From Ramlibacter sp. (GTDB lineage: Bacteria; Pseudomonadota; Gammaproteobacteria; Burkholderiales; Burkholderiaceae_C), in contig NZ_JAQGNQ010000010.1 in NCBI RefSeq assembly GCF_028291745.1, positions 1-64,000 on the forward strand: 64,000 nt of DNA, given 5' to 3'. Positions 1 to 64,000 of this stretch are shown here, piece by piece (the first letter of the stretch is position 1; the number at the start of each line of letters is the position of its first letter). The position numbers and the translations under genes are program-made. The notes below the pieces were generated by a model. That model was not told the DNA's origin and made no database searches. It was given only the letters and a program-made list of their open reading frames with translations.

Positions 1-50
1 GGAGGGTCAAACACCGGCAGGTCGGCGTCTCGGGTTGCGAGTTGGGACAT
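1..50 (-). CDS. 5' end of an unidentified gene, cut by the window edge
   Basis: An ATG at 50 on the minus strand opens a frame that stays open to the window edge and reads MSQLATRDADLPVFDP. Only 16 residues are visible, so no family can be assigned. It lies downstream of the pilus operon in the same direction, 160 bases after its last gene. A weak GAAGA stretch upstream could be a ribosome binding site. It may be a genuine start or a chance frame. Confidence 0.3.
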   Translation of the reverse strand, partial: MSQLATRDADLPVFDP

Positions 51-212
51 GATCGATCTTCAAGCGGTTGGCAGTCCGGCCGCAGTACAACACTCGGCCA
101 ACGCAAACATTCGCCACGATCTTTGCAGTGGATCGATCGCCCAGGAAGCTGTTCCTCCCCCTAAGCCCACCTCGCGAAATCCCTAAACGGACGGCAGCAG
201 CGCGGCGACCTG

Positions 213-719
213 TCAGGGGTTGTATGAGATGGTGATCGTCAAGGAGCCCAGATAGCTTCCGGCCATGAGCTGTTGCTGTCCTGCGGGCACGCGCCCGAAT
301 ACCGTGTGACTCTGGCTGCTGTCGCCAAGCGGAATGCTTCCGCTCAGCACCGACCCGGTGAAGCCGTCGCCCCACACCGACGTATAGGTGGCGTCCAGGT
401 AAACGTTGAACGCCATGCCGGGTCCGCCGGCGTCGTGCGAGAGGTACCTGGGGATGATGCTGTTGGCCTGCGCGCCAGGTCCGAGCGAGATCGAGTAGCT
501 GCCGCCGCCTGAGATCGCCGTGCACTGCACGGAGACGGTTGCATCGGAAGTGCGGTCGGTGGACGTCAGCTTTCCTGCGAAGGTCAGTGGCTGGTATCGG
601 CCGAAGGCCAAGCTGGTGGACGTGACGCTGCAGCCGCCAGCGACGCTGTGCGCCGAGCAAGCCAGTCCCAAGACAAGAAGCGCGGTGTTTCGGGGAATTG
701 CAAGCACGCGAAGTTTCAT
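213..719 (-). CDS. Spore coat U (SCPU) domain protein, putative pilus tip or minor subunit
   Basis: This 168-residue secreted protein has a signal peptide (MKLRVL... to about residue 28) followed by a single SCPU/Csu pilin domain: an early Cys in GGCSVTST, a second Cys in VSVQCTA, and the terminal beta-strand SLTITISYNP. That fold is used by Csu-type chaperone-usher pili. It is the last gene of the operon, the usual place of the tip adhesin or a minor subunit, although Csu tip adhesins often have two domains and this has one. The ATG at 719 overlaps the usher stop as ATGA, which favours it over the GTG at 737. Role inferred from fold and position. Confidence 0.8.
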   Translation of the reverse strand: MKLRVLAIPRNTALLVLGLACSAHSVAGGCSVTSTSLAFGRYQPLTFAGKLTSTDRTSDATVSVQCTAISGGGSYSISLGPGAQANSIIPRYLSHDAGGPGMAFNVYLDATYTSVWGDGFTGSVLSGSIPLGDSSQSHTVFGRVPAGQQQLMAGSYLGSLTITISYNP

Positions 720-3586
720 GGGGCTCTTCCGTCGCACACCAGCGGTCCAAGACTCGCCGGCGCGCCATTCTCACTCGGGGGGATTCGAAGATCCAGCTCA
801 CATTGGCCAGATTGCCAGCTGACGGTGACACGCTGCTGGTCAGCCGCCAGATCGGTCAGCCAGACCTCGCCACGCAGACCGGCCTCGAATTCCGCTCCGG
901 CGGGCAGCAGGCGCACGCGTGCACCACGAGGCACGGGCTGGCCGTTGGCCTGGTGCAGCACGAGCAGCGCCTGGCGCGTGCGGCGCACATCGAAGTGCAC
1001 CAGCGCTCCGCTGCGTGCATACGGTACGAGCTCCTGCACGACCGCCTGGGTTTCCACGTCCAGCGGCAGGTCCGCCGCGTCGATCTCGATCACGTTCTTC
1101 TGCCACGGCACCAGTCCGGGCACAAATGCAAGACCGCGCGAATCGGTTTGCGCGACGACCTGGTTGCTTCGTTTGATCGGCACGTCGGGCAGGCCCTCGA
1201 GCTCGACGACCGCGAAGCTGCCTTCGCCCACCGGCCGAGAGGCGAACGGCAGGCCCGCCATCAGGCCGAGCGTGCCGCGAGCGCCCCCGCGCGAACTCAC
1301 CCGCGCGTCGGCATCGGTCACCACTTCCGCGGTCAGGTCCGCGTGGTTCGTGTTGTACTGCACACCACCGCGGGCTCGTTGTCGGGGGTCGCTGGATACC
1401 TCGGCCTGCCAGCCCAAGCCGGGGCCCGCCGGGGGATTGCGCACCGCCAGCACGCTCGCCGCTGTGTGGCCGTCGTCCTGGCGCTCCACGCGCGAGCCGA
1501 TGTACTGTTCGTTTCCAAGCGGAACGTTCAGGTTCACGCTGCCAGTCCACACGCTGGTGCTGCTCCGTTGCTTGGCTGCCGTCAACGTGAGGGTTGCGGC
1601 GGATCCGATCGGAATGTTCAAGGAGAAGCCGAGCGTGCTGGGATGCTCGCCATCCCACTGGACGCGACGCGCGTAGCTGATTCCGCCGTTGAGCGATCCC
1701 CAGACCCTGCCTCCGATGCTGGCCAGGAGCTGTTCGCGCGAGCGGCTGGCCGGCGCGGCTGGATCGGGGGACTCGCCGAAGGGTGCGAAGCCCCGGGTGG
1801 CGTACTCGTATTGGAGCGCACCTCCACCAAGCGGCGAGCTGCGCTCGATCCCGACCTGGACCAGCCCGCCGTGCGCCGGCAGGTCATGCAAGCGATCGCG
1901 CGAGCCGGCAACGGCGAGCCGCCCGACGCCCCAGGTCCCGAGCAGGCCCGCCAACTCGAAGCCGCTCGCTTGCCTATCGTGCTGCAATTCCACTCGGCCT
2001 TCCGTGGTCAGATTCGGTGTGATGCCACGACGCCCGGTCGCGGCGCCGAACGCATCGCCGTACCGGCTATCCGTACCGAACCCCGTGCGCAGCCAACCCG
2101 TCTCCACGGAAAAATCGGAGAGACCCGGCGCCAGGAGGCGCGGTGAGGCGTAGTAGCTCTGATGGAGGACCGTCTGACGGCCCAGGAGGTCCTGTACCAC
2201 CAGGTTCAGCTCGCCCGCTCCCGTGATCACCGGCACGTTCGTGATATCGAAGGGGCCCGGGCGCACCGATTGGCTGAAGCGGTGAGAGTCGTTCACCAGC
2301 AGATCGACCGTTGAAGGAAGCGCCGCCTCGCCAGCGACCGAGGGCAAGGGCATGGTCGACAGCCCCGGCCTCAAACCAAAGTCGCGACCCCAGCGCAGCC
2401 CGCCATAACGCACCGGCCGGCTCCAGCCGCCTGCCACGCCCACGGTGTCGCCCAAGACAAGCGTCTGCATGGATTGAGGCATGTCGTACTGCCAGTAGCT
2501 GTCGAGGCGCACGAACTCGCGCCGCTGCCCGTCATCCTTCACCAGGGCGGAAGTCACGGCCGTGCCGAACGGACCAAATCCGACGGCTTCCAGCGTGGCG
2601 GCGGAAGTACTGGGCGCGCCCGCCAGCTGGGCGACACTCACGTCGTAATTCAGGAATACACCGGGCGCCGGCCTGGGCGGAGCGGCTTGCGCCGCCTGCT
2701 GCGTGTCCATGGTGGCGCCGGTGAACGAGCTGGGCGGCGCATCCACTTCAATACTCATTCGCTGCTTGTCCACCCGGTACCGCAGACCGGCAACAGACTC
2801 GAGCGCGAACGCCTGTGTGCCGTCGGACATCACACGCGGCTGGCCGGGTGGTTTCAGTCGGGCAGCTTGCCAGTCTTCGGCGGCGACCAGGACCTGACCG
2901 TCAGGCAATTGCTCCGCGCGTGCGATGTCTGGCTGGCGCAGTCCATTGACAGTGAAATCGGCAAGGAGCTGTTCGGCCGGTGACGTTGGGGAGCCTGGCT
3001 TCGCCTGAAGCGTCGTGTTCGAATCGCGACCGGAAGCTGGCGGCAGATTGGCGGCCGCGGCAGGACGGATCTCGGCTTGCGGGCTGCCCTGCAGCGTTGG
3101 CGCCTCGCTGGCGGAGGCCGCAGCCGCGACCGGCGCCGCGCTGGCAACCGCCGGCTCTTCGGGCTGCAGCTCCAGGACCCAGATGCCGCCACTTCGGCGC
3201 AGCTTCGGATAAACCGGCTCGCGCAGCAGTACTTCCAATCTGTCGGTGGTTCCAACGGTGCGTAACGCGATGCCCTGCAGCACGCCCTCGCCGCTCGTGG
3301 GCACGCTCGGCAGCTCTGCGGAAAGCCTGAGCGATGCATCGGTCCAGATCAGTGTGAGGGGATAAGGGCCCGGTCCACGCGTTCCTCCCCAGGCGAGAAC
3401 GGGCTCATTGCCCGCAGGAACATGGATGCGAAGCTGTATTGGCGCGCCAGGCGGCCGCACGATCTCGACCGACATGGGAATTCCCCATGCGGTATTCGTC
3501 CAGGCGGCTGTCGCAGCGGCGATGGCCGCCGCCAGCTCGCGGCGTGCAGACGAAAAATGAAGGAAATGGCGGCGCGCGCTGGTCAA
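716..3586 (-). CDS. Outer-membrane pilus usher, Csu/FimD-like, with an extra N-terminal region
   Basis: A 956-residue usher, the outer-membrane pore that receives chaperone-subunit complexes and assembles the pilus. From about residue 210 onward it looks like a Csu-family usher: an N-terminal chaperone-binding part (FTVNGLRQPDI), a long beta-barrel (SYYASPRLLAPGLSDFSVETG), and C-terminal domains with a late Cys pair. The first ~210 residues are not standard: a ~95-residue beta-rich part ending GGIWVLELQPEEP is followed by an Ala/Pro/Ser-rich linker. Csu ushers are usually about 830 residues. The start is uncertain: 3586 is a TTG without a clear ribosome site, and no ATG or GTG is available in frame between the chaperone stop and 3586. 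Confidence 0.85.
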   Translation of the reverse strand: MTSARRHFLHFSSARRELAAAIAAATAAWTNTAWGIPMSVEIVRPPGAPIQLRIHVPAGNEPVLAWGGTRGPGPYPLTLIWTDASLRLSAELPSVPTSGEGVLQGIALRTVGTTDRLEVLLREPVYPKLRRSGGIWVLELQPEEPAVASAAPVAAAASASEAPTLQGSPQAEIRPAAAANLPPASGRDSNTTLQAKPGSPTSPAEQLLADFTVNGLRQPDIARAEQLPDGQVLVAAEDWQAARLKPPGQPRVMSDGTQAFALESVAGLRYRVDKQRMSIEVDAPPSSFTGATMDTQQAAQAAPPRPAPGVFLNYDVSVAQLAGAPSTSAATLEAVGFGPFGTAVTSALVKDDGQRREFVRLDSYWQYDMPQSMQTLVLGDTVGVAGGWSRPVRYGGLRWGRDFGLRPGLSTMPLPSVAGEAALPSTVDLLVNDSHRFSQSVRPGPFDITNVPVITGAGELNLVVQDLLGRQTVLHQSYYASPRLLAPGLSDFSVETGWLRTGFGTDSRYGDAFGAATGRRGITPNLTTEGRVELQHDRQASGFELAGLLGTWGVGRLAVAGSRDRLHDLPAHGGLVQVGIERSSPLGGGALQYEYATRGFAPFGESPDPAAPASRSREQLLASIGGRVWGSLNGGISYARRVQWDGEHPSTLGFSLNIPIGSAATLTLTAAKQRSSTSVWTGSVNLNVPLGNEQYIGSRVERQDDGHTAASVLAVRNPPAGPGLGWQAEVSSDPRQRARGGVQYNTNHADLTAEVVTDADARVSSRGGARGTLGLMAGLPFASRPVGEGSFAVVELEGLPDVPIKRSNQVVAQTDSRGLAFVPGLVPWQKNVIEIDAADLPLDVETQAVVQELVPYARSGALVHFDVRRTRQALLVLHQANGQPVPRGARVRLLPAGAEFEAGLRGEVWLTDLAADQQRVTVSWQSGQCELDLRIPPSENGAPASLGPLVCDGRAP

Positions 3587-3656
3587 GATAACTGGCTTGC
3601 CCCACCTCGGATGGCGAGCAGATATTTCGTCTGAACGTGAATTCGGAACCGGTCGG

Positions 3657-4436
3657 CTAGCCGCCCGATTCGGCCCTCACGACCTGGCCAGTGGAAGTGC
3701 GCACCTCGACGCTTTGCAGCGCACCTTCAGCGGCCCCCGGAACGATCCACTCGCGCTCATCGCCAGCAAGCACGGCCGCGGCTTCCTTGAGGTCCAGCGA
3801 CCGCTGCCAGCCCTGCCCCGCCAGCATCAGCGCCTGCACTTTCACGCGCCGATTGCCGGTGTTGAGGATTCGCACGCAAACGCCCTTTGACACCGGTGCG
3901 TCCGCCACGACGGGACAACTTCGCCAACGCAGCGCAGTGACGAAGTCGCCACGCGGTGCGACCATGACCGGCAAGTCGTAGGCCATACGGAAATTGACGG
4001 CGGCACCTCCTGCGAGTTCGACCGAAGAAGGTTCCGCGATGTCCTCGAGCACCAGGCGATAGGCGCGCTCGGTGTCTGCGGGGAGCGCACCTCGGAGCGC
4101 AACGCGCAGCACCTGCTGCTGGCCGGGCTTGAGCTCGGAGATACGGGGTGTCACGATGAGGTCGTCACTGGGTTGGGTGACCGCGGCCCCGTGCACATCC
4201 TGGCGCCACTGCAGCAACTGGCTCTGCAGGCGCATCGGCTTGATCGCCTGCTCGCTCAGGCTCACGCGCACGGTGGCAATCTTTTGCTTCGGCCCGAATT
4301 CAACGACGACCGGGCTGATCAGCGCTTGCGCTGCCGCCCCCGCGGCGCAGCTCGCGAGCCAGACCGCCAGCGCTGCTCGGGTTCGCCATGAAGCGCGCGT
4401 TCGCCAGGCAGCGGGTTGAGTCGAAGTGCGCTTCAT
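3657..4436 (-). CDS. Periplasmic pilus chaperone (Csu/PapD family)
   Basis: A 259-residue protein that folds pilin subunits in the periplasm by donor-strand complementation and hands them to the usher. The signal peptide ends near AAGAAAQA. The mature protein begins LISPVVVEFGPKQKIATVRVSL, the typical first strand of a PapD-like immunoglobulin domain, followed by VTPRISELKPGQQQVLRVALRG, the F1-G1 hairpin region. The ATG at 4436 is preceded by AGAAGG, and longer frames upstream have arginine-rich, non-protein-like composition. It sits 13 bases after the pilin gene and 70 bases before the usher. Confidence 0.88.
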   Translation of the reverse strand: MKRTSTQPAAWRTRASWRTRAALAVWLASCAAGAAAQALISPVVVEFGPKQKIATVRVSLSEQAIKPMRLQSQLLQWRQDVHGAAVTQPSDDLIVTPRISELKPGQQQVLRVALRGALPADTERAYRLVLEDIAEPSSVELAGGAAVNFRMAYDLPVMVAPRGDFVTALRWRSCPVVADAPVSKGVCVRILNTGNRRVKVQALMLAGQGWQRSLDLKEAAAVLAGDEREWIVPGAAEGALQSVEVRTSTGQVVRAESGG

Positions 4437-4449
4437 ACCCTTCACCTTC

Positions 4450-4974
4450 TTAGATGCCGTAGGTGCTGGTGATCGTGATCGTGTCGCTGTACGCCTGCTT
4501 CGCCTTGCCCGTCTTTTCGCTCGAGGCGATGGCTCCGACGATCGCCAGGGACTTGGTCGTTCCGTCGGCGGAAAACCCCGTGAAACTCGCAACCGTGTTG
4601 TACGCAATCGCGTTGCCACCGGCTTCCGCCAGCGTGTACACGATGTAGGTGGTCGTGACCGCGCCCACCAGGCGGAAGTCAGTGCCGCTCGAATTGGCGG
4701 AGGAGAACTTCAGCTTGGGAGTGGTCGTGCCGCTGGTGCAGACCGCATCGAAGGTGCCACCCGACGTTGACGCACTCGCCGCTGTGGAAGGCGAACCGTT
4801 GGCCAGCATGCTGAGTTGGCCGAAGCCCAGGACGGCGGCATTGCCGACGGAGCATTCGTCGCCGATCGATGCCGTCACGCCCATCGTGCCGGAGCCACTG
4901 TCGGTCGCGAACGCCCCGACGGAGAGCATGGCTGCGGCGAATGCAATCGCGAATTTGCTGATCTTGGTTTTCAT
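4450..4974 (-). CDS. SCPU-domain major pilin subunit
   Basis: A 174-residue exported protein with a clear signal peptide (MKTKISKFAIAFAAAMLSVGAFA) and an SCPU domain: early Cys in GDECSVGN, a second Cys in FDAVCTSG, and the C-terminal strand SDTITITSTYGI. As the first gene of the operon (pilin, chaperone, usher, second subunit) it is the likely major shaft subunit. The start at 4974 gives a proper signal peptide; the frame continues upstream without pilin-like sequence. Confidence 0.85.
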   Translation of the reverse strand: MKTKISKFAIAFAAAMLSVGAFATDSGSGTMGVTASIGDECSVGNAAVLGFGQLSMLANGSPSTAASASTSGGTFDAVCTSGTTTPKLKFSSANSSGTDFRLVGAVTTTYIVYTLAEAGGNAIAYNTVASFTGFSADGTTKSLAIVGAIASSEKTGKAKQAYSDTITITSTYGI

Positions 4975-5356
4975 ACGGTGCCTGTCCTTAAGCTGAAACG
5001 GTTTGGTAAATCTCTCAGGCGAGTCGCACGAATGCGCGCTGTGAGGCATCGAAGTGGACCATTCGGCGCACACGCCGCCGTAGGTCGATTCTTTACCTGC
5101 AACAGCCGCAATTGCGTAGCACTCACTTATCGAGTGAACCAGCTGGCGCGATGTCCAGAACGCGCCTTGCTGATAGTGCGCTTCGCTGCCGGTAAGCGCT
5201 GAGCGGGCAGGGGAGCGGCAGAGGGTTCACACGTGAACTTCCGTATTGAGCAATTGCCTGCCCCACCTCCAAGAACCCGCCTATCCGCCACCTCTCCACG
5301 AGCGCTAGGGTTGCGGCAAGAGGTTCTCTTGGGGGACCGACAGCGATCAAGGAACC
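4975..5356. other. Divergent intergenic region between pilus operon and hybrid kinase
   Basis: About 380 bases separate the minus-strand pilus operon from the plus-strand sensor kinase. No gene is convincing here. It must hold the pilus promoter and probably the kinase promoter. A short imperfect dyad (TCACT...AGTGA) lies near 5123-5137. No sigma-54 or FNR-type match was seen. Confidence 0.5.
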
Positions 5357-8059
5357 GTGCTGGAATTCAAGGACTTCTACGATGATTTCCCACTCGGGGT
5401 GCTGGCAGCGGATGCAAGCGGAGCGGCGAACTACGCAAACTGCGCGTGCAGTGAGATCACCGGGCTGAGCGCGCAGCAACTCCTGGGGTACGGCTGGCTG
5501 ACTGCCGTCCATTGCGCGGATCGAGCGCGGGTAGTGGCGCAATGGCGCCGCGTCTGCGAGTTTCCGCGCAGCCTGGACATCGAGTTCCGTGTGATCAAGC
5601 CCGACGGGTCCTGTCGCTTCGTGCGGATCAGCGGCGGCTCCTCTGTGGCATATGGCACGCCTGGCATCCATCTCGCGGTCATCAACGACATCACGGACCA
5701 CGTAGTGGCGCAGCAGCGCCTGCGCAGAAACAACGAGCTGCTGGGCGCAATGCTGGAAAACATTCCATGCGGAATCTCCGTCTTCGACGCGGACGGAAGC
5801 CTGGTGCTGGACAACCAGAAAATCGCCTTTCGCAGCCTGCCGAACGACGTGCCGGATTCGGCAATCACCGATTTCGGGACGATCAGCGTCGAGTACGCGA
5901 ACCACCCGTTGTCCTGTCCCGACGCGCAAGGGCCCGTGCCCCTGGACAGCGGGATGGCCGCGGCACCGCAACTGCGTGAAGAAGTCCAGCCCGACGGGCG
6001 AGTACTCGAAGTAAGGAACGCAAGAATGCCCGCTGGCGGAACTGTGGTTACCCACACGGACATCACGCACCACAAGCAGATTGTCGAAAACCTCCAGCAG
6101 GCCAAAGCCGCGGCCGAACAGGCCGCGGCGGCGAAGACCGCCTTCCTCGCGACCATGAGCCATGAGATCCGAACGCCGATGAATGGCGTCATCGGCATGA
6201 CGAACATCCTGCTGGAAACGCGGCTTACTTCCGATCAGCGCGAGCTGGTCGAAGTCATCCGGCAGAGCGGCGAGTCGCTCCTGGTCGTCATCAACGACAT
6301 CCTGGACTATTCGAAGATCGAATCCGGCCAGATGGAGCTTGAATGGGTGCCTCTTCGGCTCGAGGAAGTGGTCGGCGACTCGCTGCGACTTCTGGCGCCG
6401 AAGGCCGACGAGAAGGGACTGAGCCTGGGCGTCGACATCGACCCGGCAGTTCCTCCGCTGATCCTGGGCGACAGCACCCGCTTGAACCAGGTACTCGTCA
6501 ACCTCGTTTCGAACGCGGTGAAATTCACCGAGGCTGGGGAAGTGCGCGTGGGCGTGATCAACGGCTCGAGCAACTCGCCTCATGAGAGCGGCGACGAAAT
6601 GGGAGATCTGTGCAACATCACGGTTTGCGTGCAGGACAGCGGCATCGGCATTCCCGAAGAAAAGCTCCTGACCATCTTCGACCCGTTCGTCCAGGCGGAC
6701 TCCAGCACTGGTCGGCGCTTCGGCGGCACCGGGCTCGGACTTGCCATTGCCAGGCGGCTGGTCGAGGCCATGGGCGGAGAGATTTCAGTGCAGAGCGAAC
6801 CTGGCCGCGGAACCAGGGTCAGCTTCAACTTTCTCGCGGAAGCGGCGGTGCCGCGCGGTCGCACTCCGGCCGGCAAGCAGCCGCCCCTCTGGAAGAAGCG
6901 GGTGCTCCTGGTGACCGGCTCCCGTGCGGACGTTCGTGTCCTTATCACGCAACTGCGGCGGTGGGGCCTGGACGTCCACTCCTGCGCAAGCGCCTCGGAG
7001 GCCCTGGCCAAGGTGGCCGGCAAGGAGCGTTTTGACCTGGTACTTGCGGCAACCCACATGAGCGAAGCGCGCTGGCTGGGATTTGTCCAGCGCCTGCGGG
7101 ATGAAGGTGTGAGCATCCCGGCGGTATTGCTCTCCCGGACTCGCGGCTTGAGCTCCCTGAATGAAGCCTTGCGCGCGCGCGTTCTTTCCAGGTCGTCGAC
7201 CCCGTCCGCGCTCTACGATGCGCTGGGGGATGCGCTTGAATCTGCGGGCGTGCCAGCCTACACGGGACTGCACACGACACCGCAATTCGACGACACCCTT
7301 GGCAAGAGCGTGCCGCTGCGCATCCTGGTGGCTGAGGACAATGAGATCAACCGCAAGGTTGTACTCAGAATGCTCTCGGGCTTCGGATACAAGGCCGACG
7401 TTGCCGTGAACGGCTCGGAGGTGATCGAGGCGGTCCGGCGCCAGACCTACGACCTCGTCCTGATGGACATCGAGATGCCGAAGGTCGACGGCATCGAAGC
7501 CACGAAGTTGATCGTCGCGACGACCGCCAGGGAGCGGCGCCCACGCATCATTGCCATGAGTGCCAACGTGATGCGAGAGCACGTCGTCGCCGCCCTCGCG
7601 GCGGGGGCCGACAAGTACATTGCGAAGCCATTCGCTCCGTCCGAGCTTCGGACGGCCCTGGAGGAATCCGCAGACCGCGCGCTGCCTGTCGGCGGCTCCG
7701 CGGAGCACCCGTCGCCCAGGATTCTTTCCCACGAGCGGCTGCGCTGCCACGTCGAAGCAGACGGGAGCGGCGAGTTCCTCAAGGAACTGGCGCGCGACTT
7801 TGCATCGGCCTCGTTGGAGTTCCAGAACCGCCTGATGACGGCGGTTCGCGCGGCTCACGATTCAGAACTGCGCGCGGTCTTGCATGAATACGCAGGCGTG
7901 TGCGCGGTCCTCGGGGCCGAGAAGCTTGCGCATTTGCTGCTGGAGGTCCAGAAGATCGTCCGGGCAGGAAGTCTGAAGGGAGCGGCCTTGCTGCTCGAGC
8001 AGTGCCAGCAAGCCCGCGAGGAGACGCTCGGTGCCTTCGAGGCAGCCATTGGTCGATAG
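5357..8059 (+). CDS. Hybrid sensor histidine kinase with PAS, two receiver domains and an Hpt-like end
   Basis: A 900-residue kinase. Order: PAS (about 1-120), second PAS-like domain (about 130-240), short coiled coil, HisKA with phospho-acceptor His269 in MSHEIRTPMNG, HATPase with DSGIGIPEEK and GGTGLGLAIA, receiver 1 (about 515-630), receiver 2 (about 655-775) with Asp704 in LVLMDIEMPKVDG, and an Hpt-like C-terminus with His843 in LHEYAGVCAVLGA. Receiver 1 has Ala565 where the phospho-acceptor Asp belongs, so it is probably not phosphorylated. No transmembrane segment is seen, so it is likely cytoplasmic. It is divergent from the pilus operon and followed by a NarL-type regulator, so it may control the pili. 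The GTG start has only a closely spaced AAGGA. Confidence 0.88.
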   Translation: MLEFKDFYDDFPLGVLAADASGAANYANCACSEITGLSAQQLLGYGWLTAVHCADRARVVAQWRRVCEFPRSLDIEFRVIKPDGSCRFVRISGGSSVAYGTPGIHLAVINDITDHVVAQQRLRRNNELLGAMLENIPCGISVFDADGSLVLDNQKIAFRSLPNDVPDSAITDFGTISVEYANHPLSCPDAQGPVPLDSGMAAAPQLREEVQPDGRVLEVRNARMPAGGTVVTHTDITHHKQIVENLQQAKAAAEQAAAAKTAFLATMSHEIRTPMNGVIGMTNILLETRLTSDQRELVEVIRQSGESLLVVINDILDYSKIESGQMELEWVPLRLEEVVGDSLRLLAPKADEKGLSLGVDIDPAVPPLILGDSTRLNQVLVNLVSNAVKFTEAGEVRVGVINGSSNSPHESGDEMGDLCNITVCVQDSGIGIPEEKLLTIFDPFVQADSSTGRRFGGTGLGLAIARRLVEAMGGEISVQSEPGRGTRVSFNFLAEAAVPRGRTPAGKQPPLWKKRVLLVTGSRADVRVLITQLRRWGLDVHSCASASEALAKVAGKERFDLVLAATHMSEARWLGFVQRLRDEGVSIPAVLLSRTRGLSSLNEALRARVLSRSSTPSALYDALGDALESAGVPAYTGLHTTPQFDDTLGKSVPLRILVAEDNEINRKVVLRMLSGFGYKADVAVNGSEVIEAVRRQTYDLVLMDIEMPKVDGIEATKLIVATTARERRPRIIAMSANVMREHVVAALAAGADKYIAKPFAPSELRTALEESADRALPVGGSAEHPSPRILSHERLRCHVEADGSGEFLKELARDFASASLEFQNRLMTAVRAAHDSELRAVLHEYAGVCAVLGAEKLAHLLLEVQKIVRAGSLKGAALLLEQCQQAREETLGAFEAAIGR

Positions 8060-8378
8060 ACGACACGAGCCGGTGCGCCGAGGGACACCGGCCGAGTAGA
8101 AGAACGCTCAAGACGTGCGAGCGAAAAACTGTTGGTAACGCCGTAGGTGCATTCCCTACTGCGTACGCTGCTTGCTTAATTCCGGCGACGTCTTATTGCG
8201 CGGAAAATCCGGACGGCAACACCTGCATTGCGATATCCGTGCAGAGTGCACGATCCACACACTCTGTCCTGATAGAGCTTCGGCGCCTTGATGTTCAAAT
8301 GCCGTCGTGTCGCAGCGGGCTCCGTCGACTTGGCAGGAGCCACCGTGATCGGTGCGACGGCCAGCCAGAACAACGAAA
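8060..8378. other. Intergenic region between kinase and response regulator
   Basis: A 319-base gap without a supported gene. A GC-rich hairpin lies just after the kinase stop (GCCGGTG at 8069-8075 pairing with CACCGGC at 8086-8092), but no T-tract follows, so it is at best a weak terminator. The remainder presumably holds the regulator's promoter. Confidence 0.4.
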
Positions 8379-9020
8379 ATGCAGCGCTTTCCTTCGACAA
8401 TTCATGTGGTGATTGCGGACGATCATCCTCTGGTCCGCTCCGGGATTCGCTCTTTGCTCAAGACCTTGCCCGAGGTCAGCGTCGCCGCCGAGGTTGCAGA
8501 CGGCTCCGAACTGATGGAAGTTCTCGCATCGATTCGGCCGGATGTGGTCATCACCGACATTTCGATGCCTGGAATGGACGGCCTCGAGGCGCTCTCGCGA
8601 ATCCGGGCTTGCCAACCGAAGGTTCGCGTGATCGTGCTGTCGATGCATGATTCGCCAGACCTGGTCAAGCGAGCGATGGCCTCCGGTGCCGCCGCCTATT
8701 TGCGCAAGGACTCCAGTGACTTCGAACTGGCGTCTGCCATCCAGAGCGTGATGATCACCGGGAGCTACATCAGCGCTGGAATTGCCAAGGTGCTGATGAG
8801 TGCCGGCGAACCCGAAGCCGAACAGGTACTCACGGACCGTCAAACCCAGATCCTGAAGATGCTTGCGTCCGGCCAGACCTCAAAGGAGATCGGCTTTGCA
8901 TTGGGCCTGAGCCCCAAGACAGTCGATGTCCATCGATCGCGCATCATGGAGCGGCTCGGGCTGCGCGACGTCGCGAGTCTGACGATGTACGCCGTGCGAA
9001 AGGGCCTGGTCAGACCGTAG
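8379..9020 (+). CDS. NarL/FixJ-type response regulator
   Basis: A 213-residue two-component transcription regulator. The receiver domain begins VVIADDHPLVRSG with acidic pair DD and phospho-acceptor Asp in VVITDISMPGMDG, then the conserved Lys in YLRKDSSD. The C-terminal LuxR-type helix-turn-helix reads LTDRQTQILKMLASGQTSKEIG with recognition helix SPKTVDVHRSRIMERL. It resembles the regulator at 15012-15665, so the two are paralogues. Its partner could be the hybrid kinase upstream, though the 319-base gap argues against a common operon. The ATG at 8379 directly precedes the receiver domain. Confidence 0.88.
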   Translation: MQRFPSTIHVVIADDHPLVRSGIRSLLKTLPEVSVAAEVADGSELMEVLASIRPDVVITDISMPGMDGLEALSRIRACQPKVRVIVLSMHDSPDLVKRAMASGAAAYLRKDSSDFELASAIQSVMITGSYISAGIAKVLMSAGEPEAEQVLTDRQTQILKMLASGQTSKEIGFALGLSPKTVDVHRSRIMERLGLRDVASLTMYAVRKGLVRP

Positions 9021-9119
9021 TCCTCACTCGCGGTGCGCGGTGCGCCGGCGCACACCTTGAACTGGCACGGACGAATGCACCCTGCACGCCCGATTCGGTG
9101 GCTACCCCGGTCGAACGAT

Positions 9120-9668
9120 TTACCGGGCCGGCATTGGCAGCGTCGGACTGAAATCAGGCCGAAGACCAAGGCCGGCCTGGAGCGCACTTTCGCCTGCGAG
9201 AAGCAGCTTTTGAACCGGCGTGGCCGACGCGAGAGGCACAACATCGCTGAGCACTGGCGGAAGTCCTCGTTGCTGAGCGTGCCCCGGCAGCTGCGGCCAG
9301 GCTGCCAGGTCGGTGGGTTCGAAGCGCCACGACAATCCCGTGATCCAGGATGCGGACAGAGGATCCAAACGCTCGAGCCTGCTCCTGACGGCAGCTTCCA
9401 GAGCCACCGCGTAAGACGAGAGGCCTGGCTCGCAATCGCGAAAAACCATCTGGATATGCATGCCTCGCTGGCGGCCGGGCGCACCGCTGGGGATCGGTTC
9501 TGCAGTGATGCACCCTTGCGACAAGCCATGCTTCTTGAGCGTGTCACGCAGTGCCATGGCGATCAACTCACGCCGCGTTTGCTCGCGGGTAGAAGCCTGC
9601 AGGCGAGACATTTCCAGCTCCTGCGGCTTCGCTGGTTTCCTCCCAAGCCAACGTGCGACCCATTGCAT
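9120..9668 (-). CDS. Conserved-looking cytoplasmic protein of unknown function
   Basis: A 182-residue protein I do not recognise. It has no signal peptide or membrane segment. The N-terminal third is a charged helix (RLQASTREQTRRELIAMALRDTLKKHG); the middle has mixed alpha/beta character (MHIQMVFRDCEPGLSSYAVALEAAVRSRLERLDPLSASWITGLSWRF). The ATG at 9668 is supported by GGAG six bases upstream. It lies alone, convergent with the regulator before it and divergent from the DedA gene. It looks like a real gene by composition, but no function can be proposed. Confidence 0.6.
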   Translation of the reverse strand: MQWVARWLGRKPAKPQELEMSRLQASTREQTRRELIAMALRDTLKKHGLSQGCITAEPIPSGAPGRQRGMHIQMVFRDCEPGLSSYAVALEAAVRSRLERLDPLSASWITGLSWRFEPTDLAAWPQLPGHAQQRGLPPVLSDVVPLASATPVQKLLLAGESALQAGLGLRPDFSPTLPMPAR

Positions 9669-10011
9669 TCGGTACTCCAAGGTAGTGCGACGCGGACGCC
9701 AAGGCCTGGTCGCCTCGGCATTCCTTCCTGCGACCGCTGCGCGGGCGCATTGCCACTGTTTGTCCCGGGCAAGCAAGCGAGCTGCACGGGGTGCTGTGGA
9801 TCCAGGCAATTAAAGCCGCAAGAGCGATCACTTCGACAAGTCAAAGGTTTCCGGGCCGTACCCTTGATTGTGTAAACCGGATGTTCTAGTGCGCCGCAAG
9901 CGGCGCCTTGCTCGTGACGGTGCCGGCGCACTGGTCTACAAGTAAGGCGGGCCGCTCCACGCTATTCTCAGGGGCGCGCTGCCGCTGCGGCGCCGGAAGG
10001 ATGCGACGACC
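9669..10011. other. Divergent intergenic region before the DedA gene
   Basis: About 340 bases between the starts of the unknown minus-strand gene and the plus-strand DedA-rhodanese gene. It should contain both promoters. I see no repeat, terminator or FNR-like site in it. Confidence 0.4.
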
Positions 10012-10938
10012 GTGGAGAACCTGGTCCATGTTTTCATGCAGCACGGGCTGCTCTCGGTGTTCCTGGGCGTCCTGATCGAGCAGGTCGGCGTCCCCACGCC
10101 GGCGCTGCCCTTCTTCGTGCTGGCAGGGGCGCGTGCCGTCGGTGAGCGCCTGTTCGGACTGCAGGCGCTCATGGTGGGCGCGGCGGCGGCGCTGATCGCG
10201 GATACCTGCTGGTACCTGGCGGGGCGGCACTTCGGGCGCGGCGTGCTGAGCCTGCTGTGCCGCGTCTCCCTGTCGCCCGACACCTGCGTGCGCAAGAGCG
10301 AGGCGAGCTTCGCGCGCCGCGGCGCGCTGACGGTGCTGCTGGCGAAGTTCGTGCCCGGCGTCTCGCTGCTCGCAGCGCCCCTGGCCGGCGCGCTCGGCAT
10401 GCGGCTGCCGCTGTTCCTGGTGCTCGAGCTTGCCGGAAGCCTGCTGTGGGGCCTCAGCGGACTCGCCATCGGCTTCGTGTTCCATCGCCAGGTTCAAGGG
10501 ATATTGACCCGACTGGCTGACCTTGGCGCCTTGGCGGCCGCCGTGCTCGCCGGCGCCTTGACGCTGTACGTGATGCTCAGGCTGCTGCACCGAATGAAGG
10601 TCGCCCGGCTGCTGAAAACCGCGCCCCGCATCGACGTCGCGGAACTGGCGCAGCGGCTCGCAAGAGGCGAGCCCCTGGTCATCCTGGATCTGCGCCAGAG
10701 GGCAGCGCCAGCCGATGATGGCGCATCGATTCCGGGTGCGCGCGCCGTGAGCTTCGATCAACTGGCGACGATCGACTTTCCGGCGCTCGCCGCAGAGCAT
10801 GCGATCGTGACCTTTTGCGACTGCCCGAACGATGCTTCCGCCGCGCGTGCCGCGATGCTGCTGCGCCAGCGCGGCTGGCACGCCCGGGTGCTGCGCGGCG
10901 GCTACGAGAGCTGGGCGAGGAGCAGGCCGCCGGCTTGA
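10012..10938 (+). CDS. DedA-family membrane protein fused to a rhodanese domain
   Basis: A 308-residue inner-membrane protein. Residues 1-200 are DedA/SNARE-associated with several membrane segments and the FxPG-type motif LLAKFVPGVSLLAAPLAGALGM. Residues ~205-305 form a rhodanese-like domain (VILDLRQ, then IPGARAVSFDQL, then the CDCPNDASAARAAMLLRQRGW loop with candidate catalytic Cys). DedA proteins support lipid transport and proton-motive-force homeostasis; the rhodanese part suggests sulfane-sulfur or redox sensing at the membrane. The GTG start at 10012 has GGAAGG about 11 bases upstream. This fusion is known in Burkholderiales. Confidence 0.85.
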   Translation: MENLVHVFMQHGLLSVFLGVLIEQVGVPTPALPFFVLAGARAVGERLFGLQALMVGAAAALIADTCWYLAGRHFGRGVLSLLCRVSLSPDTCVRKSEASFARRGALTVLLAKFVPGVSLLAAPLAGALGMRLPLFLVLELAGSLLWGLSGLAIGFVFHRQVQGILTRLADLGALAAAVLAGALTLYVMLRLLHRMKVARLLKTAPRIDVAELAQRLARGEPLVILDLRQRAAPADDGASIPGARAVSFDQLATIDFPALAAEHAIVTFCDCPNDASAARAAMLLRQRGWHARVLRGGYESWARSRPPA

Positions 10939-11061
10939 GCGAAGGCTCTGCGCGTGCTCTCGATGTGTCGATGTCCACCTACGCGCAAAACTGCGGACGT
11001 TCAGTTTTCGTTCATCTGCGCCGCCGTAATCTGCTTGCATGACATCAACAGGAGTCATGCC

Positions 11062-11805
11062 ATGAAATCCACTCTCCCTGCCAAGCTCGCGTCTGCCGCC
11101 ATGCTGCTGGTCCCGTTAGCCGCTGCTGTGCTTGCCCAGCCGGCGGCTGCACAGCACGACTCGTATCGGGTCGTGCCGTCCGACCGGGGCACCATCCGCA
11201 ACGTGTCGCTGAACTCCGACGGCGGCCTGCGGCCCGGCGCCACGCTGCGCGTGCAGGTGTATGGCACGCCCGGTGCGCGCTGGGCCAACGTGATGCTCGG
11301 CGACGCCTTGCGCGTGCCGCTGCAGGAGCGTGCGCCAGGCGAATACATCGGGACCCACGTGATCGCGCGCGGCGAACACATCGATCCGAGCCGGCTGATG
11401 ACCGTGCGCGCCGGCTGGGGTGAAGGGCCCGTTGCGCTGGCCTTCAACTTCCCGCCCTCCTTCCAGGCGCTCGCGATGGGCGCGGGGCCGGTTGTGGCCG
11501 AGACCGTGGTGAACTCGTTCGCGGTGTCGCAGACCGAAGACCTCGAGCCCGGCACGGTCGTGCACTTCCGGCTCGAGGGAACGCCGCGCGCGCGGGCCTC
11601 CGTCGACATCCCCGACGTCGTGGCCGGACTGCCGCTGCGCGAAGTGCGCCCGGGCTTCTACGTCGGCAGCTACACGGTGCGCGGCAGCGACGACCCGGAT
11701 GCCTTCGCCGATGCACGGGCGGTGCTGCGCAACGGCGACCAGCGGGCCATCGCGCGCCTGGGCGACACGCAGGAGCGCTACGGTTCCGGCTACGGCCGCC
11801 GTTGA
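11062..11805 (+). CDS. Periplasmic protein with two internal repeats, function unknown
   Basis: A 247-residue exported protein with a signal peptide (MKSTLPAKLASAAMLLVPLAAAVLAQPAAAQ). The mature part contains two related beta-rich repeats: LRPGATLRVQVYGTPGARW...GEYIGTHVI and LEPGTVVHFRLEGTPRARA...GFYVGSYTV. This looks like two tandem immunoglobulin-like or beta-sandwich units. AGGAG seven bases upstream supports the ATG at 11062. A strong terminator follows the stop. I do not recognise the family; a structural or stress-related envelope role is only a guess. Confidence 0.7.
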   Translation: MKSTLPAKLASAAMLLVPLAAAVLAQPAAAQHDSYRVVPSDRGTIRNVSLNSDGGLRPGATLRVQVYGTPGARWANVMLGDALRVPLQERAPGEYIGTHVIARGEHIDPSRLMTVRAGWGEGPVALAFNFPPSFQALAMGAGPVVAETVVNSFAVSQTEDLEPGTVVHFRLEGTPRARASVDIPDVVAGLPLREVRPGFYVGSYTVRGSDDPDAFADARAVLRNGDQRAIARLGDTQERYGSGYGRR

Positions 11806-11808
11806 AAA

Positions 11809-11840
11809 GCAAAAAGCCTTGATCTCTCAAGGCTTTTTGC
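11809..11840. terminator. Rho-independent terminator, bidirectional hairpin
   Basis: A perfect 14-base stem (left arm 11809-11822, loop TCTC, right arm 11827-11840) with GCCTTGA core and A/T-rich ends, directly after the gene ending at 11805. A nearly identical hairpin occurs at 15857-15887. Confidence 0.85.
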
Positions 11841-11930
11841 GACTGGCTCCCGGGGGAGCGGATGTGCGGCGGTCGCCGGGACGTGCTGCCTGGTCACCCG
11901 TGGTGAGGCACGAGGGCAATAATTGCCAGC

Positions 11931-12485
11931 ATGCTCACCTCCGATCAGCAGACGTCCGCACCGGCCCGCTATGGCGCCGGCGCGCAGGCCTTCCACTGGC
12001 TCACCGCCATCCTGGTGCTGGCAGCCTTCCTCTACGGTCCCGGGGGTTCGGAACAGCGCGTCTACGCGGCGGCGACAGACTTCGATCGCCAGTTGCACGA
12101 GACGCTGGGACTGTGCGTGTTCGTCCTCTCCGCGGTGCGGCTCGCCTGGCGCGTTCTTCACGATGATCCGGAGCCTGTCCCCGTGGCCCGCTGGATGGGC
12201 ATCGCAGCGACCACCGTGCAGGTGCTGCTCTACGTCCTTCTGTTTCTCGTGCCGATGACCGCAATCGGCGGTGCGTGGCTCGAAGGACACCCGCTCACCT
12301 GGCTGGCAGGCGAGATCAGGCCCTTGATCGCACCCGCTCACGATCTGGGCGCGCAGCTGGCCGGCATCCATGGCTGGCTCGGTGACGCGATCCTCTGGCT
12401 GGCGGGCCTGCACGCGCTCGCCGCGCTCTACCACCACTTCTTTCTGAGGGACGGTGTGCTGCGCTCGATGCTGCCGGGGCGGTAG
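11931..12485 (+). CDS. Cytochrome b561-type membrane protein
   Basis: A 184-residue four-helix membrane protein of the bacterial cytochrome b561 family, which carries two b-haems and moves electrons between the quinone pool and periplasmic partners. Candidate haem ligands are FHWLTAILV in helix 1, LHETLGLCVFVLSAVRLAWR in helix 2, the helix-3 region around LLYVLLFLVPMT, and IHGWLGDAILWLAGLHALAALYHH in helix 4. The C-terminus LYHHFFLRDGVLRSMLPGR is typical. It stands alone on the plus strand behind a terminator and ahead of a large inverted repeat. Confidence 0.85.
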   Translation: MLTSDQQTSAPARYGAGAQAFHWLTAILVLAAFLYGPGGSEQRVYAAATDFDRQLHETLGLCVFVLSAVRLAWRVLHDDPEPVPVARWMGIAATTVQVLLYVLLFLVPMTAIGGAWLEGHPLTWLAGEIRPLIAPAHDLGAQLAGIHGWLGDAILWLAGLHALAALYHHFFLRDGVLRSMLPGR

Positions 12486-12539
12486 CAAGCTCGCAAGGAT
12501 GCGGAGCATGGATGCCTCGGGAAGATCGGGGCCTTCCTC

Positions 12540-12575
12540 GTGCTTCTCGGACCGGCGCGCCGGTGCGAGAAGCAC
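12540..12575. repeat. 36-base inverted repeat between convergent genes
   Basis: Two 18-base arms (12540-12557 and 12558-12575) are reverse complements with one mismatch and essentially no spacer. The centre is ACCGGCGCGCCGGT. It lies between the stop of cytochrome b561 and the stop of the convergent glycine-zipper gene, so it could act as a bidirectional terminator, but there is no T-tract. Confidence 0.7.
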
Positions 12576-12580
12576 TTCGC

Positions 12581-12952
12581 TCAGTTACCGTAATAGCCGT
12601 AGCCCGGGTTGTAGTAGGTCGCGGGCGGTGGGTTGTAGTACACCGGAGGCGGCGGGTTGTAGTCGTAGGCGCCTGCAGACTGCCCCACCAAGGCGCCCGT
12701 CAGCGCACCCAGCACCACCGCCCCGACGACATCCCCGTCATCACGGCGATAGCCATACGAAGGAGCGTAATAGCCGCGAGCACCACGCTGCCCGTTCTGG
12801 GCCCACTGGCCCCGGCCCTGCTCGCCCCGTTGCTGCTGCCACCCGCCTTGACCGCCGCCGTCATGGCGGTGGTCCTGGGCGAACGCGGACATCGAGCCGA
12901 GCCCCATGGTGGCGGCGACGGCGAGGGCAACGAATCTGAACCTGGTTTTCAT
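12581..12952 (-). CDS. Small exported glycine-zipper protein with Pro/Tyr-rich tail
   Basis: A 123-residue exported protein. The signal peptide ends at SMSAFAQ. A Gln/Gly/Arg-rich segment follows, then a glycine-zipper hydrophobic stretch VVGAVVLGALTGALVGQSAG, then a tail of repeated YYNPPP-like units. Such proteins are usually periplasmic or outer-membrane associated and of unknown function. A strong AAGGAG lies upstream of the ATG at 12952. Confidence 0.65.
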   Translation of the reverse strand: MKTRFRFVALAVAATMGLGSMSAFAQDHRHDGGGQGGWQQQRGEQGRGQWAQNGQRGARGYYAPSYGYRRDDGDVVGAVVLGALTGALVGQSAGAYDYNPPPPVYYNPPPATYYNPGYGYYGN

Positions 12953-13170
12953 GAAGATCTCCTTTTCTAGACCTCTTGCAGTTGGGTGCTGGTCGGGTCC
13001 AGACAAGGCGCCAACAGGCAAAGCTGCGGTACACCTCGTAAGCGCATGCACAACGCCGAGGTGGCCGGCCGGACGAGGAGCCGCAAGAGAAGCCCGCCGG
13101 CTGGCAGGCATCAGGTCATTTCTTGCGATGGCGAACGGACCGCGCCATGCACGGTCCGGAACGACGCGCA

Positions 13171-13389
13171 TCAGCCTTGCTGGCGCGTGGCCTTCGCGTT
13201 GGAATGATAGTGGCCGATGGCACAGCCGACGCCCGCGCCGATCAGGCTGTGGTGGTGCAGGAAGTGGCCACCGACCGCACCTGCGGCAGCGCCCTTCAGG
13301 CAGCCCTTCGCGTTAGCTGCCGGCGCGGCCACTGCCATGGCGGCCATGACGACCGCGGCAAGCATCGAGCTCTTCATCAGTGATTTCAT
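13171..13389 (-). CDS. Very small exported glycine-zipper protein
   Basis: A 72-residue protein. The signal peptide (MKSLMKSSMLAAVVMAAMAVAAPAANA) is followed by KGCLKGAAAGAVGGHFLHHHSLIGAGVGCAIGHYHSNAKATRQQG, a glycine-zipper motif with five histidines and two cysteines. AAGGAG upstream supports the ATG at 13389. The His/Cys content could bind metal, but nothing in the sequence proves it. It sits 218 bases upstream of the other small glycine-zipper gene in the same orientation. Confidence 0.65.
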   Translation of the reverse strand: MKSLMKSSMLAAVVMAAMAVAAPAANAKGCLKGAAAGAVGGHFLHHHSLIGAGVGCAIGHYHSNAKATRQQG

Positions 13390-13521
13390 GTCGGACTCCT
13401 TGTTGATGGACGGTTCAGTGTGGGCACCTGCCATGGGGGGATGCGTCAGAGCAGCCGGGGAGTGCGCGTAGGACCCCCCAGGCCAGCCGTGCAGGAGCCG
13501 CCTCGTGGCGGCCCCGCGGGC

Positions 13522-14103
13522 TCACGCCTGCGCGCGGTAGAACGGACTGCGGACCAGGCTTCCGCCCACGTAGGCCATGGGATGTGCGGCCAGGATCTCG
13601 ATCAGCAGTTGTCCCGACAGGCCGTTCAGGTCGTAGACACAGATGGCCGGCTGCCGGTAACGTGCCATCACGCCATCGACGTCGCGCTCATACCCGGCGA
13701 CTTCCATGCCGCCGCCCAGGGCACTGACCACCCAATCCATTTCGGCCACGACCCGCACGCCCGCCACCCCGTCCTGCGTCGCGCCGGAGAGGATGGAATC
13801 GACAGCGGACAAGGCCTTGCCGCAGTCGAACCGGCGCCTGGGATCGCCCGCCACCCGCCCCCAGGGGACCAATGTCAGCCGGCCGACGCTTTCGGACTCG
13901 GTCGCGCTGATCGCCATCTCCTGCAGATGGCCGCGCAGTCTCTCCAGTGATGCGGTACCCGCCAGTGCGACAAACTTTTCGCTGTCCTGCAGCGCGGCGC
14001 AGGCCAGCGCGGGTGCGACAGCGGCGGCCTCCTCTGCGCTGTCGAACAAGGCGCAGACATGGAGCGTGCCGGTCGCTCGGCGCGCCTTCAGCAGATCGAG
14101 CAT
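13522..14103 (-). CDS. MEDS (DcmR sensory) domain protein
   Basis: A 193-residue cytoplasmic protein matching the MEDS pattern (methanogen/methylotroph, DcmR sensory domain): HVCALFDSAEEAAAVAPALACAALQDSEKFVAL at the start, VRVVAEMDWV in the middle, and ICVYDLNGLSGQLLIEILAAHPMAYVGG at the end. Such domains are predicted to sense small ligands and pass the signal to kinases or regulators. No DNA-binding or output domain is attached. It is one of two MEDS genes in a row, followed on this strand by no further gene until the glycine-zipper proteins. Confidence 0.75.
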   Translation of the reverse strand: MLDLLKARRATGTLHVCALFDSAEEAAAVAPALACAALQDSEKFVALAGTASLERLRGHLQEMAISATESESVGRLTLVPWGRVAGDPRRRFDCGKALSAVDSILSGATQDGVAGVRVVAEMDWVVSALGGGMEVAGYERDVDGVMARYRQPAICVYDLNGLSGQLLIEILAAHPMAYVGGSLVRSPFYRAQA

Positions 14104-14212
14104 TCCTCGCCTCCTGTGGGTCCGCTCACGCTAGCGGACGGGAGCTCTGCAGCCGGCCGGACAGCAGGATGATGGCACGTCGAAGCTCGTAGTGGCGCAC
14201 CGGCGCTGTCGA

Positions 14213-14971
14213 CTAACCGGCTGCGGGATCCGGATCCGTCCCCTCACCCGCTCGCGGACGCATGGCACCGCGCCGGCGGTATTCGAACAGGAACTGCTCG
14301 CTTGGCACGAACAGCGGGTTCGGGTGGACATGCTCGCCGACCACCAGCATCGGGTGGGTGCGGAGCACGTCCATGACCATGCTGGCGCTGTACTTGCGCA
14401 CGTCGTAGGCGCACAGGACGACGTCCGTGCCGCCGTCGAGCAGCGTGTTGAGCCGGCTTTCATATTCGATCAGCCGGTCGCAGCCGCGCTGGCCCGAGAG
14501 CGACCATTCCATGTCGGCCCAGAGGCGCGTGCGTCCGAATGCGGTCCGCCCTTCGCGCATCAGCTCGGCCACCAGCGCCAGCATGCCCTCGATTTCGAAG
14601 CAGCCTCCGCGCAAGTAGGTGTGCTCCCAGGTGCGCAGGGCCAGTTGGCCCGAAGCCGTGCTCCCGGCCACGTCGATCGCGTACCCGGCGAAACGCTGGA
14701 AGCGCTCCTGCTCGCGCAAGCCGCTGCCGAAGTGAGCGCATTGCTCGCCGCAGCGCAGGCAGTCCTGTGCGAATGGCAACAGCGCGCGGTACTCCTGCTC
14801 GGGATCCTCGAAGAAGGCACAGGCGTGGCAGCCGGTCGACAGTTCGGCGCCAAAGCTCGCGAGCGGGATGGCCGGGGAGTTCAATGTTGCTGCGCCTGCC
14901 GCAAGGTCCCCGACGCGAAGTGCGGCCAGCGGCGCTCCTGTTGCTCGATACGGTACCAATGGCCGCTCCAT
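14213..14971 (-). CDS. Second MEDS domain protein, with extra cysteines
   Basis: A 252-residue MEDS protein: CHACAFFEDPEQEYRALLPFAQDCLRCGEQCAHFG, YLRGGCFEIEGMLALVAELM, WADMEWSLSGQRGCDRLIEYESRLNTLL and VVLCAYDVRKYSASMVMDVLRTHPMLVVG follow the family pattern closely. It is richer in cysteines than its neighbour; a CxxC (CHAC) and the CLRCGEQC cluster could bind metal or act as a redox switch. It lies 40 bases downstream of the NarL-type regulator gene on the same strand, so the regulator and the two MEDS genes may form one transcription unit. Confidence 0.78.
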   Translation of the reverse strand: MERPLVPYRATGAPLAALRVGDLAAGAATLNSPAIPLASFGAELSTGCHACAFFEDPEQEYRALLPFAQDCLRCGEQCAHFGSGLREQERFQRFAGYAIDVAGSTASGQLALRTWEHTYLRGGCFEIEGMLALVAELMREGRTAFGRTRLWADMEWSLSGQRGCDRLIEYESRLNTLLDGGTDVVLCAYDVRKYSASMVMDVLRTHPMLVVGEHVHPNPLFVPSEQFLFEYRRRGAMRPRAGEGTDPDPAAG

Positions 14972-15011
14972 GGGGATATCGGACGCAACCTACACATCGA
15001 GATCGGCCCCG

Positions 15012-15665
15012 TCAAGCCTCGATCAGGCCCTTGCGCACGGCGTAGCGCGTGAGGCTGGCGACATCCGACAAGGCAAGGCGTTGCATGATGCGCGCGCGGT
15101 GGACATCGATCGTTTTCGGGCTCAGTCCCAGCTCGAAGCCGATCTCCTTGGAAGAAAGACCCCTGGCCAGCATGGTCAGGATCTCGACCTGTCGCTCCGT
15201 GAGTTCGTCGTTGGCCGTGGGCTCCTGCCGTTGCAACAAGCGCTGCACCACCTTGCCAGCGAAGAAGGAGCCGTCGGACTTGAGCGTCCTGAGCGCGCGC
15301 TCCAGATCCTCGGGCGGTCCGTCTTTCATGATGTAGCCGTTCGCCCCGCTCTCCACCGCGCGCTTCACGAAGTCCATGCTGTCGTGCATCGAGAGCACCA
15401 GCACCCGCAGGGTGGGATAGCGCTCCTTGATGCGACGAATCGCGGCCAGGCCGTCCAGGCCCGGCATGGCCAGGTCGCTGATGACCACGTCCGGATGCGC
15501 TCGCGAGTGGAGCAAGGCGAGCAGTTCATTGCCGTCGCGGGCCTCCCCGATCACCTGCACGCCCGGCATGGTCGCAAGCAGTGCCTTGATGCCCGACCGC
15601 ACGAGATCGTGGTCGTCGGCCAGCACCACCGTGATCGTCTCGCTGTCCTTGTCCGTGGGCTTCAT
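15012..15665 (-). CDS. NarL/FixJ-type response regulator
   Basis: A 217-residue regulator. The receiver has VVLADDHDLVRSG, phospho-acceptor Asp in VVISDLAMPGLDG and Lys in YIMKDGPPED. The LuxR-type helix-turn-helix is LTERQVEILTMLARGLSSKEIGFELGLSPKTIDVHRARIMQRL. It is a close paralogue of the regulator at 8379-9020. GGGAG precedes the ATG at 15665. The only kinase in the window with the HisKA_3 type that normally partners NarL regulators is at 30045-31499, 15 kb away; that pairing is an inference. Confidence 0.88.
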   Translation of the reverse strand: MKPTDKDSETITVVLADDHDLVRSGIKALLATMPGVQVIGEARDGNELLALLHSRAHPDVVISDLAMPGLDGLAAIRRIKERYPTLRVLVLSMHDSMDFVKRAVESGANGYIMKDGPPEDLERALRTLKSDGSFFAGKVVQRLLQRQEPTANDELTERQVEILTMLARGLSSKEIGFELGLSPKTIDVHRARIMQRLALSDVASLTRYAVRKGLIEA

Positions 15666-15856
15666 GCGCAACTCCCTCGCGGGGACGGCTGCCCCGACCC
15701 ACCGAATGGTGCCGCCCGCTCCGGGGTCGGCGCGTCCGTTCGTCGCCTGCCGAGCCTGCCAGCAGGGTCGACTCGCAGATCGGAAAGCGAACTGATGAGC
15801 ACGTACAGGCCGTTGCCCTCGGCAGCTTGTACGGCTGGTCGCGAGCGACCAGAAAA

Positions 15857-15887
15857 ACAAAAAGCCTTGATCACTCAAGGCTTTTGT
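15857..15887. terminator. Rho-independent terminator, bidirectional
   Basis: A hairpin with left arm 15858-15870, loop TCAC and right arm 15875-15886, one bulged A, and A/T-rich ends on both sides. It lies 66 bases after the stop of the universal stress gene and probably terminates it. The core AAAAGCCTTGATC-A-CTCAAGG differs in one base from the terminator at 11809-11840. Confidence 0.8.
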
Positions 15888-15952
15888 TGCTGGAGAGGAC
15901 CATGTGGGACCTCTCGCGACTAGTTCTGGCGGAGCGACAGGCAGGTGAACCC

Positions 15953-16375
15953 TCAGCGTACCAGCAGCACCGGAAAGCGGCACCGGGCCAGCACGCCGCT
16001 GGCGGTGGACCCCATTACAACGGAGTCCAGTGCCGAATGCCCATGGCTGCCCATGACGATCAGGTCGGGCTTGGTATCGCGCGCGTAGCTGGCAATGGCT
16101 TCGGAGGCCGGCCCCTGCACATGGGCCGTGCTGAAGTCCCACTGCTGCTGCTGCGCGAACGCGCGGATCGGCTTGAATACTTCATTCGCCTCATCTTCGC
16201 CGTAGCTGTCGACCGTGGCTTTGTCGAGGAAGTGGGCAACCCGCTCCGGGATGGCAACGGTCACGTTCAGTGCCGTGAAGAGGTTGCCCGCGCCGAGCAA
16301 TTCCTCATGGGCTGCCAGGTACGCCAACATGCGCTTCGTATAGTCGCTTCCGTCCACGGCCAGTAGAACCTTCAT
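15953..16375 (-). CDS. Universal stress protein (UspA family)
   Basis: A 140-residue single-domain Usp. The start MKVLLAVDGSDYTKRMLAYL and the ATP-binding pattern DLIVMGSHGHSALDSVVMGSTASGVLARCRFPVLLVR (G-2x-G-9x-G-S/T type) are clear, so it is likely an ATP-binding Usp. It is divergent from the gnd-phosphoketolase run, as in the lxa type of low-oxygen loci where Usp genes are common. GGGAG upstream supports the ATG at 16375. Confidence 0.9.
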   Translation of the reverse strand: MKVLLAVDGSDYTKRMLAYLAAHEELLGAGNLFTALNVTVAIPERVAHFLDKATVDSYGEDEANEVFKPIRAFAQQQQWDFSTAHVQGPASEAIASYARDTKPDLIVMGSHGHSALDSVVMGSTASGVLARCRFPVLLVR

Positions 16376-16753
16376 GCATTTCTCCCTAGGGTGCCCGCCC
16401 TGGAGCCGGGTATGGATCACCGCCGACGCAGGCGGCATCTGAAGTTACCCGGCGGACGCGCAAGCGTCGGTGCGCTGCCGAACGGATGCCCGGCGGCCCA
16501 CCGTCCTTGCCTGTGTGCGCTGTCAGACAGACGCGCCGAGTGTCTTCATGAAGTGCTTTCTTGGCAGGGAAAGTTTCCCTGCTGATCTTGTAGGCCTCCA
16601 GTCGCATCACGTCCGTGCGAAGCCGCACGGACACGGCCGTGGCGAAGCAGCATATTGGCCGCCACCCACGGAAAGCAGAAGCACCATGAAAATCGGACTT
16701 TCCCCCAGCTACCCGCTCGGCTTCGCGCGCACCGCCGCCGCCGCCGCCGCGAC
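16376..16753. other. Divergent control region between usp and the gnd operon
   Basis: About 380 bases between the divergent usp and gnd starts. It holds the perfect palindrome at 16564-16582, a possible short leader frame at 16686-16763, and a run of GCC repeats just before the gnd start. No FNR-type or sigma-54 match was found. Confidence 0.5.
16564..16582. promoter_or_regulatory. Perfect 19-base palindrome, candidate operator
   Basis: GCAGGGAAA-G-TTTCCCTGC reads identically on both strands around one central base. It lies 190 bases before the gnd start and 189 bases before the divergent usp start, an operator-like position serving either gene. The regulator that would bind it is unknown. 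Confidence 0.5.
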
Positions 16754-16763
16754 ATGCAACTAG
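16686..16763 (+). CDS. Possible 25-codon leader peptide overlapping the gnd start
   Basis: A short frame begins at an ATG preceded by GGAAAGCAGAAG, encodes MKIGLSPSYPLGFAR followed by a run of alanines, and stops just inside gnd (ATGCAACTAG). The gnd ATG has no ribosome site of its own because the bases before it are GCC repeats, so translation of this frame could deliver ribosomes to gnd. This is inference from layout; the alanine run simply reflects the GCC repeat. Confidence 0.3.
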   Translation: MKIGLSPSYPLGFARTAAAAAATCN

Positions 16764-17779
16764 GCCTGGTCGGACTGGGCCGCATGGGCGCCAGCATGGT
16801 CCGGCGCCTGGTCGAAAAAGGCCACGACTGCGTGGTCCACGACCTTGTCCCGGCCAAGGTCGCAAGCCTGAGCCAGGAGGGCGTGACCGGAGCGTCCTCG
16901 CTCGCCGACATGGTGGCGCGGCTTGCCACGCCCCGTGCGATCTGGCTGATGGTGCCGGCGGCGTTCGTGGATCAGACGCTGGACGCGCTGGCGCCGCTGC
17001 TGACGGCAGGTGACCTCCTCATCGACGGCGGCAACTCCTGGTATCGCGACGACATCCGGCGCGCCGCTGAACTGGAGTTGAACGGTCTTGACTATCTCGA
17101 CGTGGGAACGAGTGGCGGGGTGGCGGGACTGCAGCGCGGGTACTGCCTCATGATCGGCGGCAAGCCTGCCGTGTTCGAGCGACTCAGGCCGATCTTTTCG
17201 GCGCTTGCCCCCGGCGTGGGCTCCGTGGCCCGAACTCCCGGCAGGAAATCCGGGCTCGCCGACTCCGAAGAAGGCTTCCTGCACTGTGGCCCCCACGGTG
17301 CGGGCCACTTCGTCAAGATGGTGCACAACGGCATCGAGTACGGCGTGATGGCGTCCTATGCCGAGGGCCTGGCCATCCTGCGCAATGCCGATGCCGGCAG
17401 CCGCACCCGCCCGCCGGATGCCGAGACGACGCCGCTGCGCGACCCGGAGTTCTACCGCTATGACCTGAACCTGCCGGAGATCACCGAAGTGTGGCGCCGC
17501 GGCAGTGTCATCGGCTCCTGGTTGCTGGATCTGACGGCAGTTGCCTTGCTGAAGGATCCGGATCTGCGCGCCTACCAGGGGCGAGTATCCGATTCGGGCG
17601 AAGGCCGCTGGGCCATCCAGGCGGGCATCGACGAAGCAGTGCCGATGAACGTTCTGAGCGCGGCGCTGTTCGCGCGTTTCACGTCGCGCGGCGAAGCGGA
17701 TTTTTCCGGCAAGGTCCTGTCGGCGATGCGAAGCGAGTTCGGCGGCCACGATGAAGCGCCCAGCGAAAGGCCGGCGTGA
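16754..17779 (+). CDS. gnd: 6-phosphogluconate dehydrogenase, decarboxylating
   Basis: A 341-residue enzyme oxidising 6-phosphogluconate to ribulose 5-phosphate and CO2 with reduction of NAD(P). The Rossmann start MQLGLVGLGRMGASMVRRL, the substrate region DVGTSGGVAGLQRGYCLMIGG and the catalytic HCGPHGAGHFVKMVHNGIEYGVM are all present. The length fits the short (YqeC-like) type, about 300-340 residues, rather than the 470-residue E. coli type. It opens a co-directional run whose later members consume pentose phosphates through phosphoketolase. Its stop overlaps the next start as GTGA. Confidence 0.9.
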   Translation: MQLGLVGLGRMGASMVRRLVEKGHDCVVHDLVPAKVASLSQEGVTGASSLADMVARLATPRAIWLMVPAAFVDQTLDALAPLLTAGDLLIDGGNSWYRDDIRRAAELELNGLDYLDVGTSGGVAGLQRGYCLMIGGKPAVFERLRPIFSALAPGVGSVARTPGRKSGLADSEEGFLHCGPHGAGHFVKMVHNGIEYGVMASYAEGLAILRNADAGSRTRPPDAETTPLRDPEFYRYDLNLPEITEVWRRGSVIGSWLLDLTAVALLKDPDLRAYQGRVSDSGEGRWAIQAGIDEAVPMNVLSAALFARFTSRGEADFSGKVLSAMRSEFGGHDEAPSERPA

Positions 17780-18510
17780 ACTCCGGGCCAACGAAGATGG
17801 ACCATGAAGTCGTGTTCCTGCTGGACGTCGACAACACCTTGCTCGACAACGACAGGGTCATCGCCGACCTGGGGCTGCATCTCGAACAGGAATTCGGGGC
17901 GGCGAATGCCCGGCGCTACTGGGCGATCTTCGAAGACCTGCGCAGCGAGCTCGGTTATGCCGACTACCTCGGTGCACTGCAACGCTATCGCCTGGACGCG
18001 GAGCGGCGCGGGGGTGACGACGCGCGGCTGTTGCAGATGTCCTCCTTCCTGATCGACTATCCCTTCGCCGATCGGCTTTATCCGCGGGCGCTGCAGGTCA
18101 TCGAACAGCTGGGGAATTTCGGGCCGACGGTGATTTTCTCGGATGGCGACGTCGTCTTCCAGCCGCGCAAGGTGCAGCGATCCGGCCTCTGGGACGCGGT
18201 CGGCGGACGGGTTCTTATCTACATCCACAAGGAACGGATGCTCGGCGAATTGCAGCGCCGATTCCCTGCACGGCATTACGTCCTCGTCGATGACAAGCCG
18301 CGCATTCTCGCGGCGATGAAAGACGCGCTGCGCGAGCGGCTGACCACCGTCTTTGCGCGCCAGGGCCACTATGCGCTGGACCTCGCCAGCGTCGCCTCCT
18401 ATCCGGCCCCCGACCTCAGCATCTCCAGCATCGGGGACTTGCTGGATGCCGACCTTCTCACGCTGGTCGGGCAGCTTTCCGCTGGCGGGCCGGCGCGGGC
18501 ATCGCCATGA
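17776..18510 (+). CDS. HAD-superfamily phosphohydrolase
   Basis: A 244-residue cytoplasmic HAD enzyme. Motif I is [12 protein letters not shown] (nucleophile and acid/base Asp), motif II lies in TVIFSDGD, the Lys in FQPRKVQRS, and motif IV in [12 protein letters not shown]. The GTG start at 17776 overlaps the gnd stop, indicating coupled translation. The substrate cannot be read from sequence; position between gnd and phosphoglucomutase suggests a sugar phosphate. Confidence 0.82.
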
Positions 18511-18544
18511 GCGCGCTGCACGCGCCGGTGGAACAGGCGGCGCG

Positions 18545-20227
18545 TTGATCTCCCCCATCAGCCCGCTGGCCGGCCAGCGCGCGCCCCCCTCCGTGCTCGT
18601 CGATGTGGCGGCACTCGTTGCCGCCTACCATCGCGGTGTGCCGGATCCTTCGACGCCGGGGCAACGCGTGTCCTTCGGCACATCCGGACACCGTGGCTGC
18701 TCGCTGGACCTTTCGTTCAACGAACGGCACGTGCTGGCGATCACGCAAGCCATCTGCCGGTACCGCAAGGGCAAAGGCATCGACGGGCCGCTCTTCCTCG
18801 GCCTCGACACCCATGCCTTGTCAGGGCCGGCGTACGTCACCGCGCTGGAAGTGCTGGCTGGCAACGGCGTGCACGTCATGCTGGCGGCCCACGACGAATT
18901 CACTCCGACGCCCGCGATCTCGCATGCGATCCTTGCGCACAACCGCGGACGCAGCACGGGGCTGGCCGACGGCATCGTGGTGACGCCGTCCCACAACCCG
19001 CCGCGCGACGGCGGCTTCAAGTACAACCCGCCCCACGGCGGCCCGGCCGGTGAGGACGTCACCGGCTGGATCCAGGCAGATGCCAACCGGCTGCTGGCAA
19101 AAAACCTGGAGGGCGTGCTGCGCCTGCCGCACGAAAGCGCGCTGCGCGCGGCGACCACGCACCGCCACGATTTCCTTGGCGCCTATGTCGCCGATCTCGG
19201 CAACGTGATCGACCTGGACGCCATCAGTCGCGCGGGAATCCGCATGGGAGTCGATCCGATGGGCGGGGCCGGTGTGCACTACTGGGCCGCGATCGCCGAG
19301 CGCTACCGCCTCGAGCTGACGGTGGTCAGCCAAGCGGTCGATCCACAGTTCGCGTTCATGCCCCTGGATAGCGACGGACAAATCCGGATGGACCCCTCGT
19401 CTGCCTACGCCATGGCCAGGCTCACGGCGATGAAGGACAGCTTCGACGTCGCGTTCGCATGCGACACCGACCATGACCGGCACGGGATCGTCACTCCCAC
19501 GGGTGGCCTGATGCCACCCAACCACTATCTGTCCGTGGCCATCGACTACCTGTTCCAGCATCGCGAACACTGGGGGCGGGAAGTGGCCGTGGGCAAGACA
19601 GTGGTCAGCACGGCACTGATCGACAGGCTGGCGGCGCGGCTTGGCCGCAGGCTGTACGACGTCCCGACAGGTTTCAAGTGGTTCGCGGCCGGCCTCGGGG
19701 ACGGCTCGCTCGGATTCGCCGGCGAGGAAAGCGCCGGCGCGACCTTCCTGCGCCGCGACGCAACGGCGTGGACGACCGACAAGGACGGAATTGCGGCGGC
19801 GTTGCTGGCCGGTGAAATCACTGCGTGCCTCGGCCGCGACCCGAGTGAGCTCTACGCGGATCTTGCAAGGGAGTTCGGCAATCCGGTGGCTGCTCGCATG
19901 GAGGCCCCGGCCAACGCAGCGCAAAAAGCGCAGCTGGCCGCGTTGTCTGCAAGACAGGTCGACTCGGCGAGCCTGGCGGGCGAACCGATCCAGAGCATCC
20001 TCACCAACGCCCCGGGCAACGACGCTCCGATTGCCGGCATCAAGGTCATTGCGGCCGGTGGCTGGTTCGCTGCACGCCCTTCGGGCACCGAGGACGTCTA
20101 CAAGATTTACGCCGAGAGCTTTCTCGGCGATGAGCACCTGCAGCGCATCCTGAAGGAGGCGCAGGCCATCGTGGACGCCGCCCTTTCAGGCGCGCGCGAC
20201 AGCCATCAAGGAGGGCTCGATGCCTGA
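18545..20227 (+). CDS. pgm: Alpha-D-glucose phosphoglucomutase
   Basis: A 560-residue enzyme interconverting glucose 1- and 6-phosphate, about the length of E. coli Pgm (546). It shows the N-terminal [17 protein letters not shown], the phosphoserine loop [24 protein letters not shown], the metal loop [16 protein letters not shown], the sugar-binding region [13 protein letters not shown] and the phosphate-binding [17 protein letters not shown]. The start is uncertain; a TTG at 18545 fits the family's N-terminus and has GGTGGA upstream. It overlaps phosphoketolase by eight bases. In context it can feed glycogen or glucose phosphates into the pathway. Confidence 0.9.
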
Positions 20228-22583
20228 TCCCCTTTCAGCCGACCTGCTGCGCCGGATGCACGCCTACTGGCGCGCGGCCAACTACATTTCGGTCGGCCAG
20301 ATCTACCTGCACAAGAACCCGCTGCTCGATGTACCGCTCACGCTCGAACAGGTGAAACCCCGGCTGCTGGGACATTGGGGCACCACGCCGGGATTGAACC
20401 TGATCTATGTCCACTTGAACCGGTTGATCAGGGACCACGACCTGAACCTGATGTACGTCATCGGTCCCGGCCACGGCGGGCCGGGCATCGTGGCGAACAC
20501 CTACCTGGAAGGCTCTTACACCGAGCACTATCCCGCGATCGGGCAGGACCGGAATGGCCTGGAGCGGCTGTTCCGCCAATTCTCCTGGCCGCAAGGGATC
20601 CCCAGCCACGTCTCGCCGGAAACGCCGGGGTCCATCCACGAAGGTGGCGAGCTGGGTTATTCGCTCCTGCACGCGTACGGAGCGGCGTTCGACAATCCCG
20701 ACCTGATCGTCGCCTGCGTCGTGGGCGATGGCGAAGCCGAGACCGGGGCGCTGGCCGCCAGCTGGCATTCCAACAAGTTTCTCAATCCTGCGCGGGACGG
20801 CGCCGTCCTGCCCATCCTCCATCTCAACGGATTCAAGATTGCCAACCCATCGATCCTGGCGAGGATCGGCCGCGACGAACTGACCAGTCTCATGCGCGGC
20901 TACGGCTACGAGCCGCATTTCGTCGAGGGAGACGATCCGATGGTGGTGCACCAGTTGCTGGCCGGCACACTGGATTCGGTGCTGGCGAAAATCCGCGGTA
21001 TCCAGGATGCCGCACGCTGCGCGGGCAGCAGCGAAATTCCGCAGCGTCTGCTGTGGCCCATGATCGTCCTGCGCACGCCCAAGGGCTGGACGGGGCCCAA
21101 GTTTGTCGACGACAAACCGGTCGAGGGCACGTGGCGCTCGCACCAGGTGCCCATTGCGGACTTCAAGAACCCTGCCCATCTCGCCCAGCTGGAAAGCTGG
21201 CTGCAAAGCTATCGGCCGCAGGAATTGTTCGACAGCCAGGGCAAGTTCCTCGAGGAGTTCGCGGCGCTTGCACCGACCGGCACTCGCCGCATGGGCTCCA
21301 ACCCGCACAGCAACGGCGGCGCGCTGTTGCAGCCCTTGTCGATGCCGGATTTTCGCGAGTACGCGGTGCCGGTGGCGACCCCCGGGTGCGTCCAGGCCGA
21401 GGCAACCCGCGTCCTCGGCAAGTTCCTGCTGGGCGTGATGAAACTCAATCTCGCCAGCGCGAACTTCCGGATCTTCGGTCCCGACGAAACCGCGTCGAAC
21501 CGCCTGGAGGCAGTGTACGAGGTCACCGGCAAGGCATGGATGGCCGAGGTCGAAGCCAACGACACGGATCTCAGCGCCACCGGCCGGGTCATGGAAGTCT
21601 TGAGCGAGCATCTCTGCCAGGGGTGGCTCGAGGGCTACCTGCTCACCGGGCGCCACGGCCTGTTCTCCTGCTACGAGGCCTTCATCCATGTCATCGACTC
21701 GATGTTCAACCAGCACGCCAAGTGGCTGAAGGTGAGCAAGCAGATCCCGTGGCGCAGGCCGATCGCGTCGCTGAACTACCTGCTCACGTCGCACGTCTGG
21801 CGGCAGGACCACAATGGCTTCTCGCACCAGGATCCGGGATTCATCGACCATGTCGCCAACAAGAAGGCGGACGTGGTGCGGATCTACCTGCCGCCGGATG
21901 CGAACTGCCTGCTGTCGGTCGCCGATCACTGCTTGCGCAGCCGCAACTACGTCAACGTCATCGTCGCGGGCAAGCAGCCGGAGTGGCAGTGGCTCGATAT
22001 CGACGCCGCCGTCCGGCATTGCAGCGTCGGCGTCGGCATCTGGGAATGGGCCAGCAACGACGCCGCGGATCCGGATGTGGTGATGGCCTGTGCCGGTGAC
22101 GTGCCGACGCTGGAGGCGCTGGCCGCCGTCACCTTGCTGCGGGTGCAGGTTCCCGGCATCCGCATCCGCTTCGTCAACGTGGTCGACCTGATGGTGCTGC
22201 AGCCCCCGTCGGAGCATCCCCACGGCCTCCCGGATGACGCGTTCGATGCCCTGTTCACGACCGACAAGCCGGTGATCTTCGCGTTCCATGGTTACCCCGC
22301 CATGATTCACAAGCTGACTTACCGGCGCCGCAACCACGACAACATCCACGTCCGCGGGTACCAGGAAGAGGGCACGACCACGACCGCGTTCGACATGGTG
22401 GTCCTGAACAACCTGGACCGCTATCAGCTGGCGCTGGACGCGATCCGCCGCATCCCCAGGTTTGCCGGCCAGTTGGAGGCGGCAACCGCCCATCACGAAG
22501 CCACCATCCAGCGCCACAAGCGCTATATCGGCGAGCACGGCGACGACCTGCCGGAGGTCAAGGACTGGCGGTGGAGTGCATGA
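20220..22583 (+). CDS. xfp: Phosphoketolase (xylulose 5-phosphate/fructose 6-phosphate)
   Basis: A 787-residue thiamine diphosphate enzyme splitting xylulose 5-phosphate (and possibly fructose 6-phosphate) with phosphate to acetyl phosphate and a triose or tetrose phosphate. Family signatures: [19 protein letters not shown], the ThDP region [57 protein letters not shown] and SFRGYQ-like [17 protein letters not shown]. The next gene, acetate kinase, turns acetyl phosphate into ATP, so together they form a fermentative bypass. It starts inside the end of pgm. Confidence 0.95.
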
Positions 22584-22593
22584 CGGGGCGGAC

Positions 22594-23775
22594 ATGACCG
22601 CAACCGATGCCGCCCTGCACGTGCTCGCGCTGAACAGCGGGTCGTCGTCGTTGAAGTACGGGCTGTACCAGGTCAATGAAGCGACGGCTGCCACGATGCT
22701 GGGCGGGGAAGTCGAAACCCACGCGAGCGGCGGACTGCTCGCAGCGCTGCGCGAGATCAGGGGCATTCTCGGCAAGTCCGGGCTGCCAGCGCCGGCGGCC
22801 ATAGGCCACCGGGTGGTCCATGGCGGGCCGTCGCTGCGCCAGCATTGCCTGATCGACGACTCCGTCCTGGCGAGACTTGAACTTGCAACGGCCTTTGCGC
22901 CTTTGCACATGCCTTCGACCCTGTCGGTGATCGGGTTCGCACAGGAAAATTTCCCCGGTATCCCGCAGGCGGCCTGCTTTGACACGACCTTCCACGCCGG
23001 GCTTCCCGACGTTGCACGGATCCTTCCAGTTCCCAAGGCATGGCAGTCCGAGGGCGTCCAGCGCTACGGCTTTCACGGCCTGTCCATCGAATCCATCGTG
23101 CACCAACTGGCCAGCGATCTGCCCAGGCGCATGGTCGTCGCTCACCTCGGGAACGGCGCCAGCATCACGGCAGTTCAAGACGGCAAATCGGTGGATACCA
23201 GCATGGGCCTGACACCCACCGGCGGCGTGGTGATGGGAACGCGCAGCGGCGATCTCGATCCCGGCGTCCTCTTCTACCTGATGCGAAAGGCGAACCTCGA
23301 CGCCGCAACCGTGGAAGCCATGCTCAATCGGCAGTCGGGGCTGCTTGGCATTTCGGGCGTCGCCAGCGACATGCGGTGCCTGCACCAGCAAGCAGCCGGC
23401 AACCCCGCTGCGCGTCTTGCCATCGAGATGTTCTGCTACTCCGTGCGCAAGCAGATCGCCGCCATGGTCGCCGTGCTGGACGGGGTCGACCTGATCGTCT
23501 TCACCGGGGGCATCGGGGAGCACGACGCGCAGGTTCGCGCCGCGGTGTGTGCGGGCTTGTCCTGGATGGGCATCAGCCTGGACGAAGCGCGAAACCGTTC
23601 TGCCATCGGTCCAATCCAGCACTCCGCATCACGGTGCGAGGTCCGGGTGCTCCCCTGCCTGGAAGACGAACAGATCGCCCGCCACACCCGTGCATTGCTC
23701 CGGGCATCGCAACCAGCCAGCACACAGGCCCTGCCCTGGATCGGTCATCATGGTGGAGCGAACTCCGGCCACTGA
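22594..23775 (+). CDS. ackA: Acetate kinase
   Basis: A 393-residue ASKHA kinase converting acetyl phosphate and ADP to acetate and ATP. It has VLALNSGSSSLKYGLY, IGHRVVHGG, CFDTTFHAGLP (catalytic Asp), RYGFHGLSIE, AHLGNGASITAVQDGKSVDTSMGLTPTGGVVMGTRSGDLDPG and IVFTGGIGEHDAQVR. The ATG at 22594 lies ten bases after the phosphoketolase stop. Pairing with xfp gives one ATP per pentose without respiration. Confidence 0.95.
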   Translation: MTATDAALHVLALNSGSSSLKYGLYQVNEATAATMLGGEVETHASGGLLAALREIRGILGKSGLPAPAAIGHRVVHGGPSLRQHCLIDDSVLARLELATAFAPLHMPSTLSVIGFAQENFPGIPQAACFDTTFHAGLPDVARILPVPKAWQSEGVQRYGFHGLSIESIVHQLASDLPRRMVVAHLGNGASITAVQDGKSVDTSMGLTPTGGVVMGTRSGDLDPGVLFYLMRKANLDAATVEAMLNRQSGLLGISGVASDMRCLHQQAAGNPAARLAIEMFCYSVRKQIAAMVAVLDGVDLIVFTGGIGEHDAQVRAAVCAGLSWMGISLDEARNRSAIGPIQHSASRCEVRVLPCLEDEQIARHTRALLRASQPASTQALPWIGHHGGANSGH

Positions 23776-26317
23776 AGTCGAGGCCGACGCCTATTGGAGT
23801 GTCCCGCACGAGCAGCTGCTGGCGCAGTTGCGTGGAGATGCGGGCGGCCTGAGCGCGGCAGAGGGTGCGCAACGGCTTGCGCAATACGGGCCGAATACCC
23901 TCGACGCCACGCGCAAGGCGGGTGCCTTGGGGCTGTACGCGAACCAGTTCAAGAGCCCGCTCGTGCTGATCCTGATCATCGCGTCGGTGGTGTCGCTGGC
24001 AGCGTCCGAGTGGGTGGACGCGGGCATCGTGCTCGTGGTCGTTTTCGGCAGCACCGCCCTGGGCTTCGTCCAGGAGTACGTCGCCGGCAACGCGGTCGAG
24101 AAACTCCGCTCGCAGATCACCATGACTTCCACGGTGCTGCGGGGCGGCGCGGCCGTGTCGCTGCCGTCGTCCCGGGTGGTGCCGGGCGATGTCGTCCAGC
24201 TGGCGGCCGGAAGCCTGGTCCCGGCCGATGGCGTCGTGCTCGCGGCACGTGACTTCCTGGTCGACCAGGCGGCGCTCACCGGCGAAGCGTTTCCGGTGGA
24301 GAAGGTACCGGGGGTGGTCGCCGCAGACACCGGCCTTGCAGCACGCAGCAACTGCGTTTTCATGGGGACGAGCGTGCGCAGCGGCACTGCCAACGTGCTG
24401 GTCGCGGCAACGGGCAAGTCCACCGCATTCGGCCAGATCGCGGGAAAGCTCGCGCTGCGCCCTCCCCTGACCGAGTTCGAGCAGGGAATTCATCGCTTCG
24501 GGTACCTGCTGACGCGCGTGATGCTGGCCATGGTCATCGTGGTGCTGGCCATCAACATCTTCATGGCCAGGCCGCCGATCGCTTCGCTGCTGTTCGCCCT
24601 CGCTCTGGCCGTGGGGCTGACACCCGAACTGCTGCCCGCCATCATCAGCATCACCCTGTCGCACGGCGCCAAGCGCATGGCTGCACTGGGCGTCATCGTG
24701 CGCCGCCTCAACGCGATCGAGAACCTGGGCAGCATGGACGTCCTGTGCACGGACAAGACCGGCACGCTGACCGCAGGGATCGTCGAACTCGATGGGGCCT
24801 TCGACGTGGATGGCCAGGCAAGTGCGTCGGTCCTGCGGCTCGCGGGCATCAATGCACGCTTGCAGACCGGCATGGCCAACCCGCTGGACGAGGCGATCAG
24901 CAGGGCAGCCAGCCACGACGGCGCAGCCGGGCTCACCGAAGTCCGCAAGATCGACGAGATCCCCTATGACTTCGTGCGCAAGGCGCTCTCCGTGGTCGCC
25001 GCCGACGCCACTGGCGAGAGAACGATCGTGACCAAGGGAGCCCTCGACAACGTGCTGGCCATGTGCATCGGCGCGAGGACCGCGGCGGCCGTGACACCGC
25101 TCGATGCGGCGATCCGGGCGAACATCCAGGCGCTCTACGAAGAATGGAGCGGCCAGGGCTTCCGCGTGCTGGGGGTTGCATCACGCGTGCTGGAAGACCG
25201 CACTGGGTCGTATACACGCGCCGATGAATGCGGCATGTGCTTCGCCGGCTTTCTGCTGTTCCTCGATCCGCCCAAGGACGATGTCCGCGAGGTCATAGTC
25301 GACCTGGCCCGAAGGGGCGTGCAACTGAAGATGATCACCGGGGACAACATCAAGGCGGCCTGCCATGTGGCCGCGACCATCGGCCTGCCGGTGGCGCTGA
25401 CCTTGACGGGGCGCCAACTCAACGAGATGAGCGAGGAGGCCCTGCGGCACGCGGCGCAGGAGGCGACCGTGTTCGCCGAAGTGGACCCGAACCAGAAGGA
25501 GCGGATCATCCTCGCCTTGCGCAAGGCCGGCCATGTGGTCGGCTACATGGGCGACGGCATCAACGATGCTCCGGCCCTGCACACGGCTGACGTGGGAATT
25601 TCGGTGGACACCGCCGTGGACGTTGCCAAGGATGCGGCCGACTTCGTGCTGTTGCGCAAGGACCTCGGCATCCTGCGGCAGGGCATCGACGAAGGGCGCA
25701 GGACCTTTGCCAATACGCTCAAGTACATCCTCACCACCATCAGTGCCAACTTCGGCAACATGTTCAGCATGGCACTGGCCTCGGTCTTCCTGCCCTTTCT
25801 TCCCCTGCTGGCCTCGCAGGTTCTCCTCAACAACTTCCTGTCGGACATTCCCGCCACCACGATCGCCAGCGACAACGTGGACGCGGACATGGTCGCCACC
25901 CCGCGACGCTGGGACACGCAGTTCATCCGCGACTACATGGTGGTCTTCGGCCTGGTCAGTTCCGTGTTCGACCTCCTGACCTTCGCCGTGCTGCTATGGC
26001 TGTTCCAGGCGGCAGCGCAGGAATTCCGAACCGGCTGGTTCGTCGAGTCGCTGCTGACGGAACTGGTCATTGCCCTGGTGGTCCGCACGCGTGGCCTCTT
26101 CTGGCGAAGCCGGCCCAGCAAGCTGCTGCTGGCCAGCACCCTCGCCGTGATCGCCCTGACGCTGCTGCTGCCGTACCTCCCGTTCGCAGGCGCCCTCGGC
26201 TTTGTTCCGCTGCCTGCGCCATTGATGCTGGCCATGATCGCCTTGACGCTTGCGTACGTGGTGGCCACCGAGTTCGCGAAGAAATTCTTTTACACGCGGC
26301 GTCGCGCTTTCCAGTGA
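23750..26317 (+). CDS. P-type cation ATPase, magnesium-transporter (MgtA/MgtB) type
   Basis: An 855-residue P-type ATPase. A/P/N domain motifs include the phosphorylation site LCTDKTGTLTAG, LTGEAFPVEK (TGE loop), KGALDNVLAMC (nucleotide binding) and MGDGINDAPALHTADVGISVD (hinge). The helix-4 motif VGLTPELLPAIISITLSHGAKRMA matches the type IIIB Mg2+ importers. The C-terminus carries six hydrophobic segments including FLPFLPLLASQVLLNNFLSDIP. The ATG at 23750 overlaps acetate kinase by 26 bases. It probably imports Mg2+ (or Ni2+); members of this family occur in low-oxygen loci beside phosphoketolase. Confidence 0.88.
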   Translation: MVERTPATEVEADAYWSVPHEQLLAQLRGDAGGLSAAEGAQRLAQYGPNTLDATRKAGALGLYANQFKSPLVLILIIASVVSLAASEWVDAGIVLVVVFGSTALGFVQEYVAGNAVEKLRSQITMTSTVLRGGAAVSLPSSRVVPGDVVQLAAGSLVPADGVVLAARDFLVDQAALTGEAFPVEKVPGVVAADTGLAARSNCVFMGTSVRSGTANVLVAATGKSTAFGQIAGKLALRPPLTEFEQGIHRFGYLLTRVMLAMVIVVLAINIFMARPPIASLLFALALAVGLTPELLPAIISITLSHGAKRMAALGVIVRRLNAIENLGSMDVLCTDKTGTLTAGIVELDGAFDVDGQASASVLRLAGINARLQTGMANPLDEAISRAASHDGAAGLTEVRKIDEIPYDFVRKALSVVAADATGERTIVTKGALDNVLAMCIGARTAAAVTPLDAAIRANIQALYEEWSGQGFRVLGVASRVLEDRTGSYTRADECGMCFAGFLLFLDPPKDDVREVIVDLARRGVQLKMITGDNIKAACHVAATIGLPVALTLTGRQLNEMSEEALRHAAQEATVFAEVDPNQKERIILALRKAGHVVGYMGDGINDAPALHTADVGISVDTAVDVAKDAADFVLLRKDLGILRQGIDEGRRTFANTLKYILTTISANFGNMFSMALASVFLPFLPLLASQVLLNNFLSDIPATTIASDNVDADMVATPRRWDTQFIRDYMVVFGLVSSVFDLLTFAVLLWLFQAAAQEFRTGWFVESLLTELVIALVVRTRGLFWRSRPSKLLLASTLAVIALTLLLPYLPFAGALGFVPLPAPLMLAMIALTLAYVVATEFAKKFFYTRRRAFQ

Positions 26318-26355
26318 GGCCGCTCAAGGCGGTACGCAGCGCAGCGGGTGTTGCT

Positions 26356-26784
26356 TCAGTTGCGCGCCGGGGACGCCATCGCAAACCATCCCCTGAAATC
26401 CCAGCGGAGAACTCTCGTCGTGGCCTCACCGCGGCGCTCAAGGTGGAACTCGAGGTCCCCGGGCAGGCTGCGCAGCGCAACGAACCTCAGGATCCCGGCG
26501 CGATGGTGCGCCGGGGTGGGACCCTCCCCCTCCCATGCCAGCGGCTGCAGCCGCTGACCGCCGGCGATGAGGAAGGCAGCCTGGAGCAGATCGTCCTGCA
26601 GCGGCGGTCCGGACGAGTGGAATGCGACCGCGAACTCCCACACCGGGTTTCCCTCGTTCAGCGCCCCGGGGGTCACCGCCATGGTCACGCCCTGCACGGT
26701 ATCTTGCTGCGTCAGCAGGGGCAAGCCGCAGGCCAGCCGCGAGACGAACAGGAGAAGCATGAGGATGAACCTGAACTTGCTCAT
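26356..26784 (-). CDS. Exported protein of unknown function
   Basis: A 142-residue protein with a signal peptide (MSKFRFILMLLLFVSRLACG) and a beta-rich mature part (VTMAVTPGALNEGNPVWEFAVAFHSSGPPLQDDLLQAAFLIAGGQ). Cys18 lies near the cleavage site but the preceding residues do not make a canonical lipobox. It ends 38 bases from the convergent ATPase gene and is followed by it tail to tail. I do not recognise the family. Confidence 0.6.
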   Translation of the reverse strand: MSKFRFILMLLLFVSRLACGLPLLTQQDTVQGVTMAVTPGALNEGNPVWEFAVAFHSSGPPLQDDLLQAAFLIAGGQRLQPLAWEGEGPTPAHHRAGILRFVALRSLPGDLEFHLERRGEATTRVLRWDFRGWFAMASPARN

Positions 26785-26847
26785 TGCGGCTCCGCGCGGT
26801 GAATGGCGCAATGTAGCCAGGCCACGGTAGTCCCGGCTTGACCGCGA

Positions 26848-29541
26848 TCAGGCACGCGATGCACGGCTGCCCACGCGCTCGGGAGCGCAGAGTCCGAGCC
26901 GGAATGCCAGAACGCCGTCAGGCGCGGTCCGCACCGTGAAGCCGCTGCCGCGGGCCAGCGCGGCCATCGCCACGTTCTCCTGCAGGCACTGGCCCACGAC
27001 TTGCGCGGTGCCTCGCGCGCGCAAGTAGGCCAGCAGCTTGGCCATGAGCAAATCCCCGAGCCCGCGGTGCTGCCAGTCCGATGCGATCTGGATCGCGAAT
27101 TCGGCCTCGACGTTGTCCGGGTCGCACACCGCGCGCACCTCGCCCGCGATGCGCCCCGCGTCCAGCGCAATGAAAGTCATGTCGCGCTCATAGTCGATCT
27201 GGCAATAGCGGGCCAGTTCGGAAAGCGGCACCTCGCGCCGCGACAGGAAAAAGCGCAGCCGCATGTCGGCCGGGGTGCATTCGGCATAAAAGGCGGCGAG
27301 CCTGGCTCCGTCTTCCGGTCGGATCGGCCGCACCGGGAGTTCGCGGCCGCCGACTTGCAGGCGCTCTTCCAGCTCCGACGGGTACGGCCGCAGCGCCAGC
27401 CGGCTTTCTTCATTGGCCGCCGGCCGGCGCAACCGGATGCGGGCATCGAGCGCGATCACCCCGTCCGGGTCCGCCAGCAGCGGATTGATGTCCAGTTCAG
27501 CGATCGCAGGCAGTTCGGCCGCCATCCGCGAAACCCGCAGCACCGCGTCCAGCAGCGCGGGCTGGTTCACGCCCGGCTGGTCGCGGTAGCCGGCAAGCAG
27601 CTGCGCGACCCGGGTGCGGCCGACCAGCTCGCGAGCGAGCAAGGCATTCAGCGGCGGCAGGTCCACGGCGGTGTCCTTGCGCAACTCCACGGCCGTTCCT
27701 CCGGCGCCGAAGACGACGACGGGGCCGAACAAGGGGTCCGTCGCGATCCCGAGAATCAGTTCATGCGCATGCTGTCGGTGGACCATGGGCTGCACCGTGA
27801 AGCCCAGGACGTGCGGATGGGGCCGGGCGCGAGCCACGCCTTGGCGCATCAGGACCGCGGCAGTGCGCAGCGCGTCCCCGTTGGCTAGGTTCAGGGCCAC
27901 GCCGCCGGCATCGGACTTGTGCACGATCTCCGGCGCGACGATCTTCAACGCCACCGGGTAGCCAAGTTTTGCCGCAGTGCTGGCCGCCTCCTCCCCATCG
28001 CGTACCTTCACCGTCGGGACCGTCGGAATTCCGTAGGCCTCGAGCACCGCCATGGTCTGTGCCGCGTCCAGCCATTCGCGACCGGAGGCCAGGGCCTCCT
28101 CCAGAATGTCGGTCGCGCAGGCGCGGTCCGGGCGGATGTCATTCGGCTGCGCATCGGGCAGTTGCAGCAGCGCGGCCTGGTTGCGGTGATAGTGAACAAG
28201 CTGCATCCAGGCGTCGACGCCACGCTCCGGTGTCGCATAGCAGGCCTGCCCGGCTCCCGCGAAGGCCTGCCGGGCCGGTTCGACGGTCGCCCCGCCCAAC
28301 CAGCAGCTCAGCACGGGCTTGCCCGCATCCTGCACGAGCGGCAGGCAGGTCGACGCGATCTGCGGCGCCGGCACGATGGCCGTGGGTGCGTGCATGAACA
28401 GGACGCCATCGACCTCCGGCGCGGCCAGGAGCACACGCAAGGCGTCGCGGTAGCGCTCCACCGGCGCGTCGCCGACGATGTCCACCGGATTGCCATGCGA
28501 CCAGCTTGCCGGCAGGCAGCCATCGAGTGCCCCCAGGGTTGCGGCCGAAAGCACGGCCAGCTGTCCCTGGCCGAACGCGAGTGCGTCCGCGGCCAGCACA
28601 CCGGCGCCGCCGCCGTTGGTGAGGATCGCGAGCCGCTCGCCGACCCACTTGCGCGGACGCGAAAGCGTCTGGGCCGCGTCGAACAGGCCGTCGAGCGTGT
28701 CCACGCGCAGCATCCCGGCGCGCCGCACCGCCGCGTCGAACACCTGGTCCGAACCGGCCAGCGCGCCGGTGTGCGAAGCGGCCGCCCGTGCGCCGTCCGG
28801 CGCCCGCCCCGCCTTCACCAGGATCACGGGCTTGTTGCGCGCCGCGGCGCGCGCTGCCGACATGAACTTGCGCGCGTGCTTCACGGATTCCATGTACATG
28901 AGGATGGCGCGCGTGCCCGGATCGCTGGCCAGGTAGTCGAGCACGTCCCCGAAGTCCACGTCGGCGCTGTCGCCGAGGGAGATGAAATGCGAGAAGCCGA
29001 TGCCCTGGCCGTTGGCCCAGTCCAGCATCGCGGTCGCCAGCGCTCCGGATTGTGTGACGAAGGCCAGCTGGCCGGGGGCGGCGTTCCCCGGCGCGAAGCT
29101 GGCATTCAGGCATGCCGCGGGGACCAGTTCGCCGATGCAGTTGGGTCCCAGGATGCGCAGGAGGTAGGGCCGCGCGGCGTCCAGCATCTGCTGCTCGAAG
29201 GTGGGGCCATCTTCCGCCGCGCGCTGCTTCAGTCCGGCGGTCACCACGACGGCGGCGCGGGTGCCCTTCCTCCCGAGCGCGGCGATCAGTTCCGGCACCG
29301 CAGCGGCGGGCGTGCAGATCACGGCGAGGTCCGGAGCCGCGGGCAGCGACGCGACCTCGGGCCAGACTTCAATGCCGTCGATTTCACCGCGCTGGCGATC
29401 CACGGCCCACAACGCACCCTGGAAGCCGCCCTTGCGCAGGTTGCGCAGGACGATGGCCCCGACGTTGCCCGGGCGGGAAGCTACGCCCAGCACGGCGACG
29501 GAGCGGGGCGCGAAAAGACGATCGAGATTGCGGATGCTCAT
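26848..29541 (-). CDS. ADP-forming acyl-CoA synthetase fused to a GNAT acetyltransferase (Pat-like)
   Basis: An 897-residue protein. Residues 1-460 are the CoA-binding/CoA-ligase part (FAPRSVAVLGVASRPGNVGAIVLRNL, RILGPNCIGE, FVTQSGALATAMLDWA and the ASHTGALAGSD loop with candidate phospho-His). Residues 480-700 are an ATP-grasp domain (EAYGIPTVPTVKV, YPVALKIVAPEIVHKSDAGGVALNL). Residues 730-890 are a GNAT domain (YERDMTFIALDAGRIAGEVRAV, QHRGLGDLLMAKLLAYLRARG). In Salmonella Pat the ligase part has lost its catalytic His; here a His is retained, so acetate activation or acetyl-CoA to ATP conversion may still work. It may acetylate and silence acetyl-CoA synthetase. Confidence 0.87.
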   Translation of the reverse strand: MSIRNLDRLFAPRSVAVLGVASRPGNVGAIVLRNLRKGGFQGALWAVDRQRGEIDGIEVWPEVASLPAAPDLAVICTPAAAVPELIAALGRKGTRAAVVVTAGLKQRAAEDGPTFEQQMLDAARPYLLRILGPNCIGELVPAACLNASFAPGNAAPGQLAFVTQSGALATAMLDWANGQGIGFSHFISLGDSADVDFGDVLDYLASDPGTRAILMYMESVKHARKFMSAARAAARNKPVILVKAGRAPDGARAAASHTGALAGSDQVFDAAVRRAGMLRVDTLDGLFDAAQTLSRPRKWVGERLAILTNGGGAGVLAADALAFGQGQLAVLSAATLGALDGCLPASWSHGNPVDIVGDAPVERYRDALRVLLAAPEVDGVLFMHAPTAIVPAPQIASTCLPLVQDAGKPVLSCWLGGATVEPARQAFAGAGQACYATPERGVDAWMQLVHYHRNQAALLQLPDAQPNDIRPDRACATDILEEALASGREWLDAAQTMAVLEAYGIPTVPTVKVRDGEEAASTAAKLGYPVALKIVAPEIVHKSDAGGVALNLANGDALRTAAVLMRQGVARARPHPHVLGFTVQPMVHRQHAHELILGIATDPLFGPVVVFGAGGTAVELRKDTAVDLPPLNALLARELVGRTRVAQLLAGYRDQPGVNQPALLDAVLRVSRMAAELPAIAELDINPLLADPDGVIALDARIRLRRPAANEESRLALRPYPSELEERLQVGGRELPVRPIRPEDGARLAAFYAECTPADMRLRFFLSRREVPLSELARYCQIDYERDMTFIALDAGRIAGEVRAVCDPDNVEAEFAIQIASDWQHRGLGDLLMAKLLAYLRARGTAQVVGQCLQENVAMAALARGSGFTVRTAPDGVLAFRLGLCAPERVGSRASRA

Positions 29542-29692
29542 TGCGCGTTCCTGTCAGCGGTGGATGGGTCGTCCGACAGCCTAGGCTTCGAGGCGACGCG
29601 CGACTTGCGCCAGATCAAGCAGCGCGTGGATTTCGCTCGCCAGCATTTCGCGGTGGGCCGCCCGGTTCTTCCGGCTTGCGCTGTACCGGCCG

Positions 29693-29893
29693 TCAGCGAC
29701 GGTTTTCCGCCGCGGGACAGGTCTTGAACCCGAGAAAGCCGTACAGCGGGCAGTACCTGAAAACCCCGGTGAGGAACGGCACGACTCCGATGTAACCCCA
29801 GGGTCCGATCGAGCCCACGCTCGCCAGGAAGAGGAGGGCCGCGCCGACGGCAATGCGCAGCACGAGATCGAGGAGGCCGACGTTCGGTGTCAT
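29693..29893 (-). CDS. Small inner-membrane protein, DUF2892/YgaP-like
   Basis: A 66-residue protein, MTPNVGLLDLVLRIAVGAALLFLASV...IGVVPFLTGVFRYCPLYGFLGFKTC, with two membrane helices and the CPLYGxxGxxTC pattern of the DUF2892 family (the membrane part of YgaP). The ATG at 29893 leaves the complete domain. A further short frame follows toward 29581 (ending SEIHALLDLAQVARRLEA), but it has no good start, so I do not call it. Confidence 0.8.
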   Translation of the reverse strand: MTPNVGLLDLVLRIAVGAALLFLASVGSIGPWGYIGVVPFLTGVFRYCPLYGFLGFKTCPAAENRR

Positions 29894-30044
29894 GGTGGTT
29901 CCCTTGGTTGCAGCAGCGACAGCAAGAAACGCAACATAAGACGTGCGCTGCCCTGGGGGTTTGCGCCGCATCAACTGCGTGCGGAACACCGCGCAAGGAC
30001 TCGGCCTCAGCGCATTCCGAGCAGCACTCGATGCTTGATCCTGC

Positions 30045-31499
30045 TCAAATCGCCGCGGCGTCTGGCTGCTCGCCCAGCGGGATCCGGGCTTCCACGCGCG
30101 TGCCCTTGCCGGGCTCGCTGGCGATCGCGACCGATCCCCGAAGCAGCCGCGCGCGTTCGCGCAGCCCCACCAGCCCCAGCGACTGCGGCTTGCGTGGGTC
30201 CGCCGGGCGGAAGCCGATGCCGTCGTCCTCCACGCTCATCACGACACCCTCCGCGGTCCTGGCCAGCTGCACGCGTACCGTGCGCGCTTGCGCGTGCTTC
30301 GCCACATTCACCAGCGACTCCTGCACCATGCGGAACAGCGCCGTCGCATACGGCTCCTGGAGATCCAGGGTTTCGTCCATCGCCAGCTCGCAGGGGATCT
30401 GGTGACGCTGCGTGAAACTGCCCGTCAGCCACTCCAGTGCGGGGGCCAGCCCCAGGTCGTCCAGCACCAGCGGCCGCAAGTCGGCCGCGATCCTGCGCGT
30501 GGAACCGACTGCCTGGTCCAGCAGCCCCAGCATGTCCGTCAGCTTCGCGGCTGCCGCATTCGGGTCGCCGAGGTTGGCGCGTACCCAGTTCGCGTCCATC
30601 TTCAGGGCCGTCAGGGATTGGGCCAGTTCATCGTGCAGCTCCCGTGCGATGCGGGACTTTTCCTGTTCGCGGATGCCGCTCGCCTCGGCAGCGAAGGCCG
30701 CCAGTTCCTCCTGCGCTCGCACCCGTTCGGTCACGTCGCGCAGGATCACCGTGAACAGCTTGCCCTCGGGGGTGAGCAACTGCGAGATCGAGGCGTCGAT
30801 CGGGAACTCCTCGCCGTTGGCGCGCAGTCCCATCAGGACAGTGCGATCCCCCATCCTGCGCGAGGTGACGCCGGTGGCGCCAAACCGCGCGACGTGGGAC
30901 TTGTGCCCGGTGCGCAGACGCTTGGGCATCAGCATCTCCATGGAGCGGCCCATCACCTGCAGCGCCGGCCAGCCGAAGATGCGCTCGGCCGCCCGGTTGT
31001 AGAGGATGATCTTCTGCGACTCGTCGATGGTGACGATCCCGTCCATGGCGGAGTCGAGGAGGCCGGAGAGGCGCGCCGCCAGCCGTCCCTGCTCCTGTTC
31101 GCTCTCGGCGCGCTCGGTGACGTCACGCAGGATCACGGTGAACAGCTTGCCTTGCGGTGTATCGAGCTGCGAGATCGAGGCGTCCACCGGAAACTCTTCG
31201 CCGTTGCTGCGCAGCCCATGCACCACCGAGCTGCCGCTCATGCGGCGCGACGTGCTGCCGGTGGCGCCGAAGCGGCGCAGGTGCTGGCCGTGTCCGTCGC
31301 GATGGCGTTCGGGAAGCAGCTTGGACAAGGCGGCACCCCGCATCTCAGCGGCCGGCCAGCCGAAGATTCGTTCGGCCGCGCGGTTGTACAGCACGATGCG
31401 CTGCGCCTCGTCCACGGTGATGATGGCGTCCATGGCCGAATCCAGCAGGCCGGCCAGCCAGGCCGCCGTGTTCGAATCCGGCAACTCAAAAGCACCCAT
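30045..31499 (-). CDS. PAS-PAS sensor histidine kinase, NarX/HisKA_3 type
   Basis: A 484-residue cytoplasmic kinase. Two PAS domains (about 10-130 and 135-255) are near copies of each other, sharing IVLYNRAAERIFGWPA, RFGATG-TSRRM, NGEEFP-DASISQL and GKLFTVILRDVTER. The HisKA_3 dimerisation region IARELHDELAQSLTALKMD holds the phospho-acceptor His, and the ATPase domain has DDGIGFRP and LGLVGLRERARLLRGS. HisKA_3 kinases signal to NarL-type regulators; two lie in this window. The start at 31499 is chosen because GGAGG lies six bases upstream. Confidence 0.88.
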   Translation of the reverse strand: MGAFELPDSNTAAWLAGLLDSAMDAIITVDEAQRIVLYNRAAERIFGWPAAEMRGAALSKLLPERHRDGHGQHLRRFGATGSTSRRMSGSSVVHGLRSNGEEFPVDASISQLDTPQGKLFTVILRDVTERAESEQEQGRLAARLSGLLDSAMDGIVTIDESQKIILYNRAAERIFGWPALQVMGRSMEMLMPKRLRTGHKSHVARFGATGVTSRRMGDRTVLMGLRANGEEFPIDASISQLLTPEGKLFTVILRDVTERVRAQEELAAFAAEASGIREQEKSRIARELHDELAQSLTALKMDANWVRANLGDPNAAAAKLTDMLGLLDQAVGSTRRIAADLRPLVLDDLGLAPALEWLTGSFTQRHQIPCELAMDETLDLQEPYATALFRMVQESLVNVAKHAQARTVRVQLARTAEGVVMSVEDDGIGFRPADPRKPQSLGLVGLRERARLLRGSVAIASEPGKGTRVEARIPLGEQPDAAAI

Positions 31500-31652
31500 G
31501 CCCATCCTCCGCGCTTGCCTCCTTCTACGCCTGCGCCCGTTCGGACGCAATCCGCCCGGCAAAACATCCACCGTTCACGGCCAAAACGCCAGAGGAAATC
31601 AGGGCACGCGCCCGCGACCACGGACACGGACACGGCGCAATGACCTGCCATC

Positions 31653-31672
31653 CAGTTGACACCCATCAACTG
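31653..31672. promoter_or_regulatory. FNR-type binding site upstream of ubiB
   Basis: TTGACACCCATCAA at 31656-31669 matches the FNR consensus TTGAT-N4-ATCAA with one change, and extends to a perfect 8-base dyad CCAGTTGA/TCAACTGG. A TAAGGT -10-like element lies about 30 bases downstream (31693-31698), the spacing of a class II FNR-activated promoter directed toward the 31724/31767 starts. Confidence 0.65.
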
Positions 31673-31723
31673 GCGGTGGACCCGGGAGCGCGTAAGGTAT
31701 GGTCCGTGAGCCAGGAGAACTCC

Positions 31724-31798
31724 ATGTACGAAAGCATCCACCCCGAAGACAGGAGCGGCCGTATCCATGCTGTGGCAAGCACTCGCCAGCGTTCGTGA
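31724..31798 (+). CDS. Possible 24-codon leader peptide before ubiB
   Basis: The ATG at 31724 has a strong AGGAG six to seven bases upstream and encodes MYESIHPEDRSGRIHAVAST before stopping 32 bases inside the ubiB gene, in another frame. Its ribosome site is better spaced than that of ubiB. It could be a coupling leader; no protein function is suggested. Confidence 0.3.
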   Translation: MYESIHPEDRSGRIHAVASTRQRS

Positions 31799-33518
31799 CC
31801 TGGGCCGCCTGTACGACATCGCGTCGGTGCTGATCGGCTATGGCTTTGGCGACGCAGTGCGCCGCATCGGCCTGGCAGCGGCTCTGGAACATGCAGGGCG
31901 AGCACTGCATTGGCAGGATGCGCAGGAGTACGCACATCTTGCGCCGCCGGCGCGCGTGCGCCGGGCCATGGAAGATCTGGGCCCCACGTTCGTCAAGCTG
32001 GGGCAGGTGCTGGCGACCCGCGTAGACCTGCTCGAGCCGGAATGGATCGCCGAATTCAGCCGGCTGCACGACAACTCGCTTCCGGCGCCCTACGAGTCGG
32101 TGCGTGAGCAATTGACGGAGGACCTCGGCGCGCCGCCGCAGGACTTCTTTGCGCAGTTCGATCCGAGTCCCGTCGCCACGGGATCGCTTGCTCAGGTTTA
32201 CGGTGCCACGCTTCGGGACGGCACGGAAGTGATCGTCAAGGTGAGGCGGCCGGGCATCCGGCCGGTGGTGGAGGCCGACCTCCGCCTGCTGGCGCGTCTT
32301 GCGCTGCTCGCGGATACGGAGAACAGCGCGCTGCGAGATTTCAAGCCGCAGCAGGTGGTGCGCGAATTCGCGCAGTCACTGCGCCGGGAACTTGACTTCG
32401 CCGCGGAGGCGCGCAATGCACGTCGCATGGCCGAGAACTTTGCCGGCTACTGCGACGCCGACTCTGCGCCGCCGCAGACGGACGTGAACGGCCTGGCAGT
32501 GCCGGCGCTGCCGGTCATCGTCATACCGGCGGTGTACTGGGAAAGCGAGCGGGTCTGCGTGCAGGACAGGGTGCAGGGAATCCCCGGCACCCGTCTTTCG
32601 TCCGTCGATGAGGCAGGACTGGACCGTCGGGTGCTCGCAAGACGCGGCGCGCGCGCGGTACTGAAGATGATCATTCGCGACGGATTCTTCCACGCCGATC
32701 CGCACCCGGGCAACGTGTTCTACCTGCCAGGCAATCGCATTGCCTTCGTCGATTTCGGAATGGTGGGCCGGCTGACGGACGAACGACGTGAGCAGCTGAT
32801 GCGGCTGCTGACCGGGCTCGTGAAACAACAATCCGCCGCCGCCGCCGACGTGCTGCTGGAATGGGCGGGAACTCGCGCCACCGATCACGCAAGGCTGATC
32901 ATGGACATCGAGAACTTCGTTGCCCAGTACCGCGCGGTTCCCCTGCGGGAACTGCGCGTGGGCGAGATGATGAACGACTTGGTGCGGATGCTGCGCGAGC
33001 ACCACCTGAGCCTGCCGGCCGATCTTGCACTGCTGATCAAGGCCTTGATCACGCTGGAGGGCATGGGCCGCGAACTGGACCCCGCGTTCGACATGGCCGG
33101 CGAGGCACAGCCGGTGCTCGAAAGCGCCATTCGGGAGCACTACGCACCACACGTCATGCTCCAGAGGGCTTGGCGCTCCCTGCGTGAGATGCTGCCGCTG
33201 CTCTCGGGCCTGCCGCAGGACCTGTCGGCTTTGCTGCGGGCACTCCGGCGCGGCAGGCTGGAGATCCAGATCGACGTGCAGCACCTCAGGAGGGTCGGCA
33301 ACCAGCTCGATCGAGCAGCGAACCGCCTGGCGATCGGCGTCGTGGTCGCCGCCCTGATCGTCGGGTCGTCCATCGTCATGACAGTGCCAGGTGGCCCCAG
33401 CTTCCTCGGCCTGCCCTTCTTCGGCCTTCTGGGCTTCCTCGGCGCGGTGGCGGGCAGCGTCTGGCTGCTGGTGTCGATCGCGAGAAGCAGTCGCGACGAT
33501 CGCGCCGCAGGCGAGTAG
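31767..33518 (+). CDS. UbiB/AarF/ABC1 atypical kinase-like protein
   Basis: A 583-residue member of the UbiB family, needed for ubiquinone synthesis or lipid handling. It has the KxGQ signature FVKLGQVLATR, the Ala-rich loop ATGSLAQVYGA, the VIVKVRRPGI lysine, DGFFHADPHPGNVFYLPG and VDFGMVGRLTDERR. Two C-terminal transmembrane helices (about 515-560) anchor it in the inner membrane, as in UbiB. The ATG at 31767 has AGGAG 11 bases upstream. It is preceded by an FNR-type site, suggesting low-oxygen induction, so it may be a second, condition-specific UbiB-like protein. Confidence 0.87.
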   Translation: MLWQALASVRDLGRLYDIASVLIGYGFGDAVRRIGLAAALEHAGRALHWQDAQEYAHLAPPARVRRAMEDLGPTFVKLGQVLATRVDLLEPEWIAEFSRLHDNSLPAPYESVREQLTEDLGAPPQDFFAQFDPSPVATGSLAQVYGATLRDGTEVIVKVRRPGIRPVVEADLRLLARLALLADTENSALRDFKPQQVVREFAQSLRRELDFAAEARNARRMAENFAGYCDADSAPPQTDVNGLAVPALPVIVIPAVYWESERVCVQDRVQGIPGTRLSSVDEAGLDRRVLARRGARAVLKMIIRDGFFHADPHPGNVFYLPGNRIAFVDFGMVGRLTDERREQLMRLLTGLVKQQSAAAADVLLEWAGTRATDHARLIMDIENFVAQYRAVPLRELRVGEMMNDLVRMLREHHLSLPADLALLIKALITLEGMGRELDPAFDMAGEAQPVLESAIREHYAPHVMLQRAWRSLREMLPLLSGLPQDLSALLRALRRGRLEIQIDVQHLRRVGNQLDRAANRLAIGVVVAALIVGSSIVMTVPGGPSFLGLPFFGLLGFLGAVAGSVWLLVSIARSSRDDRAAGE

Positions 33519-33703
33519 CTTCGCCGCGCATTGCATGGCGCTGGCAACAGCTGCCAAAGCGTCGATGCCCTTGCCGTCCAGCCAGACCTGGTCGGCACGC
33601 TCCAGGAAGAGATTCATGTCCTTGACGCGCCGCAAGGAGATTTCCTTGCGCCTGGTTAACCTCGATCCCGGGTCCGGTCCTTGCCGGGCGTACGTGGAAG
33701 ACT

Positions 33704-34918
33704 ATGGACACATCCCTTGCGACTGACCTGGCCAGCGGCTGCGGCCTTGCCCTGTGGAACTTCCGCGGCCGCACGCTGTTGCCCGTGGTGCAGGGTGGCA
33801 TGGGCGTGGGCGTCTCCGCCGGCCGGCTGGCCGGCACGGTGGCTTCGTTCGACGCGGTCGGCACGATCTCCTCGGTGGACCTGCGGCGCCTTCACCCGGA
33901 CCTCATGGAGCGCACCAGCCATCTCGCAGGGGCCGATGCGAAGCTGCTGATCGACGCCGCCAACCGGGAAGCACTGGACCGGGAAATCCGGCGCGCCCGT
34001 GAGCTGTCGCAGGGCCATGGACTCATCGCGGTCAACGTCATGAAGGCGGTGGAGCAGTACCAGACCTATGTGCGGCAGGCCCTGGAAAGCGGTGCCGATG
34101 CGCTGGCGGTCGGCGCCGGCTTGCCGCTGGACCTGCCGGACCTGGCGCGCGATTTTCCGCACGTCGCGCTGATTCCGATTCTCTCGGACGCGCGCGGCGT
34201 GCAACTGCTGGTGCGCAAGTGGGAGAAGAAGGGCCGGTTGCCGGACGCGATCGTGATCGAGCATCCGGGGCTGGCGGGTGGGCACCTCGGCGCGGCGAAG
34301 ATCGAGGATCTGCACGACCGGCGATTCGACTTCGACGTGGTGCTGCCGGCGGTGGCGGCCTTCTTCCGGCAGGCCGGCCTCGAAGGCCGGATTGCGCTGA
34401 TTGCGGCGGGAGGCATCTCGACGCATGAGGACATCCGGCGGCTGCAGGACCTGGGCGCGTCCGCCGTGCAACTGGGCACCGCTTTCGCGGTGACCCGGGA
34501 GAGCGACGCGAGCCTGGCGTTCAAACAGGTGCTGGCCGGCGCCACGCCGCAGGATCTCGTGGAATTCACCAGCGTGGCCGGCCTGCCCGCCAGGGCAGTG
34601 CGTACGCCCTGGCTGGACAAGTACCTGCGCCTGCAGGACAGGATGCAGGAAGCGGCGCACGCCAAGGAGCATTGCACCATGTGGTTCGACTGCCTGGCCC
34701 ACTGCGGGCTGCGCGATGGCAATGGCAGCTGGGGCCAGTTCTGCATCGACAAGGTGCTTGGCCATGCCCTCACGGGCGACCTGCGCAAGGGCCTGTTCTT
34801 CCGGGGTGCCGGCCGCCTGCCTTTCGGCAGCCAGATTCGTCCGGTCAAGGACCTGCTGGAATGGCTGGTCGCCAACCGCGTGCCCGCCGATTTGCAGCTC
34901 GAGGAACAGCAAGCATGA
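33704..34918 (+). CDS. Nitronate monooxygenase family flavoprotein
   Basis: A 404-residue FMN TIM-barrel protein of the nitronate monooxygenase/2-nitropropane dioxygenase family: PVVQGGMGVGVSAGRLAGTVASF, NVMKAVEQYQTYVRQALESGADALAVGAGLP, IEHPGLAGGHLG, RIALIAAGGISTHEDIRRLQDLGASAVQLGTAFAVT. The C-terminal ~100 residues have extra cysteines (HCTMWFDCLAHCGLRDG). Its natural substrate is unknown; the family also includes enoyl reductase-like enzymes. The stop overlaps the nrdJ start by four bases. Confidence 0.85.
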   Translation: MDTSLATDLASGCGLALWNFRGRTLLPVVQGGMGVGVSAGRLAGTVASFDAVGTISSVDLRRLHPDLMERTSHLAGADAKLLIDAANREALDREIRRARELSQGHGLIAVNVMKAVEQYQTYVRQALESGADALAVGAGLPLDLPDLARDFPHVALIPILSDARGVQLLVRKWEKKGRLPDAIVIEHPGLAGGHLGAAKIEDLHDRRFDFDVVLPAVAAFFRQAGLEGRIALIAAGGISTHEDIRRLQDLGASAVQLGTAFAVTRESDASLAFKQVLAGATPQDLVEFTSVAGLPARAVRTPWLDKYLRLQDRMQEAAHAKEHCTMWFDCLAHCGLRDGNGSWGQFCIDKVLGHALTGDLRKGLFFRGAGRLPFGSQIRPVKDLLEWLVANRVPADLQLEEQQA

Positions 34919-37326
34919 AGCGCGACTTCCCTGCGGACCTGCCGGCGCTCGCCACGCAGCCGATCAGCCACGACGTCCTGCGCGAAAAGTACCTGAAGCC
35001 CGGCGAGGCGAACGAGGCCGACCTCCTGCGCCGCGTGGCCCGGGCGCTGGCGAGCGTCGAGGCCGAGCCGCTGCGCCTCGCGTGGGAGGCGCGCTTTCTC
35101 GCCAACCTGCAGGCGGGCGCGATCGGCGCCGGCCGGATCATGAGCGCCGCGGGCACCGAGCTGCAGGCGACGCTGATCAACTGTTTTGTGCAGCCGGTGG
35201 GTGACGCGATCCAGGGGCGGGACGACGATGGCTTTCCGGGCATCTACGAAGCGCTGCGCGAAGCGGCGGAGACCATGCGCCGCGGTGGCGGCGTCGGCTA
35301 CGACTTCTCGCGCATCAGGCCGCGCGGCGCGCAGGTACGCGCCACCGCCTCGCTCGCGTCCGGGCCCTGCAGCTACATGGACGTGTTCGATCGCTCCTGC
35401 AGCACGGTCGAAAGCGCCGGCGCCCGCCGAGGCGCGCAGATGGGCGTGCTGCGCATCGATCACCCCGACGTGCTGGAGTTCATCACCGCCAAGCGCGAGC
35501 CCGGCAGGTGGAACAACTTCAACGTATCCGTCGCAGTGACGGACGAGTTCATCCGCGCCATGCAATCCGGCGGCGATTGGCAGCTGGTGCACAAGGCAAC
35601 GCCAGGCGCGGCACTGCTCGCGCAAGGCGCGCACCAGCGCGATGCCGGCCTCTGGGTGTACCGCACCCTCCCCGCCCAGGAACTGTGGGACACAGTGATG
35701 AAGTCCACCTACGACTTCGCCGAACCGGGCGTCCTGTTCGTGGACAACATCAACCGCGACAACAACCTGCGGTATTGCGAGACGATCACAGCCACCAACC
35801 CCTGCGCCGAGGAACCCCTGCCTCCGTACGGCTGCTGTGACCTGGGACCGGTCATCCTGACGCGGTTCGTGCAGCACCCTTTCGGCTTCGGCGGACCACC
35901 GGGGTTCGACTTCGAGGGATTCTCCAGGGCGGTGGCGGTGCAGGTCCGGGCGCTCGACAACGTCCTCGACCTCACCTGGTGGCCCCTGCCGCAGCAGCAG
36001 GCGGAGTCGCAGTCCAAGCGCCGCATCGGCGTCGGGTTCACCGGACTGGGCAATGCGCTGGCCATGCTGAAGGTCCGTTACGACACCCCGGCCGGCTGCG
36101 AGACCGCGGCGCAGATCGCCCGCACGATGCGCGACGCGGCCTATGCCGCGTCGGTGGAACTGGCGAAGGAGAAAGGAGCGTTCGCCCTGTTCGATGCCGG
36201 CCGCTACCTGGAAGCCGGCACCTTCGCCAGCCGCCTGGACGAACCACTCCAACAGGCGATCCGCCAGCACGGTATCCGCAACAGCCACCTGCTGTCGATC
36301 GCCCCGACCGGCACGGTCAGCCTGGCCTTCGCCGACAACGCGTCGAACGGCATCGAGCCGCCGTTCTCGTGGACCTACCGCCGCAAGAAGCGCGAGTCCG
36401 ACGGCAGCACGTCCGAGTACCAGGTGGAGGATCATGCGTGGCGGCTGTACCGGGCGCTGGGCGGCGATGTGCAGCAGCTGCCGCCGTACTTCGTTTCCGC
36501 GCTCGAAATGCCGGCCTCCGATCACCTGGCGATGATGGCAGCGGTGCAGCCTTTCATCGACACCGCGATCTCCAAGACGGTGAACGTGCCGGCGGAGTAT
36601 CCCTACGCCGACTTCCAGGGCCTGTACCTGCAAGCCTGGCGAGCCGGACTGAAGGGCCTGGCCACCTACCGGCCGAACGATATTCTCGGCGCCGTGCTGA
36701 CGGTGGCGCCGGAGCCGGAGCCGGCGAGCCTGGCCGAGCCGGCTGGGCAGCGCCGGACCGCGGACCCCATGCGGACCATGATCGCCAGCCGGCCCAAGGG
36801 GCAGCTGCCCGCCACGGTGGAGAAGGTCGAATACTGGACGCAGTCCGGACGACAGACGCTCTACATCGTCGTGTCCTTCCTGCCGGTGGAGGACGGCCGT
36901 GAGCGTGCGATCGAGTTCTTCATGCCCGTCGGCCAGAGCGGCGAATCCCAGCAGTGGATCACTTCGAGCATGCGGCTGCTGTCGCTGGCCGCGCGCGGCG
37001 GCTTTCTCGAGCGCGCACTCGCGGACATGCGCAAGGTCGCCTGGGATCGCGGAGCGGTACGCCTGGGAAGCCATGCCAGGGCGGATGGCGCTGCCGTGCC
37101 GCTGTGGCACGACTCCGAGGTGGCGGCGATCGCCTACGCGATCCAGAACATCATCGCGCGCCGGCAGGGCGAGCCGGTCGCCACGCTGGCGACTGCGCCT
37201 GTATCCGCCCTCGCCGGCGTGGCAATGGCGGGCAGCAAGTGCCCGGAGTGCGGCGGTCACGCCATGATCCGCAAGGATGGCTGTGACTTCTGCACGGCGT
37301 GCGGCCATGTCGGCGCCTGCGGTTGA
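34915..37326 (+). CDS. nrdJ: Class II (adenosylcobalamin-dependent) ribonucleotide reductase
   Basis: An 803-residue enzyme making deoxyribonucleotides without oxygen. Family motifs: ATLINCFVQPVGD (first redox Cys), GGGVGYDFSRIRPRG, GPCSYMDVFDRSCSTVESAGARRGAQMGVL, TNPCAEEPLPPYGCCDLG (radical Cys and Glu), IGVGFTGLGNAL, SIAPTGTVSLAF. The C-terminus carries a zinc-ribbon-like CPECGG...CDFCTACGHVGAC. Oxygen independence fits the low-oxygen setting. The ATG overlaps the nitronate monooxygenase stop (ATGA), so the two are translated together. Confidence 0.93.
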   Translation: MKRDFPADLPALATQPISHDVLREKYLKPGEANEADLLRRVARALASVEAEPLRLAWEARFLANLQAGAIGAGRIMSAAGTELQATLINCFVQPVGDAIQGRDDDGFPGIYEALREAAETMRRGGGVGYDFSRIRPRGAQVRATASLASGPCSYMDVFDRSCSTVESAGARRGAQMGVLRIDHPDVLEFITAKREPGRWNNFNVSVAVTDEFIRAMQSGGDWQLVHKATPGAALLAQGAHQRDAGLWVYRTLPAQELWDTVMKSTYDFAEPGVLFVDNINRDNNLRYCETITATNPCAEEPLPPYGCCDLGPVILTRFVQHPFGFGGPPGFDFEGFSRAVAVQVRALDNVLDLTWWPLPQQQAESQSKRRIGVGFTGLGNALAMLKVRYDTPAGCETAAQIARTMRDAAYAASVELAKEKGAFALFDAGRYLEAGTFASRLDEPLQQAIRQHGIRNSHLLSIAPTGTVSLAFADNASNGIEPPFSWTYRRKKRESDGSTSEYQVEDHAWRLYRALGGDVQQLPPYFVSALEMPASDHLAMMAAVQPFIDTAISKTVNVPAEYPYADFQGLYLQAWRAGLKGLATYRPNDILGAVLTVAPEPEPASLAEPAGQRRTADPMRTMIASRPKGQLPATVEKVEYWTQSGRQTLYIVVSFLPVEDGRERAIEFFMPVGQSGESQQWITSSMRLLSLAARGGFLERALADMRKVAWDRGAVRLGSHARADGAAVPLWHDSEVAAIAYAIQNIIARRQGEPVATLATAPVSALAGVAMAGSKCPECGGHAMIRKDGCDFCTACGHVGACG

Positions 37327-37414
37327 CGCACTCGCCTGACACGGCGTTTCGCGGCGGATCCGGCGCAGGCGACCATGCACCACGCCGCTGACCGGGTCCG
37401 CAGGCGATGGAGTG

Positions 37415-38692
37415 CTAGCGGATCCGCACCGGGGCTTCGAGTTGTTGCGGGGTGGTGAAGTAGTCCGTCCACTTGCCCCGCTGCTGCGCCGCCCGCCGCA
37501 GCTCTCCCCGCGCGACGCTGCGCAGGTGCACCTCGTCCGGTCCGTCCATGATGCGCAACGCGCGGCCCCAGGCAAACAGCGATGCGAGCGGCGTGTCCGG
37601 CGACAAGCCCATGGCGCCGAAGATCTGGATCGCGCGGTCAACCACCCGCGTCTGCAGGCGTGCCGCGACCACCTTGATCGCCGCGATGCTCTCGCGCAAG
37701 CCGGCGCCCGGCACCGGCTGGTCCAGCGCCCAGGCCGTGCGCAGCACCAGCAAGCGCGCCTGGTCGATCTCCAGGCGCGACTCCGCAATCCACTCCTGCA
37801 CGTTCGCCTGCTGCGCCAGCGGCTTGCCGAAGGCTCGCCGCTCCAGGGCCCGGTCGCAGGCGAGCGCCAGCGCCAGCTCGCATTGGCCGATGGTGCGCAT
37901 GCAGTGATGCACGCGGCCCGGGCCGAGCCTGGCCTGCGCCAGGGCGAAGCCGTCACACCCGGCGCCCACCAGATTGGCCATCGGCACCGCCACCTGGCGG
38001 AACACCAGCTCGCAATGGCCTTCCGGGGCCGCATGCTGCAGCACGGGTATGTTGCGCACCACCTCCACGCCCGGGGTGTCCATCGGCACCAGCACCAGAC
38101 TGTGCGAACGATGCGCCTCGCTCCCGGTCGCGGCGGCATCCCGGCAGACGACGACCAGCAGCCGGCAATCCGGATGCGCCGCACCCGTGACGAACCACTT
38201 GCGGCCGCTCACCACCAGCTGATCGCCTTGGCGCCGCACCTGGGCCTGCAGTGCCGTCGGATCGGACGACGCGACGTCCGGCTCGGACATCGCGAACGCG
38301 GATCGGATGCGCCCTGCCAGCAAGGGCGCGAGCCAGCGCTCCTGCTGCATCGGCGAGCCGTGCCGCAACAGCAGTTCCATGTTGCCGCTGTCCGGCGCGT
38401 TGCAGTTGAAGACCTCGGCCGACCAGGGCAGTCGGCCCATCGCTTCGGCCAGGGGTGCGTAGTCCAGGTTGTCCAGGCGCGTGCCGGGCGCGTCGACCGG
38501 CAGCGTGGGGAGGCACAGATTCCACAGCCCCTCGTCGCGCGCGAGCGCCTGCAACTCACCGACGAAAGCTGCGTGCCGGCCGGCTGCGGCCTCGCGGTGC
38601 CAGGCGGCATTGTGCGGCAGCACGAAGCGATCGAGGAAAGTCTCGAGCCGGCCCAGCCACTCACGCGCCCGCGGCGAAGGCTCGAAGTCCAT
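37415..38692 (-). CDS. Acyl-CoA dehydrogenase family protein
   Basis: A 425-residue FAD enzyme of the acyl-CoA dehydrogenase superfamily: AFAMSEPDVASSDPTALQAQVRRQGDQLVVSGRKWFVTGAAHPDC (FAD/substrate loop), GPGRVHHCMRTIGQCELALALACDRALERRAFGKPL, and the C-terminal QIFGAMGLSPDTPLASLFAWGRALRIMDGPDEVHLRSVA. The layout resembles the ACAD10/11 type that prefers branched or hydroxylated acyl-CoA. It is convergent with nrdJ and lies 13 bases downstream of hemN's... opposite neighbour order: on this strand hemN follows it. Confidence 0.88.
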   Translation of the reverse strand: MDFEPSPRAREWLGRLETFLDRFVLPHNAAWHREAAAGRHAAFVGELQALARDEGLWNLCLPTLPVDAPGTRLDNLDYAPLAEAMGRLPWSAEVFNCNAPDSGNMELLLRHGSPMQQERWLAPLLAGRIRSAFAMSEPDVASSDPTALQAQVRRQGDQLVVSGRKWFVTGAAHPDCRLLVVVCRDAAATGSEAHRSHSLVLVPMDTPGVEVVRNIPVLQHAAPEGHCELVFRQVAVPMANLVGAGCDGFALAQARLGPGRVHHCMRTIGQCELALALACDRALERRAFGKPLAQQANVQEWIAESRLEIDQARLLVLRTAWALDQPVPGAGLRESIAAIKVVAARLQTRVVDRAIQIFGAMGLSPDTPLASLFAWGRALRIMDGPDEVHLRSVARGELRRAAQQRGKWTDYFTTPQQLEAPVRIR

Positions 38693-38705
38693 GCGGTCCG
38701 ATCGT

Positions 38706-40097
38706 TCAGAGAATCCGGGAAAAGCGTGCGCGGCTGCGATCAGCCTGCAGATAACGGTCGAACACCATCGCGACGGCCCGCACGAAAAACCAGCCCTCGT
38801 CCGTCACCTGCACGCCGGCCGCGTCGATGGATACGAGCCCCTGTTCCTGCAGCTGCTGCAAGTGCTCCAGCTCCGGCGCGAACGCGCTCCTGAAGTCCAG
38901 CAGCCACGCAGTCTCGATCGCCTCGAAGACCACTTCGCCCTGGCACATCAGCGCCATGATCACCGCACGCCGCGCGAGATCGTCGCGCGTCAGCGAAAGG
39001 CCACGCACCACGGGGAGCCGCCCCTGGTCCAGGTGATTGCAGTATTCCTCCATGGTCTTCGCGTTCTGGCTGTAGGTCGAGCCGACGCGGCCGATGGCGG
39101 ACACCCCCAGCCCGATCAGGTCGCAGTCCGGCTGGGTGCTGTAGCCCTGGAAGTTGCGGTGCAGCCGGCCCTGGCGCTTGGCCACCGCCAAGGGGTCACC
39201 CGGCAAGGCAAAGTGGTCCATGCCCACGTACACGTAGCCGCAGGCCTGGAACGCAGCCAGCGCCTGCCCGAGCATGCTGACCTTGTCCGCGGCCCCGGGC
39301 AATTCGGCCGGGACGATGCGACGTTGCGGCTTGAAGCGCTCCGGCAGGTGCGCGTACGCGTACAGGGCGATCCGGTCCGGCCGCAACTGCGACACCTGCG
39401 CCACGGTGTGGGCGAACGACTCGGGTGTCTGCCGCGGCAGGCCGTAGATGAGGTCTACATTGATGGATTCGAAGCCCACGCTCCTGGCCTGCGCCACCAG
39501 CGCGAAAACCTGTTCGGCGGGCTGGATCCGGTGTACCGCCTTCTGCACCTGCGGGTCGAAATCCTGGACGCCGAAACTGACCCGGTTGAATCCGAGGTCG
39601 GCCAGGGCCTGCAGCCGGATGCCGTCCACGGTCCTGGGGTCGATCTCGATCGAGCATTCGGCGCCGGGCGCGATGGCAAAGCTGCGACGCAGCATCGCCA
39701 TGAGCTGCGCCAGCTCCGCGTCCGACAGGAAGGTGGGCGTCCCGCCACCCAGGTGCACCTGGGAGACGGCCTGGCCAGTGCCGAGCACGGCCGCGTGCAA
39801 CTCCACTTCCAGCTGCAGGTAGCGCAGGTAGGCCTGGCCGCGCTCATGGTGCCGGGTGATGATCTTGTTGCAGGCGCAGTAGTAGCACAGGGATTCGCAG
39901 AAGGGGACGTGCACGTACAGCGACAGCGGCCTGGACGAGGCCGCCGGGCCGTCGCGGCGCTGCGCCAGCGCCTGTTCGTACTGCGGCGCCGCGAAGGCGT
40001 CCACGAAGCGGTCGGCGGTGGGATACGAGGTGTAGCGTGGGCCCGCCATGTCGAAGCGGCGCAGCAGCTCGGGGGAGATCGTGGTGGTAGCGCTCAT
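38706..40097 (-). CDS. hemN: Oxygen-independent coproporphyrinogen III dehydrogenase
   Basis: A 463-residue radical-SAM enzyme converting coproporphyrinogen III to protoporphyrinogen IX without oxygen. It has GPRYTSYPTADRF, the cluster motif CESLCYYCAC (CxxxCxxCxC), HLGGGTPTFLSDAEL, the SIEIDPRT region, and the C-terminal STYSQNAKTMEEYC and GEVVFEAIE. Anaerobic haem synthesis suits the haem-rich locus nearby. The ATG at 40097 is followed by the expected family N-terminus. An FNR-like half-matching site lies 37-50 bases upstream. Confidence 0.93.
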   Translation of the reverse strand: MSATTTISPELLRRFDMAGPRYTSYPTADRFVDAFAAPQYEQALAQRRDGPAASSRPLSLYVHVPFCESLCYYCACNKIITRHHERGQAYLRYLQLEVELHAAVLGTGQAVSQVHLGGGTPTFLSDAELAQLMAMLRRSFAIAPGAECSIEIDPRTVDGIRLQALADLGFNRVSFGVQDFDPQVQKAVHRIQPAEQVFALVAQARSVGFESINVDLIYGLPRQTPESFAHTVAQVSQLRPDRIALYAYAHLPERFKPQRRIVPAELPGAADKVSMLGQALAAFQACGYVYVGMDHFALPGDPLAVAKRQGRLHRNFQGYSTQPDCDLIGLGVSAIGRVGSTYSQNAKTMEEYCNHLDQGRLPVVRGLSLTRDDLARRAVIMALMCQGEVVFEAIETAWLLDFRSAFAPELEHLQQLQEQGLVSIDAAGVQVTDEGWFFVRAVAMVFDRYLQADRSRARFSRIL

Positions 40098-40133
40098 GCG
40101 GAAGTACTTTGCGCTGCGACCGCCCTCGCCCGC

Positions 40134-40147
40134 TTGATCTGCGTCAT
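40134..40147. promoter_or_regulatory. Weak FNR-like site upstream of hemN
   Basis: TTGATCTGCGTCAT matches TTGAT-N4-ATCAA with a perfect left half and two changes in the right half. hemN genes are often FNR-controlled, so the position (37 bases before the ATG) is sensible, but the match alone is modest. Confidence 0.35.
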
Positions 40148-40181
40148 GGCGCGGGAGCGCCCGCTCGCCACAATTTGACCC

Positions 40182-40311
40182 GTGGCACATCCCGTTCGCA
40201 TCCAGGTCGCCTGCTCCAACTGCGAGCTGCGGGAGCTGTGCATGCCCGTCCACGCCGGCGAAGAAGACTTCGCCGGGCCCGGCGGCAAGGGCGGGCTGTC
40301 GGGCCACGCGT
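40182..40311 (+). pseudogene. Remnant of an fnr gene: N-terminal iron-sulfur region only
   Basis: From a GTG at 40182 the frame reads HPVRIQVACSNCELRELCMPV, which has the FNR-type cluster ligands C-x2-C-x5-C and the wording of betaproteobacterial FNR N-termini. After CMPV the similarity ends (HAGEEDFAGPGGKGG...) and no cAMP-binding-like or helix-turn-helix domain follows; the frame runs into the 3' end of the oppositely oriented ccmG and stops at 40373. fnr is commonly next to hemN in related bacteria. I read it as a truncated fnr. It might still make a short peptide, but no ribosome site is seen. Confidence 0.6.
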
Positions 40312-40842
40312 TCAATCCTTCTTCAACTGCGCAATCAAGGGGAGGATCTCGTCTTGCAACGCTTCGGGCGTGATCGGCCCGATCTGCTTGTGCCGGATGC
40401 GGCCGGCCTTGTCGATGATGAAGGTCTCGGGCACGCCGTAGACGCCGTAGTCGATGCCCACCCGGCCATCGAGGTCCAGCGCCGACAGCATGTAGGGGTT
40501 GCCGTGCTGCTGCAGGAAGGGCACGGCATCCTCGCGCTGGTCCTTGTAGTCCAGGCCGACCAGCGGGATCGCATTGGAACGCGCGATCTCCACCAGCAGC
40601 GGATGCTCCACGCGGCACGCGGTGCACCACGAGGCCCAGACGTTGAGCATCCAGACCTGGCCCTTCATGTCCGCGGGCGAGAAGGTCTGGTCCGGCGCAT
40701 GCACCTGCGCAATCCGGAACGCAGGCGCCAGCTTGTCGATCATGGTGGACGGCAGCTTGCGCGGGTCGTGCGTGAGGCCGATGCCCAGGAAGACGGCCAG
40801 CACCAGGAACGCCAGCAGCGGGATCAGGAACTTGATCTTCAT
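40312..40842 (-). CDS. ccmG: Thiol:disulfide interchange protein CcmG/DsbE
   Basis: A 176-residue periplasmic thioredoxin-like protein held by an N-terminal membrane anchor ([23 protein letters not shown]). The active site is [15 protein letters not shown], and [22 protein letters not shown] is the cis-Pro region with the Glu typical of CcmG. It keeps apocytochrome CXXCH cysteines reduced for haem attachment. It overlaps the ccmE stop by four bases. ccmF, normally between ccmE and ccmG, is absent here. Confidence 0.92.
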
Positions 40843-41282
40843 TTCAGGCTGCCCCCGCCCTGGTGCTTCCTGGCCTCGTCGAGCGCGTGCTGCGCCGGCG
40901 GCGGCATGTAGTTCTCGTCGTGCTTGGCGAGCACCTCCGAGGCGGTGAAGCCGCCGCCGGCTTCCAGCCTGCCCTGCACCACCGCACCCTTGCCTTCCTT
41001 GAACAGGTCCGGCAGCAGGCCCGTGTAGGCCACCGGCACTTCCCTGGCCAGGTCGGTGATCACGAAGTGCACGGTGAGGTCGTCGCGCCGCAGCGACCCT
41101 TGCTTGACCATGCCGCCGATGCGGAACGCGCGGCCTTCGGGCGCCTTGCCAGCGGCCACTTCGCTGGGTGTCACGTACAGCGCGATGTTGCTGTTCAACG
41201 CGTTCAGCACCAGCGCCGACGCCGTGCCCAGGGCCAGCAGGCCGGCGGCGATGACCGCGCCGCGCTTGTGCCAGTTCTTCAT
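40839..41282 (-). CDS. ccmE: Cytochrome c-type biogenesis haem chaperone CcmE
   Basis: A 147-residue periplasmic haem chaperone with an N-terminal anchor ([22 protein letters not shown]), the OB-fold core [25 protein letters not shown], and the haem-binding site [12 protein letters not shown] whose His makes the covalent haem bond. CcmE carries haem from CcmABCD to CcmF. It overlaps ccmD and ccmG by four bases each. Confidence 0.93.
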
Positions 41283-41470
41283 GCCGGTCCCGCGTCCAGG
41301 CGCTGGGCCCGCGCGCGCAGCCGCAGGTTGCGCACGACCGATTCCGTGCGGCGCTTCAGCAGCACCTGTTCGGCCGCCAGCGCTACTGCGCAGACGCCGA
41401 CGCTGCCCCACACGTAGAGCGCGTAGCCGCCCATGTGGATGAATTCAGAGAGCGAGTTCCAGTTGTTCAT
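41279..41470 (-). CDS. ccmD: Haem exporter subunit CcmD
   Basis: A 63-residue protein with one membrane helix: [41 protein letters not shown], the typical CcmD opening (FxxMGGYxxYVW) and charged tail. CcmD helps release holo-CcmE from the CcmABC complex. It overlaps ccmC upstream and ccmE downstream. Confidence 0.9.
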
Positions 41471-42216
41471 GCGGCGGCCTCCGGCAGATGCAGCACCCAG
41501 TCCGTATGCGCCTCGCGCTCGAGGATGATGGCGCGCAGCCGGGTGAGTGCCGCGGCGATCGAATACATCCAGAAGCACAGCGCCATCAGCAGCATGCCTG
41601 CCAGCATGGCGTGTGCCATCGACGGGGACCGGGTCAGCGAGACCGACGATCCCTGGTGCAGCGTGTTCCACCATTGCACCGAGAAGTAGATGATCGGCAC
41701 GTTCACCAGGCCGACCAGGGCGAGCACGGCGGCGGCCCGATCGGCACGGCGCGCCTCGTCGGTGGCCGCATGCAGCGCCATGAATCCGAGGTACAGGAAC
41801 AGCAGGATCAGCTCGGAGGTCAGGCGCGCGTCCCACACCCACCAGGTCCCCCACGTCGGCTTGCCCCAGAGCGCACCGGTCCACAGCGACAGGAAGGCCA
41901 TCAGCGCGCCGGTGGGCGCCAGCGACAGCGCCACCATCGACGACAGCCGCGTATTGAAGGCCATGCCCACCGCCGCCCACGCGGCCATCACGACGTAGAT
42001 GAACATCGACATCCACGAGGCCGGCACGTGCAGGAAGATGATGCGGTAGCCCTCGCCCTGCGTTGCGTCGGTCGGCGCGATCATGAAGCCCACGTACAGG
42101 CCGGTCAGCCCGAACAGCGCGGCCAGCAGCCAGAACCAGGGAACCAGCTTCCCGGCGACGGGATAGAAGCTCACCGGACTCGAGAGGCGGAAGCAGTTGA
42201 TCAATGGATGATTCAT
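41467..42216 (-). CDS. ccmC: Haem exporter/handling protein CcmC
   Basis: A 249-residue six-helix inner-membrane protein. It carries the tryptophan-rich WWD motif GKPTWGTWWVWDARLTSELIL flanked by the haem-ligand histidines in FLHVPASWMSMF and NTLHQGSSVS. It loads haem onto CcmE. The ATG at 42216 overlaps the ccmB stop. Confidence 0.93.
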   Translation of the reverse strand: MNHPLINCFRLSSPVSFYPVAGKLVPWFWLLAALFGLTGLYVGFMIAPTDATQGEGYRIIFLHVPASWMSMFIYVVMAAWAAVGMAFNTRLSSMVALSLAPTGALMAFLSLWTGALWGKPTWGTWWVWDARLTSELILLFLYLGFMALHAATDEARRADRAAAVLALVGLVNVPIIYFSVQWWNTLHQGSSVSLTRSPSMAHAMLAGMLLMALCFWMYSIAAALTRLRAIILEREAHTDWVLHLPEAAA

Positions 42217-42878
42217 TCGAGTGAGATCCTCAGGGCCGCCGTGGTCGCCCACGGCGCAAAGAACAGGGACAGCGCAAGAAGCGCGCCGAGCAGCGAGAGA
42301 TGCCCGCCGGCGCCCTGCCCCGACAACTGCGCCGGCACGGCGCCCGCGCCGAAGATCAGCGTCGGGATGTAGAGCGGCAGCACCAGCAGGCTCAGCAGAG
42401 CGCCGCCACCGCGCACGCCCAGTGTCAGCGCCGCGCCGATCGCGCCGATCAGGGACAGCACCGGCGTTCCGATCAGGAGCCCGAGCGTCAGCACCAGCAG
42501 GGACTGCGCGTCGAGGCCGAACTGCAGTCCGAGCACCGGCGCCAGCAGTACCACCGGCAGGCCCGAGACCAGCCAGTGGGCGGCGATCTTGCCGGCCACC
42601 AGCAGCGGCAGCGGCGCGCTCGCAAGCACCATTTGTTCGAGCGTGCCGTCGGCGTGGTCGGCGGCGAAGATGCGCTGCAGTCCCAGCATGGTGGCGAGCA
42701 GCGCGCCCACCCACAACACGCCCGGGCCGATCTTGCGCAGCAGCGCCGGCTCGGGGCCGATGCCTAGCGGAAACAGGCTGCTGACGATCAGGAAGAAGAA
42801 CAGCGCGGTCAGCACCTCCGCCTTGCGGCGCATGGCCAGCAGCAGGTCGCGTTTGATGACGCTGATCATCGCGTTCAC
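42213..42878 (-). CDS. ccmB: Haem ABC transporter permease CcmB
   Basis: A 221-residue membrane protein with about six helices (ALFFFLIVSSLFPLGIG, LWVGALLATMLGLQRIFAADHADGTLEQM, PLYIPTLIFGAGAV), matching CcmB. The GTG at 42878 overlaps the ccmA stop; an ATG nine bases further in is an alternative. With CcmA it powers release of holo-CcmE. Confidence 0.92.
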   Translation of the reverse strand: MNAMISVIKRDLLLAMRRKAEVLTALFFFLIVSSLFPLGIGPEPALLRKIGPGVLWVGALLATMLGLQRIFAADHADGTLEQMVLASAPLPLLVAGKIAAHWLVSGLPVVLLAPVLGLQFGLDAQSLLVLTLGLLIGTPVLSLIGAIGAALTLGVRGGGALLSLLVLPLYIPTLIFGAGAVPAQLSGQGAGGHLSLLGALLALSLFFAPWATTAALRISLE

Positions 42879-43474
42879 AGCTCCACGACCTGACCGGCGG
42901 GCAGCGAAATCGCCTGGTGGCTGGTCAGCACCGCCAGGCCGCCCTGCCGCACGTGGTTCGCGACCAGGTTCGACAGGTGCTCCACCGCCTTCGTGTCGAG
43001 CGCAGTGAAGGGCTCGTCCAGGATCCAGAGCCTGGCCGCACGCGTGACGGTGCGTGCCAGCAGCACGCGACGCTTCTGGCCAGCGGAGAGATGGCGCACC
43101 GGCAGGTCTTCGCGCCCGGCGAGGCCGAAGCGTGCGAGCGCGTCGCCAGCCTGTTCACCCGCCAGCTCGACGCCGTCGAGGCTGGCGGCGAAGCACAGGT
43201 TCTCGCGCGCGGTGAGGTCTTCCTTCACCGCGGCGTGGTGACCGAGATAGATCAATTCCCGGCGGAAGTCCTCCGTGCCCACACGCTCGCCGTTCCAGCG
43301 CACGTCGCCCGCCTCCGGCTTCGCCAGCCCGGCCAGCAGGCGCAGCAGGCTCGTCTTGCCCGAGCCGTTGGCGCCGCGCACGTGGGCCCAGCTGCCGGCT
43401 TCGACTGCGAAGTCGAGCCCCGCAAAGAGCGGGCGCGTGCCGCGCACGCAGGTCAGGCCATGGACAGTGAGCAT
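42875..43474 (-). CDS. ccmA: Haem ABC transporter ATPase CcmA
   Basis: A 199-residue ABC ATPase with Walker A GANGSGKTSLLRLLAG, signature LSAGQKRRVLLAR, Walker B LWILDEPFTALD and the H-loop VLTSHQ. It opens the ccmABCDEG operon; all six genes overlap by four bases. The ATG at 43474 fits the family N-terminus (LTVHGLTCVRGTRPLF). Confidence 0.93.
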   Translation of the reverse strand: MLTVHGLTCVRGTRPLFAGLDFAVEAGSWAHVRGANGSGKTSLLRLLAGLAKPEAGDVRWNGERVGTEDFRRELIYLGHHAAVKEDLTARENLCFAASLDGVELAGEQAGDALARFGLAGREDLPVRHLSAGQKRRVLLARTVTRAARLWILDEPFTALDTKAVEHLSNLVANHVRQGGLAVLTSHQAISLPAGQVVEL

Positions 43475-43486
43475 GCGCGATACGAC

Positions 43487-43501
43487 GCAAGCGCCATGCC
43501 G
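43487..43501 (-). promoter_or_regulatory. Inverted 15-mer with sigma-54-like form, in front of ccmA
   Basis: On the minus strand it reads CGGCATGGCGCTTGC, with GG and GC at the -24/-12 spacing of sigma-54 promoters. The same 15 bases occur in opposite orientation at 43697-43711. The predicted transcription start would lie only about two bases before the ccmA ATG, so promoter function toward ccmA is doubtful. Confidence 0.35.
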
Positions 43502-43638
43502 TCCTCGCATCGCTTCCCGCGCACGCGCAGCGGCCCCGCACCTTCCCAAAGGCAGGAAAAGCAGTGCCGGGATTCCTTGGGGCGAGACGGGAAGGCTTGC
43601 GTGCGGCACGCCTGGCGTGAGCGTGGCACGCCGCATCC

Positions 43639-43652
43639 TTGACCGGCATCAA
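43639..43652. promoter_or_regulatory. FNR-type binding site between ccmA and cytochrome c
   Basis: TTGACCGGCATCAA matches TTGAT-N4-ATCAA with one change. It sits in the 280-base divergent region, about 103 bases before the cytochrome c ATG and 165 bases before ccmA, and could serve either direction. Confidence 0.6.
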
Positions 43653-43696
43653 GCTTTCGGCCACGCGCCGCGGCGTGAGCCCGGCCGCGGATCTTC

Positions 43697-43712
43697 CGGC
43701 ATGGCGCTTGCA
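43697..43712 (+). promoter_or_regulatory. Sigma-54-like promoter for the small cytochrome c
   Basis: CGGCATGGCGCTTGCA keeps GG at -24 and GC at -12, twelve bases apart, with two changes from TGGCACG-N4-TTGCA. The predicted start lies about 30 bases before the cytochrome c ATG. Confidence 0.45.
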
Positions 43713-43754
43713 CTTTCACCGTCGGTGTTTTCACCCCCACAAGGAGAAAGTCAG

Positions 43755-44060
43755 ATGAAGAGCATTGCAGCGGGCCTCGTGGCCCTTGCGACGATGGGCC
43801 TGGCCGCGACGGCATTCGCTGCCGACGGCAAGGCCGTTTACGAACAAACCTGCGCGATGTGCCATGCGGCCGGCGTGGCCAATGCGCCGAAACTCGGCGA
43901 CAAGGCGGCCTGGGCACCGCGCGTGGCGACCGGCAAGCCCGCCCTGGTGGCCTCGGTCACCGGCGGCAAGGGCGCGATGCCACCCAAGGGCGGCAACGCC
44001 GCGCTGAGCGCGGACGACCTGAGCGCCGCGGTGGACTTCCTGATGGCCGCGGCGAAGTAG
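43755..44060 (+). CDS. Small monohaem class I cytochrome c (c5-like)
   Basis: A 101-residue periplasmic cytochrome: signal peptide MKSIAAGLVALATMGLAATAFAA, haem site CAMCH at the start of GVANAPKLGDKAAWAPR, and the distal Met region GKGAMPPKGGNAALS. This is the cytochrome c5 pattern. Its sequence closely parallels the N-terminal domain of the protein at 52406-53554. AAGGAGAAAG precedes the ATG, and a terminator follows. It is a plausible soluble electron carrier between the inner membrane and the cytochrome locus. Confidence 0.9.
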   Translation: MKSIAAGLVALATMGLAATAFAADGKAVYEQTCAMCHAAGVANAPKLGDKAAWAPRVATGKPALVASVTGGKGAMPPKGGNAALSADDLSAAVDFLMAAAK

Positions 44061-44079
44061 GCAACACGCGTACCCGTGC

Positions 44080-44110
44080 AAGCAGCCCCTTCGAGGGCTG
44101 CTTTTCTTTT
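44080..44110 (+). terminator. Rho-independent terminator after cytochrome c
   Basis: Stem AGCAGCCC (44081-44088) and GGGCTGCT (44095-44102) around a CTTCGA loop, followed by TTTTCTTTT. It lies 20 bases after the cytochrome stop. Confidence 0.85.
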
Positions 44111-44132
44111 GCGGAGGAATGCGGGGGAATAG

Positions 44133-44217
44133 CCAAAGGAGGCAAAGGGTGCAAAAGGAAAATCAAACGTCATTGGATTTTTTTGCGTCCTTTGCGAATC
44201 CTTCGCGCCCTTTGCGT
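44133..44217. repeat. Intergenic inverted and short tandem repeat element
   Basis: The left arm (about 44142-44164, GCAAAGG-N2-GCAAAA...AAATC) pairs imperfectly with the right arm (about 44176-44195), and the right side carries three CCTTTGCG/CCTTCGCG-like units. It lies between the ends of convergent genes. It resembles short intergenic repeats seen in many betaproteobacteria and could also act as a terminator for the minus-strand gene. Confidence 0.5.
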
Positions 44218-44239
44218 TCGGATGTCCGCCTTCTGCCCG

Positions 44240-45385
44240 CTACTGCCCCGACGCGATCCCCGGCACCGGATGGAACGCGCGCGAGATGTACGCCGCCACC
44301 GCCTCGATATCCGACGCCGGCATCACGCTTTTCCACGCCGGCATCGACGTGCCCGGCAGGCCCTCGCCGATGGCGCGCAGGATGCGCTCGCCGGTCATCC
44401 CCTTCATCTCCACCGCGCTGGTCAGGTCGCGCGGATGCGGCTCGAGGAAGCTGCCGATCCAGCCCTTGGACGTGCCGTCGCCCGCATGGCAGAAAGCGCA
44501 GTTCTTCTGGAACAGACGCTCACCCCGCAGCTCCTGCGCCGTCGCGGCCACCAGCACGGGCGGCGTGTCGTGCACGACGTAGTTGGCGGCCAGCTGCGCC
44601 TCGGGCCGGGTGGGCGAGCGCACCGGCACGCTGCCATCCGGCGCGGAGAAGGTGTGCGTCGCCGGCCGCACCGGATGCGCCGCGCCCTCGGGCGCCGAGC
44701 GCGGCACGTTTTGGTGGCAGCTGGTGCAGTACGCATCGCGCGGGAAGCTCACCGGCCGCGACTCCCAGACCTTGCCGGGATCGTTCACCTTGCCGTGGTC
44801 GTGGCAGGTGATGCAGGTGCTGCGGAACAGGCGCATGCCTTTCCGCTGGTCCGGCGTGAGCTGCTCCCACGGCGTGTCGATGGCGAGCTCGCCGCGCGCG
44901 AACGGGAAGGCCACGGCGTTGCGCTCGTGGTCGGGCCAGCCGTTTTCCTTGCTGTGATAGCGCGTGTTCCCAGCCTGCTTGTCCATGAACTCGTCGCGCA
45001 CGAAATCGGCGACCGCCGCCATCTCGGCCTCCGAGAGGATGCCGGTGAAGCCCTTCATCGCGGTGCCGGACTTGCCGTTGCGGATGGCAGCGATCATGGC
45101 CGCGCGCGACAGGTCCTGCGCCCGCGTGGCGCGGAAGTCGCGCGGCTTCGGGTCGAGGTAGCTGGTGGCCAGCGTCTTCGCGTCGCCCGAGTAGCCGTGG
45201 CAGAAGTAGCAGCGGAAGTTGTAGATCGCGCGCCCCTGCTCCACGGTGGCCGCGCTGGCGACCGGGGTCGCCGCGCGTGGCGCGCGTTCACCGCAGGCGG
45301 CCAGCAGCGCCATGCCGGCCACGACGAAGGCGGCGGCGGCGTGCCGCAGCCAGCCGGCCGCCCTACTGCCGGTTCCTCGCGACAT
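44240..45385 (-). CDS. Tetrahaem class I-type cytochrome c lipoprotein
   Basis: A 381-residue exported protein with lipobox VAGMALLAAC (Cys about residue 31), so anchored in the outer or inner membrane. Four haem sites follow: CYFCH (first domain), CITCH and CTSCH (middle, about 60 residues apart), and CAFCH (last domain). The first and last domains have the DPKPRDF/EPHPRDL and GxxGTxM features of class I cytochromes that also occur in the gene upstream. It overlaps that gene by 23 bases. Likely role: electron transfer at the membrane surface, perhaps linking to the quinol side. Confidence 0.82.
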   Translation of the reverse strand: MSRGTGSRAAGWLRHAAAAFVVAGMALLAACGERAPRAATPVASAATVEQGRAIYNFRCYFCHGYSGDAKTLATSYLDPKPRDFRATRAQDLSRAAMIAAIRNGKSGTAMKGFTGILSEAEMAAVADFVRDEFMDKQAGNTRYHSKENGWPDHERNAVAFPFARGELAIDTPWEQLTPDQRKGMRLFRSTCITCHDHGKVNDPGKVWESRPVSFPRDAYCTSCHQNVPRSAPEGAAHPVRPATHTFSAPDGSVPVRSPTRPEAQLAANYVVHDTPPVLVAATAQELRGERLFQKNCAFCHAGDGTSKGWIGSFLEPHPRDLTSAVEMKGMTGERILRAIGEGLPGTSMPAWKSVMPASDIEAVAAYISRAFHPVPGIASGQ

Positions 45386-46511
45386 CGCTTGCCCCCGGCT
45401 GGATGAAGGCACGGAACACGTACTCCGAGACGTTGGCGATTTCCTGCGGCGACAGCACCTTGTCCCAGGCAGGCATCTCGGAGCCGCGCCGCCCCGCCGA
45501 GGTGGCCGCGAAGATCACCGGCCGGTTCAGCATCGCGCGCGACGCGTCGCTCGTGAAGACCCGCGGCTTCGGGTTGATGAAGTACGCGCGTGGCCCGTGG
45601 CCGTCGCCCTTGAGCCCGTGGCAGGTGGCGCAGTTGGCGTCGTAGAACTTGTGGCCGGCGGCAGCGTCCCCGCGCAGGCCGGCGGGCAAGGGCAGCGAGA
45701 CGTCGGCCTGGGTCGCCGGCGCCGCGGCGGGTGCCCTGGGGCTGGCGGGCACGGCGGCCGCAAGCTGCGGCGCGGGGGCCGCCGCTGCATGGGCCGGCAG
45801 GTCGCGCGCATGGCTGCCCGGGATCCCTTGTATGCCGTCGGACCGCATGATCGCGCCGCGGATGTAATCGACCACCGCCGCCATGTCTTCGCCGCTCAGG
45901 CGGCTGGCATAGCCTTGCATGGCGGTGCCCGGGCGGCCGGCGGCGACGGCGGCCAGCATGCGTTCGCGGGTGAGTTCGAGTTTCGCCTGTGGCGAGGAGA
46001 AATCGCGCGGCGCCGGCTTCAGGTTGGCGCTGGCCCACATCGAGCCGGTGCCGCCGTCGCCGTGGCAGACCGAGCACACGCGCGCATAGATCTGGCGGCC
46101 GCGGCTGTCGTCGTTGACGCTGGGCCGCATGAAGGTGCCGCGCACGTAGTCGACCACCTGGCCGACCTGCTCGTCGCTCAATTGCGTGTGCCAGCCGACC
46201 ATCGCGCTGCCCGGCACGCCGTTCCCGACCGCGGCGAGCATGCGTTCGCGCGTCAGCTCCTGCGCAGACTGCGGGCTGGTGAAGTCGCGCGGCGGCGGCT
46301 TCAGGCTGGCGGACGCGCGGCTGTTGCCGTCGCCGGCATCGCCGTGGCACACCGAGCAGTAGTTGTGATAGAGCGCCGCCGGGGTCTGCTGCGCGGCGTC
46401 CGGGCCGCGGTTCCCCGCCAGCGCCGGGCGGGCGGCGGCGAAGGCCAGCAGGAACACGGCGGCAGTCATCCAGAGGCGGGCGGGACGCAGCGAACGCGAG
46501 CTTCTGAACAT
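45363..46511 (-). CDS. Trihaem cytochrome c made of three class I domains
   Basis: A 382-residue exported protein: signal peptide ending RPALAG, then domain 1 (CSVCH, KPPPRDFTSPQ, GVPGSAMVGW), domain 2 (CSVCH, KPAPRDFSSPQ, GRPGTAMQGY), an Ala/Pro-rich linker of about 50 residues, and domain 3 (CATCH, NPKPRVFTS, GSEMPAW). The repeated domains show internal duplication. GGGAG before the ATG at 46511 decides between two in-frame starts. A sigma-54-like promoter lies 29-44 bases upstream. Likely a periplasmic electron wire. Confidence 0.85.
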   Translation of the reverse strand: MFRSSRSLRPARLWMTAAVFLLAFAAARPALAGNRGPDAAQQTPAALYHNYCSVCHGDAGDGNSRASASLKPPPRDFTSPQSAQELTRERMLAAVGNGVPGSAMVGWHTQLSDEQVGQVVDYVRGTFMRPSVNDDSRGRQIYARVCSVCHGDGGTGSMWASANLKPAPRDFSSPQAKLELTRERMLAAVAAGRPGTAMQGYASRLSGEDMAAVVDYIRGAIMRSDGIQGIPGSHARDLPAHAAAAPAPQLAAAVPASPRAPAAAPATQADVSLPLPAGLRGDAAAGHKFYDANCATCHGLKGDGHGPRAYFINPKPRVFTSDASRAMLNRPVIFAATSAGRRGSEMPAWDKVLSPQEIANVSEYVFRAFIQPGASDVARNRQ

Positions 46512-46539
46512 GTCCACTCCCATGAGATAGCGGCTGGCC

Positions 46540-46555
46540 TGCAACTTCGATGCCA
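46540..46555 (-). promoter_or_regulatory. Sigma-54-like promoter, minus strand, for the class I cytochrome pair
   Basis: On the minus strand TGGCATCGAAGTTGCA matches TGGCACG-N4-TTGCA with two changes and exact GG-GC spacing. The predicted start lies about 18 bases before the ATG at 46511. It is back to back with the plus-strand promoter at 46569. Confidence 0.6.
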
Positions 46556-46568
46556 CCTGATCCGCGGG

Positions 46569-46584
46569 TGGCACGACGCTTGCG
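46569..46584 (+). promoter_or_regulatory. Sigma-54 promoter, plus strand, for the NHL lipoprotein
   Basis: TGGCACGACGCTTGCG matches the -24/-12 consensus TGGCACG-N4-TTGC in every defined position. The predicted start near 46596 leaves a 50-base leader before the ATG at 46646. It is the best sigma-54 match in the window. Confidence 0.7.
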
Positions 46585-46645
46585 TTTTCGCCCTCCGACC
46601 AACGGCCGGCAGGTGCCGGCACCCCAACCCGGAGACACCCCACAC

Positions 46646-47818
46646 ATGACCTCCCGATTCTCGAATCCGAGCCGCCGCTGCGCGCTTGTGGGAATGGCCG
46701 GAGTGCTGCTGGCAGCCTGTGCCGAGGCACCCAAGGTCTCATCCGCGAAGCCGGCAGAGATCCCCGCCTTTCCGCCGCCGCCGGAAGCCGCCCGCGTCTA
46801 CTGGGAGCGCAGCATTCGCAGCAGCGCCGACGTGGTGGCTGACGACAAGGACGGCACACTGCGCCGCATGGTCACCGGCGAGGGCCGCACCGGCCAGGCG
46901 CTGGACAAGCCTTATGGCATCGCGGCGCGTAATGGCAAGGTCTACGTCGGTGACACCGTCGCCCGCAACGTCGCCGTCTATGACCTGAACGCAAAGACCT
47001 TCACGCGCATCGGCGCCGACGATCCCGGCTCGCTGCGCATGCCCTTCGGCCTGGACCTCGACGACCGCGGCAACCTGTACGTGGTCGACGGCACGCTCAA
47101 GCGGGTGCACGTGTACGACGCCAGCGGCAAGTTTGTCCGCGCGATCGGCCAGGACATGCAATGGAGCCGGCCCGTGGGCGTGGCGATCGACAACGCGCGC
47201 AAGCGTCTGTACGTCGTGGACGCGGGCGGCGTGGACAAGCCGGACCACAAGGTGCGCGTGCTGGACCTCGACTCCGGCAAGCTGCTGTTCGAGATCGGCA
47301 GGCGCGGCGACGGCCCGGGCGAATTCAACCTGCCGCGCGATGTGGCCGTGGGCGCCGGCGGGCAGCTGTACGTGGTGGACGGCGGCAACTTCCGCGTGCA
47401 GGTGTTCGATGTCGACGGCAAGTTCGTGAGGACCTTTGGCGCCATCGGCCGGCAGAGCGGCCAGTTCTCGCGCCCGAAGGAAATCGCCAGCGACGCTGTC
47501 GGCAACCTGTACGTGGTCGACACGGCCTTCGGCAACTTCCAGATCTTCAATCCCGCCGGCCAGCTGTTGCTGGACGTGGGCAGCCGCGGCGCCAGCGACG
47601 GCCCGGCGAAGTTCATGCTGCCCTCGGGAATCGCAGTGGACAGTGACGGCCGCATCTACATGGCCGACCAGTTCTTCCGCAAGGTGGAGGTGTTCCGGCC
47701 GGCCGACCTGCCCGCGTCCGCCCGCTACGGCCAGCCCGCGGCCACTGCCGCAGTGACCCCCGCGCTGGTGCCGACGCCTGGCCAGCCCGCCGCCGCCGCG
47801 CCCTTGACGGCGCGCTGA
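46646..47818 (+). CDS. NHL-repeat (beta-propeller) lipoprotein
   Basis: A 390-residue protein with lipobox GVLLAAC (Cys25) and five to six NHL repeats from about residue 85 to 355, each with patterns such as RPVGVAIDNARKRLYVVDAG, LPRDVAVGAGGQLYVVDGGNFRVQVFD and RPKEIASDAVGNLYVVDTAFGNFQIFN. NHL propellers bind proteins or ligands and are often exported. NHL genes also accompany nanowire cytochrome genes such as omcS in Geobacter. The C-terminal tail is Ala/Pro-rich. A paralogue lies at 56395-57447. Role in cytochrome export or anchoring is inferred. Confidence 0.85.
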   Translation: MTSRFSNPSRRCALVGMAGVLLAACAEAPKVSSAKPAEIPAFPPPPEAARVYWERSIRSSADVVADDKDGTLRRMVTGEGRTGQALDKPYGIAARNGKVYVGDTVARNVAVYDLNAKTFTRIGADDPGSLRMPFGLDLDDRGNLYVVDGTLKRVHVYDASGKFVRAIGQDMQWSRPVGVAIDNARKRLYVVDAGGVDKPDHKVRVLDLDSGKLLFEIGRRGDGPGEFNLPRDVAVGAGGQLYVVDGGNFRVQVFDVDGKFVRTFGAIGRQSGQFSRPKEIASDAVGNLYVVDTAFGNFQIFNPAGQLLLDVGSRGASDGPAKFMLPSGIAVDSDGRIYMADQFFRKVEVFRPADLPASARYGQPAATAAVTPALVPTPGQPAAAAPLTAR

Positions 47819-47889
47819 GCGCTGCGTGCCTGCTTCCGGGAAAGGGCGAGGCGCCGATTCCTGGATGCGGGAAGCCCCCTTCGACCCCT

Positions 47890-47903
47890 TTGACGTGGAT
47901 CAA
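47890..47903. promoter_or_regulatory. FNR-type binding site before the OmcE-like gene
   Basis: TTGACGTGGATCAA matches TTGAT-N4-ATCAA with one change. Its centre lies about 50 bases before the -24 element at 47945, much as the FNR-type site at 43639 lies about 52 bases before the -24 element at 43697. Confidence 0.6.
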
Positions 47904-47944
47904 TTGTGGAGGTCCTTTCGGGCGCAAATCACGGCTTTCGGGCT

Positions 47945-47960
47945 TGGCACGCAAGATGCG
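47945..47960 (+). promoter_or_regulatory. Sigma-54-like promoter for the OmcE-like tetrahaem gene
   Basis: TGGCACGCAAGATGCG matches TGGCACG-N4-TTGC with one change and exact spacing. The predicted start near 47972 gives a leader of about 50 bases, like the NHL gene upstream. Confidence 0.55.
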
Positions 47961-48020
47961 ACTTGCCCCGTGATGGTTGCGGGAAGGTCCGCTGCCTCAC
48001 AACTTTCCAAGGAGATGGAC

Positions 48021-48869
48021 ATGGGCTGGAAGCAAGGGGCCGCGCAGGCGAAGGCCGCAAGGGGAGTCGGAACACTGCTGATGGCCCTGGCCGTCGCCGT
48101 GATCGGAATGACGATGTACATGCCGGCGCACGCGCAGATCGCCAGCACCAGGCACAACCTGGGGGCCAGCGGCACCGGGATCAACAAGTTCAGCGGCACC
48201 ACCGAGATCTGCGTGTTCTGCCACACGCCGCACGGAGCGGACACCAGCGCCGCGGTGCCGCTCTGGAACCGCACGCTGCCGAACCCGAACACCTTCACCA
48301 CCTATGACAGCCTGGGCACTTCCACGCTGGACGGCAAGGTGGCGCCGGTCGGCTCCGTTTCCATTGCCTGCCTCTCGTGCCATGACGGCGTGACGTCGAT
48401 GAGCGCGGTGATCAACCAGCCGGGCTCCGGTCTCGTCACCGACTTCAACACCGGCACCTGGTCCGGCGCCAACCAGATCGGCGGCGTGCTCAAGGACGGC
48501 CTGATCACCAAGATCGGCCAGGACCTGCGCAATGACCACCCGATCGGCATCCAGTACGGCGGTGGCGGCCTGAGCACCACGGCCAGGACCGGCACGCTGA
48601 GGGACGGCGACTTCAAGATGCCGGCCAACGCCGAGATCAACGGCACCACCGTGTGGTGGGTCGACACCGAAGCGACCCCCAACGGCACGCGCCAGAAGAC
48701 CGACATGCTGCTGTACACGCGCGCCGCCGTCGCGGGCTACGTCGGCCAGACCGATCCGGAGCCCTTCGTCGAGTGCGCGAGCTGCCATGACCCGCACACC
48801 AGCAACACCACCTTCCTGCGCATCAAGAACGATGGCAGCGCCGTGTGCCTGTCCTGCCACGTGAAGTAA
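48021..48869 (+). CDS. OmcE-like tetrahaem cytochrome, putative extracellular nanowire subunit
   Basis: A 282-residue exported protein. After a signal peptide (to about AHAQ39) it has four haem sites: CVFCH 64-68, CLSCH 117-121, CASCH 252-256, CLSCH 276-280. Exactly four other histidines occur: His45 (TRHNL), His71 (CHTPH), His173 (RNDHPIG) and His259 (CHDPH), enough for bis-His ligation of all haems. The order CxxCHTPHG, PLWNR, YDS, CLSCHDG, DLRNDHPIG, CHDPH, FLR, CLSCH follows Geobacter OmcE, whose subunits stack into filaments. AAGGAG spacing selects the ATG at 48021. It has its own promoter and terminator, fitting high expression. The next gene is a prolyl isomerase, as in OmcE/OmcS regions. 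Filament formation is inferred, not shown. Confidence 0.82.
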   Translation: MGWKQGAAQAKAARGVGTLLMALAVAVIGMTMYMPAHAQIASTRHNLGASGTGINKFSGTTEICVFCHTPHGADTSAAVPLWNRTLPNPNTFTTYDSLGTSTLDGKVAPVGSVSIACLSCHDGVTSMSAVINQPGSGLVTDFNTGTWSGANQIGGVLKDGLITKIGQDLRNDHPIGIQYGGGGLSTTARTGTLRDGDFKMPANAEINGTTVWWVDTEATPNGTRQKTDMLLYTRAAVAGYVGQTDPEPFVECASCHDPHTSNTTFLRIKNDGSAVCLSCHVK

Positions 48870-48878
48870 AGCAAGTCG

Positions 48879-48917
48879 TGCCGGATGCGTCCGGCACATG
48901 TCTTGCACTCAGTGCAA
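48879..48917. other. Two adjacent hairpins overlapping a sigma-54-like sequence
   Basis: GTGCCGGA-TGCG-TCCGGCAC (48879-48898) and TTGCACT-C-AGTGCAA (48903-48917) are perfect inverted repeats. CGGCACATGTCTTGCA at 48892-48907 spans both and keeps the GG/GC spacing of a sigma-54 promoter with two changes. It could drive the long operon starting at 48967, but a terminator lies just downstream, so the promoter reading is uncertain. Confidence 0.4.
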
Positions 48918-48923
48918 TACCAC

Positions 48924-48949
48924 GGGGCCTGATGGCCCCTTTTCTTTTT
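48924..48949 (+). terminator. Rho-independent terminator after the OmcE-like gene
   Basis: Stem GGGGCC (48924-48929), loop TGAT, stem GGCCCC (48934-48939), then TTTTCTTTTT. It separates the OmcE-like gene from the prolyl isomerase operon, or reduces read-through so the filament subunit is made in excess. Confidence 0.85.
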
Positions 48950-48966
48950 CACCGAGGCGAAAGAGC

Positions 48967-50025
48967 ATGTCCATGAAGACCCTTCCCTTCACCCGCGCCG
49001 CGCTGGCCACCTGCATGGCGCTCGCCACGCTGCCGATCGGCGCGGCCGCTGCCACCGCCGCGCCGGTCGCGGCGCAAGCCCCGGCACCGGCGTCCGCACG
49101 CTCGAATGCCGCGCCGTTCGCCAAGGTCGGCGAGACCGTGATCACGCACCAGGATTTCGACGCCGCGTTCGCGCAGGCCGCGCGCAGCAAGTTCTATCAC
49201 GGCAAGCCGCCGCAAGCCGATATCGCGAAGCTGCAGCGCGAGGTCGGCCAGAGTCTCGTGGACGACCTCCTGCTCGCCCGCGAAGCGAGGCGACGCAAGA
49301 TCGCGCCCGACGCCGGCGCCGTGCACAAGGTGATCGCCGGCTACGACGAGCGCTACAAGGACAGCGCGCAATGGAAGCTCGATCGCCCGCAGGTGGTGCC
49401 CGGGCTGGTGGCGAAGCTGGAACGTGACAGCATCATCGAGCAGCTCGCGACGCAGGTGAAGGCCGTCAGCGAGCCGACGACCGCGCAGATCGAACAGTAC
49501 TACCAGGCGCACAAGGACAAGTTCACCTCGCCCGAGCAGGTGCACCTGCAGATGATCCTGCTGAAGGTCGATCCCTCCTCGCCGCAGGCGCAGTGGGACG
49601 GTGCCCGGCAGGAAGCCGCGGCGATCGTCGGCCGCCTGAAAAAGGGCGCCTCCTTCGCCGAGCTCGCCAAGGTGCACTCGAGCGATCCTTCGGCCGAACG
49701 GGGCGGCGACCTGGGCTACCTCCACCAGGGCATGCTGCCCGAGCCGGCGCAGCAGGCCGTGGACCGGATGAAGCCGGGCGAGACCAGCGAGCCGGTCGCC
49801 GTGCTCGAAGGCGTGGCGGTGCTGCGCCTGCTGGAACGCAAGCTGCCCGTGCTGAACCCGCTGGCCGGCGTGCGCGATCGCGCGCGCGACCTGTACCTGC
49901 GCGGCAAGGGCGACGAGGCGTGGAACGCGCTGCTGGCAACGCTGCGCCGGGACAACCCCGTCACGCTCGACGAATCTCGCTTGTTGCCGCTGGCCAAGGC
50001 GGACGACGGCGCGGCCGCGCGCTAG
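48967..50025 (+). CDS. Parvulin-type (PpiC/SurA-like) periplasmic prolyl isomerase
   Basis: A 352-residue exported protein. The signal peptide ends around AAAATA, an N-terminal SurA-like helical domain follows (FAKVGETVITHQDFDAAFAQAA, LQREVGQSLVDDLLLAREARRR), and a PpiC domain covers about 195-300 (QVHLQMILLKVDP, LKKGASFAELAKVHSSDPSAERGGDLGYL, LPEPAQQAVDRMKPGETSEPV). It opens a co-directional run of 12 genes ending at 62306. Such isomerases accompany nanowire cytochromes in Geobacter, where they may help fold the haem protein during export. Start at 48967 or 48973. Confidence 0.88.
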   Translation: MSMKTLPFTRAALATCMALATLPIGAAAATAAPVAAQAPAPASARSNAAPFAKVGETVITHQDFDAAFAQAARSKFYHGKPPQADIAKLQREVGQSLVDDLLLAREARRRKIAPDAGAVHKVIAGYDERYKDSAQWKLDRPQVVPGLVAKLERDSIIEQLATQVKAVSEPTTAQIEQYYQAHKDKFTSPEQVHLQMILLKVDPSSPQAQWDGARQEAAAIVGRLKKGASFAELAKVHSSDPSAERGGDLGYLHQGMLPEPAQQAVDRMKPGETSEPVAVLEGVAVLRLLERKLPVLNPLAGVRDRARDLYLRGKGDEAWNALLATLRRDNPVTLDESRLLPLAKADDGAAAR

Positions 50026-50054
50026 GGACGAACGCCGTGAGCCGCGGGCAGTGA

Positions 50055-51944
50055 ATGCAAACCGCCCGCCGCACCTGGCTCACCCTGCTCGCCGGTGTCG
50101 CCACCGCGGCCAGCGTGGCAGCACAGCAGCAGCAGCCGGCAGACTCCCCGCCGGCCGCCGCCCTGGCCCCGCCTGCCGACGGCGCCGACACCCCCGGCCG
50201 CGAATGGCGACTGCCGCCGGTGCGCGTGGGCGGCTCGCTCTCCTATGACCTGCGCGCCTCCCACGGCGGCCACGAAGGCAGTTCGCTGTCGCACCTGCTC
50301 ACCGCCAGCCTGGCAGCGCGCACCTACATCTTCCAGCCGTGGTTCGCCACCGTCGGCGGCACGCTCAACCTGAGTAGCGACTGGACCCGGCGCAGCTTCG
50401 ACGAGGGCAGCACGGCCTCGCTCAGCGAGAGCATCAAGGCCCGCGAGCAGTTCATCACCGGCACCGGGCGGCTCGACGTCTTTGCCCAAAGCCGCTTCCC
50501 GTTCGAGGCGCATGTCGAGCACAGCGACAGCCGGATCGGCAGCGGGGTGGCCTCCAGCCTCGACTTCCGCACGCAGAACATCGGATTTTCCCAGCGGTAT
50601 CGCCCGCTCTCCGGCGGCTTCGACCTGACGGGCGCTTACGACCACCGCGAGCAGAGCGGCCTGGGTTTCAACGCGAAGCAGGACACCGTCAGCGGCGACT
50701 TCGGCACGCGCTGGCGCGCCAACGAGCTCAATCTCGGGGCCTCCTTCAGCCGCGCCCGCAGCATCGGCCTGGACGACGACAGCAGCTTCGCCAGCCTGGT
50801 CGCGCGCCACCAGTACGCGCCGGGCAACGCCCTGTCGGTGAACACCACCGCGAACTGGACGCGCACGCAGGAGAGCCTGGCCACGGCGCCGAGCGACCTG
50901 AAGGTGCTGCAGGTGTCCAGCGTCGGCCTGTGGCACGGCGAGGGCTCGCCGCTGACGCTGACCGGCAGCGGCCGCTACCTGTCGCTGCGCGAGGGCCTGG
51001 CCGGCACCGCGCTCGATTCCGCCGGCGCCACCCTGGGCGCCAACTACGAGCTCAATCCCAATCTGCGCCTGACCGGCAATGCCGCCGTCAGCACGACGCG
51101 CAGCGGCGGCAGCGATGCCCTCGGTTTCACCGGCTCGGTCGGCGCTGCGTACCAGGGTGACACGGTGCCGCTGGCGGGCGGGCGCTACGACTGGTTCGCG
51201 AACGGCTCGGCGGGCGCGGCGGTGAACGACGGCACGCGACTGGAGCGCGAGCGGCAGACCTCGCTGAACCTGCAGCTCGGACACAGCTTCGCGCGCAACT
51301 GGGCGCTCGGCGCGCAATCGACGCTGGGCCTGAACGCGGCGCAGACGCTGTCCTGGAACGACAACCAGAGCAACCTGCACGCCGACGGCGAGCTGGGACT
51401 CGGCTCGTCGCGCACGCTGCTGAACACGCTGGCCGGCACCTGGCAGACCGGCGGCAGCGACCGCAGTGCCTATGCCCGCGCGAGCTACAGCGACGCGACG
51501 GAGCTGGGACGGGACAACCGGTTCCAGTTGTTCAATTTCCAGCTTTCCGGAAATTTCGAACTGGACAACCGCCGCTCCCTCGGCGGCGACCTCACCTGGC
51601 AGCGCACGTCGCAGCAGATCGACAGCGTGTCCACGGGGGGCGACGTGACCCTCCCGGGCCGCAGCAGCTCGCGCGCCGCCAGCGGCGAGATCACGTACCG
51701 CCACCAGCGGCCTTTCGGCATCGCGCGGCTGCGCTTCATCTCGCGCCTGAAGCTGGCCCAGGACGTGCTGAAACAACCTGGAATCCTGCTGTCCCTTCCC
51801 GATCGTGAGACCAGGCTCTGGGAAAACCGGCTCGACTACAGCATCGGCCGGATCGAAACCCAGCTGGTGCTGCGGGTCGCCGAAGTGGATGGCAGGCGAC
51901 GGGAATCCCTGATGTTCCGCGTGCAGCGCAGCTTTGGCGACTGA
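50055..51944 (+). CDS. Predicted outer-membrane beta-barrel, candidate cytochrome conduit or secretion pore
   Basis: A 629-residue protein with a signal peptide (MQTARRTWLTLLAGVATAASVAAQ), a Pro/Ala linker, then about 550 residues of alternating polar/aromatic beta-strands: SLSYDLRASHGG, LTASLAARTYIFQPWFATVGGTLNLSSDW, GGFDLTGAYDHREQSGLGF, ITYRHQRPFGIARLRFISRLKLAQDV, FRVQRSFGD. No haem motif or CXXC is present. It resembles porin partners of porin-cytochrome conduits (MtrB or OmbB roles) in size and setting, but I see no direct family signature. It is followed immediately by trihaem cytochromes that could sit inside or against it. Confidence 0.7.
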   Translation: MQTARRTWLTLLAGVATAASVAAQQQQPADSPPAAALAPPADGADTPGREWRLPPVRVGGSLSYDLRASHGGHEGSSLSHLLTASLAARTYIFQPWFATVGGTLNLSSDWTRRSFDEGSTASLSESIKAREQFITGTGRLDVFAQSRFPFEAHVEHSDSRIGSGVASSLDFRTQNIGFSQRYRPLSGGFDLTGAYDHREQSGLGFNAKQDTVSGDFGTRWRANELNLGASFSRARSIGLDDDSSFASLVARHQYAPGNALSVNTTANWTRTQESLATAPSDLKVLQVSSVGLWHGEGSPLTLTGSGRYLSLREGLAGTALDSAGATLGANYELNPNLRLTGNAAVSTTRSGGSDALGFTGSVGAAYQGDTVPLAGGRYDWFANGSAGAAVNDGTRLERERQTSLNLQLGHSFARNWALGAQSTLGLNAAQTLSWNDNQSNLHADGELGLGSSRTLLNTLAGTWQTGGSDRSAYARASYSDATELGRDNRFQLFNFQLSGNFELDNRRSLGGDLTWQRTSQQIDSVSTGGDVTLPGRSSSRAASGEITYRHQRPFGIARLRFISRLKLAQDVLKQPGILLSLPDRETRLWENRLDYSIGRIETQLVLRVAEVDGRRRESLMFRVQRSFGD

Positions 51945-51974
51945 CCGCGGCGACGACAACCAAGTGAGGGTGAG

Positions 51975-52409
51975 ATGTCGAGATCGAGCAAGCGGATGCC
52001 CCCCGCCGCGCGCGTCGCCGCCGGCGTGGCGCTGTTCGGATGCGCGCTGTTTGCCGGCTTGCTGGCGCCGCAGGCGCACGCGGAATACGGCGACGTGGTC
52101 ATCAACAACTACTCCGACCAGGCGGGCATGCGGCCGGTGGTGTTCCCGCACTGGTTCCACCGCATCCGCTACCGCTGCAAGGTGTGCCACGCAGACCTGG
52201 GCTTCAAGTTCAAGGCCGGCGGCAACGAGATCAACATGGTCAAGGTGATCGACGGCCAGTTCTGCGGCGCCTGCCACAACGGCGAGGTCGCGTGGAACAT
52301 CGAGAACTGCAACATGTGCCACTCGGCCAAGCCCGGCACGCCGACCCAGGTGCACGAGAGCACGACCAACTCGCTGGTCGCGCCGGCCGCCACGGAGAAG
52401 AAGCCATGA
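51975..52409 (+). CDS. Trihaem c7-type periplasmic cytochrome
   Basis: A 144-residue exported cytochrome. The signal peptide ends QAHAE; the c7 domain has VVFPHWFHRIRYRCKVCH (haem 1 with upstream axial His residues), FCGACHNGEVAW (haem 2) and CNMCHSAKPG (haem 3). This is the c(7)-type trihaem domain pattern with small haem-packed core. It is a close paralogue of the gene at 55986-56360. Its stop overlaps the next start. Probable role: periplasmic electron carrier to the outer-membrane barrel. Confidence 0.88.
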   Translation: MSRSSKRMPPAARVAAGVALFGCALFAGLLAPQAHAEYGDVVINNYSDQAGMRPVVFPHWFHRIRYRCKVCHADLGFKFKAGGNEINMVKVIDGQFCGACHNGEVAWNIENCNMCHSAKPGTPTQVHESTTNSLVAPAATEKKP

Positions 52410-53554
52410 GCGCCCGCACCGCACTGGCGGCGCTCGCGGCCGCGGCCCTGGCCTCGTTCGCACTGGCGGCCGCGGCGCAGGATCTCGCGGCCGGCAAGGG
52501 CGTCTACGAAGGCGGTTGCGTCGCCTGCCACGGCACCGGCGTGCTGGGCGCGCCCAAGGTGGGCGATGCCGCTGCCTGGAAGCCGCGCGCGGCGCAGGGA
52601 CTCGCCACCCTGCTGGCCAGCGCCAGGGCCGGCAAGGGTGCGATGCCAGCCAGGGGGGCCATGCCGGGACTGACCGACGGGCAATTGCAGAATGCGATCG
52701 CCTACATGGTGTCGCAGTCCGCCGGCGTGCCGGCGGCGCCGGCCAGGCCGGCTGCGGCCCTCGCAGCCGCGAAAGCGCCTGCTTTGGCGGCTGCGCCCGC
52801 GGCCAAGGCTGCCGCCGCCGCGCCGGCCGCAGCGAGCACCGCGGGGGCGGCCAAGCCCATGGCTGCGGCTGCAGTGGCCCCCGTGCCTGCCGTGGTGGCG
52901 GCTCCTGCTGCCCCGGTGCTCACTGCTCCCAGGGCCCCTGCGGCGCCGCCAGCAGCTGCGGCGACGATGACGGCTGCCCTCCAGCCCGCCGGCGCCCAAG
53001 CCGGCGTCAACACCTTCAACCGTTTGCTGCGGCCACAACTGCGCAACCGGCCGCCGGCGGAGGACGGCATCCACGATCCCGGCAACGACGCGACGCTGGC
53101 GCTGCAGCCGCCGACCCTGGCCTTCAACGAGCTCACGCGCAGCAACGCCGGCAACCGCGTCGACTGGGTCAAGTCGCTGCACGACGGCAAGATCAATCCG
53201 CGCGCCGACCGGCTCGACCCCAAGGCGGTGCCGGCAGTGATGGACCTGAACATAGTGCGCGAGGTGAAGGGCTCCATGCCGGATGTGGTGTACCCGCACA
53301 AGCAGCACACGGAATGGCTGGACTGCTCCAACTGCCACCCGGCCATCTTCAAGCCGCAAAAGGGCGCGAACCAGATCAGCATGGCCAGCATCCTGCTCGG
53401 GCAGCAGTGCGGGGTATGCCACGGCAAGGTTGCCTTCCCGGTGTCGGAGTGCCGCCTGTGCCACTCCAGGCCCAAGGCGACCGCTACCGCGGCGGTCGTC
53501 AGCACCCCGCCGGCGGAGAGCGCGGCCGGCCAGACCCAGGCCGCTCCGCGGTGA
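52406..53554 (+). CDS. Fusion of a class I cytochrome c and a trihaem c7 domain through an Ala/Pro linker
   Basis: A 382-residue exported protein with four haems. Residues 25-105 form a c5-like domain (YEGGCVACHGTGVLGAPKVGDAAAWKPR) resembling the cytochrome at 43755. A linker of about 90 residues is almost only Ala, Pro and Val, long enough to span the periplasm or tether domains. A ~60-residue segment (HDPGNDATLALQPP, RVDWVKSLHDGKINPRAD) leads into the c7 domain with CSNCH, CGVCH and CRLCH. The part from HDPGND onward parallels the whole protein at 55360-55989. It looks like a gene fusion joining a soluble carrier to a c7 wire. Confidence 0.87.
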   Translation: MSARTALAALAAAALASFALAAAAQDLAAGKGVYEGGCVACHGTGVLGAPKVGDAAAWKPRAAQGLATLLASARAGKGAMPARGAMPGLTDGQLQNAIAYMVSQSAGVPAAPARPAAALAAAKAPALAAAPAAKAAAAAPAAASTAGAAKPMAAAAVAPVPAVVAAPAAPVLTAPRAPAAPPAAAATMTAALQPAGAQAGVNTFNRLLRPQLRNRPPAEDGIHDPGNDATLALQPPTLAFNELTRSNAGNRVDWVKSLHDGKINPRADRLDPKAVPAVMDLNIVREVKGSMPDVVYPHKQHTEWLDCSNCHPAIFKPQKGANQISMASILLGQQCGVCHGKVAFPVSECRLCHSRPKATATAAVVSTPPAESAAGQTQAAPR

Positions 53555-53579
53555 TGGCCACTCGCGACCGGAGGAGACC

Positions 53580-54491
53580 ATGAACATCAAGTCCTACCGC
53601 TGCCACGCTGCCGTGGCACTCGTCCTGCTGCAACTGGCTGGCGAGCCGCGCGCGCAGCCCGGCACCGCCGCCGCAGCGGTCGTGTCGCCGCAAGTCCTCG
53701 CGCAAAAGAGCGCGATGGTCGACAAGGTGCTGAACGAGTCGCCGGTGGCGGCGCGCGTCCTGAGCAGCGGCAACGAGCAGGCGCGATGGCACTTCGGCCA
53801 CGCCCGCGAACTGGCCGCGCACGCCGCGGCGTTGCGCACCGACGGCCTGCTGCGCGCCGCCGACGGCCTGCTGAACGAAGCGATCTGGGAGATCAGCCGC
53901 GCGCAGCAGCTGGTGCCCGACCCCGGCACGCAGCAGGCCGGCGAGCGCTCCCGCTACGCGCAACTGGAAGACAGCGTCGCCGCGCTCAAGCGCACCGCAC
54001 AGATCGCCCTGCCCCCGGCTGCCGCCACGCAGGGCGAAAGCCGCGACATGATGCTGGCCCGCGCCGACCTGCTGGCCGACCAGGCCGGCCAGCTGGCGCG
54101 CGCCGACCGCTACATCGAGGCCAACAAGCAGCTCGATGCGGCGCTGATGCTGCTGCTGCGGGACGCCTCGGCGCGGCTGGCGGGCCACACGATCGTGTAC
54201 GACGTGCGCTTCGCGGATCGCCACGAAGAGTTCGCGTTCGAGCTGGAGCGCCATCGCAGCTTCGAGCGGCTGGTGCCGCTGGCGCTGCTGGAGTTCAGGC
54301 CGGCGCCGGAAGCCCGGGCGCTGGCCGAGCGCAACGTGACGCAGGCGCGCGAACTGCGCGAGCGCGCCGAGGCGCAGTTCGCCCGCAACCCGCTCGCGGC
54401 CATCAAGGACATCAGCGACGGCACCGACGCCTTGCGGCGGGCGCTGCAGGCCGCCGGCCTGGTGGTGCCGCAGACGATGGAATCCCGATGA
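53580..54491 (+). CDS. Exported helical protein of unknown function, first of two paralogues
   Basis: A 303-residue protein with a signal peptide (MNIKSYRCHAAVALVLLQLAGEPRAQ) and an almost entirely helical mature part rich in Ala, Arg, Glu and Gln (LRAADGLLNEAIWEISRAQQLV, ADQAGQLARADRYIEANKQLDAALMLLLRD). No haem motif, no cysteine after the signal. It shares the endings EEFAFELERHR and AAIKDISDGTDALRRALQAAGLVVP with its neighbour (DEYAYEVDRND and SAIRTLEDSTRELVKAIRAAGVYIP). GGAGG precedes the ATG. The TPR-like helices suggest a scaffold or export adaptor; the function is unknown. Confidence 0.72.
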   Translation: MNIKSYRCHAAVALVLLQLAGEPRAQPGTAAAAVVSPQVLAQKSAMVDKVLNESPVAARVLSSGNEQARWHFGHARELAAHAAALRTDGLLRAADGLLNEAIWEISRAQQLVPDPGTQQAGERSRYAQLEDSVAALKRTAQIALPPAAATQGESRDMMLARADLLADQAGQLARADRYIEANKQLDAALMLLLRDASARLAGHTIVYDVRFADRHEEFAFELERHRSFERLVPLALLEFRPAPEARALAERNVTQARELRERAEAQFARNPLAAIKDISDGTDALRRALQAAGLVVPQTMESR

Positions 54492-55363
54492 GCACCTTCC
54501 TCTCCCCGCGCAACGTGCGCGGCGCCGCCATTTCGCTCGTCCTGTGCCTCGCCGCGGGCATGGCCTGCGCCCAGCCGCGGATGTCGATCGACCGGGAGCA
54601 GCTGGAACGCAAGCTGCAATCGACCGGCACGCTGATCGAGACCTCCTCGGGCGCCAGGCAGATCGAGGCCAGCGGCGTAGTCGAAGCGGCAGCCCGGCGC
54701 GCCGACGCGCGTGAACTGCACCAGCGCGCCCGTGTCGCGCTGACCGCCGGCGAGCTGGAGAAGGCGGCGAAACTCCTGGACGAATCCTCCCGCGCGATGT
54801 TCGACGGCGTGCGCCTGGCCGCCCCGTCGCAGGTGACCGAAGCCAAGCAGCGCGCCGACTACCAGGCGCGGCTGGACTCCACGCGCGCGCTGATCGAGGC
54901 GCAAAAGCGCATCTCCGCCGAGAAGGGCGGCACCCGCGCGGCCGAACCGTCGCGGCAGGCCGAGGCCCTGATCGGCGAGGCGGACAAGCTGGCGGCAGCC
55001 GGCCGGCTGACCGACGCACGCCACACCCTGGACCAGGCGTACCTCACGGTGAAGGCAGCGATCGGCAGCCAGCGCGAGGGGGATACGCTCGTGCGCTCGC
55101 TGAACTTCGCCACGCCGGCCGACGAATACGCCTACGAAGTCGACCGCAACGACACCCACCGCATGCTGGTGCAGATGCTGCTGAAGGACCGCCATGGCGA
55201 TGCGATGGTGGACCAGGCAGTGGCCGCCTCCGGCAAGCTGCGCACGCAGGCGGAGGGCGAAGCGTCCCGCAACGACCACCGGAGCGCGATCCGCACGCTG
55301 GAGGACTCCACGCGCGAACTGGTGAAGGCAATCCGCGCCGCCGGTGTCTACATCCCGGGATGA
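54488..55363 (+). CDS. Exported helical protein of unknown function, second paralogue
   Basis: A 291-residue protein with a signal peptide (to about GMACAQ) and a helical, coiled-coil-prone mature part (VVEAAARRADARELHQRARVALTAGELEKAAKLLDESS, LIGEADKLAAAGRLTDARHTLDQAYLTVKAAIG). The repeat units resemble TPR-like hairpins. It overlaps the preceding paralogue and the following c7 cytochrome by four bases each, so the pair is tightly tied to the cytochromes. It may hold or guide cytochromes in the periplasm; this is a guess from context. Confidence 0.72.
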   Translation: MSTFLSPRNVRGAAISLVLCLAAGMACAQPRMSIDREQLERKLQSTGTLIETSSGARQIEASGVVEAAARRADARELHQRARVALTAGELEKAAKLLDESSRAMFDGVRLAAPSQVTEAKQRADYQARLDSTRALIEAQKRISAEKGGTRAAEPSRQAEALIGEADKLAAAGRLTDARHTLDQAYLTVKAAIGSQREGDTLVRSLNFATPADEYAYEVDRNDTHRMLVQMLLKDRHGDAMVDQAVAASGKLRTQAEGEASRNDHRSAIRTLEDSTRELVKAIRAAGVYIPG

Positions 55364-55989
55364 CCATGGCCCGTGGCTGCCTGCCTGCAAGCACCCTGCG
55401 ACGCGCAGTTGCGCGCCAGCGCGCAGGCGTGCGGTGGCTGCTCGCGCTGTTGCTGGCAGCGATGGGCCTGGCGGCACTGGCACAGAACCGGGGCTGGGTG
55501 CGGATCGCGGCTGACGGTCTGCACGATCCGCGCAGTCCGGCGCTGGGCGTGCTGCAGGAACCGGGCGAGGCGCTGGCGGCGCTGCCGCACGACGCAGTCG
55601 GCAACCAGGTCCGCTGGGTCAAGGCACTGGACGAGGGCGCGATCCAGCCGCGCACCAACATCCTGCCGGAGACCCGGGTCAACCTGCGGCTGTCCGAGGT
55701 GCTGCTGAAGAACACCGGCGAGATGGCGATGGTGCGCTTCCCGCATCGCCAGCACACCGCCTGGCTCGATTGCAGCAACTGCCACGGCGCCGCGGGCCTG
55801 TTCGAGCAGCAGGCCGGCGCGACGAAGATCAACATGATGCTGATCCTGTCCGGGGAGAAATGCGGGCTGTGCCACGGGGCGGTCGCGTTCCCGCTGACCG
55901 AATGCAAGCGCTGCCACAGCGTGGAGCGCGGCAGCCCCGAGCACCAGGCCTTCGGCAACGCGCTGGTGCGCGAGGCGACGCCTCCGTGA
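55360..55989 (+). CDS. Trihaem c7-type cytochrome, membrane-anchored or secreted
   Basis: A 209-residue protein. An N-terminal hydrophobic stretch (VRWLLALLLAAMGLAALAQ) after about 25 basic residues is a signal peptide or anchor. It continues LHDPRSPALGVLQEPGEAL, RWVKALDEGAIQPRTN and a c7 domain FPHRQHTAWLDCSNCH, KCGLCHGAVAFPLTECKRCH. It aligns along its length with the C-terminal half of the protein at 52406-53554. Overlaps both neighbours by four bases. Confidence 0.85.
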   Translation: MTMARGCLPASTLRRAVARQRAGVRWLLALLLAAMGLAALAQNRGWVRIAADGLHDPRSPALGVLQEPGEALAALPHDAVGNQVRWVKALDEGAIQPRTNILPETRVNLRLSEVLLKNTGEMAMVRFPHRQHTAWLDCSNCHGAAGLFEQQAGATKINMMLILSGEKCGLCHGAVAFPLTECKRCHSVERGSPEHQAFGNALVREATPP

Positions 55990-56360
55990 ACCTCGTGCCC
56001 TGCGCACTCGTGCTGGCGCTCGGGCTGGGCGTCGCCATGCCGGCGGCGGCGGAGTACGCGGACGTGGTCCTGGACCGCGCGTCCACGAAGAACGGCATGC
56101 GGCCGGTGGTGTTTCCGCACTGGTTCCACCGCATCCGCTTTCGCTGCAAGGTGTGCCATTCGGAACTGGGCTTCAAGATGCGGGCAGGGTCCAATGCGAT
56201 CCAGATGAACGACATCATCGAAGGGCGCTTTTGCGGCATGTGCCACAACGGTCAGATCGCCTGGACACCGGACCGCTGCGACCTGTGCCACTCCGGCAAG
56301 CCGGGGGTCGCGCCGGGCATCTACGGCGCGTCGGAAACGAAGGGGCCGGGCAAATGGTGA
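55986..56360 (+). CDS. Trihaem c7-type periplasmic cytochrome, paralogue of 51975-52409
   Basis: A 124-residue exported cytochrome starting at GTG 55986 (overlap GTGA). The signal peptide ends MPAAAE. Haem sites CKVCH, CGMCH and CDLCH lie in the same sequence frame as the 51975 gene: GMRPVVFPHWFHRIRFRCKVCHSELGFKMRAGSNAIQMNDIIEGRFCGMCHNGQIAW. Near identity of spacing shows recent duplication of this carrier within the operon. Confidence 0.88.
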   Translation: MNLVPCALVLALGLGVAMPAAAEYADVVLDRASTKNGMRPVVFPHWFHRIRFRCKVCHSELGFKMRAGSNAIQMNDIIEGRFCGMCHNGQIAWTPDRCDLCHSGKPGVAPGIYGASETKGPGKW

Positions 56361-56394
56361 ACGTCGGCCTGCCCATGGCACCGGAGGGACGGCG

Positions 56395-57447
56395 ATGAGC
56401 GCGCCGCAACTGCTGCTTTGTGCCGTCGTGCTGCTGCTCGTCGGCTGCGCCAGCGAACCCATGGTGATGCAGCTGGATGCGCCGCAGAATGCCAGCGCCC
56501 GCCTGTTCCCGCCGCCGCAAACGCAGGAGGAGCCGCGCTACCGTTACCTCGGCCAGCTGCTGGGCGAGAGCAACTTCAAGCCCAAGGACGGCGGCGGCCG
56601 CAAGCTGCTGGCCTGGATCGCCGGCCTGGGCGAAGAGCGCGAGACGCCGGTGACGTTGCAGCGGCCGCAGTCGGGCGTGGTGGACGCTGCCGGCCGCGTG
56701 CTCGTCACTGATGTCAGCCGCAACGCGATCTACGTGTTCGACGAGGCGGCGGGCAAGCTCGATGTGTGGGAGCGGGCCTCGCGGCGCGAACGCTTCGCCG
56801 CGCCGATCGCGATCGCGCTGGGACGCGGCGGCGAGTTCCTGGTGAGCGACGCCGAACTCGGTCGCGTGTTCCGGCTCGCTGGCGACGGCACGCCGCTGGG
56901 CGAGTTCGGCGCCGGCGTGCTGCGGCGGCCCACCGGCATCGCCCGCGACGCGCAGCGCGGCCGCGTGTTCGTCGCCGACACGCACTCGCACGACATCAAG
57001 GTGTTCGACGACGACGGCAAGCTGCTGGCGACCTGGGGACACCGCGGCGAAGGCCCGGGCGAACTGAACTACCCGACGCACCTGGCCTTCGCGGACGGCA
57101 CGCTGCTGGTGACCGACGCGATGAACGCGCGCGTGCAGGGCTTCGACCGCGAAGGCAAGCCGGTGTTGCGCATCGGCCAGCGCGGGCTGTACGTGGGCAA
57201 CCTGGTGCGGCCCAAGGGCGTGGCCGCCGACGATGAAGGCAACGTCTATGTCGTCGAATCCATGCACGACAGCCTGCTGGTGTACGACCGCGAGGGCCGC
57301 TTCCTGATGGCGCTGGGCGGCACCGACGTGGAGGCGAGCAAGTTCTACCTGCCCGCCGGGGTCTGGGTCGATGCGCGCAATCGCGTGTTCGTCGCCGACA
57401 TGTTCAATGGCCGCGTCGCGGTGTTCCAGTTCCTGGGCGGCAAGTGA
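56395..57447 (+). CDS. NHL-repeat (beta-propeller) lipoprotein, paralogue of 46646-47818
   Basis: A 350-residue protein with lipobox VLLLVGC (Cys18). About six NHL repeats follow from residue 95: RPQSGVVDAAGRVLVTDVSRNAIYVFD, RPTGIARDAQRGRVFVADTHSHDIKVFDDDGK, YPTHLAFADGTLLVTDAMNARVQGFDREGK, RPKGVAADDEGNVYVVESMHDSLLVYDREG, LPAGVWVDARNRVFVADMFNGRVAVFQ. It directly precedes the 11-haem cytochrome, as the other NHL gene precedes the OmcE-like one, so each cytochrome may have a dedicated propeller partner. Confidence 0.87.
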   Translation: MSAPQLLLCAVVLLLVGCASEPMVMQLDAPQNASARLFPPPQTQEEPRYRYLGQLLGESNFKPKDGGGRKLLAWIAGLGEERETPVTLQRPQSGVVDAAGRVLVTDVSRNAIYVFDEAAGKLDVWERASRRERFAAPIAIALGRGGEFLVSDAELGRVFRLAGDGTPLGEFGAGVLRRPTGIARDAQRGRVFVADTHSHDIKVFDDDGKLLATWGHRGEGPGELNYPTHLAFADGTLLVTDAMNARVQGFDREGKPVLRIGQRGLYVGNLVRPKGVAADDEGNVYVVESMHDSLLVYDREGRFLMALGGTDVEASKFYLPAGVWVDARNRVFVADMFNGRVAVFQFLGGK

Positions 57448-59930
57448 TGATCACGCGCCTGGCCGCCTTGCTCGTCACGGTGCTGCTCGCCCTGCTGCCG
57501 CCGGCATCGTATGCGGCGAAGGTTCCGGACATCGCCAACACGAAGCACAACCTGTCGGCCAACGGGCCGGGCACTGTCAAGGCGACCAGCGAAACGCAGA
57601 TCTGCGTGTTCTGCCATACGCCGCACTCCGCAGAGAACATCCCGGGCGCGCCGCTGTGGAACCGCAAGCTCTCCGGCGCCACCTACAACACCTACCAATC
57701 CAGTTCGATCGACGCCAGCATCGACGAACTCTCCAAGGGTCCGGGCGGACTGTCGCGCCTGTGCCTGTCGTGCCACGACGGCACGATGGCGATCGGCAGC
57801 GTCAACGTCCTGAACGGCCAGGCCAGCCCGACGATCAACATGGCGGGCACCGGCACCGGCGGCACGATGCCTGCGGGCAGCGGCGCCAGCACCGGCTTCA
57901 CGCGCAACCTGGGCGTGGACCTGACCAACGATCACCCGATCTCCTTCACCTACGACGCGTCGGTCGCGGCGCTCGACGGCGAACTGCGCAGCCCGGATGG
58001 CAACGTGGTCGGCACGCGCACGCGCGGCGGCGCCAAGCCCAAGCTGCCGCTGGAGAACGGGCAGATGCAGTGCACCACCTGCCACGACCCGCACCTGAAG
58101 GAGACCGATCCGCTCAAGGGAGCAGCCAAGTTCCTGCGCCTGAACCGGCTGCAGGAGAGCACGCCCACCGGTGGCGCCTTCTCCGAGACCGGCGACATCT
58201 TCTGCCTGGCCTGCCACGAGAAGGCCGGCCAGACGTGGGCGCTGTCGGCGCACGCCAACCCGCTGGTGGCCGACGAACTGTTCAGCGCTGCTGGCGCCAC
58301 CCAGCGCGAGTTCCCGGCCAACCTCCCGGTCTGGCGCGCGGCCTGCATGTCCTGCCACGACACGCACACCGTGCAAGGTGCGCGCCGCCTGCTGCGCGAA
58401 GGCACCGACAGCCTGGCCAAGCCCAAGTCCGGCGGCAATTCCGCCATCGAGGAGACCTGCTACCAGTGCCACTCGTCCACCGCCGAGACCGCGCTCTCCA
58501 GCGTCGCGACGGTGCCGAACATCAAGGACGATTTCTCGCTGCCGCGGCACATGCCGATCAGATCGAGCGAGCAACAGACCGGCGGCGAGGTGCACGACAT
58601 CGGCACCGGCACCGGCCTGCAGCGGGGCAAGGACTTCATCGAGGACCCGCGCCTTCTCGGCAAGGGCGACCTGAAGAACCGGCACGTCGAATGCACCGAC
58701 TGCCACAACCCGCATCGCGTGGTGAAGAACCGGTTGTTCAACGCCAACCCCGCGACGCCCGATGCCGCCGGCACGCACAACCACGCGGCCGGCCACACCA
58801 ACATCGCCTCCGGCGTGCTGCGCGGCAGCCATGGCGTGCAGCCGGTGTACGGCGGCGCAGCCTTCGGCAGCCTGGCGGCTGCCTACGACGTCAAGCGCGG
58901 CGACGGCGGCGTCGGCGCCAGCAACGCCGTGGGCAGCGCGTGGGTGACGCGCGAGTACCAGGTGTGCATGAAGTGCCATTCCAGCTACGCGTTCGACACG
59001 CCGCCCAAGCTGGGCGACAGCGGTGGCGGCACGCCCTCCGGGACCAACGGGCTGCTGAATTTCACCGACCAGGCCATGGAGTTCCAGGCACCGGCCGGCC
59101 ACAAGGGCGAGACCACCACCACCGACTCGGGCGCCTTCGCCGGCACGCCACCGGGGCAGACCTACTCGGTGAACTACCGCAGCAACAACCACCGTGGCTG
59201 GCACCCGGTGCAGGACAGCACCGGCCGCTCGCTGGCCGTGCGGCAGATGACGGCCGCCCAGGCCACCACCGCCTGGCGCGCGCCCTTCAACGCTGCCGGC
59301 GATGTCGGCACGCAGACCATGTACTGCACCGACTGCCACGGCTCCAACACCGGCCCGGCGGACGTGGTGCCGGCCGGCGGCGAGAACGGCAGCCCGTGGG
59401 GGCCGCACGGCTCGACCAACAATTTCCTGCTCAAGGGCGAGTGGAGCGCCACCACGGGCGCCAGTTCGTCCGGCACGCAGACCGCCAATGCCCTGTGCTT
59501 CAAGTGCCACAACCCGGCCAACTATGCGAGCAAGGGCGGCCTGGGCGGCGGCAGCAACCGCACGACCGGCTTCTACAACAACGACAAGGGCAACCTGCAC
59601 GCCTTCCACACGGACAAGATCGGCCGCATCCGCTGCAGCTGGTGCCACACCGCCGTGCCGCACGGCTGGAAGAACAAGGCTTTCCTGGTGAACCTGAACG
59701 ATGTCGGCCCCGAGGGCGGACTGGCCGCCGGCACGCAGGTGCGCAACAACACCACGGCGGGCTACAACAACGCGCCCTACTACCTGAACGCCGTGCTCAA
59801 GGTGCGCACCTTCGCGGCCAGCGGCAACTGGGTCGACACCAACTGCGGCTCCGCTGGCGCGCCGGGCAATGGACAATCGGGCAAGGACTGGATGGGCGGC
59901 GGCAGCGAAGCCTGCAGCAACATGCCATGA
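57447..59930 (+). CDS. Eleven-haem cytochrome with an OmcE-like N-terminal module
   Basis: An 827-residue exported protein (signal peptide to about SYAA24) with 11 haem sites starting at residues 53, 106, 209, 253, 300, 338, 416, 507, 627, 684 and 730. The first four and their surroundings (TKHNLS, CVFCHTPHS, PLWNRK, CLSCHDGT, LTNDHPIS, CTTCHDPH, KFLRL, CLACHEK) repeat the OmcE-like protein at 48021. The rest adds seven haems with doubled CxxCH patterns and a His-rich stretch (GTHNHAAGH, 442-450), and ends without haem in a Gly/Asn-rich tail. It could be the filament base, a cap, or a surface terminal cytochrome. The ATG overlaps the NHL stop (TGATG). Confidence 0.85.
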   Translation: MITRLAALLVTVLLALLPPASYAAKVPDIANTKHNLSANGPGTVKATSETQICVFCHTPHSAENIPGAPLWNRKLSGATYNTYQSSSIDASIDELSKGPGGLSRLCLSCHDGTMAIGSVNVLNGQASPTINMAGTGTGGTMPAGSGASTGFTRNLGVDLTNDHPISFTYDASVAALDGELRSPDGNVVGTRTRGGAKPKLPLENGQMQCTTCHDPHLKETDPLKGAAKFLRLNRLQESTPTGGAFSETGDIFCLACHEKAGQTWALSAHANPLVADELFSAAGATQREFPANLPVWRAACMSCHDTHTVQGARRLLREGTDSLAKPKSGGNSAIEETCYQCHSSTAETALSSVATVPNIKDDFSLPRHMPIRSSEQQTGGEVHDIGTGTGLQRGKDFIEDPRLLGKGDLKNRHVECTDCHNPHRVVKNRLFNANPATPDAAGTHNHAAGHTNIASGVLRGSHGVQPVYGGAAFGSLAAAYDVKRGDGGVGASNAVGSAWVTREYQVCMKCHSSYAFDTPPKLGDSGGGTPSGTNGLLNFTDQAMEFQAPAGHKGETTTTDSGAFAGTPPGQTYSVNYRSNNHRGWHPVQDSTGRSLAVRQMTAAQATTAWRAPFNAAGDVGTQTMYCTDCHGSNTGPADVVPAGGENGSPWGPHGSTNNFLLKGEWSATTGASSSGTQTANALCFKCHNPANYASKGGLGGGSNRTTGFYNNDKGNLHAFHTDKIGRIRCSWCHTAVPHGWKNKAFLVNLNDVGPEGGLAAGTQVRNNTTAGYNNAPYYLNAVLKVRTFAASGNWVDTNCGSAGAPGNGQSGKDWMGGGSEACSNMP

Positions 59931-60895
59931 AGCACGTGCTGCAACGCCTCGCCTCGCCTCGGCTCACGCTCGCCGGCTTCGCGCTGCTGGTGGGGGTGAT
60001 CGTCGCCGGCCTGCACTGGCCCGCCGCGCCAACGCTGGCGTTCGTCGCCCCGCTCGCGCTCCTGGGCCTCAACCTGGCCGCCGCGATCGCGATGCGGCCC
60101 GCCTTGCGGCGCGGCGGCCTCGGCCTGTTCCACTTCGCACTGCTGGCGTTCCTGCTGCTCGCGGGCTGGGGGCGGCTGACGCACTTCGATGGCCGGGTCG
60201 AGGTTGCGCAGGATGGCTTCTTCGATCCTGCGCTGGTGGAAGTCACCGGCCAGGGTCCGTGGCACGGCGAGGCGTGGAAGCGCCTGCAGTTCCGCCAGGG
60301 CGGCTGGGAGGTGGACTACCGGCCGGGCGTCAAGCGCGCCCACACCCGCAGCCTGGCGTGGCTGCCGGGCGAGCAGGAACCGCGCACGGTGGGCGACGAC
60401 ACCGCGCTGATCCTCGCCGGCTACCGCTTCTACACGACGCCCAACAAGGGCTTCGCGCCGCTGCTGGCCTGGCAGGCGACCGGCGCCGAGACTATGCAGG
60501 GAGTGCTGCACATGCCCAGCTACCCCATGTTCGACTGGAAGCAGGAGCAGGCCTGGACCGCGCCCGACGGCACCGCGCTGCGCTTCTGGCTGCGCATCGA
60601 GCGGCCGATCGCGCAGGAGGTGGCCTGGACGCTGTCGACCAAGGACGTGCCCGCGCTGCTGGTCGTGGAAGCCGCCGGCGTCCGGCACGAACTGCGCCCG
60701 GGCGGCGCGCTCACCCTGCCATCCGGCACGCTGCGCTACGAGCGGCTGCTGGGATGGATGGGCTATCGCATCTTCTACGATCCCACGCTGATCCCGCTGC
60801 TGGCGGCGGCGCTGCTGGGCGTCGCCGGGCTCGCGTGGCATTTGTGGCGGCGGATCGGCCGGCTGGCACCCGGCTTGCAAGGAGTCCTGGCATGA
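59927..60895 (+). CDS. ResB/Ccs1-like cytochrome c assembly protein
   Basis: A 322-residue membrane protein: N-terminal RLASPRLTLAGFALLVGVIVAG and two further helices, a periplasmic part of about 180 residues (VTGQGPWHGEAWKRLQFRQGGWEVDY, YRFYTTPNKGFAPLLAWQ), and a C-terminal helix (LIPLLAAALLGVAGLAWHLW). This is the ResB layout in a short version (typical ResB 450 or more). It partners the next gene, CcsA/ResC-like. System II normally works alone, so its presence beside System I genes points to a dedicated role for this locus. Confidence 0.8.
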   Translation: MKHVLQRLASPRLTLAGFALLVGVIVAGLHWPAAPTLAFVAPLALLGLNLAAAIAMRPALRRGGLGLFHFALLAFLLLAGWGRLTHFDGRVEVAQDGFFDPALVEVTGQGPWHGEAWKRLQFRQGGWEVDYRPGVKRAHTRSLAWLPGEQEPRTVGDDTALILAGYRFYTTPNKGFAPLLAWQATGAETMQGVLHMPSYPMFDWKQEQAWTAPDGTALRFWLRIERPIAQEVAWTLSTKDVPALLVVEAAGVRHELRPGGALTLPSGTLRYERLLGWMGYRIFYDPTLIPLLAAALLGVAGLAWHLWRRIGRLAPGLQGVLA

Positions 60896-61725
60896 GCCTC
60901 GCCCAGCATGCTATCGATACCTGGGTCCTGTACCTCGGCGCGTTGCTGGTGGCCGGCTCCGCCCTGCTCGCCTGGCGCGTGACGGCTGTGACCACGGTGC
61001 GCAGCGCGCCGGTGCGCGTGCTGTCGCTGCACGATCTGGCGCTGGCCGTGCTGGCCGTCGGCATTGCGCTGCGCTGGGCGCGCATCGGCCACGGCCCCTT
61101 CCTGAGCCTGTTCGAGGTGCTGGCCAGCAGCCTGGTGAGCCTGGGCCTGGTCTGGCGCATCGCGGGCCTGCGCCTGCCGCTGCTGCGTGAGAGCGCGCCC
61201 GTGGTGCTGTCGCTGCTATCCGTCATGGGCATCTGGCTGCTGGTGGCCAACCCCGCCGACACGCTGCTGCCGCCCACCTACGAGATGCCTATCCTCTGGG
61301 TGCACGTGGCGCTCGGAAAGATCTTCCTCGGTTGCGCCTTCGTCGCCACCGGACTCGCCGGCGTGCTGCTCGCGCGCCGCAGCAGGCGTGGCGCGCGCTG
61401 GTTCCGCCGCATGCCCGGCGACGCCGCGCTGGACCTGCTCGCCTGGCGCTTCATGCTGGCAGGACTGGTGTTCGAGAGCCTGATGCTGATTGCCGGGGCC
61501 GTGTGGGCGCAGGACGCCTGGGGCCGCTTCTGGGCCTGGGACCCGCTGGAGACCTGGGCCTTCATCACCTGGATCGCGCTGTCGGCGGCCGTGCATGCCC
61601 GCATCACCTGGCAGGTCGGGCCGCGCGTGGGCGCGTTGATGATCGCCGGCGTGTTCGCCATCGCCTTCCTCACCTTCTTCGGCGTGCCGTTCCTCAGCCT
61701 CGCGCCGCACAAGGGCGCCGTATGA
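60892..61725 (+). CDS. CcsA/ResC-like cytochrome c haem lyase component
   Basis: A 277-residue membrane protein with about eight helices and the WWD-type haem loop WAQDAWGRFWAWDPLETWAFITWIALSAAVHARITW. Flanking histidine candidates lie in ILWVHVALGKIFLG and FLSLAPHKGAV. It resembles CcsA/ResC, which bring haem to the outer face of the membrane and attach it to CXXCH sites with ResB. Overlap of four bases with the ResB-like gene and with the TPR gene. Confidence 0.88.
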   Translation: MSLAQHAIDTWVLYLGALLVAGSALLAWRVTAVTTVRSAPVRVLSLHDLALAVLAVGIALRWARIGHGPFLSLFEVLASSLVSLGLVWRIAGLRLPLLRESAPVVLSLLSVMGIWLLVANPADTLLPPTYEMPILWVHVALGKIFLGCAFVATGLAGVLLARRSRRGARWFRRMPGDAALDLLAWRFMLAGLVFESLMLIAGAVWAQDAWGRFWAWDPLETWAFITWIALSAAVHARITWQVGPRVGALMIAGVFAIAFLTFFGVPFLSLAPHKGAV

Positions 61726-62306
61726 AAAACCCGACGACGCTGGCCGCCGCCATCCTGGTGCCGGCCCTCGTGCTGGTCGGCGGCATCGTCCGCTTCGCCG
61801 GCGAACCGGCCAGCGTGAGCCGGATGGAGCACCAGCAGCAGATGCAGCGCTCGGAACTGAAGCAGCGCTTCGAGCAGGGAGTGGTGATGCTGCACGCGAA
61901 GCAGTACGAGCACGCGGTCACCGCCCTGCACCGCGTGCTGGAGCTGGCGCCGCGGCTGCCGGAAGCGCATGTGAACATGGGCTATGCGCTGATCGGCCTG
62001 GCGCAGCCCGAGGCGGCCCGGGGCTTCTTCGAGGCGGCGATCGAGCTGCAGCCACGCCAGGCCAATGCCTACTACGGCCTGGCGTTGGTGGCCGAACAAC
62101 AGCAGGACTACGAGAGCGCGCTCGGCGCGATGCGCACCTACCTGCACCTGGCGCCGGCCAACGATCCGCACGTGACCCGCGCGCGATCGGCGTTGTGGGA
62201 GTGGGAGGAGAAGCTGGGCCGGCATGCGCCCGGCGCAGCGTCTTCCCCGCCCGCGGTCATCCGCGCGGCGGCTGCTTCGACCGCCGCGCCCCTGCGCCAA
62301 CCCTAG
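61722..62306 (+). CDS. Membrane-anchored TPR protein, possibly CcmI/NrfG-like
   Basis: A 194-residue protein with an N-terminal anchor (TTLAAAILVPALVLVGGIVRF) and about three TPR units: FEQGVVMLHAKQYEHAVTALHRVLELAPRLPEAHVNMGYALIGLAQPEAARGFFEAAIELQPRQANAYYGLALVAEQQQDYESALGAMRTYLHLAP. In cytochrome c assembly such proteins (CcmI, NrfG) hold the apocytochrome. Its place after ResB/CcsA-like genes and before ccmF supports that role. The C-terminus is Ala/Pro-rich. Confidence 0.78.
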   Translation: MKNPTTLAAAILVPALVLVGGIVRFAGEPASVSRMEHQQQMQRSELKQRFEQGVVMLHAKQYEHAVTALHRVLELAPRLPEAHVNMGYALIGLAQPEAARGFFEAAIELQPRQANAYYGLALVAEQQQDYESALGAMRTYLHLAPANDPHVTRARSALWEWEEKLGRHAPGAASSPPAVIRAAAASTAAPLRQP

Positions 62307-62407
62307 GCGCAGGCGGCGCCCCTTCCTGTTTCCGGGAAAGCCGCCGCGCGCTTCCTGCCGGCGGGAAGCGACAGCCCCTGCGGACACGGTTTTCGGCGCA
62401 ATTCGTC

Positions 62408-62423
62408 TGGCACGCTCCGTGCA
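62408..62423 (+). promoter_or_regulatory. Sigma-54-like promoter before ccmF
   Basis: TGGCACGCTCCGTGCA matches TGGCACG-N4-TTGCA with one change and exact GG-GC spacing. The predicted start near 62434 leaves a leader of about 15 bases before the ATG at 62450. The 143-base gap is the first real break in the 12-gene run upstream. Confidence 0.5.
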
Positions 62424-62449
62424 CGTCACGCTCCCCACCGGGAGCAACA

Positions 62450-64000
62450 ATGATTGGTGAAATCGGCCACTTCTGCCTGATCGTCGCGCTGATGCTGGCG
62501 CTGGCGCAAGGGATCCTGCCGCTGCTGGGGGCCGCGCGCGGGCGCAGCACCTGGATGGCGGTGGCGCAGCCGGCGGCGCAGGGGCAGTTCCTGTTCGTGG
62601 CGATCGCCTTCGCCCTGCTCGTGAGCGCCTTCCTGAACAACGACTTCAGCATCGCCGTGGTGGCGCAGAACTCCAACACGCAACTGCCCACGCCCTATCG
62701 CGTGGCGGCCGTGTGGGGCGGCCACGAAGGCTCGATGCTGCTGTGGGTGCTGATGCTGTCGCTGTGGGGCATCGCCGTGTCGGTGTTCAGCCAGCGGCTG
62801 CCCACGGCCATCGTCGCCCGCGTGCTCGGGGTGATGGGGCTGCTCGGCGCCGGCTTCCTGGGCTTCCTGCTGTTCACGTCCAACCCGTTCGCGCGCCTGC
62901 TGCCGGCAGCAGGCGAAGGGCGCGACCTGAACCCGCTGCTGCAGGACCCCGGCATGGTGATCCACCCCCCGATGCTGTACATGGGCTACGTGGGCTTCTC
63001 GGTCGCCTTCGCCTTCGCGATCGCGGCCCTGCTCTCGGGCCGGCTCGACGCCACCTGGGCACGCTGGTCGCGGCCGTGGACCACCATCGCCTGGATGTTC
63101 CTCACGCTGGGCATCGCGCTCGGCTCGGGCTGGGCGTACTACGAGCTGGGCTGGGGCGGCTGGTGGTTCTGGGACCCGGTGGAGAACGCCTCCTTCCTGC
63201 CCTGGCTGGCCGGCACGGCACTGATCCACTCGCTGGCCGTCACGGAAAAGCGTGGCGTGTTCCGCTCGTGGACGGTGCTGCTGGCGATCTTCGCCTTCTC
63301 CTTCAGCCTGCTCGGGACTTTCCTCGTGCGCTCCGGCGTGCTGACCTCGGTCCACGCCTTCGCGACCGACCCCCGGCGGGGCATCTACATCCTCGCCTTC
63401 CTGGTCGCCGTCGTAGGCAGCTCGCTGGCGCTGTTCGCGGCCCGCGCTCCCAAGGTCGGCCTCGGCGGCGGCTTCAAGGCGATCTCGCGTGAAACCCTGC
63501 TGCTGGCCAACAACGTGCTGCTGTCGGTGGCCGCGGCCTCGGTGCTGCTCGGCACGCTCTATCCGCTGCTGCTCGATGCCCTCTCGCTGGGGAAGATCTC
63601 CGTCGGCCCGCCCTACTTCGAGGCCGTGTTCGTGCCGCTGATGGCGCCGGCGATCTTCCTGATGGGTGTCGGTCCGCTGGCGCGCTGGCGCGAAGCCTCG
63701 CTGCCGGACCTGGCCAAGCGCCTGCGCTGGGCCTTGGTGGCCGCGCTGGTGGCCAGTGGCGTGTCGCTCGCCGCGGGCGGCTCTCTCCTCAGTTGCTTCG
63801 GCGTGCTGCTGGCCGCGTGGGTCGCGGGCGCGACGCTGGTCACCGTGCTGGAGCGCGCCCGCAACGTCCCCGGTTCGCTGCTGCAGCGCGTCGCTCGCCT
63901 GCCCCGCCTGTTGCCGCGCGGCGAATGGGGCATGCTGCTCGCGCACTTCGGCGTCGGCGTGTTCATCTTCGGCGTGACCATGGTCAAGACCTGGGAAACC
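62450..64000 (+). CDS. ccmF: Cytochrome c haem lyase subunit CcmF, truncated by the window end
   Basis: The first 517 residues of CcmF, open to the window edge (the family is about 650). It has MIGEIGHFCLIVALMLALAQG, LPTPYRVAAVWGGHEGSMLLW, the P-His region DPGMVIHPPMLYMGYVGFSVAFAFA, the WWD motif GWGGWWFWDPVENASFLPWLAGTALIHS, and LLGTFLVRSGVLTSVHAFATDPRRG. CcmF takes haem from CcmE and joins it to CXXCH cysteines. GGAG lies five bases before the ATG. It is missing from the ccmABCDEG operon 19 kb away on the other strand, so it presumably completes that system; ccmH may follow outside the window. Confidence 0.93.
   Translation, partial: MIGEIGHFCLIVALMLALAQGILPLLGAARGRSTWMAVAQPAAQGQFLFVAIAFALLVSAFLNNDFSIAVVAQNSNTQLPTPYRVAAVWGGHEGSMLLWVLMLSLWGIAVSVFSQRLPTAIVARVLGVMGLLGAGFLGFLLFTSNPFARLLPAAGEGRDLNPLLQDPGMVIHPPMLYMGYVGFSVAFAFAIAALLSGRLDATWARWSRPWTTIAWMFLTLGIALGSGWAYYELGWGGWWFWDPVENASFLPWLAGTALIHSLAVTEKRGVFRSWTVLLAIFAFSFSLLGTFLVRSGVLTSVHAFATDPRRGIYILAFLVAVVGSSLALFAARAPKVGLGGGFKAISRETLLLANNVLLSVAAASVLLGTLYPLLLDALSLGKISVGPPYFEAVFVPLMAPAIFLMGVGPLARWREASLPDLAKRLRWALVAALVASGVSLAAGGSLLSCFGVLLAAWVAGATLVTVLERARNVPGSLLQRVARLPRLLPRGEWGMLLAHFGVGVFIFGVTMVKTWET

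What the first reader, a model, noticed from the sequence alone, without database searches (positions are those of the whole stretch)
48021..48869. OmcE-like tetrahaem nanowire subunit in a betaproteobacterium
The sequence shows four CXXCH sites and exactly four further histidines (45, 71, 173, 259) in the order and wording of Geobacter OmcE (CHTPHG, PLWN, CLSCHDG, DLxNDHPI, CHDPH, FLR, CLSCH). OmcE subunits polymerise into extracellular cytochrome filaments. The gene has its own promoter and terminator and is next to a prolyl isomerase and an NHL gene, partners also seen beside omcE/omcS. This would place a cytochrome-filament system in a lineage where it is not well described.
Basis: partly seen in the sequence, partly recalled or inferred. 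Interest (0 to 1): 0.9.

Follow-up and report, generated by a model that had tools for sequence, protein, structure and literature searches.

The report
OmcE-like cytochrome of Uet cluster
This gene encodes a four-haem protein related to the building block of a known bacterial 'nanowire', and it sits in a known gene cluster (Uet) thought to carry electrons across the cell surface; the cluster is already reported in related bacteria, so it is a good but not unprecedented lead.

Summary
The gene is real and belongs to the OmcE family: 282 aa, four CXXCH, exactly four further His; best solved match the OmcE filament chain 7tfs (E 5.9e-26; family profile 2.9e-36). In a 75-row alignment all eight His are kept but for one His in one row. 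It is not an isolated nanowire gene. It is uetA of a Uet ('undecahaem electron transfer') cluster: tetrahaem protein, prolyl isomerase, 28-strand barrel, four trihaem domains, NHL propeller and 11-haem protein, in an order shared with many Proteobacteria, in part with a 'Ca. Tenderia' contig. Papers already report Uet in Tenderiales, Gallionella and Leptothrix, so 'a lineage where it is not well described' is only partly right. What I add: UetA is an OmcE homologue, and UetJ begins with a second, complete OmcE-like domain. The four Uet papers I could search do not mention OmcE in their running text; the founding paper is not held. This suggests an OmcE-type filament docked on UetJ at a barrel conduit. 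Polymerisation is not shown (the haem-free fold prediction of UetA failed), and direction of flow is unknown. New member of a known kind.

The parts
48021..48869 (+). uetA: OmcE-family tetrahaem cytochrome, 282 aa, Sec-like signal peptide with AHA-Q cleavage site by eye
48924..48939 (+). terminator-like hairpin plus T-run between uetA and uetB
   Evidence: found in 4 of 66 relatives, so not conserved
48967..50025 (+). uetB: SurA_N plus PPIC-type prolyl isomerase, probable assembly chaperone
   Evidence: ORF listed from 48898, start at 48967 chosen by eye
50055..51944 (+). uetC: 28-strand outer-membrane beta-barrel
51975..52409 (+). uetD: trihaem cytochrome c7-type
52406..53554 (+). uetE: monohaem cytochrome c domain fused to trihaem c7 domain (4 CXXCH)
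53580..54491 (+). hypothetical protein without Pfam match, conserved in part of the clusters
54488..55363 (+). candidate uetF (very weak TPR match, E=0.055)
55360..55989 (+). trihaem c7-type cytochrome (uetG-like)
55986..56360 (+). second trihaem c7-type cytochrome (uetG-like)
56395..57447 (+). NHL beta-propeller with lipobox LLVGC by eye (uetH/uetI-like)
57447..59930 (+). uetJ: undecahaem cytochrome (11 CXXCH); residues 1 to about 260 are a complete OmcE-like tetrahaem domain
46646..47818 (+). NHL beta-propeller with lipobox LLAAC by eye, upstream of uetA
44240..45412 (-). cytochrome with cbb3-type domains, 4 CXXCH, divergent from uetA
45363..46697 (-). cytochrome with three monohaem domains, divergent from uetA
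59927..60895 (+). ResB-like cytochrome c biogenesis protein
60892..61725 (+). cytochrome c assembly protein (CcsA/CcmC type)
61722..62306 (+). TPR protein (CcmH-type TPR model matched below its cut-off)

Best explanation
The gene is uetA of a Uet extracellular electron transfer cluster. SHOWN by sequence: UetA is an OmcE homologue with four c-haem sites and all eight His for bis-His ligation; UetJ has 11 haem sites and begins with a complete OmcE-like domain; the barrel, trihaem cytochromes, isomerase and NHL gene stand in the same order in most of the loci examined, mainly Gammaproteobacteria (here including Betaproteobacteria); the barrel is predicted with high confidence. INFERRED: periplasmic trihaem cytochromes pass electrons to and from a conduit in the 28-strand barrel; UetA is exported, folded with help of UetB and the NHL lipoproteins, and polymerises as OmcE does, a His of one subunit ligating a haem of the next; UetJ caps or anchors that chain through its OmcE-like domain and links it to the conduit. 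The direction of flow (mineral, humic or electrode uptake against disposal) is open. My confidence by step: OmcE-family membership 0.95; uetA of a Uet cluster 0.93; surface electron transfer 0.8; polymerises 0.6; docks on UetJ 0.35.
For: OmcE match E=5.9e-26, profile 2.9e-36. Eight His conserved: 7 columns 75 of 75, H71 74 of 75, no other column with more than 10 His. UetJ to OmcE 3.8e-25 single, 1.3e-35 profile; 11 CXXCH in the window protein and in 10 of 10 relatives used. Gene order in 80 named loci: isomerase match directly behind uetA in 76 of 80; with enough flank held, barrel 61 of 66, trihaem 62 of 64, UetJ 51 of 57. The 'Ca. Tenderia' contig L107 runs OmcE-PPI-barrel-c7a-c7b, tying the cluster to the organisms in which Uet was named. 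Barrel pLDDT 89.3, 28 strands; MtrB 6r2q_B has the highest TM-score of the 50 rows shown, 0.42. All Paired_CXXCH (3) and trihaem-domain (4) hits of the own genome lie in this cluster and no MtrB match is found.
Against: No structural proof of a filament: the UetA model is poor (mean pLDDT 60.8) and Foldseek gave no match at E <= 0.001, OmcE not among the 47 listed. UetA is only 33.5% identical to OmcE over 212 columns and carries 78 residues between H173 and C252 against 51 in OmcE, an insert that might block stacking. In the tree OmcE and 9yuq group with UetJ domains rather than with UetA (93/82, short of the program's mark of 95, and on long branches that it warns about). The role of OmcS/OmcE filaments in Geobacter is itself disputed (PMC11077965, PMC11021709: starts of abstracts in the listing). 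Two UetA-like genes stand outside clusters (L073, L085), and three clusters show no barrel match (L117, L119, L123). The TPR assignment of UetF is very weak.
Confidence: 0.62

Rival explanations
1. UetA is a monomeric (or UetJ-bound) extracellular tetrahaem protein, the terminal contact of the Uet conduit, and does not polymerise; the OmcE fold was kept for haem packing only.
For: UetJ carries a complete OmcE-like domain fused to seven haems, so the fold can work as a non-filament module; the UetA insert between H173 and C252; no structure of a UetA filament known to me.
Against: All eight His are kept, and in OmcE one haem is ligated by a His of the next subunit (PMC12203936, passages), so one of these His would lack its partner haem in a monomer; the isomerase and NHL genes beside it.
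Confidence: 0.28
2. UetA is an ordinary soluble periplasmic tetrahaem cytochrome (c3 or STC-like) unrelated to surface electron transfer.
For: Pfam and NCBIfam give only the generic doubled-CXXCH model above cut-off.
Against: Best solved matches are OmcE and 9yuq; STC (1m1p) only reaches E=5.4. The cluster has a 28-strand barrel and an 11-haem protein, and UetA is called extracellular in print (PMC10734462, passages).
Confidence: 0.05
3. The cluster serves outward electron disposal (Fe(III), humics, electrodes) rather than electron uptake as proposed for Tenderiales. (This concerns direction only and can hold together with the best explanation.)
For: No RuBisCO large-chain match in the own genome (99.36% complete), so no Calvin-cycle electroautotrophy of the kind proposed for Tenderiales.
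Against: Absence of RuBisCO does not exclude uptake by a heterotroph; no Fe(III)-reduction data; the published readings of Uet seen here favour uptake or Fe(II) oxidation.
Confidence: 0.4

Closest known systems
Uet (undecahaem electron transfer) cluster uetABCDEFGHIJ of Tenderiales, also reported in Gallionella and, by UetJ and its porin, mobilis-type Leptothrix
   Same: Tetrahaem UetA, isomerase UetB, barrel UetC, trihaem cytochromes, NHL protein and 11-haem UetJ; gene order matched to a 'Ca. Tenderia' contig for the first five genes, where that contig ends.
   Different: One NHL gene before uetJ instead of two, plus one NHL gene upstream of uetA; UetE is fused to a monohaem domain; divergent monohaem-domain cytochromes upstream; no RuBisCO match in the genome.
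Geobacter sulfurreducens OmcE filament (PDB 7tfs)
   Same: Homologous over nearly the whole chain; four CXXCH and eight ligand His align.
   Different: 33.5% identity; 27 more residues between H173 and C252; set in a barrel-undecahaem cluster; polymerisation not shown.
PDB 9yuq chain N, 'putative multiheme cytochrome c' (16 chains in the entry)
   Same: Same tetrahaem family, E=4e-36 with the UetA profile.
   Different: 218 aa without the insert; organism and assembly not known to me.
osc (omcS-companion) assembly cluster of Geobacter (recalled; a search, listed no such paper)
   Same: As recalled: a prolyl isomerase, a channel-like part and a beta-propeller help nanowire assembly.
   Different: Not compared by sequence here.
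MtrCAB / MtoAB porin-cytochrome conduits
   Same: Large barrel with multihaem cytochromes; MtrB has the highest TM-score (0.42) of the 50 rows shown for UetC.
   Different: No MtrB/PioB family match in the genome; UetC has 28 predicted strands; no decahaem open frame in the window.

Membership tests
OmcE tetrahaem family | Sequence homology over the haem core | tested here: met
   E=5.9e-26 single, 2.9e-36 profile
OmcE tetrahaem family | Four CXXCH sites | tested here: met
   4 in the window protein and in 79 of 80 named relatives; the exception L078 has a broken frame in its record
OmcE tetrahaem family | Eight axial His aligned with OmcE | tested here: met
   in the 75-row alignment 7 columns are 75 of 75 and H71 is 74 of 75
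OmcE tetrahaem family | Same fold and haem chain as 7tfs | tested here: inconclusive
   haem-free AlphaFold model pLDDT 60.8, no Foldseek match
OmcE nanowire | Homopolymer with a haem ligated by a His of the next subunit | not testable with these tools
   no complex or haem modelling on hand; the feature of OmcE is from passages of PMC12203936 and PMC9473688
OmcE nanowire | Extracellular location | not tested
   signal peptide seen by eye only; UetA called extracellular in PMC10734462
Uet cluster | Undecahaem UetJ | tested here: met
   11 CXXCH
Uet cluster | Tetrahaem UetA and prolyl isomerase UetB side by side | tested here: met
Uet cluster | Beta-barrel porin UetC | tested here: met
   28 strands by my count of the DSSP list (a 3-residue strand left out), pLDDT 89.3
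Uet cluster | Three trihaem cytochromes UetDEG | tested here: met
   four trihaem domains over cut-off, so one more than named in print
Uet cluster | TPR protein UetF | tested here: inconclusive
   TPR_2 E=0.055 in 54488-55363; that UetF is the TPR gene is my reading of PMC5371394
Uet cluster | Two NHL proteins UetH and UetI | tested here: inconclusive
   one NHL gene before uetJ and one upstream of uetA
Uet cluster | Shared gene order with Tenderiales | tested here: met
   for the first five genes only: 'Ca. Tenderia' contig L107 runs OmcE-PPI-barrel-c7a-c7b and then ends
Uet cluster | Function in extracellular electron uptake | not testable with these tools
   no expression or electrode data on hand

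The most novel reading that the evidence does not exclude
Uet is a nanowire system with a built-in base: UetA polymerises like OmcE, and the OmcE-like first domain of UetJ, which keeps all eight ligand His, takes the place of one subunit, so that the filament is joined by the same inter-subunit haem ligation to an 11-haem protein at the barrel UetC. OmcE-type filaments would then belong to electron-uptake or iron-oxidising Proteobacteria as much as to Geobacter. Paralogues in relatives with a fifth haem, or without the His at position 71, would be tip or chain-ending subunits.
Probability: 0.3. Interest if true: 0.75.

Novelty: new member of a known kind. Interest (0 to 1): 0.5.

Why it matters
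How an extracellular cytochrome filament is joined to the outer-membrane conduit is, to my knowledge, not settled. A conserved cluster that holds an OmcE homologue, an undecahaem protein with an OmcE-like domain, a 28-strand barrel and probable assembly helpers gives one genetic unit in which that can be tested, in named betaproteobacterial strains (Ramlibacter, Dechloromonas). It also ties Uet, known from cathode and iron-oxidation work, to the nanowire field.

Tried and rejected
Haem-free AlphaFold of UetA with 75 sequences: pLDDT 60.8, haem segments mostly under 50, Foldseek best E 1.1; no evidence either way. Sequence profile of the barrel against the PDB: nothing significant, best E 0.15; its model was informative instead. 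Conserved terminator behind uetA as a sign of high subunit expression: 4 of 66 relatives, 0 expected from shuffles, 0 of 69 behind uetC; dropped as a general feature. Sigma-70 promoter: none found. tRNA-borne island: no tRNA in the window. RuBisCO as a sign of electroautotrophy: no match. Tree: UetJ domains form one group (100/100); the place of OmcE is unsure through long branches.

Rows left out and rules of counting: L078 (broken frame) was left out of all alignments and but is in the counts. A2 used 75 rows: the window protein, 13 of the 15 relatives of A1, and 61 of the 80 named loci. A3 used the window barrel and 67 of the 81 barrel relatives. A4 used the window UetJ and all 10 relatives that passed my filter; one of these (L047) is cut at its N-terminus by the edge of my stretch. 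The tree used 60 rows, among them 15 of the 80 named loci as UetA. One search drops loci with too little flank. The isomerase was counted three ways: 65 of 77 and 67 of 80 by rules that wrongly drop matches whose first bases overlap the end of uetA; 76 of 80 when that is mended (missing L073, L085, L104, L112).

Eddie 2022 (PMC9599434), Baquero 2023 (PMC10330847) and the OmcE structure paper (PMC9357133) are not held, so it is not excluded that they already say that UetA is OmcE-like.

Full report
Observation. The ORF at 48021-48869 (+) encodes 282 aa with four CXXCH and exactly eight His. phmmer against PDB sequences gives OmcE 7tfs_A at 5.9e-26 and 9yuq_N, a 'putative multiheme cytochrome c' with 16 chains in one entry, at 4.8e-23; the next cytochrome match is at 0.085 (repeat proteins named SAKe6 and RPB score in between through summed short stretches). 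A profile of 16 orthologues gives 2.9e-36 and 4e-36, with OmcS only at 0.025. Above cut-off Pfam knows the protein only as doubled-CXXCH.

Conservation. In a 75-row alignment (A2) seven of the eight His columns are 75 of 75 and H71 is 74 of 75 (Q in L073); no other column has more than 10 His. Eight conserved His for four haems is what bis-His ligation needs. Two papers state that in OmcE a haem is ligated by a His of the adjacent subunit (PMC12203936 and PMC9473688, passages); since all eight His align with OmcE, that residue should be among them, but I could not tell which it is.

Surroundings. tblastn of 18 window genes against 18 stretches from 14 genomes of the same order, and then against 80 named loci, shows one main order: (NHL) - tetrahaem - isomerase - barrel - trihaem - monohaem/trihaem - one or two hypothetical - trihaem (one or two) - NHL - 11-haem, and also ResB - CcsA - TPR. 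An isomerase match stands directly behind uetA in 76 of 80; where enough flank is held, the barrel is found in 61 of 66, trihaem proteins in 62 of 64, the hypothetical proteins in 57 of 60, NHL in 52 of 56 and the 11-haem protein in 51 of 57; an NHL gene lies directly upstream in 41 of 71. L073 and L085 are second, stand-alone copies in genomes that also have the cluster (L071, L079). They include Ramlibacter, Ideonella, Polaromonas, Rhodoferax, Herbaspirillum, Dechloromonas, Gallionella, Sideroxyarcus, Chromatiales, 'Ca. Tenderia', Thalassotalea, Motiliproteus and Magnetococcales; Nitrospirae and Caldilineales MAG contigs (L088, L104) may be binning errors (inference). Within the own family any OmcE-like match occurs in 6 of 200 genomes sampled and in neither of the two genus-mates listed (G097, G198); in the order in 21 of 399. 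So the cluster is accessory.

Identification. The set corresponds to the Uet cluster. PMC10734462 (passages) describes in six Gallionella an undecahaem UetJ, an extracellular tetrahaem UetA, three periplasmic trihaem UetDEG, isomerase UetB and NHL UetHI, with the barrel UetC in four of the six, after Eddie et al. 2022 on Tenderiales. PMC13386937 (passages) finds UetJ and its porin in the mobilis-type Leptothrix group; PMC12575090 (passages) names uetABCDEFGHIJ as the uptake cluster of Tenderiales; PMC5371394 (passages) reports an undecahaem and three trihaem genes of 'Ca. Tenderia electrophaga' at the cathode, the trihaem genes among its most highly expressed. 'OmcE' does not occur in the main text of PMC10734462, PMC13386937 or PMC5371394, and in PMC12575090 only in a reference title. 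Eddie 2022 itself is not held. Searches for OmcE with betaproteobacteria (4 of 4 papers listed) or Burkholderiales (20 of 60 listed) showed no title or abstract start that describes this gene; nothing wider is claimed.

UetJ. The window protein 57447-59930 and the 10 relatives used (one cut at its N-terminus by my stretch) have 11 CXXCH each. Its N-terminal 260 residues match OmcE over nearly its whole chain (3.8e-25 alone; 1.3e-35 as a profile), keep all eight His, and are 38.7% identical to OmcE against 33.5% for UetA. UetJ is thus an OmcE-like tetrahaem domain fused to seven more haems, a natural candidate for a filament base or cap (inference).

UetC. AlphaFold with 68 sequences gives a 28-strand barrel at mean pLDDT 89.3 (strand count mine). 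Foldseek finds outer-membrane barrels, cobalamin and siderophore receptors first by E-value; of the 50 rows shown the highest TM-score is MtrB of the Mtr complex (0.42, rank 10). A TM-score of 0.42 says large barrel, not same family. No MtrB family match exists in the own genome, and all its doubled-CXXCH (3) and trihaem (4) hits lie in this cluster, so Uet looks like its only conduit of this kind, as far as these three models see.

Mechanism. Shown: homology, haem sites, ligands, gene order, barrel prediction. Inferred: electrons pass between periplasmic trihaem cytochromes, UetJ and a barrel-held conduit; UetA is exported and most likely polymerises. Helpers beside it (isomerase, NHL lipoproteins) fit an assembly role; a similar role for such proteins in the Geobacter osc cluster is recalled, and a search for it listed no such paper. 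Against: the UetA model failed, UetA has a 78-residue stretch between H173 and C252 against 51 in OmcE, and the tree places OmcE nearer to UetJ domains than to UetA, at 93/82 and on long branches. Direction of flow is open; the genome has no RuBisCO match, so Calvin-cycle electroautotrophy is unlikely.

Paralogues. Relatives carry further OmcE-like genes. One class has five CXXCH (L008, L010, L013, L040, L043, and the copies in L069, L072, L125). Another, in loci of Dechloromonas, Rhodocyclaceae and unassigned beta- or proteobacterial MAGs, has four CXXCH and lacks the His at position 71 (7 rows with Q, R or T; the eighth, L142, has three CXXCH in my reading and no letters at the first three ligand columns). 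The own genome shows neither.

Verdict. Observation confirmed. Interpretation partly supported: an OmcE-family protein, but as uetA of a known cluster already seen in betaproteobacteria. The OmcE link of UetA and UetJ is the useful new lead.

Noticed in passing
41470-43636 (-), 59927-62306 (+) and about 62430-64000 (+): Cytochrome c maturation genes lie on both sides of the uet cluster: CcmB, a CcmC-type and an ABC ATPase gene upstream, ResB/CcsA/TPR directly downstream and a CcmF-like open frame running off the window (the CcmF and CcmA names are by eye).
   Followed up: partly
57447-59930: UetJ starts with a complete OmcE-like tetrahaem domain that matches OmcE in line.
   Followed up: yes
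L008, L010, L013, L040, L043, L069, L072, L125: A second OmcE-like class with a fifth CXXCH is found in relatives but not in the own genome.
   Followed up: partly
upstream copies in L116, L124, L131, L133, L135, L138, L139; also L073: Paralogues in which the His of CHTPH (position 71) is Q, R or T, although the other ligands are kept.
   Followed up: partly
L051:1498-3978 and about 4159-6600 (-): Two tandem uetJ copies of nearly equal similarity to the window UetJ in one relative, G244.
   Followed up: no
52406-53554: UetE-like gene fuses a monohaem cytochrome c domain, an Ala/Pro-rich linker and a trihaem domain.
   Followed up: no
L104, L088: A Caldilineales MAG contig carries a uetA that groups with 'Ca. 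Tenderia', and a Nitrospirae MAG contig carries most of the cluster; possible binning errors.
   Followed up: no
L078:10001-10857: The uetA record of Ramlibacter montanisoli has a broken frame in this assembly; left as it is.
   Followed up: no
53580-54491: Conserved protein of the cluster without any Pfam match.
   Followed up: no
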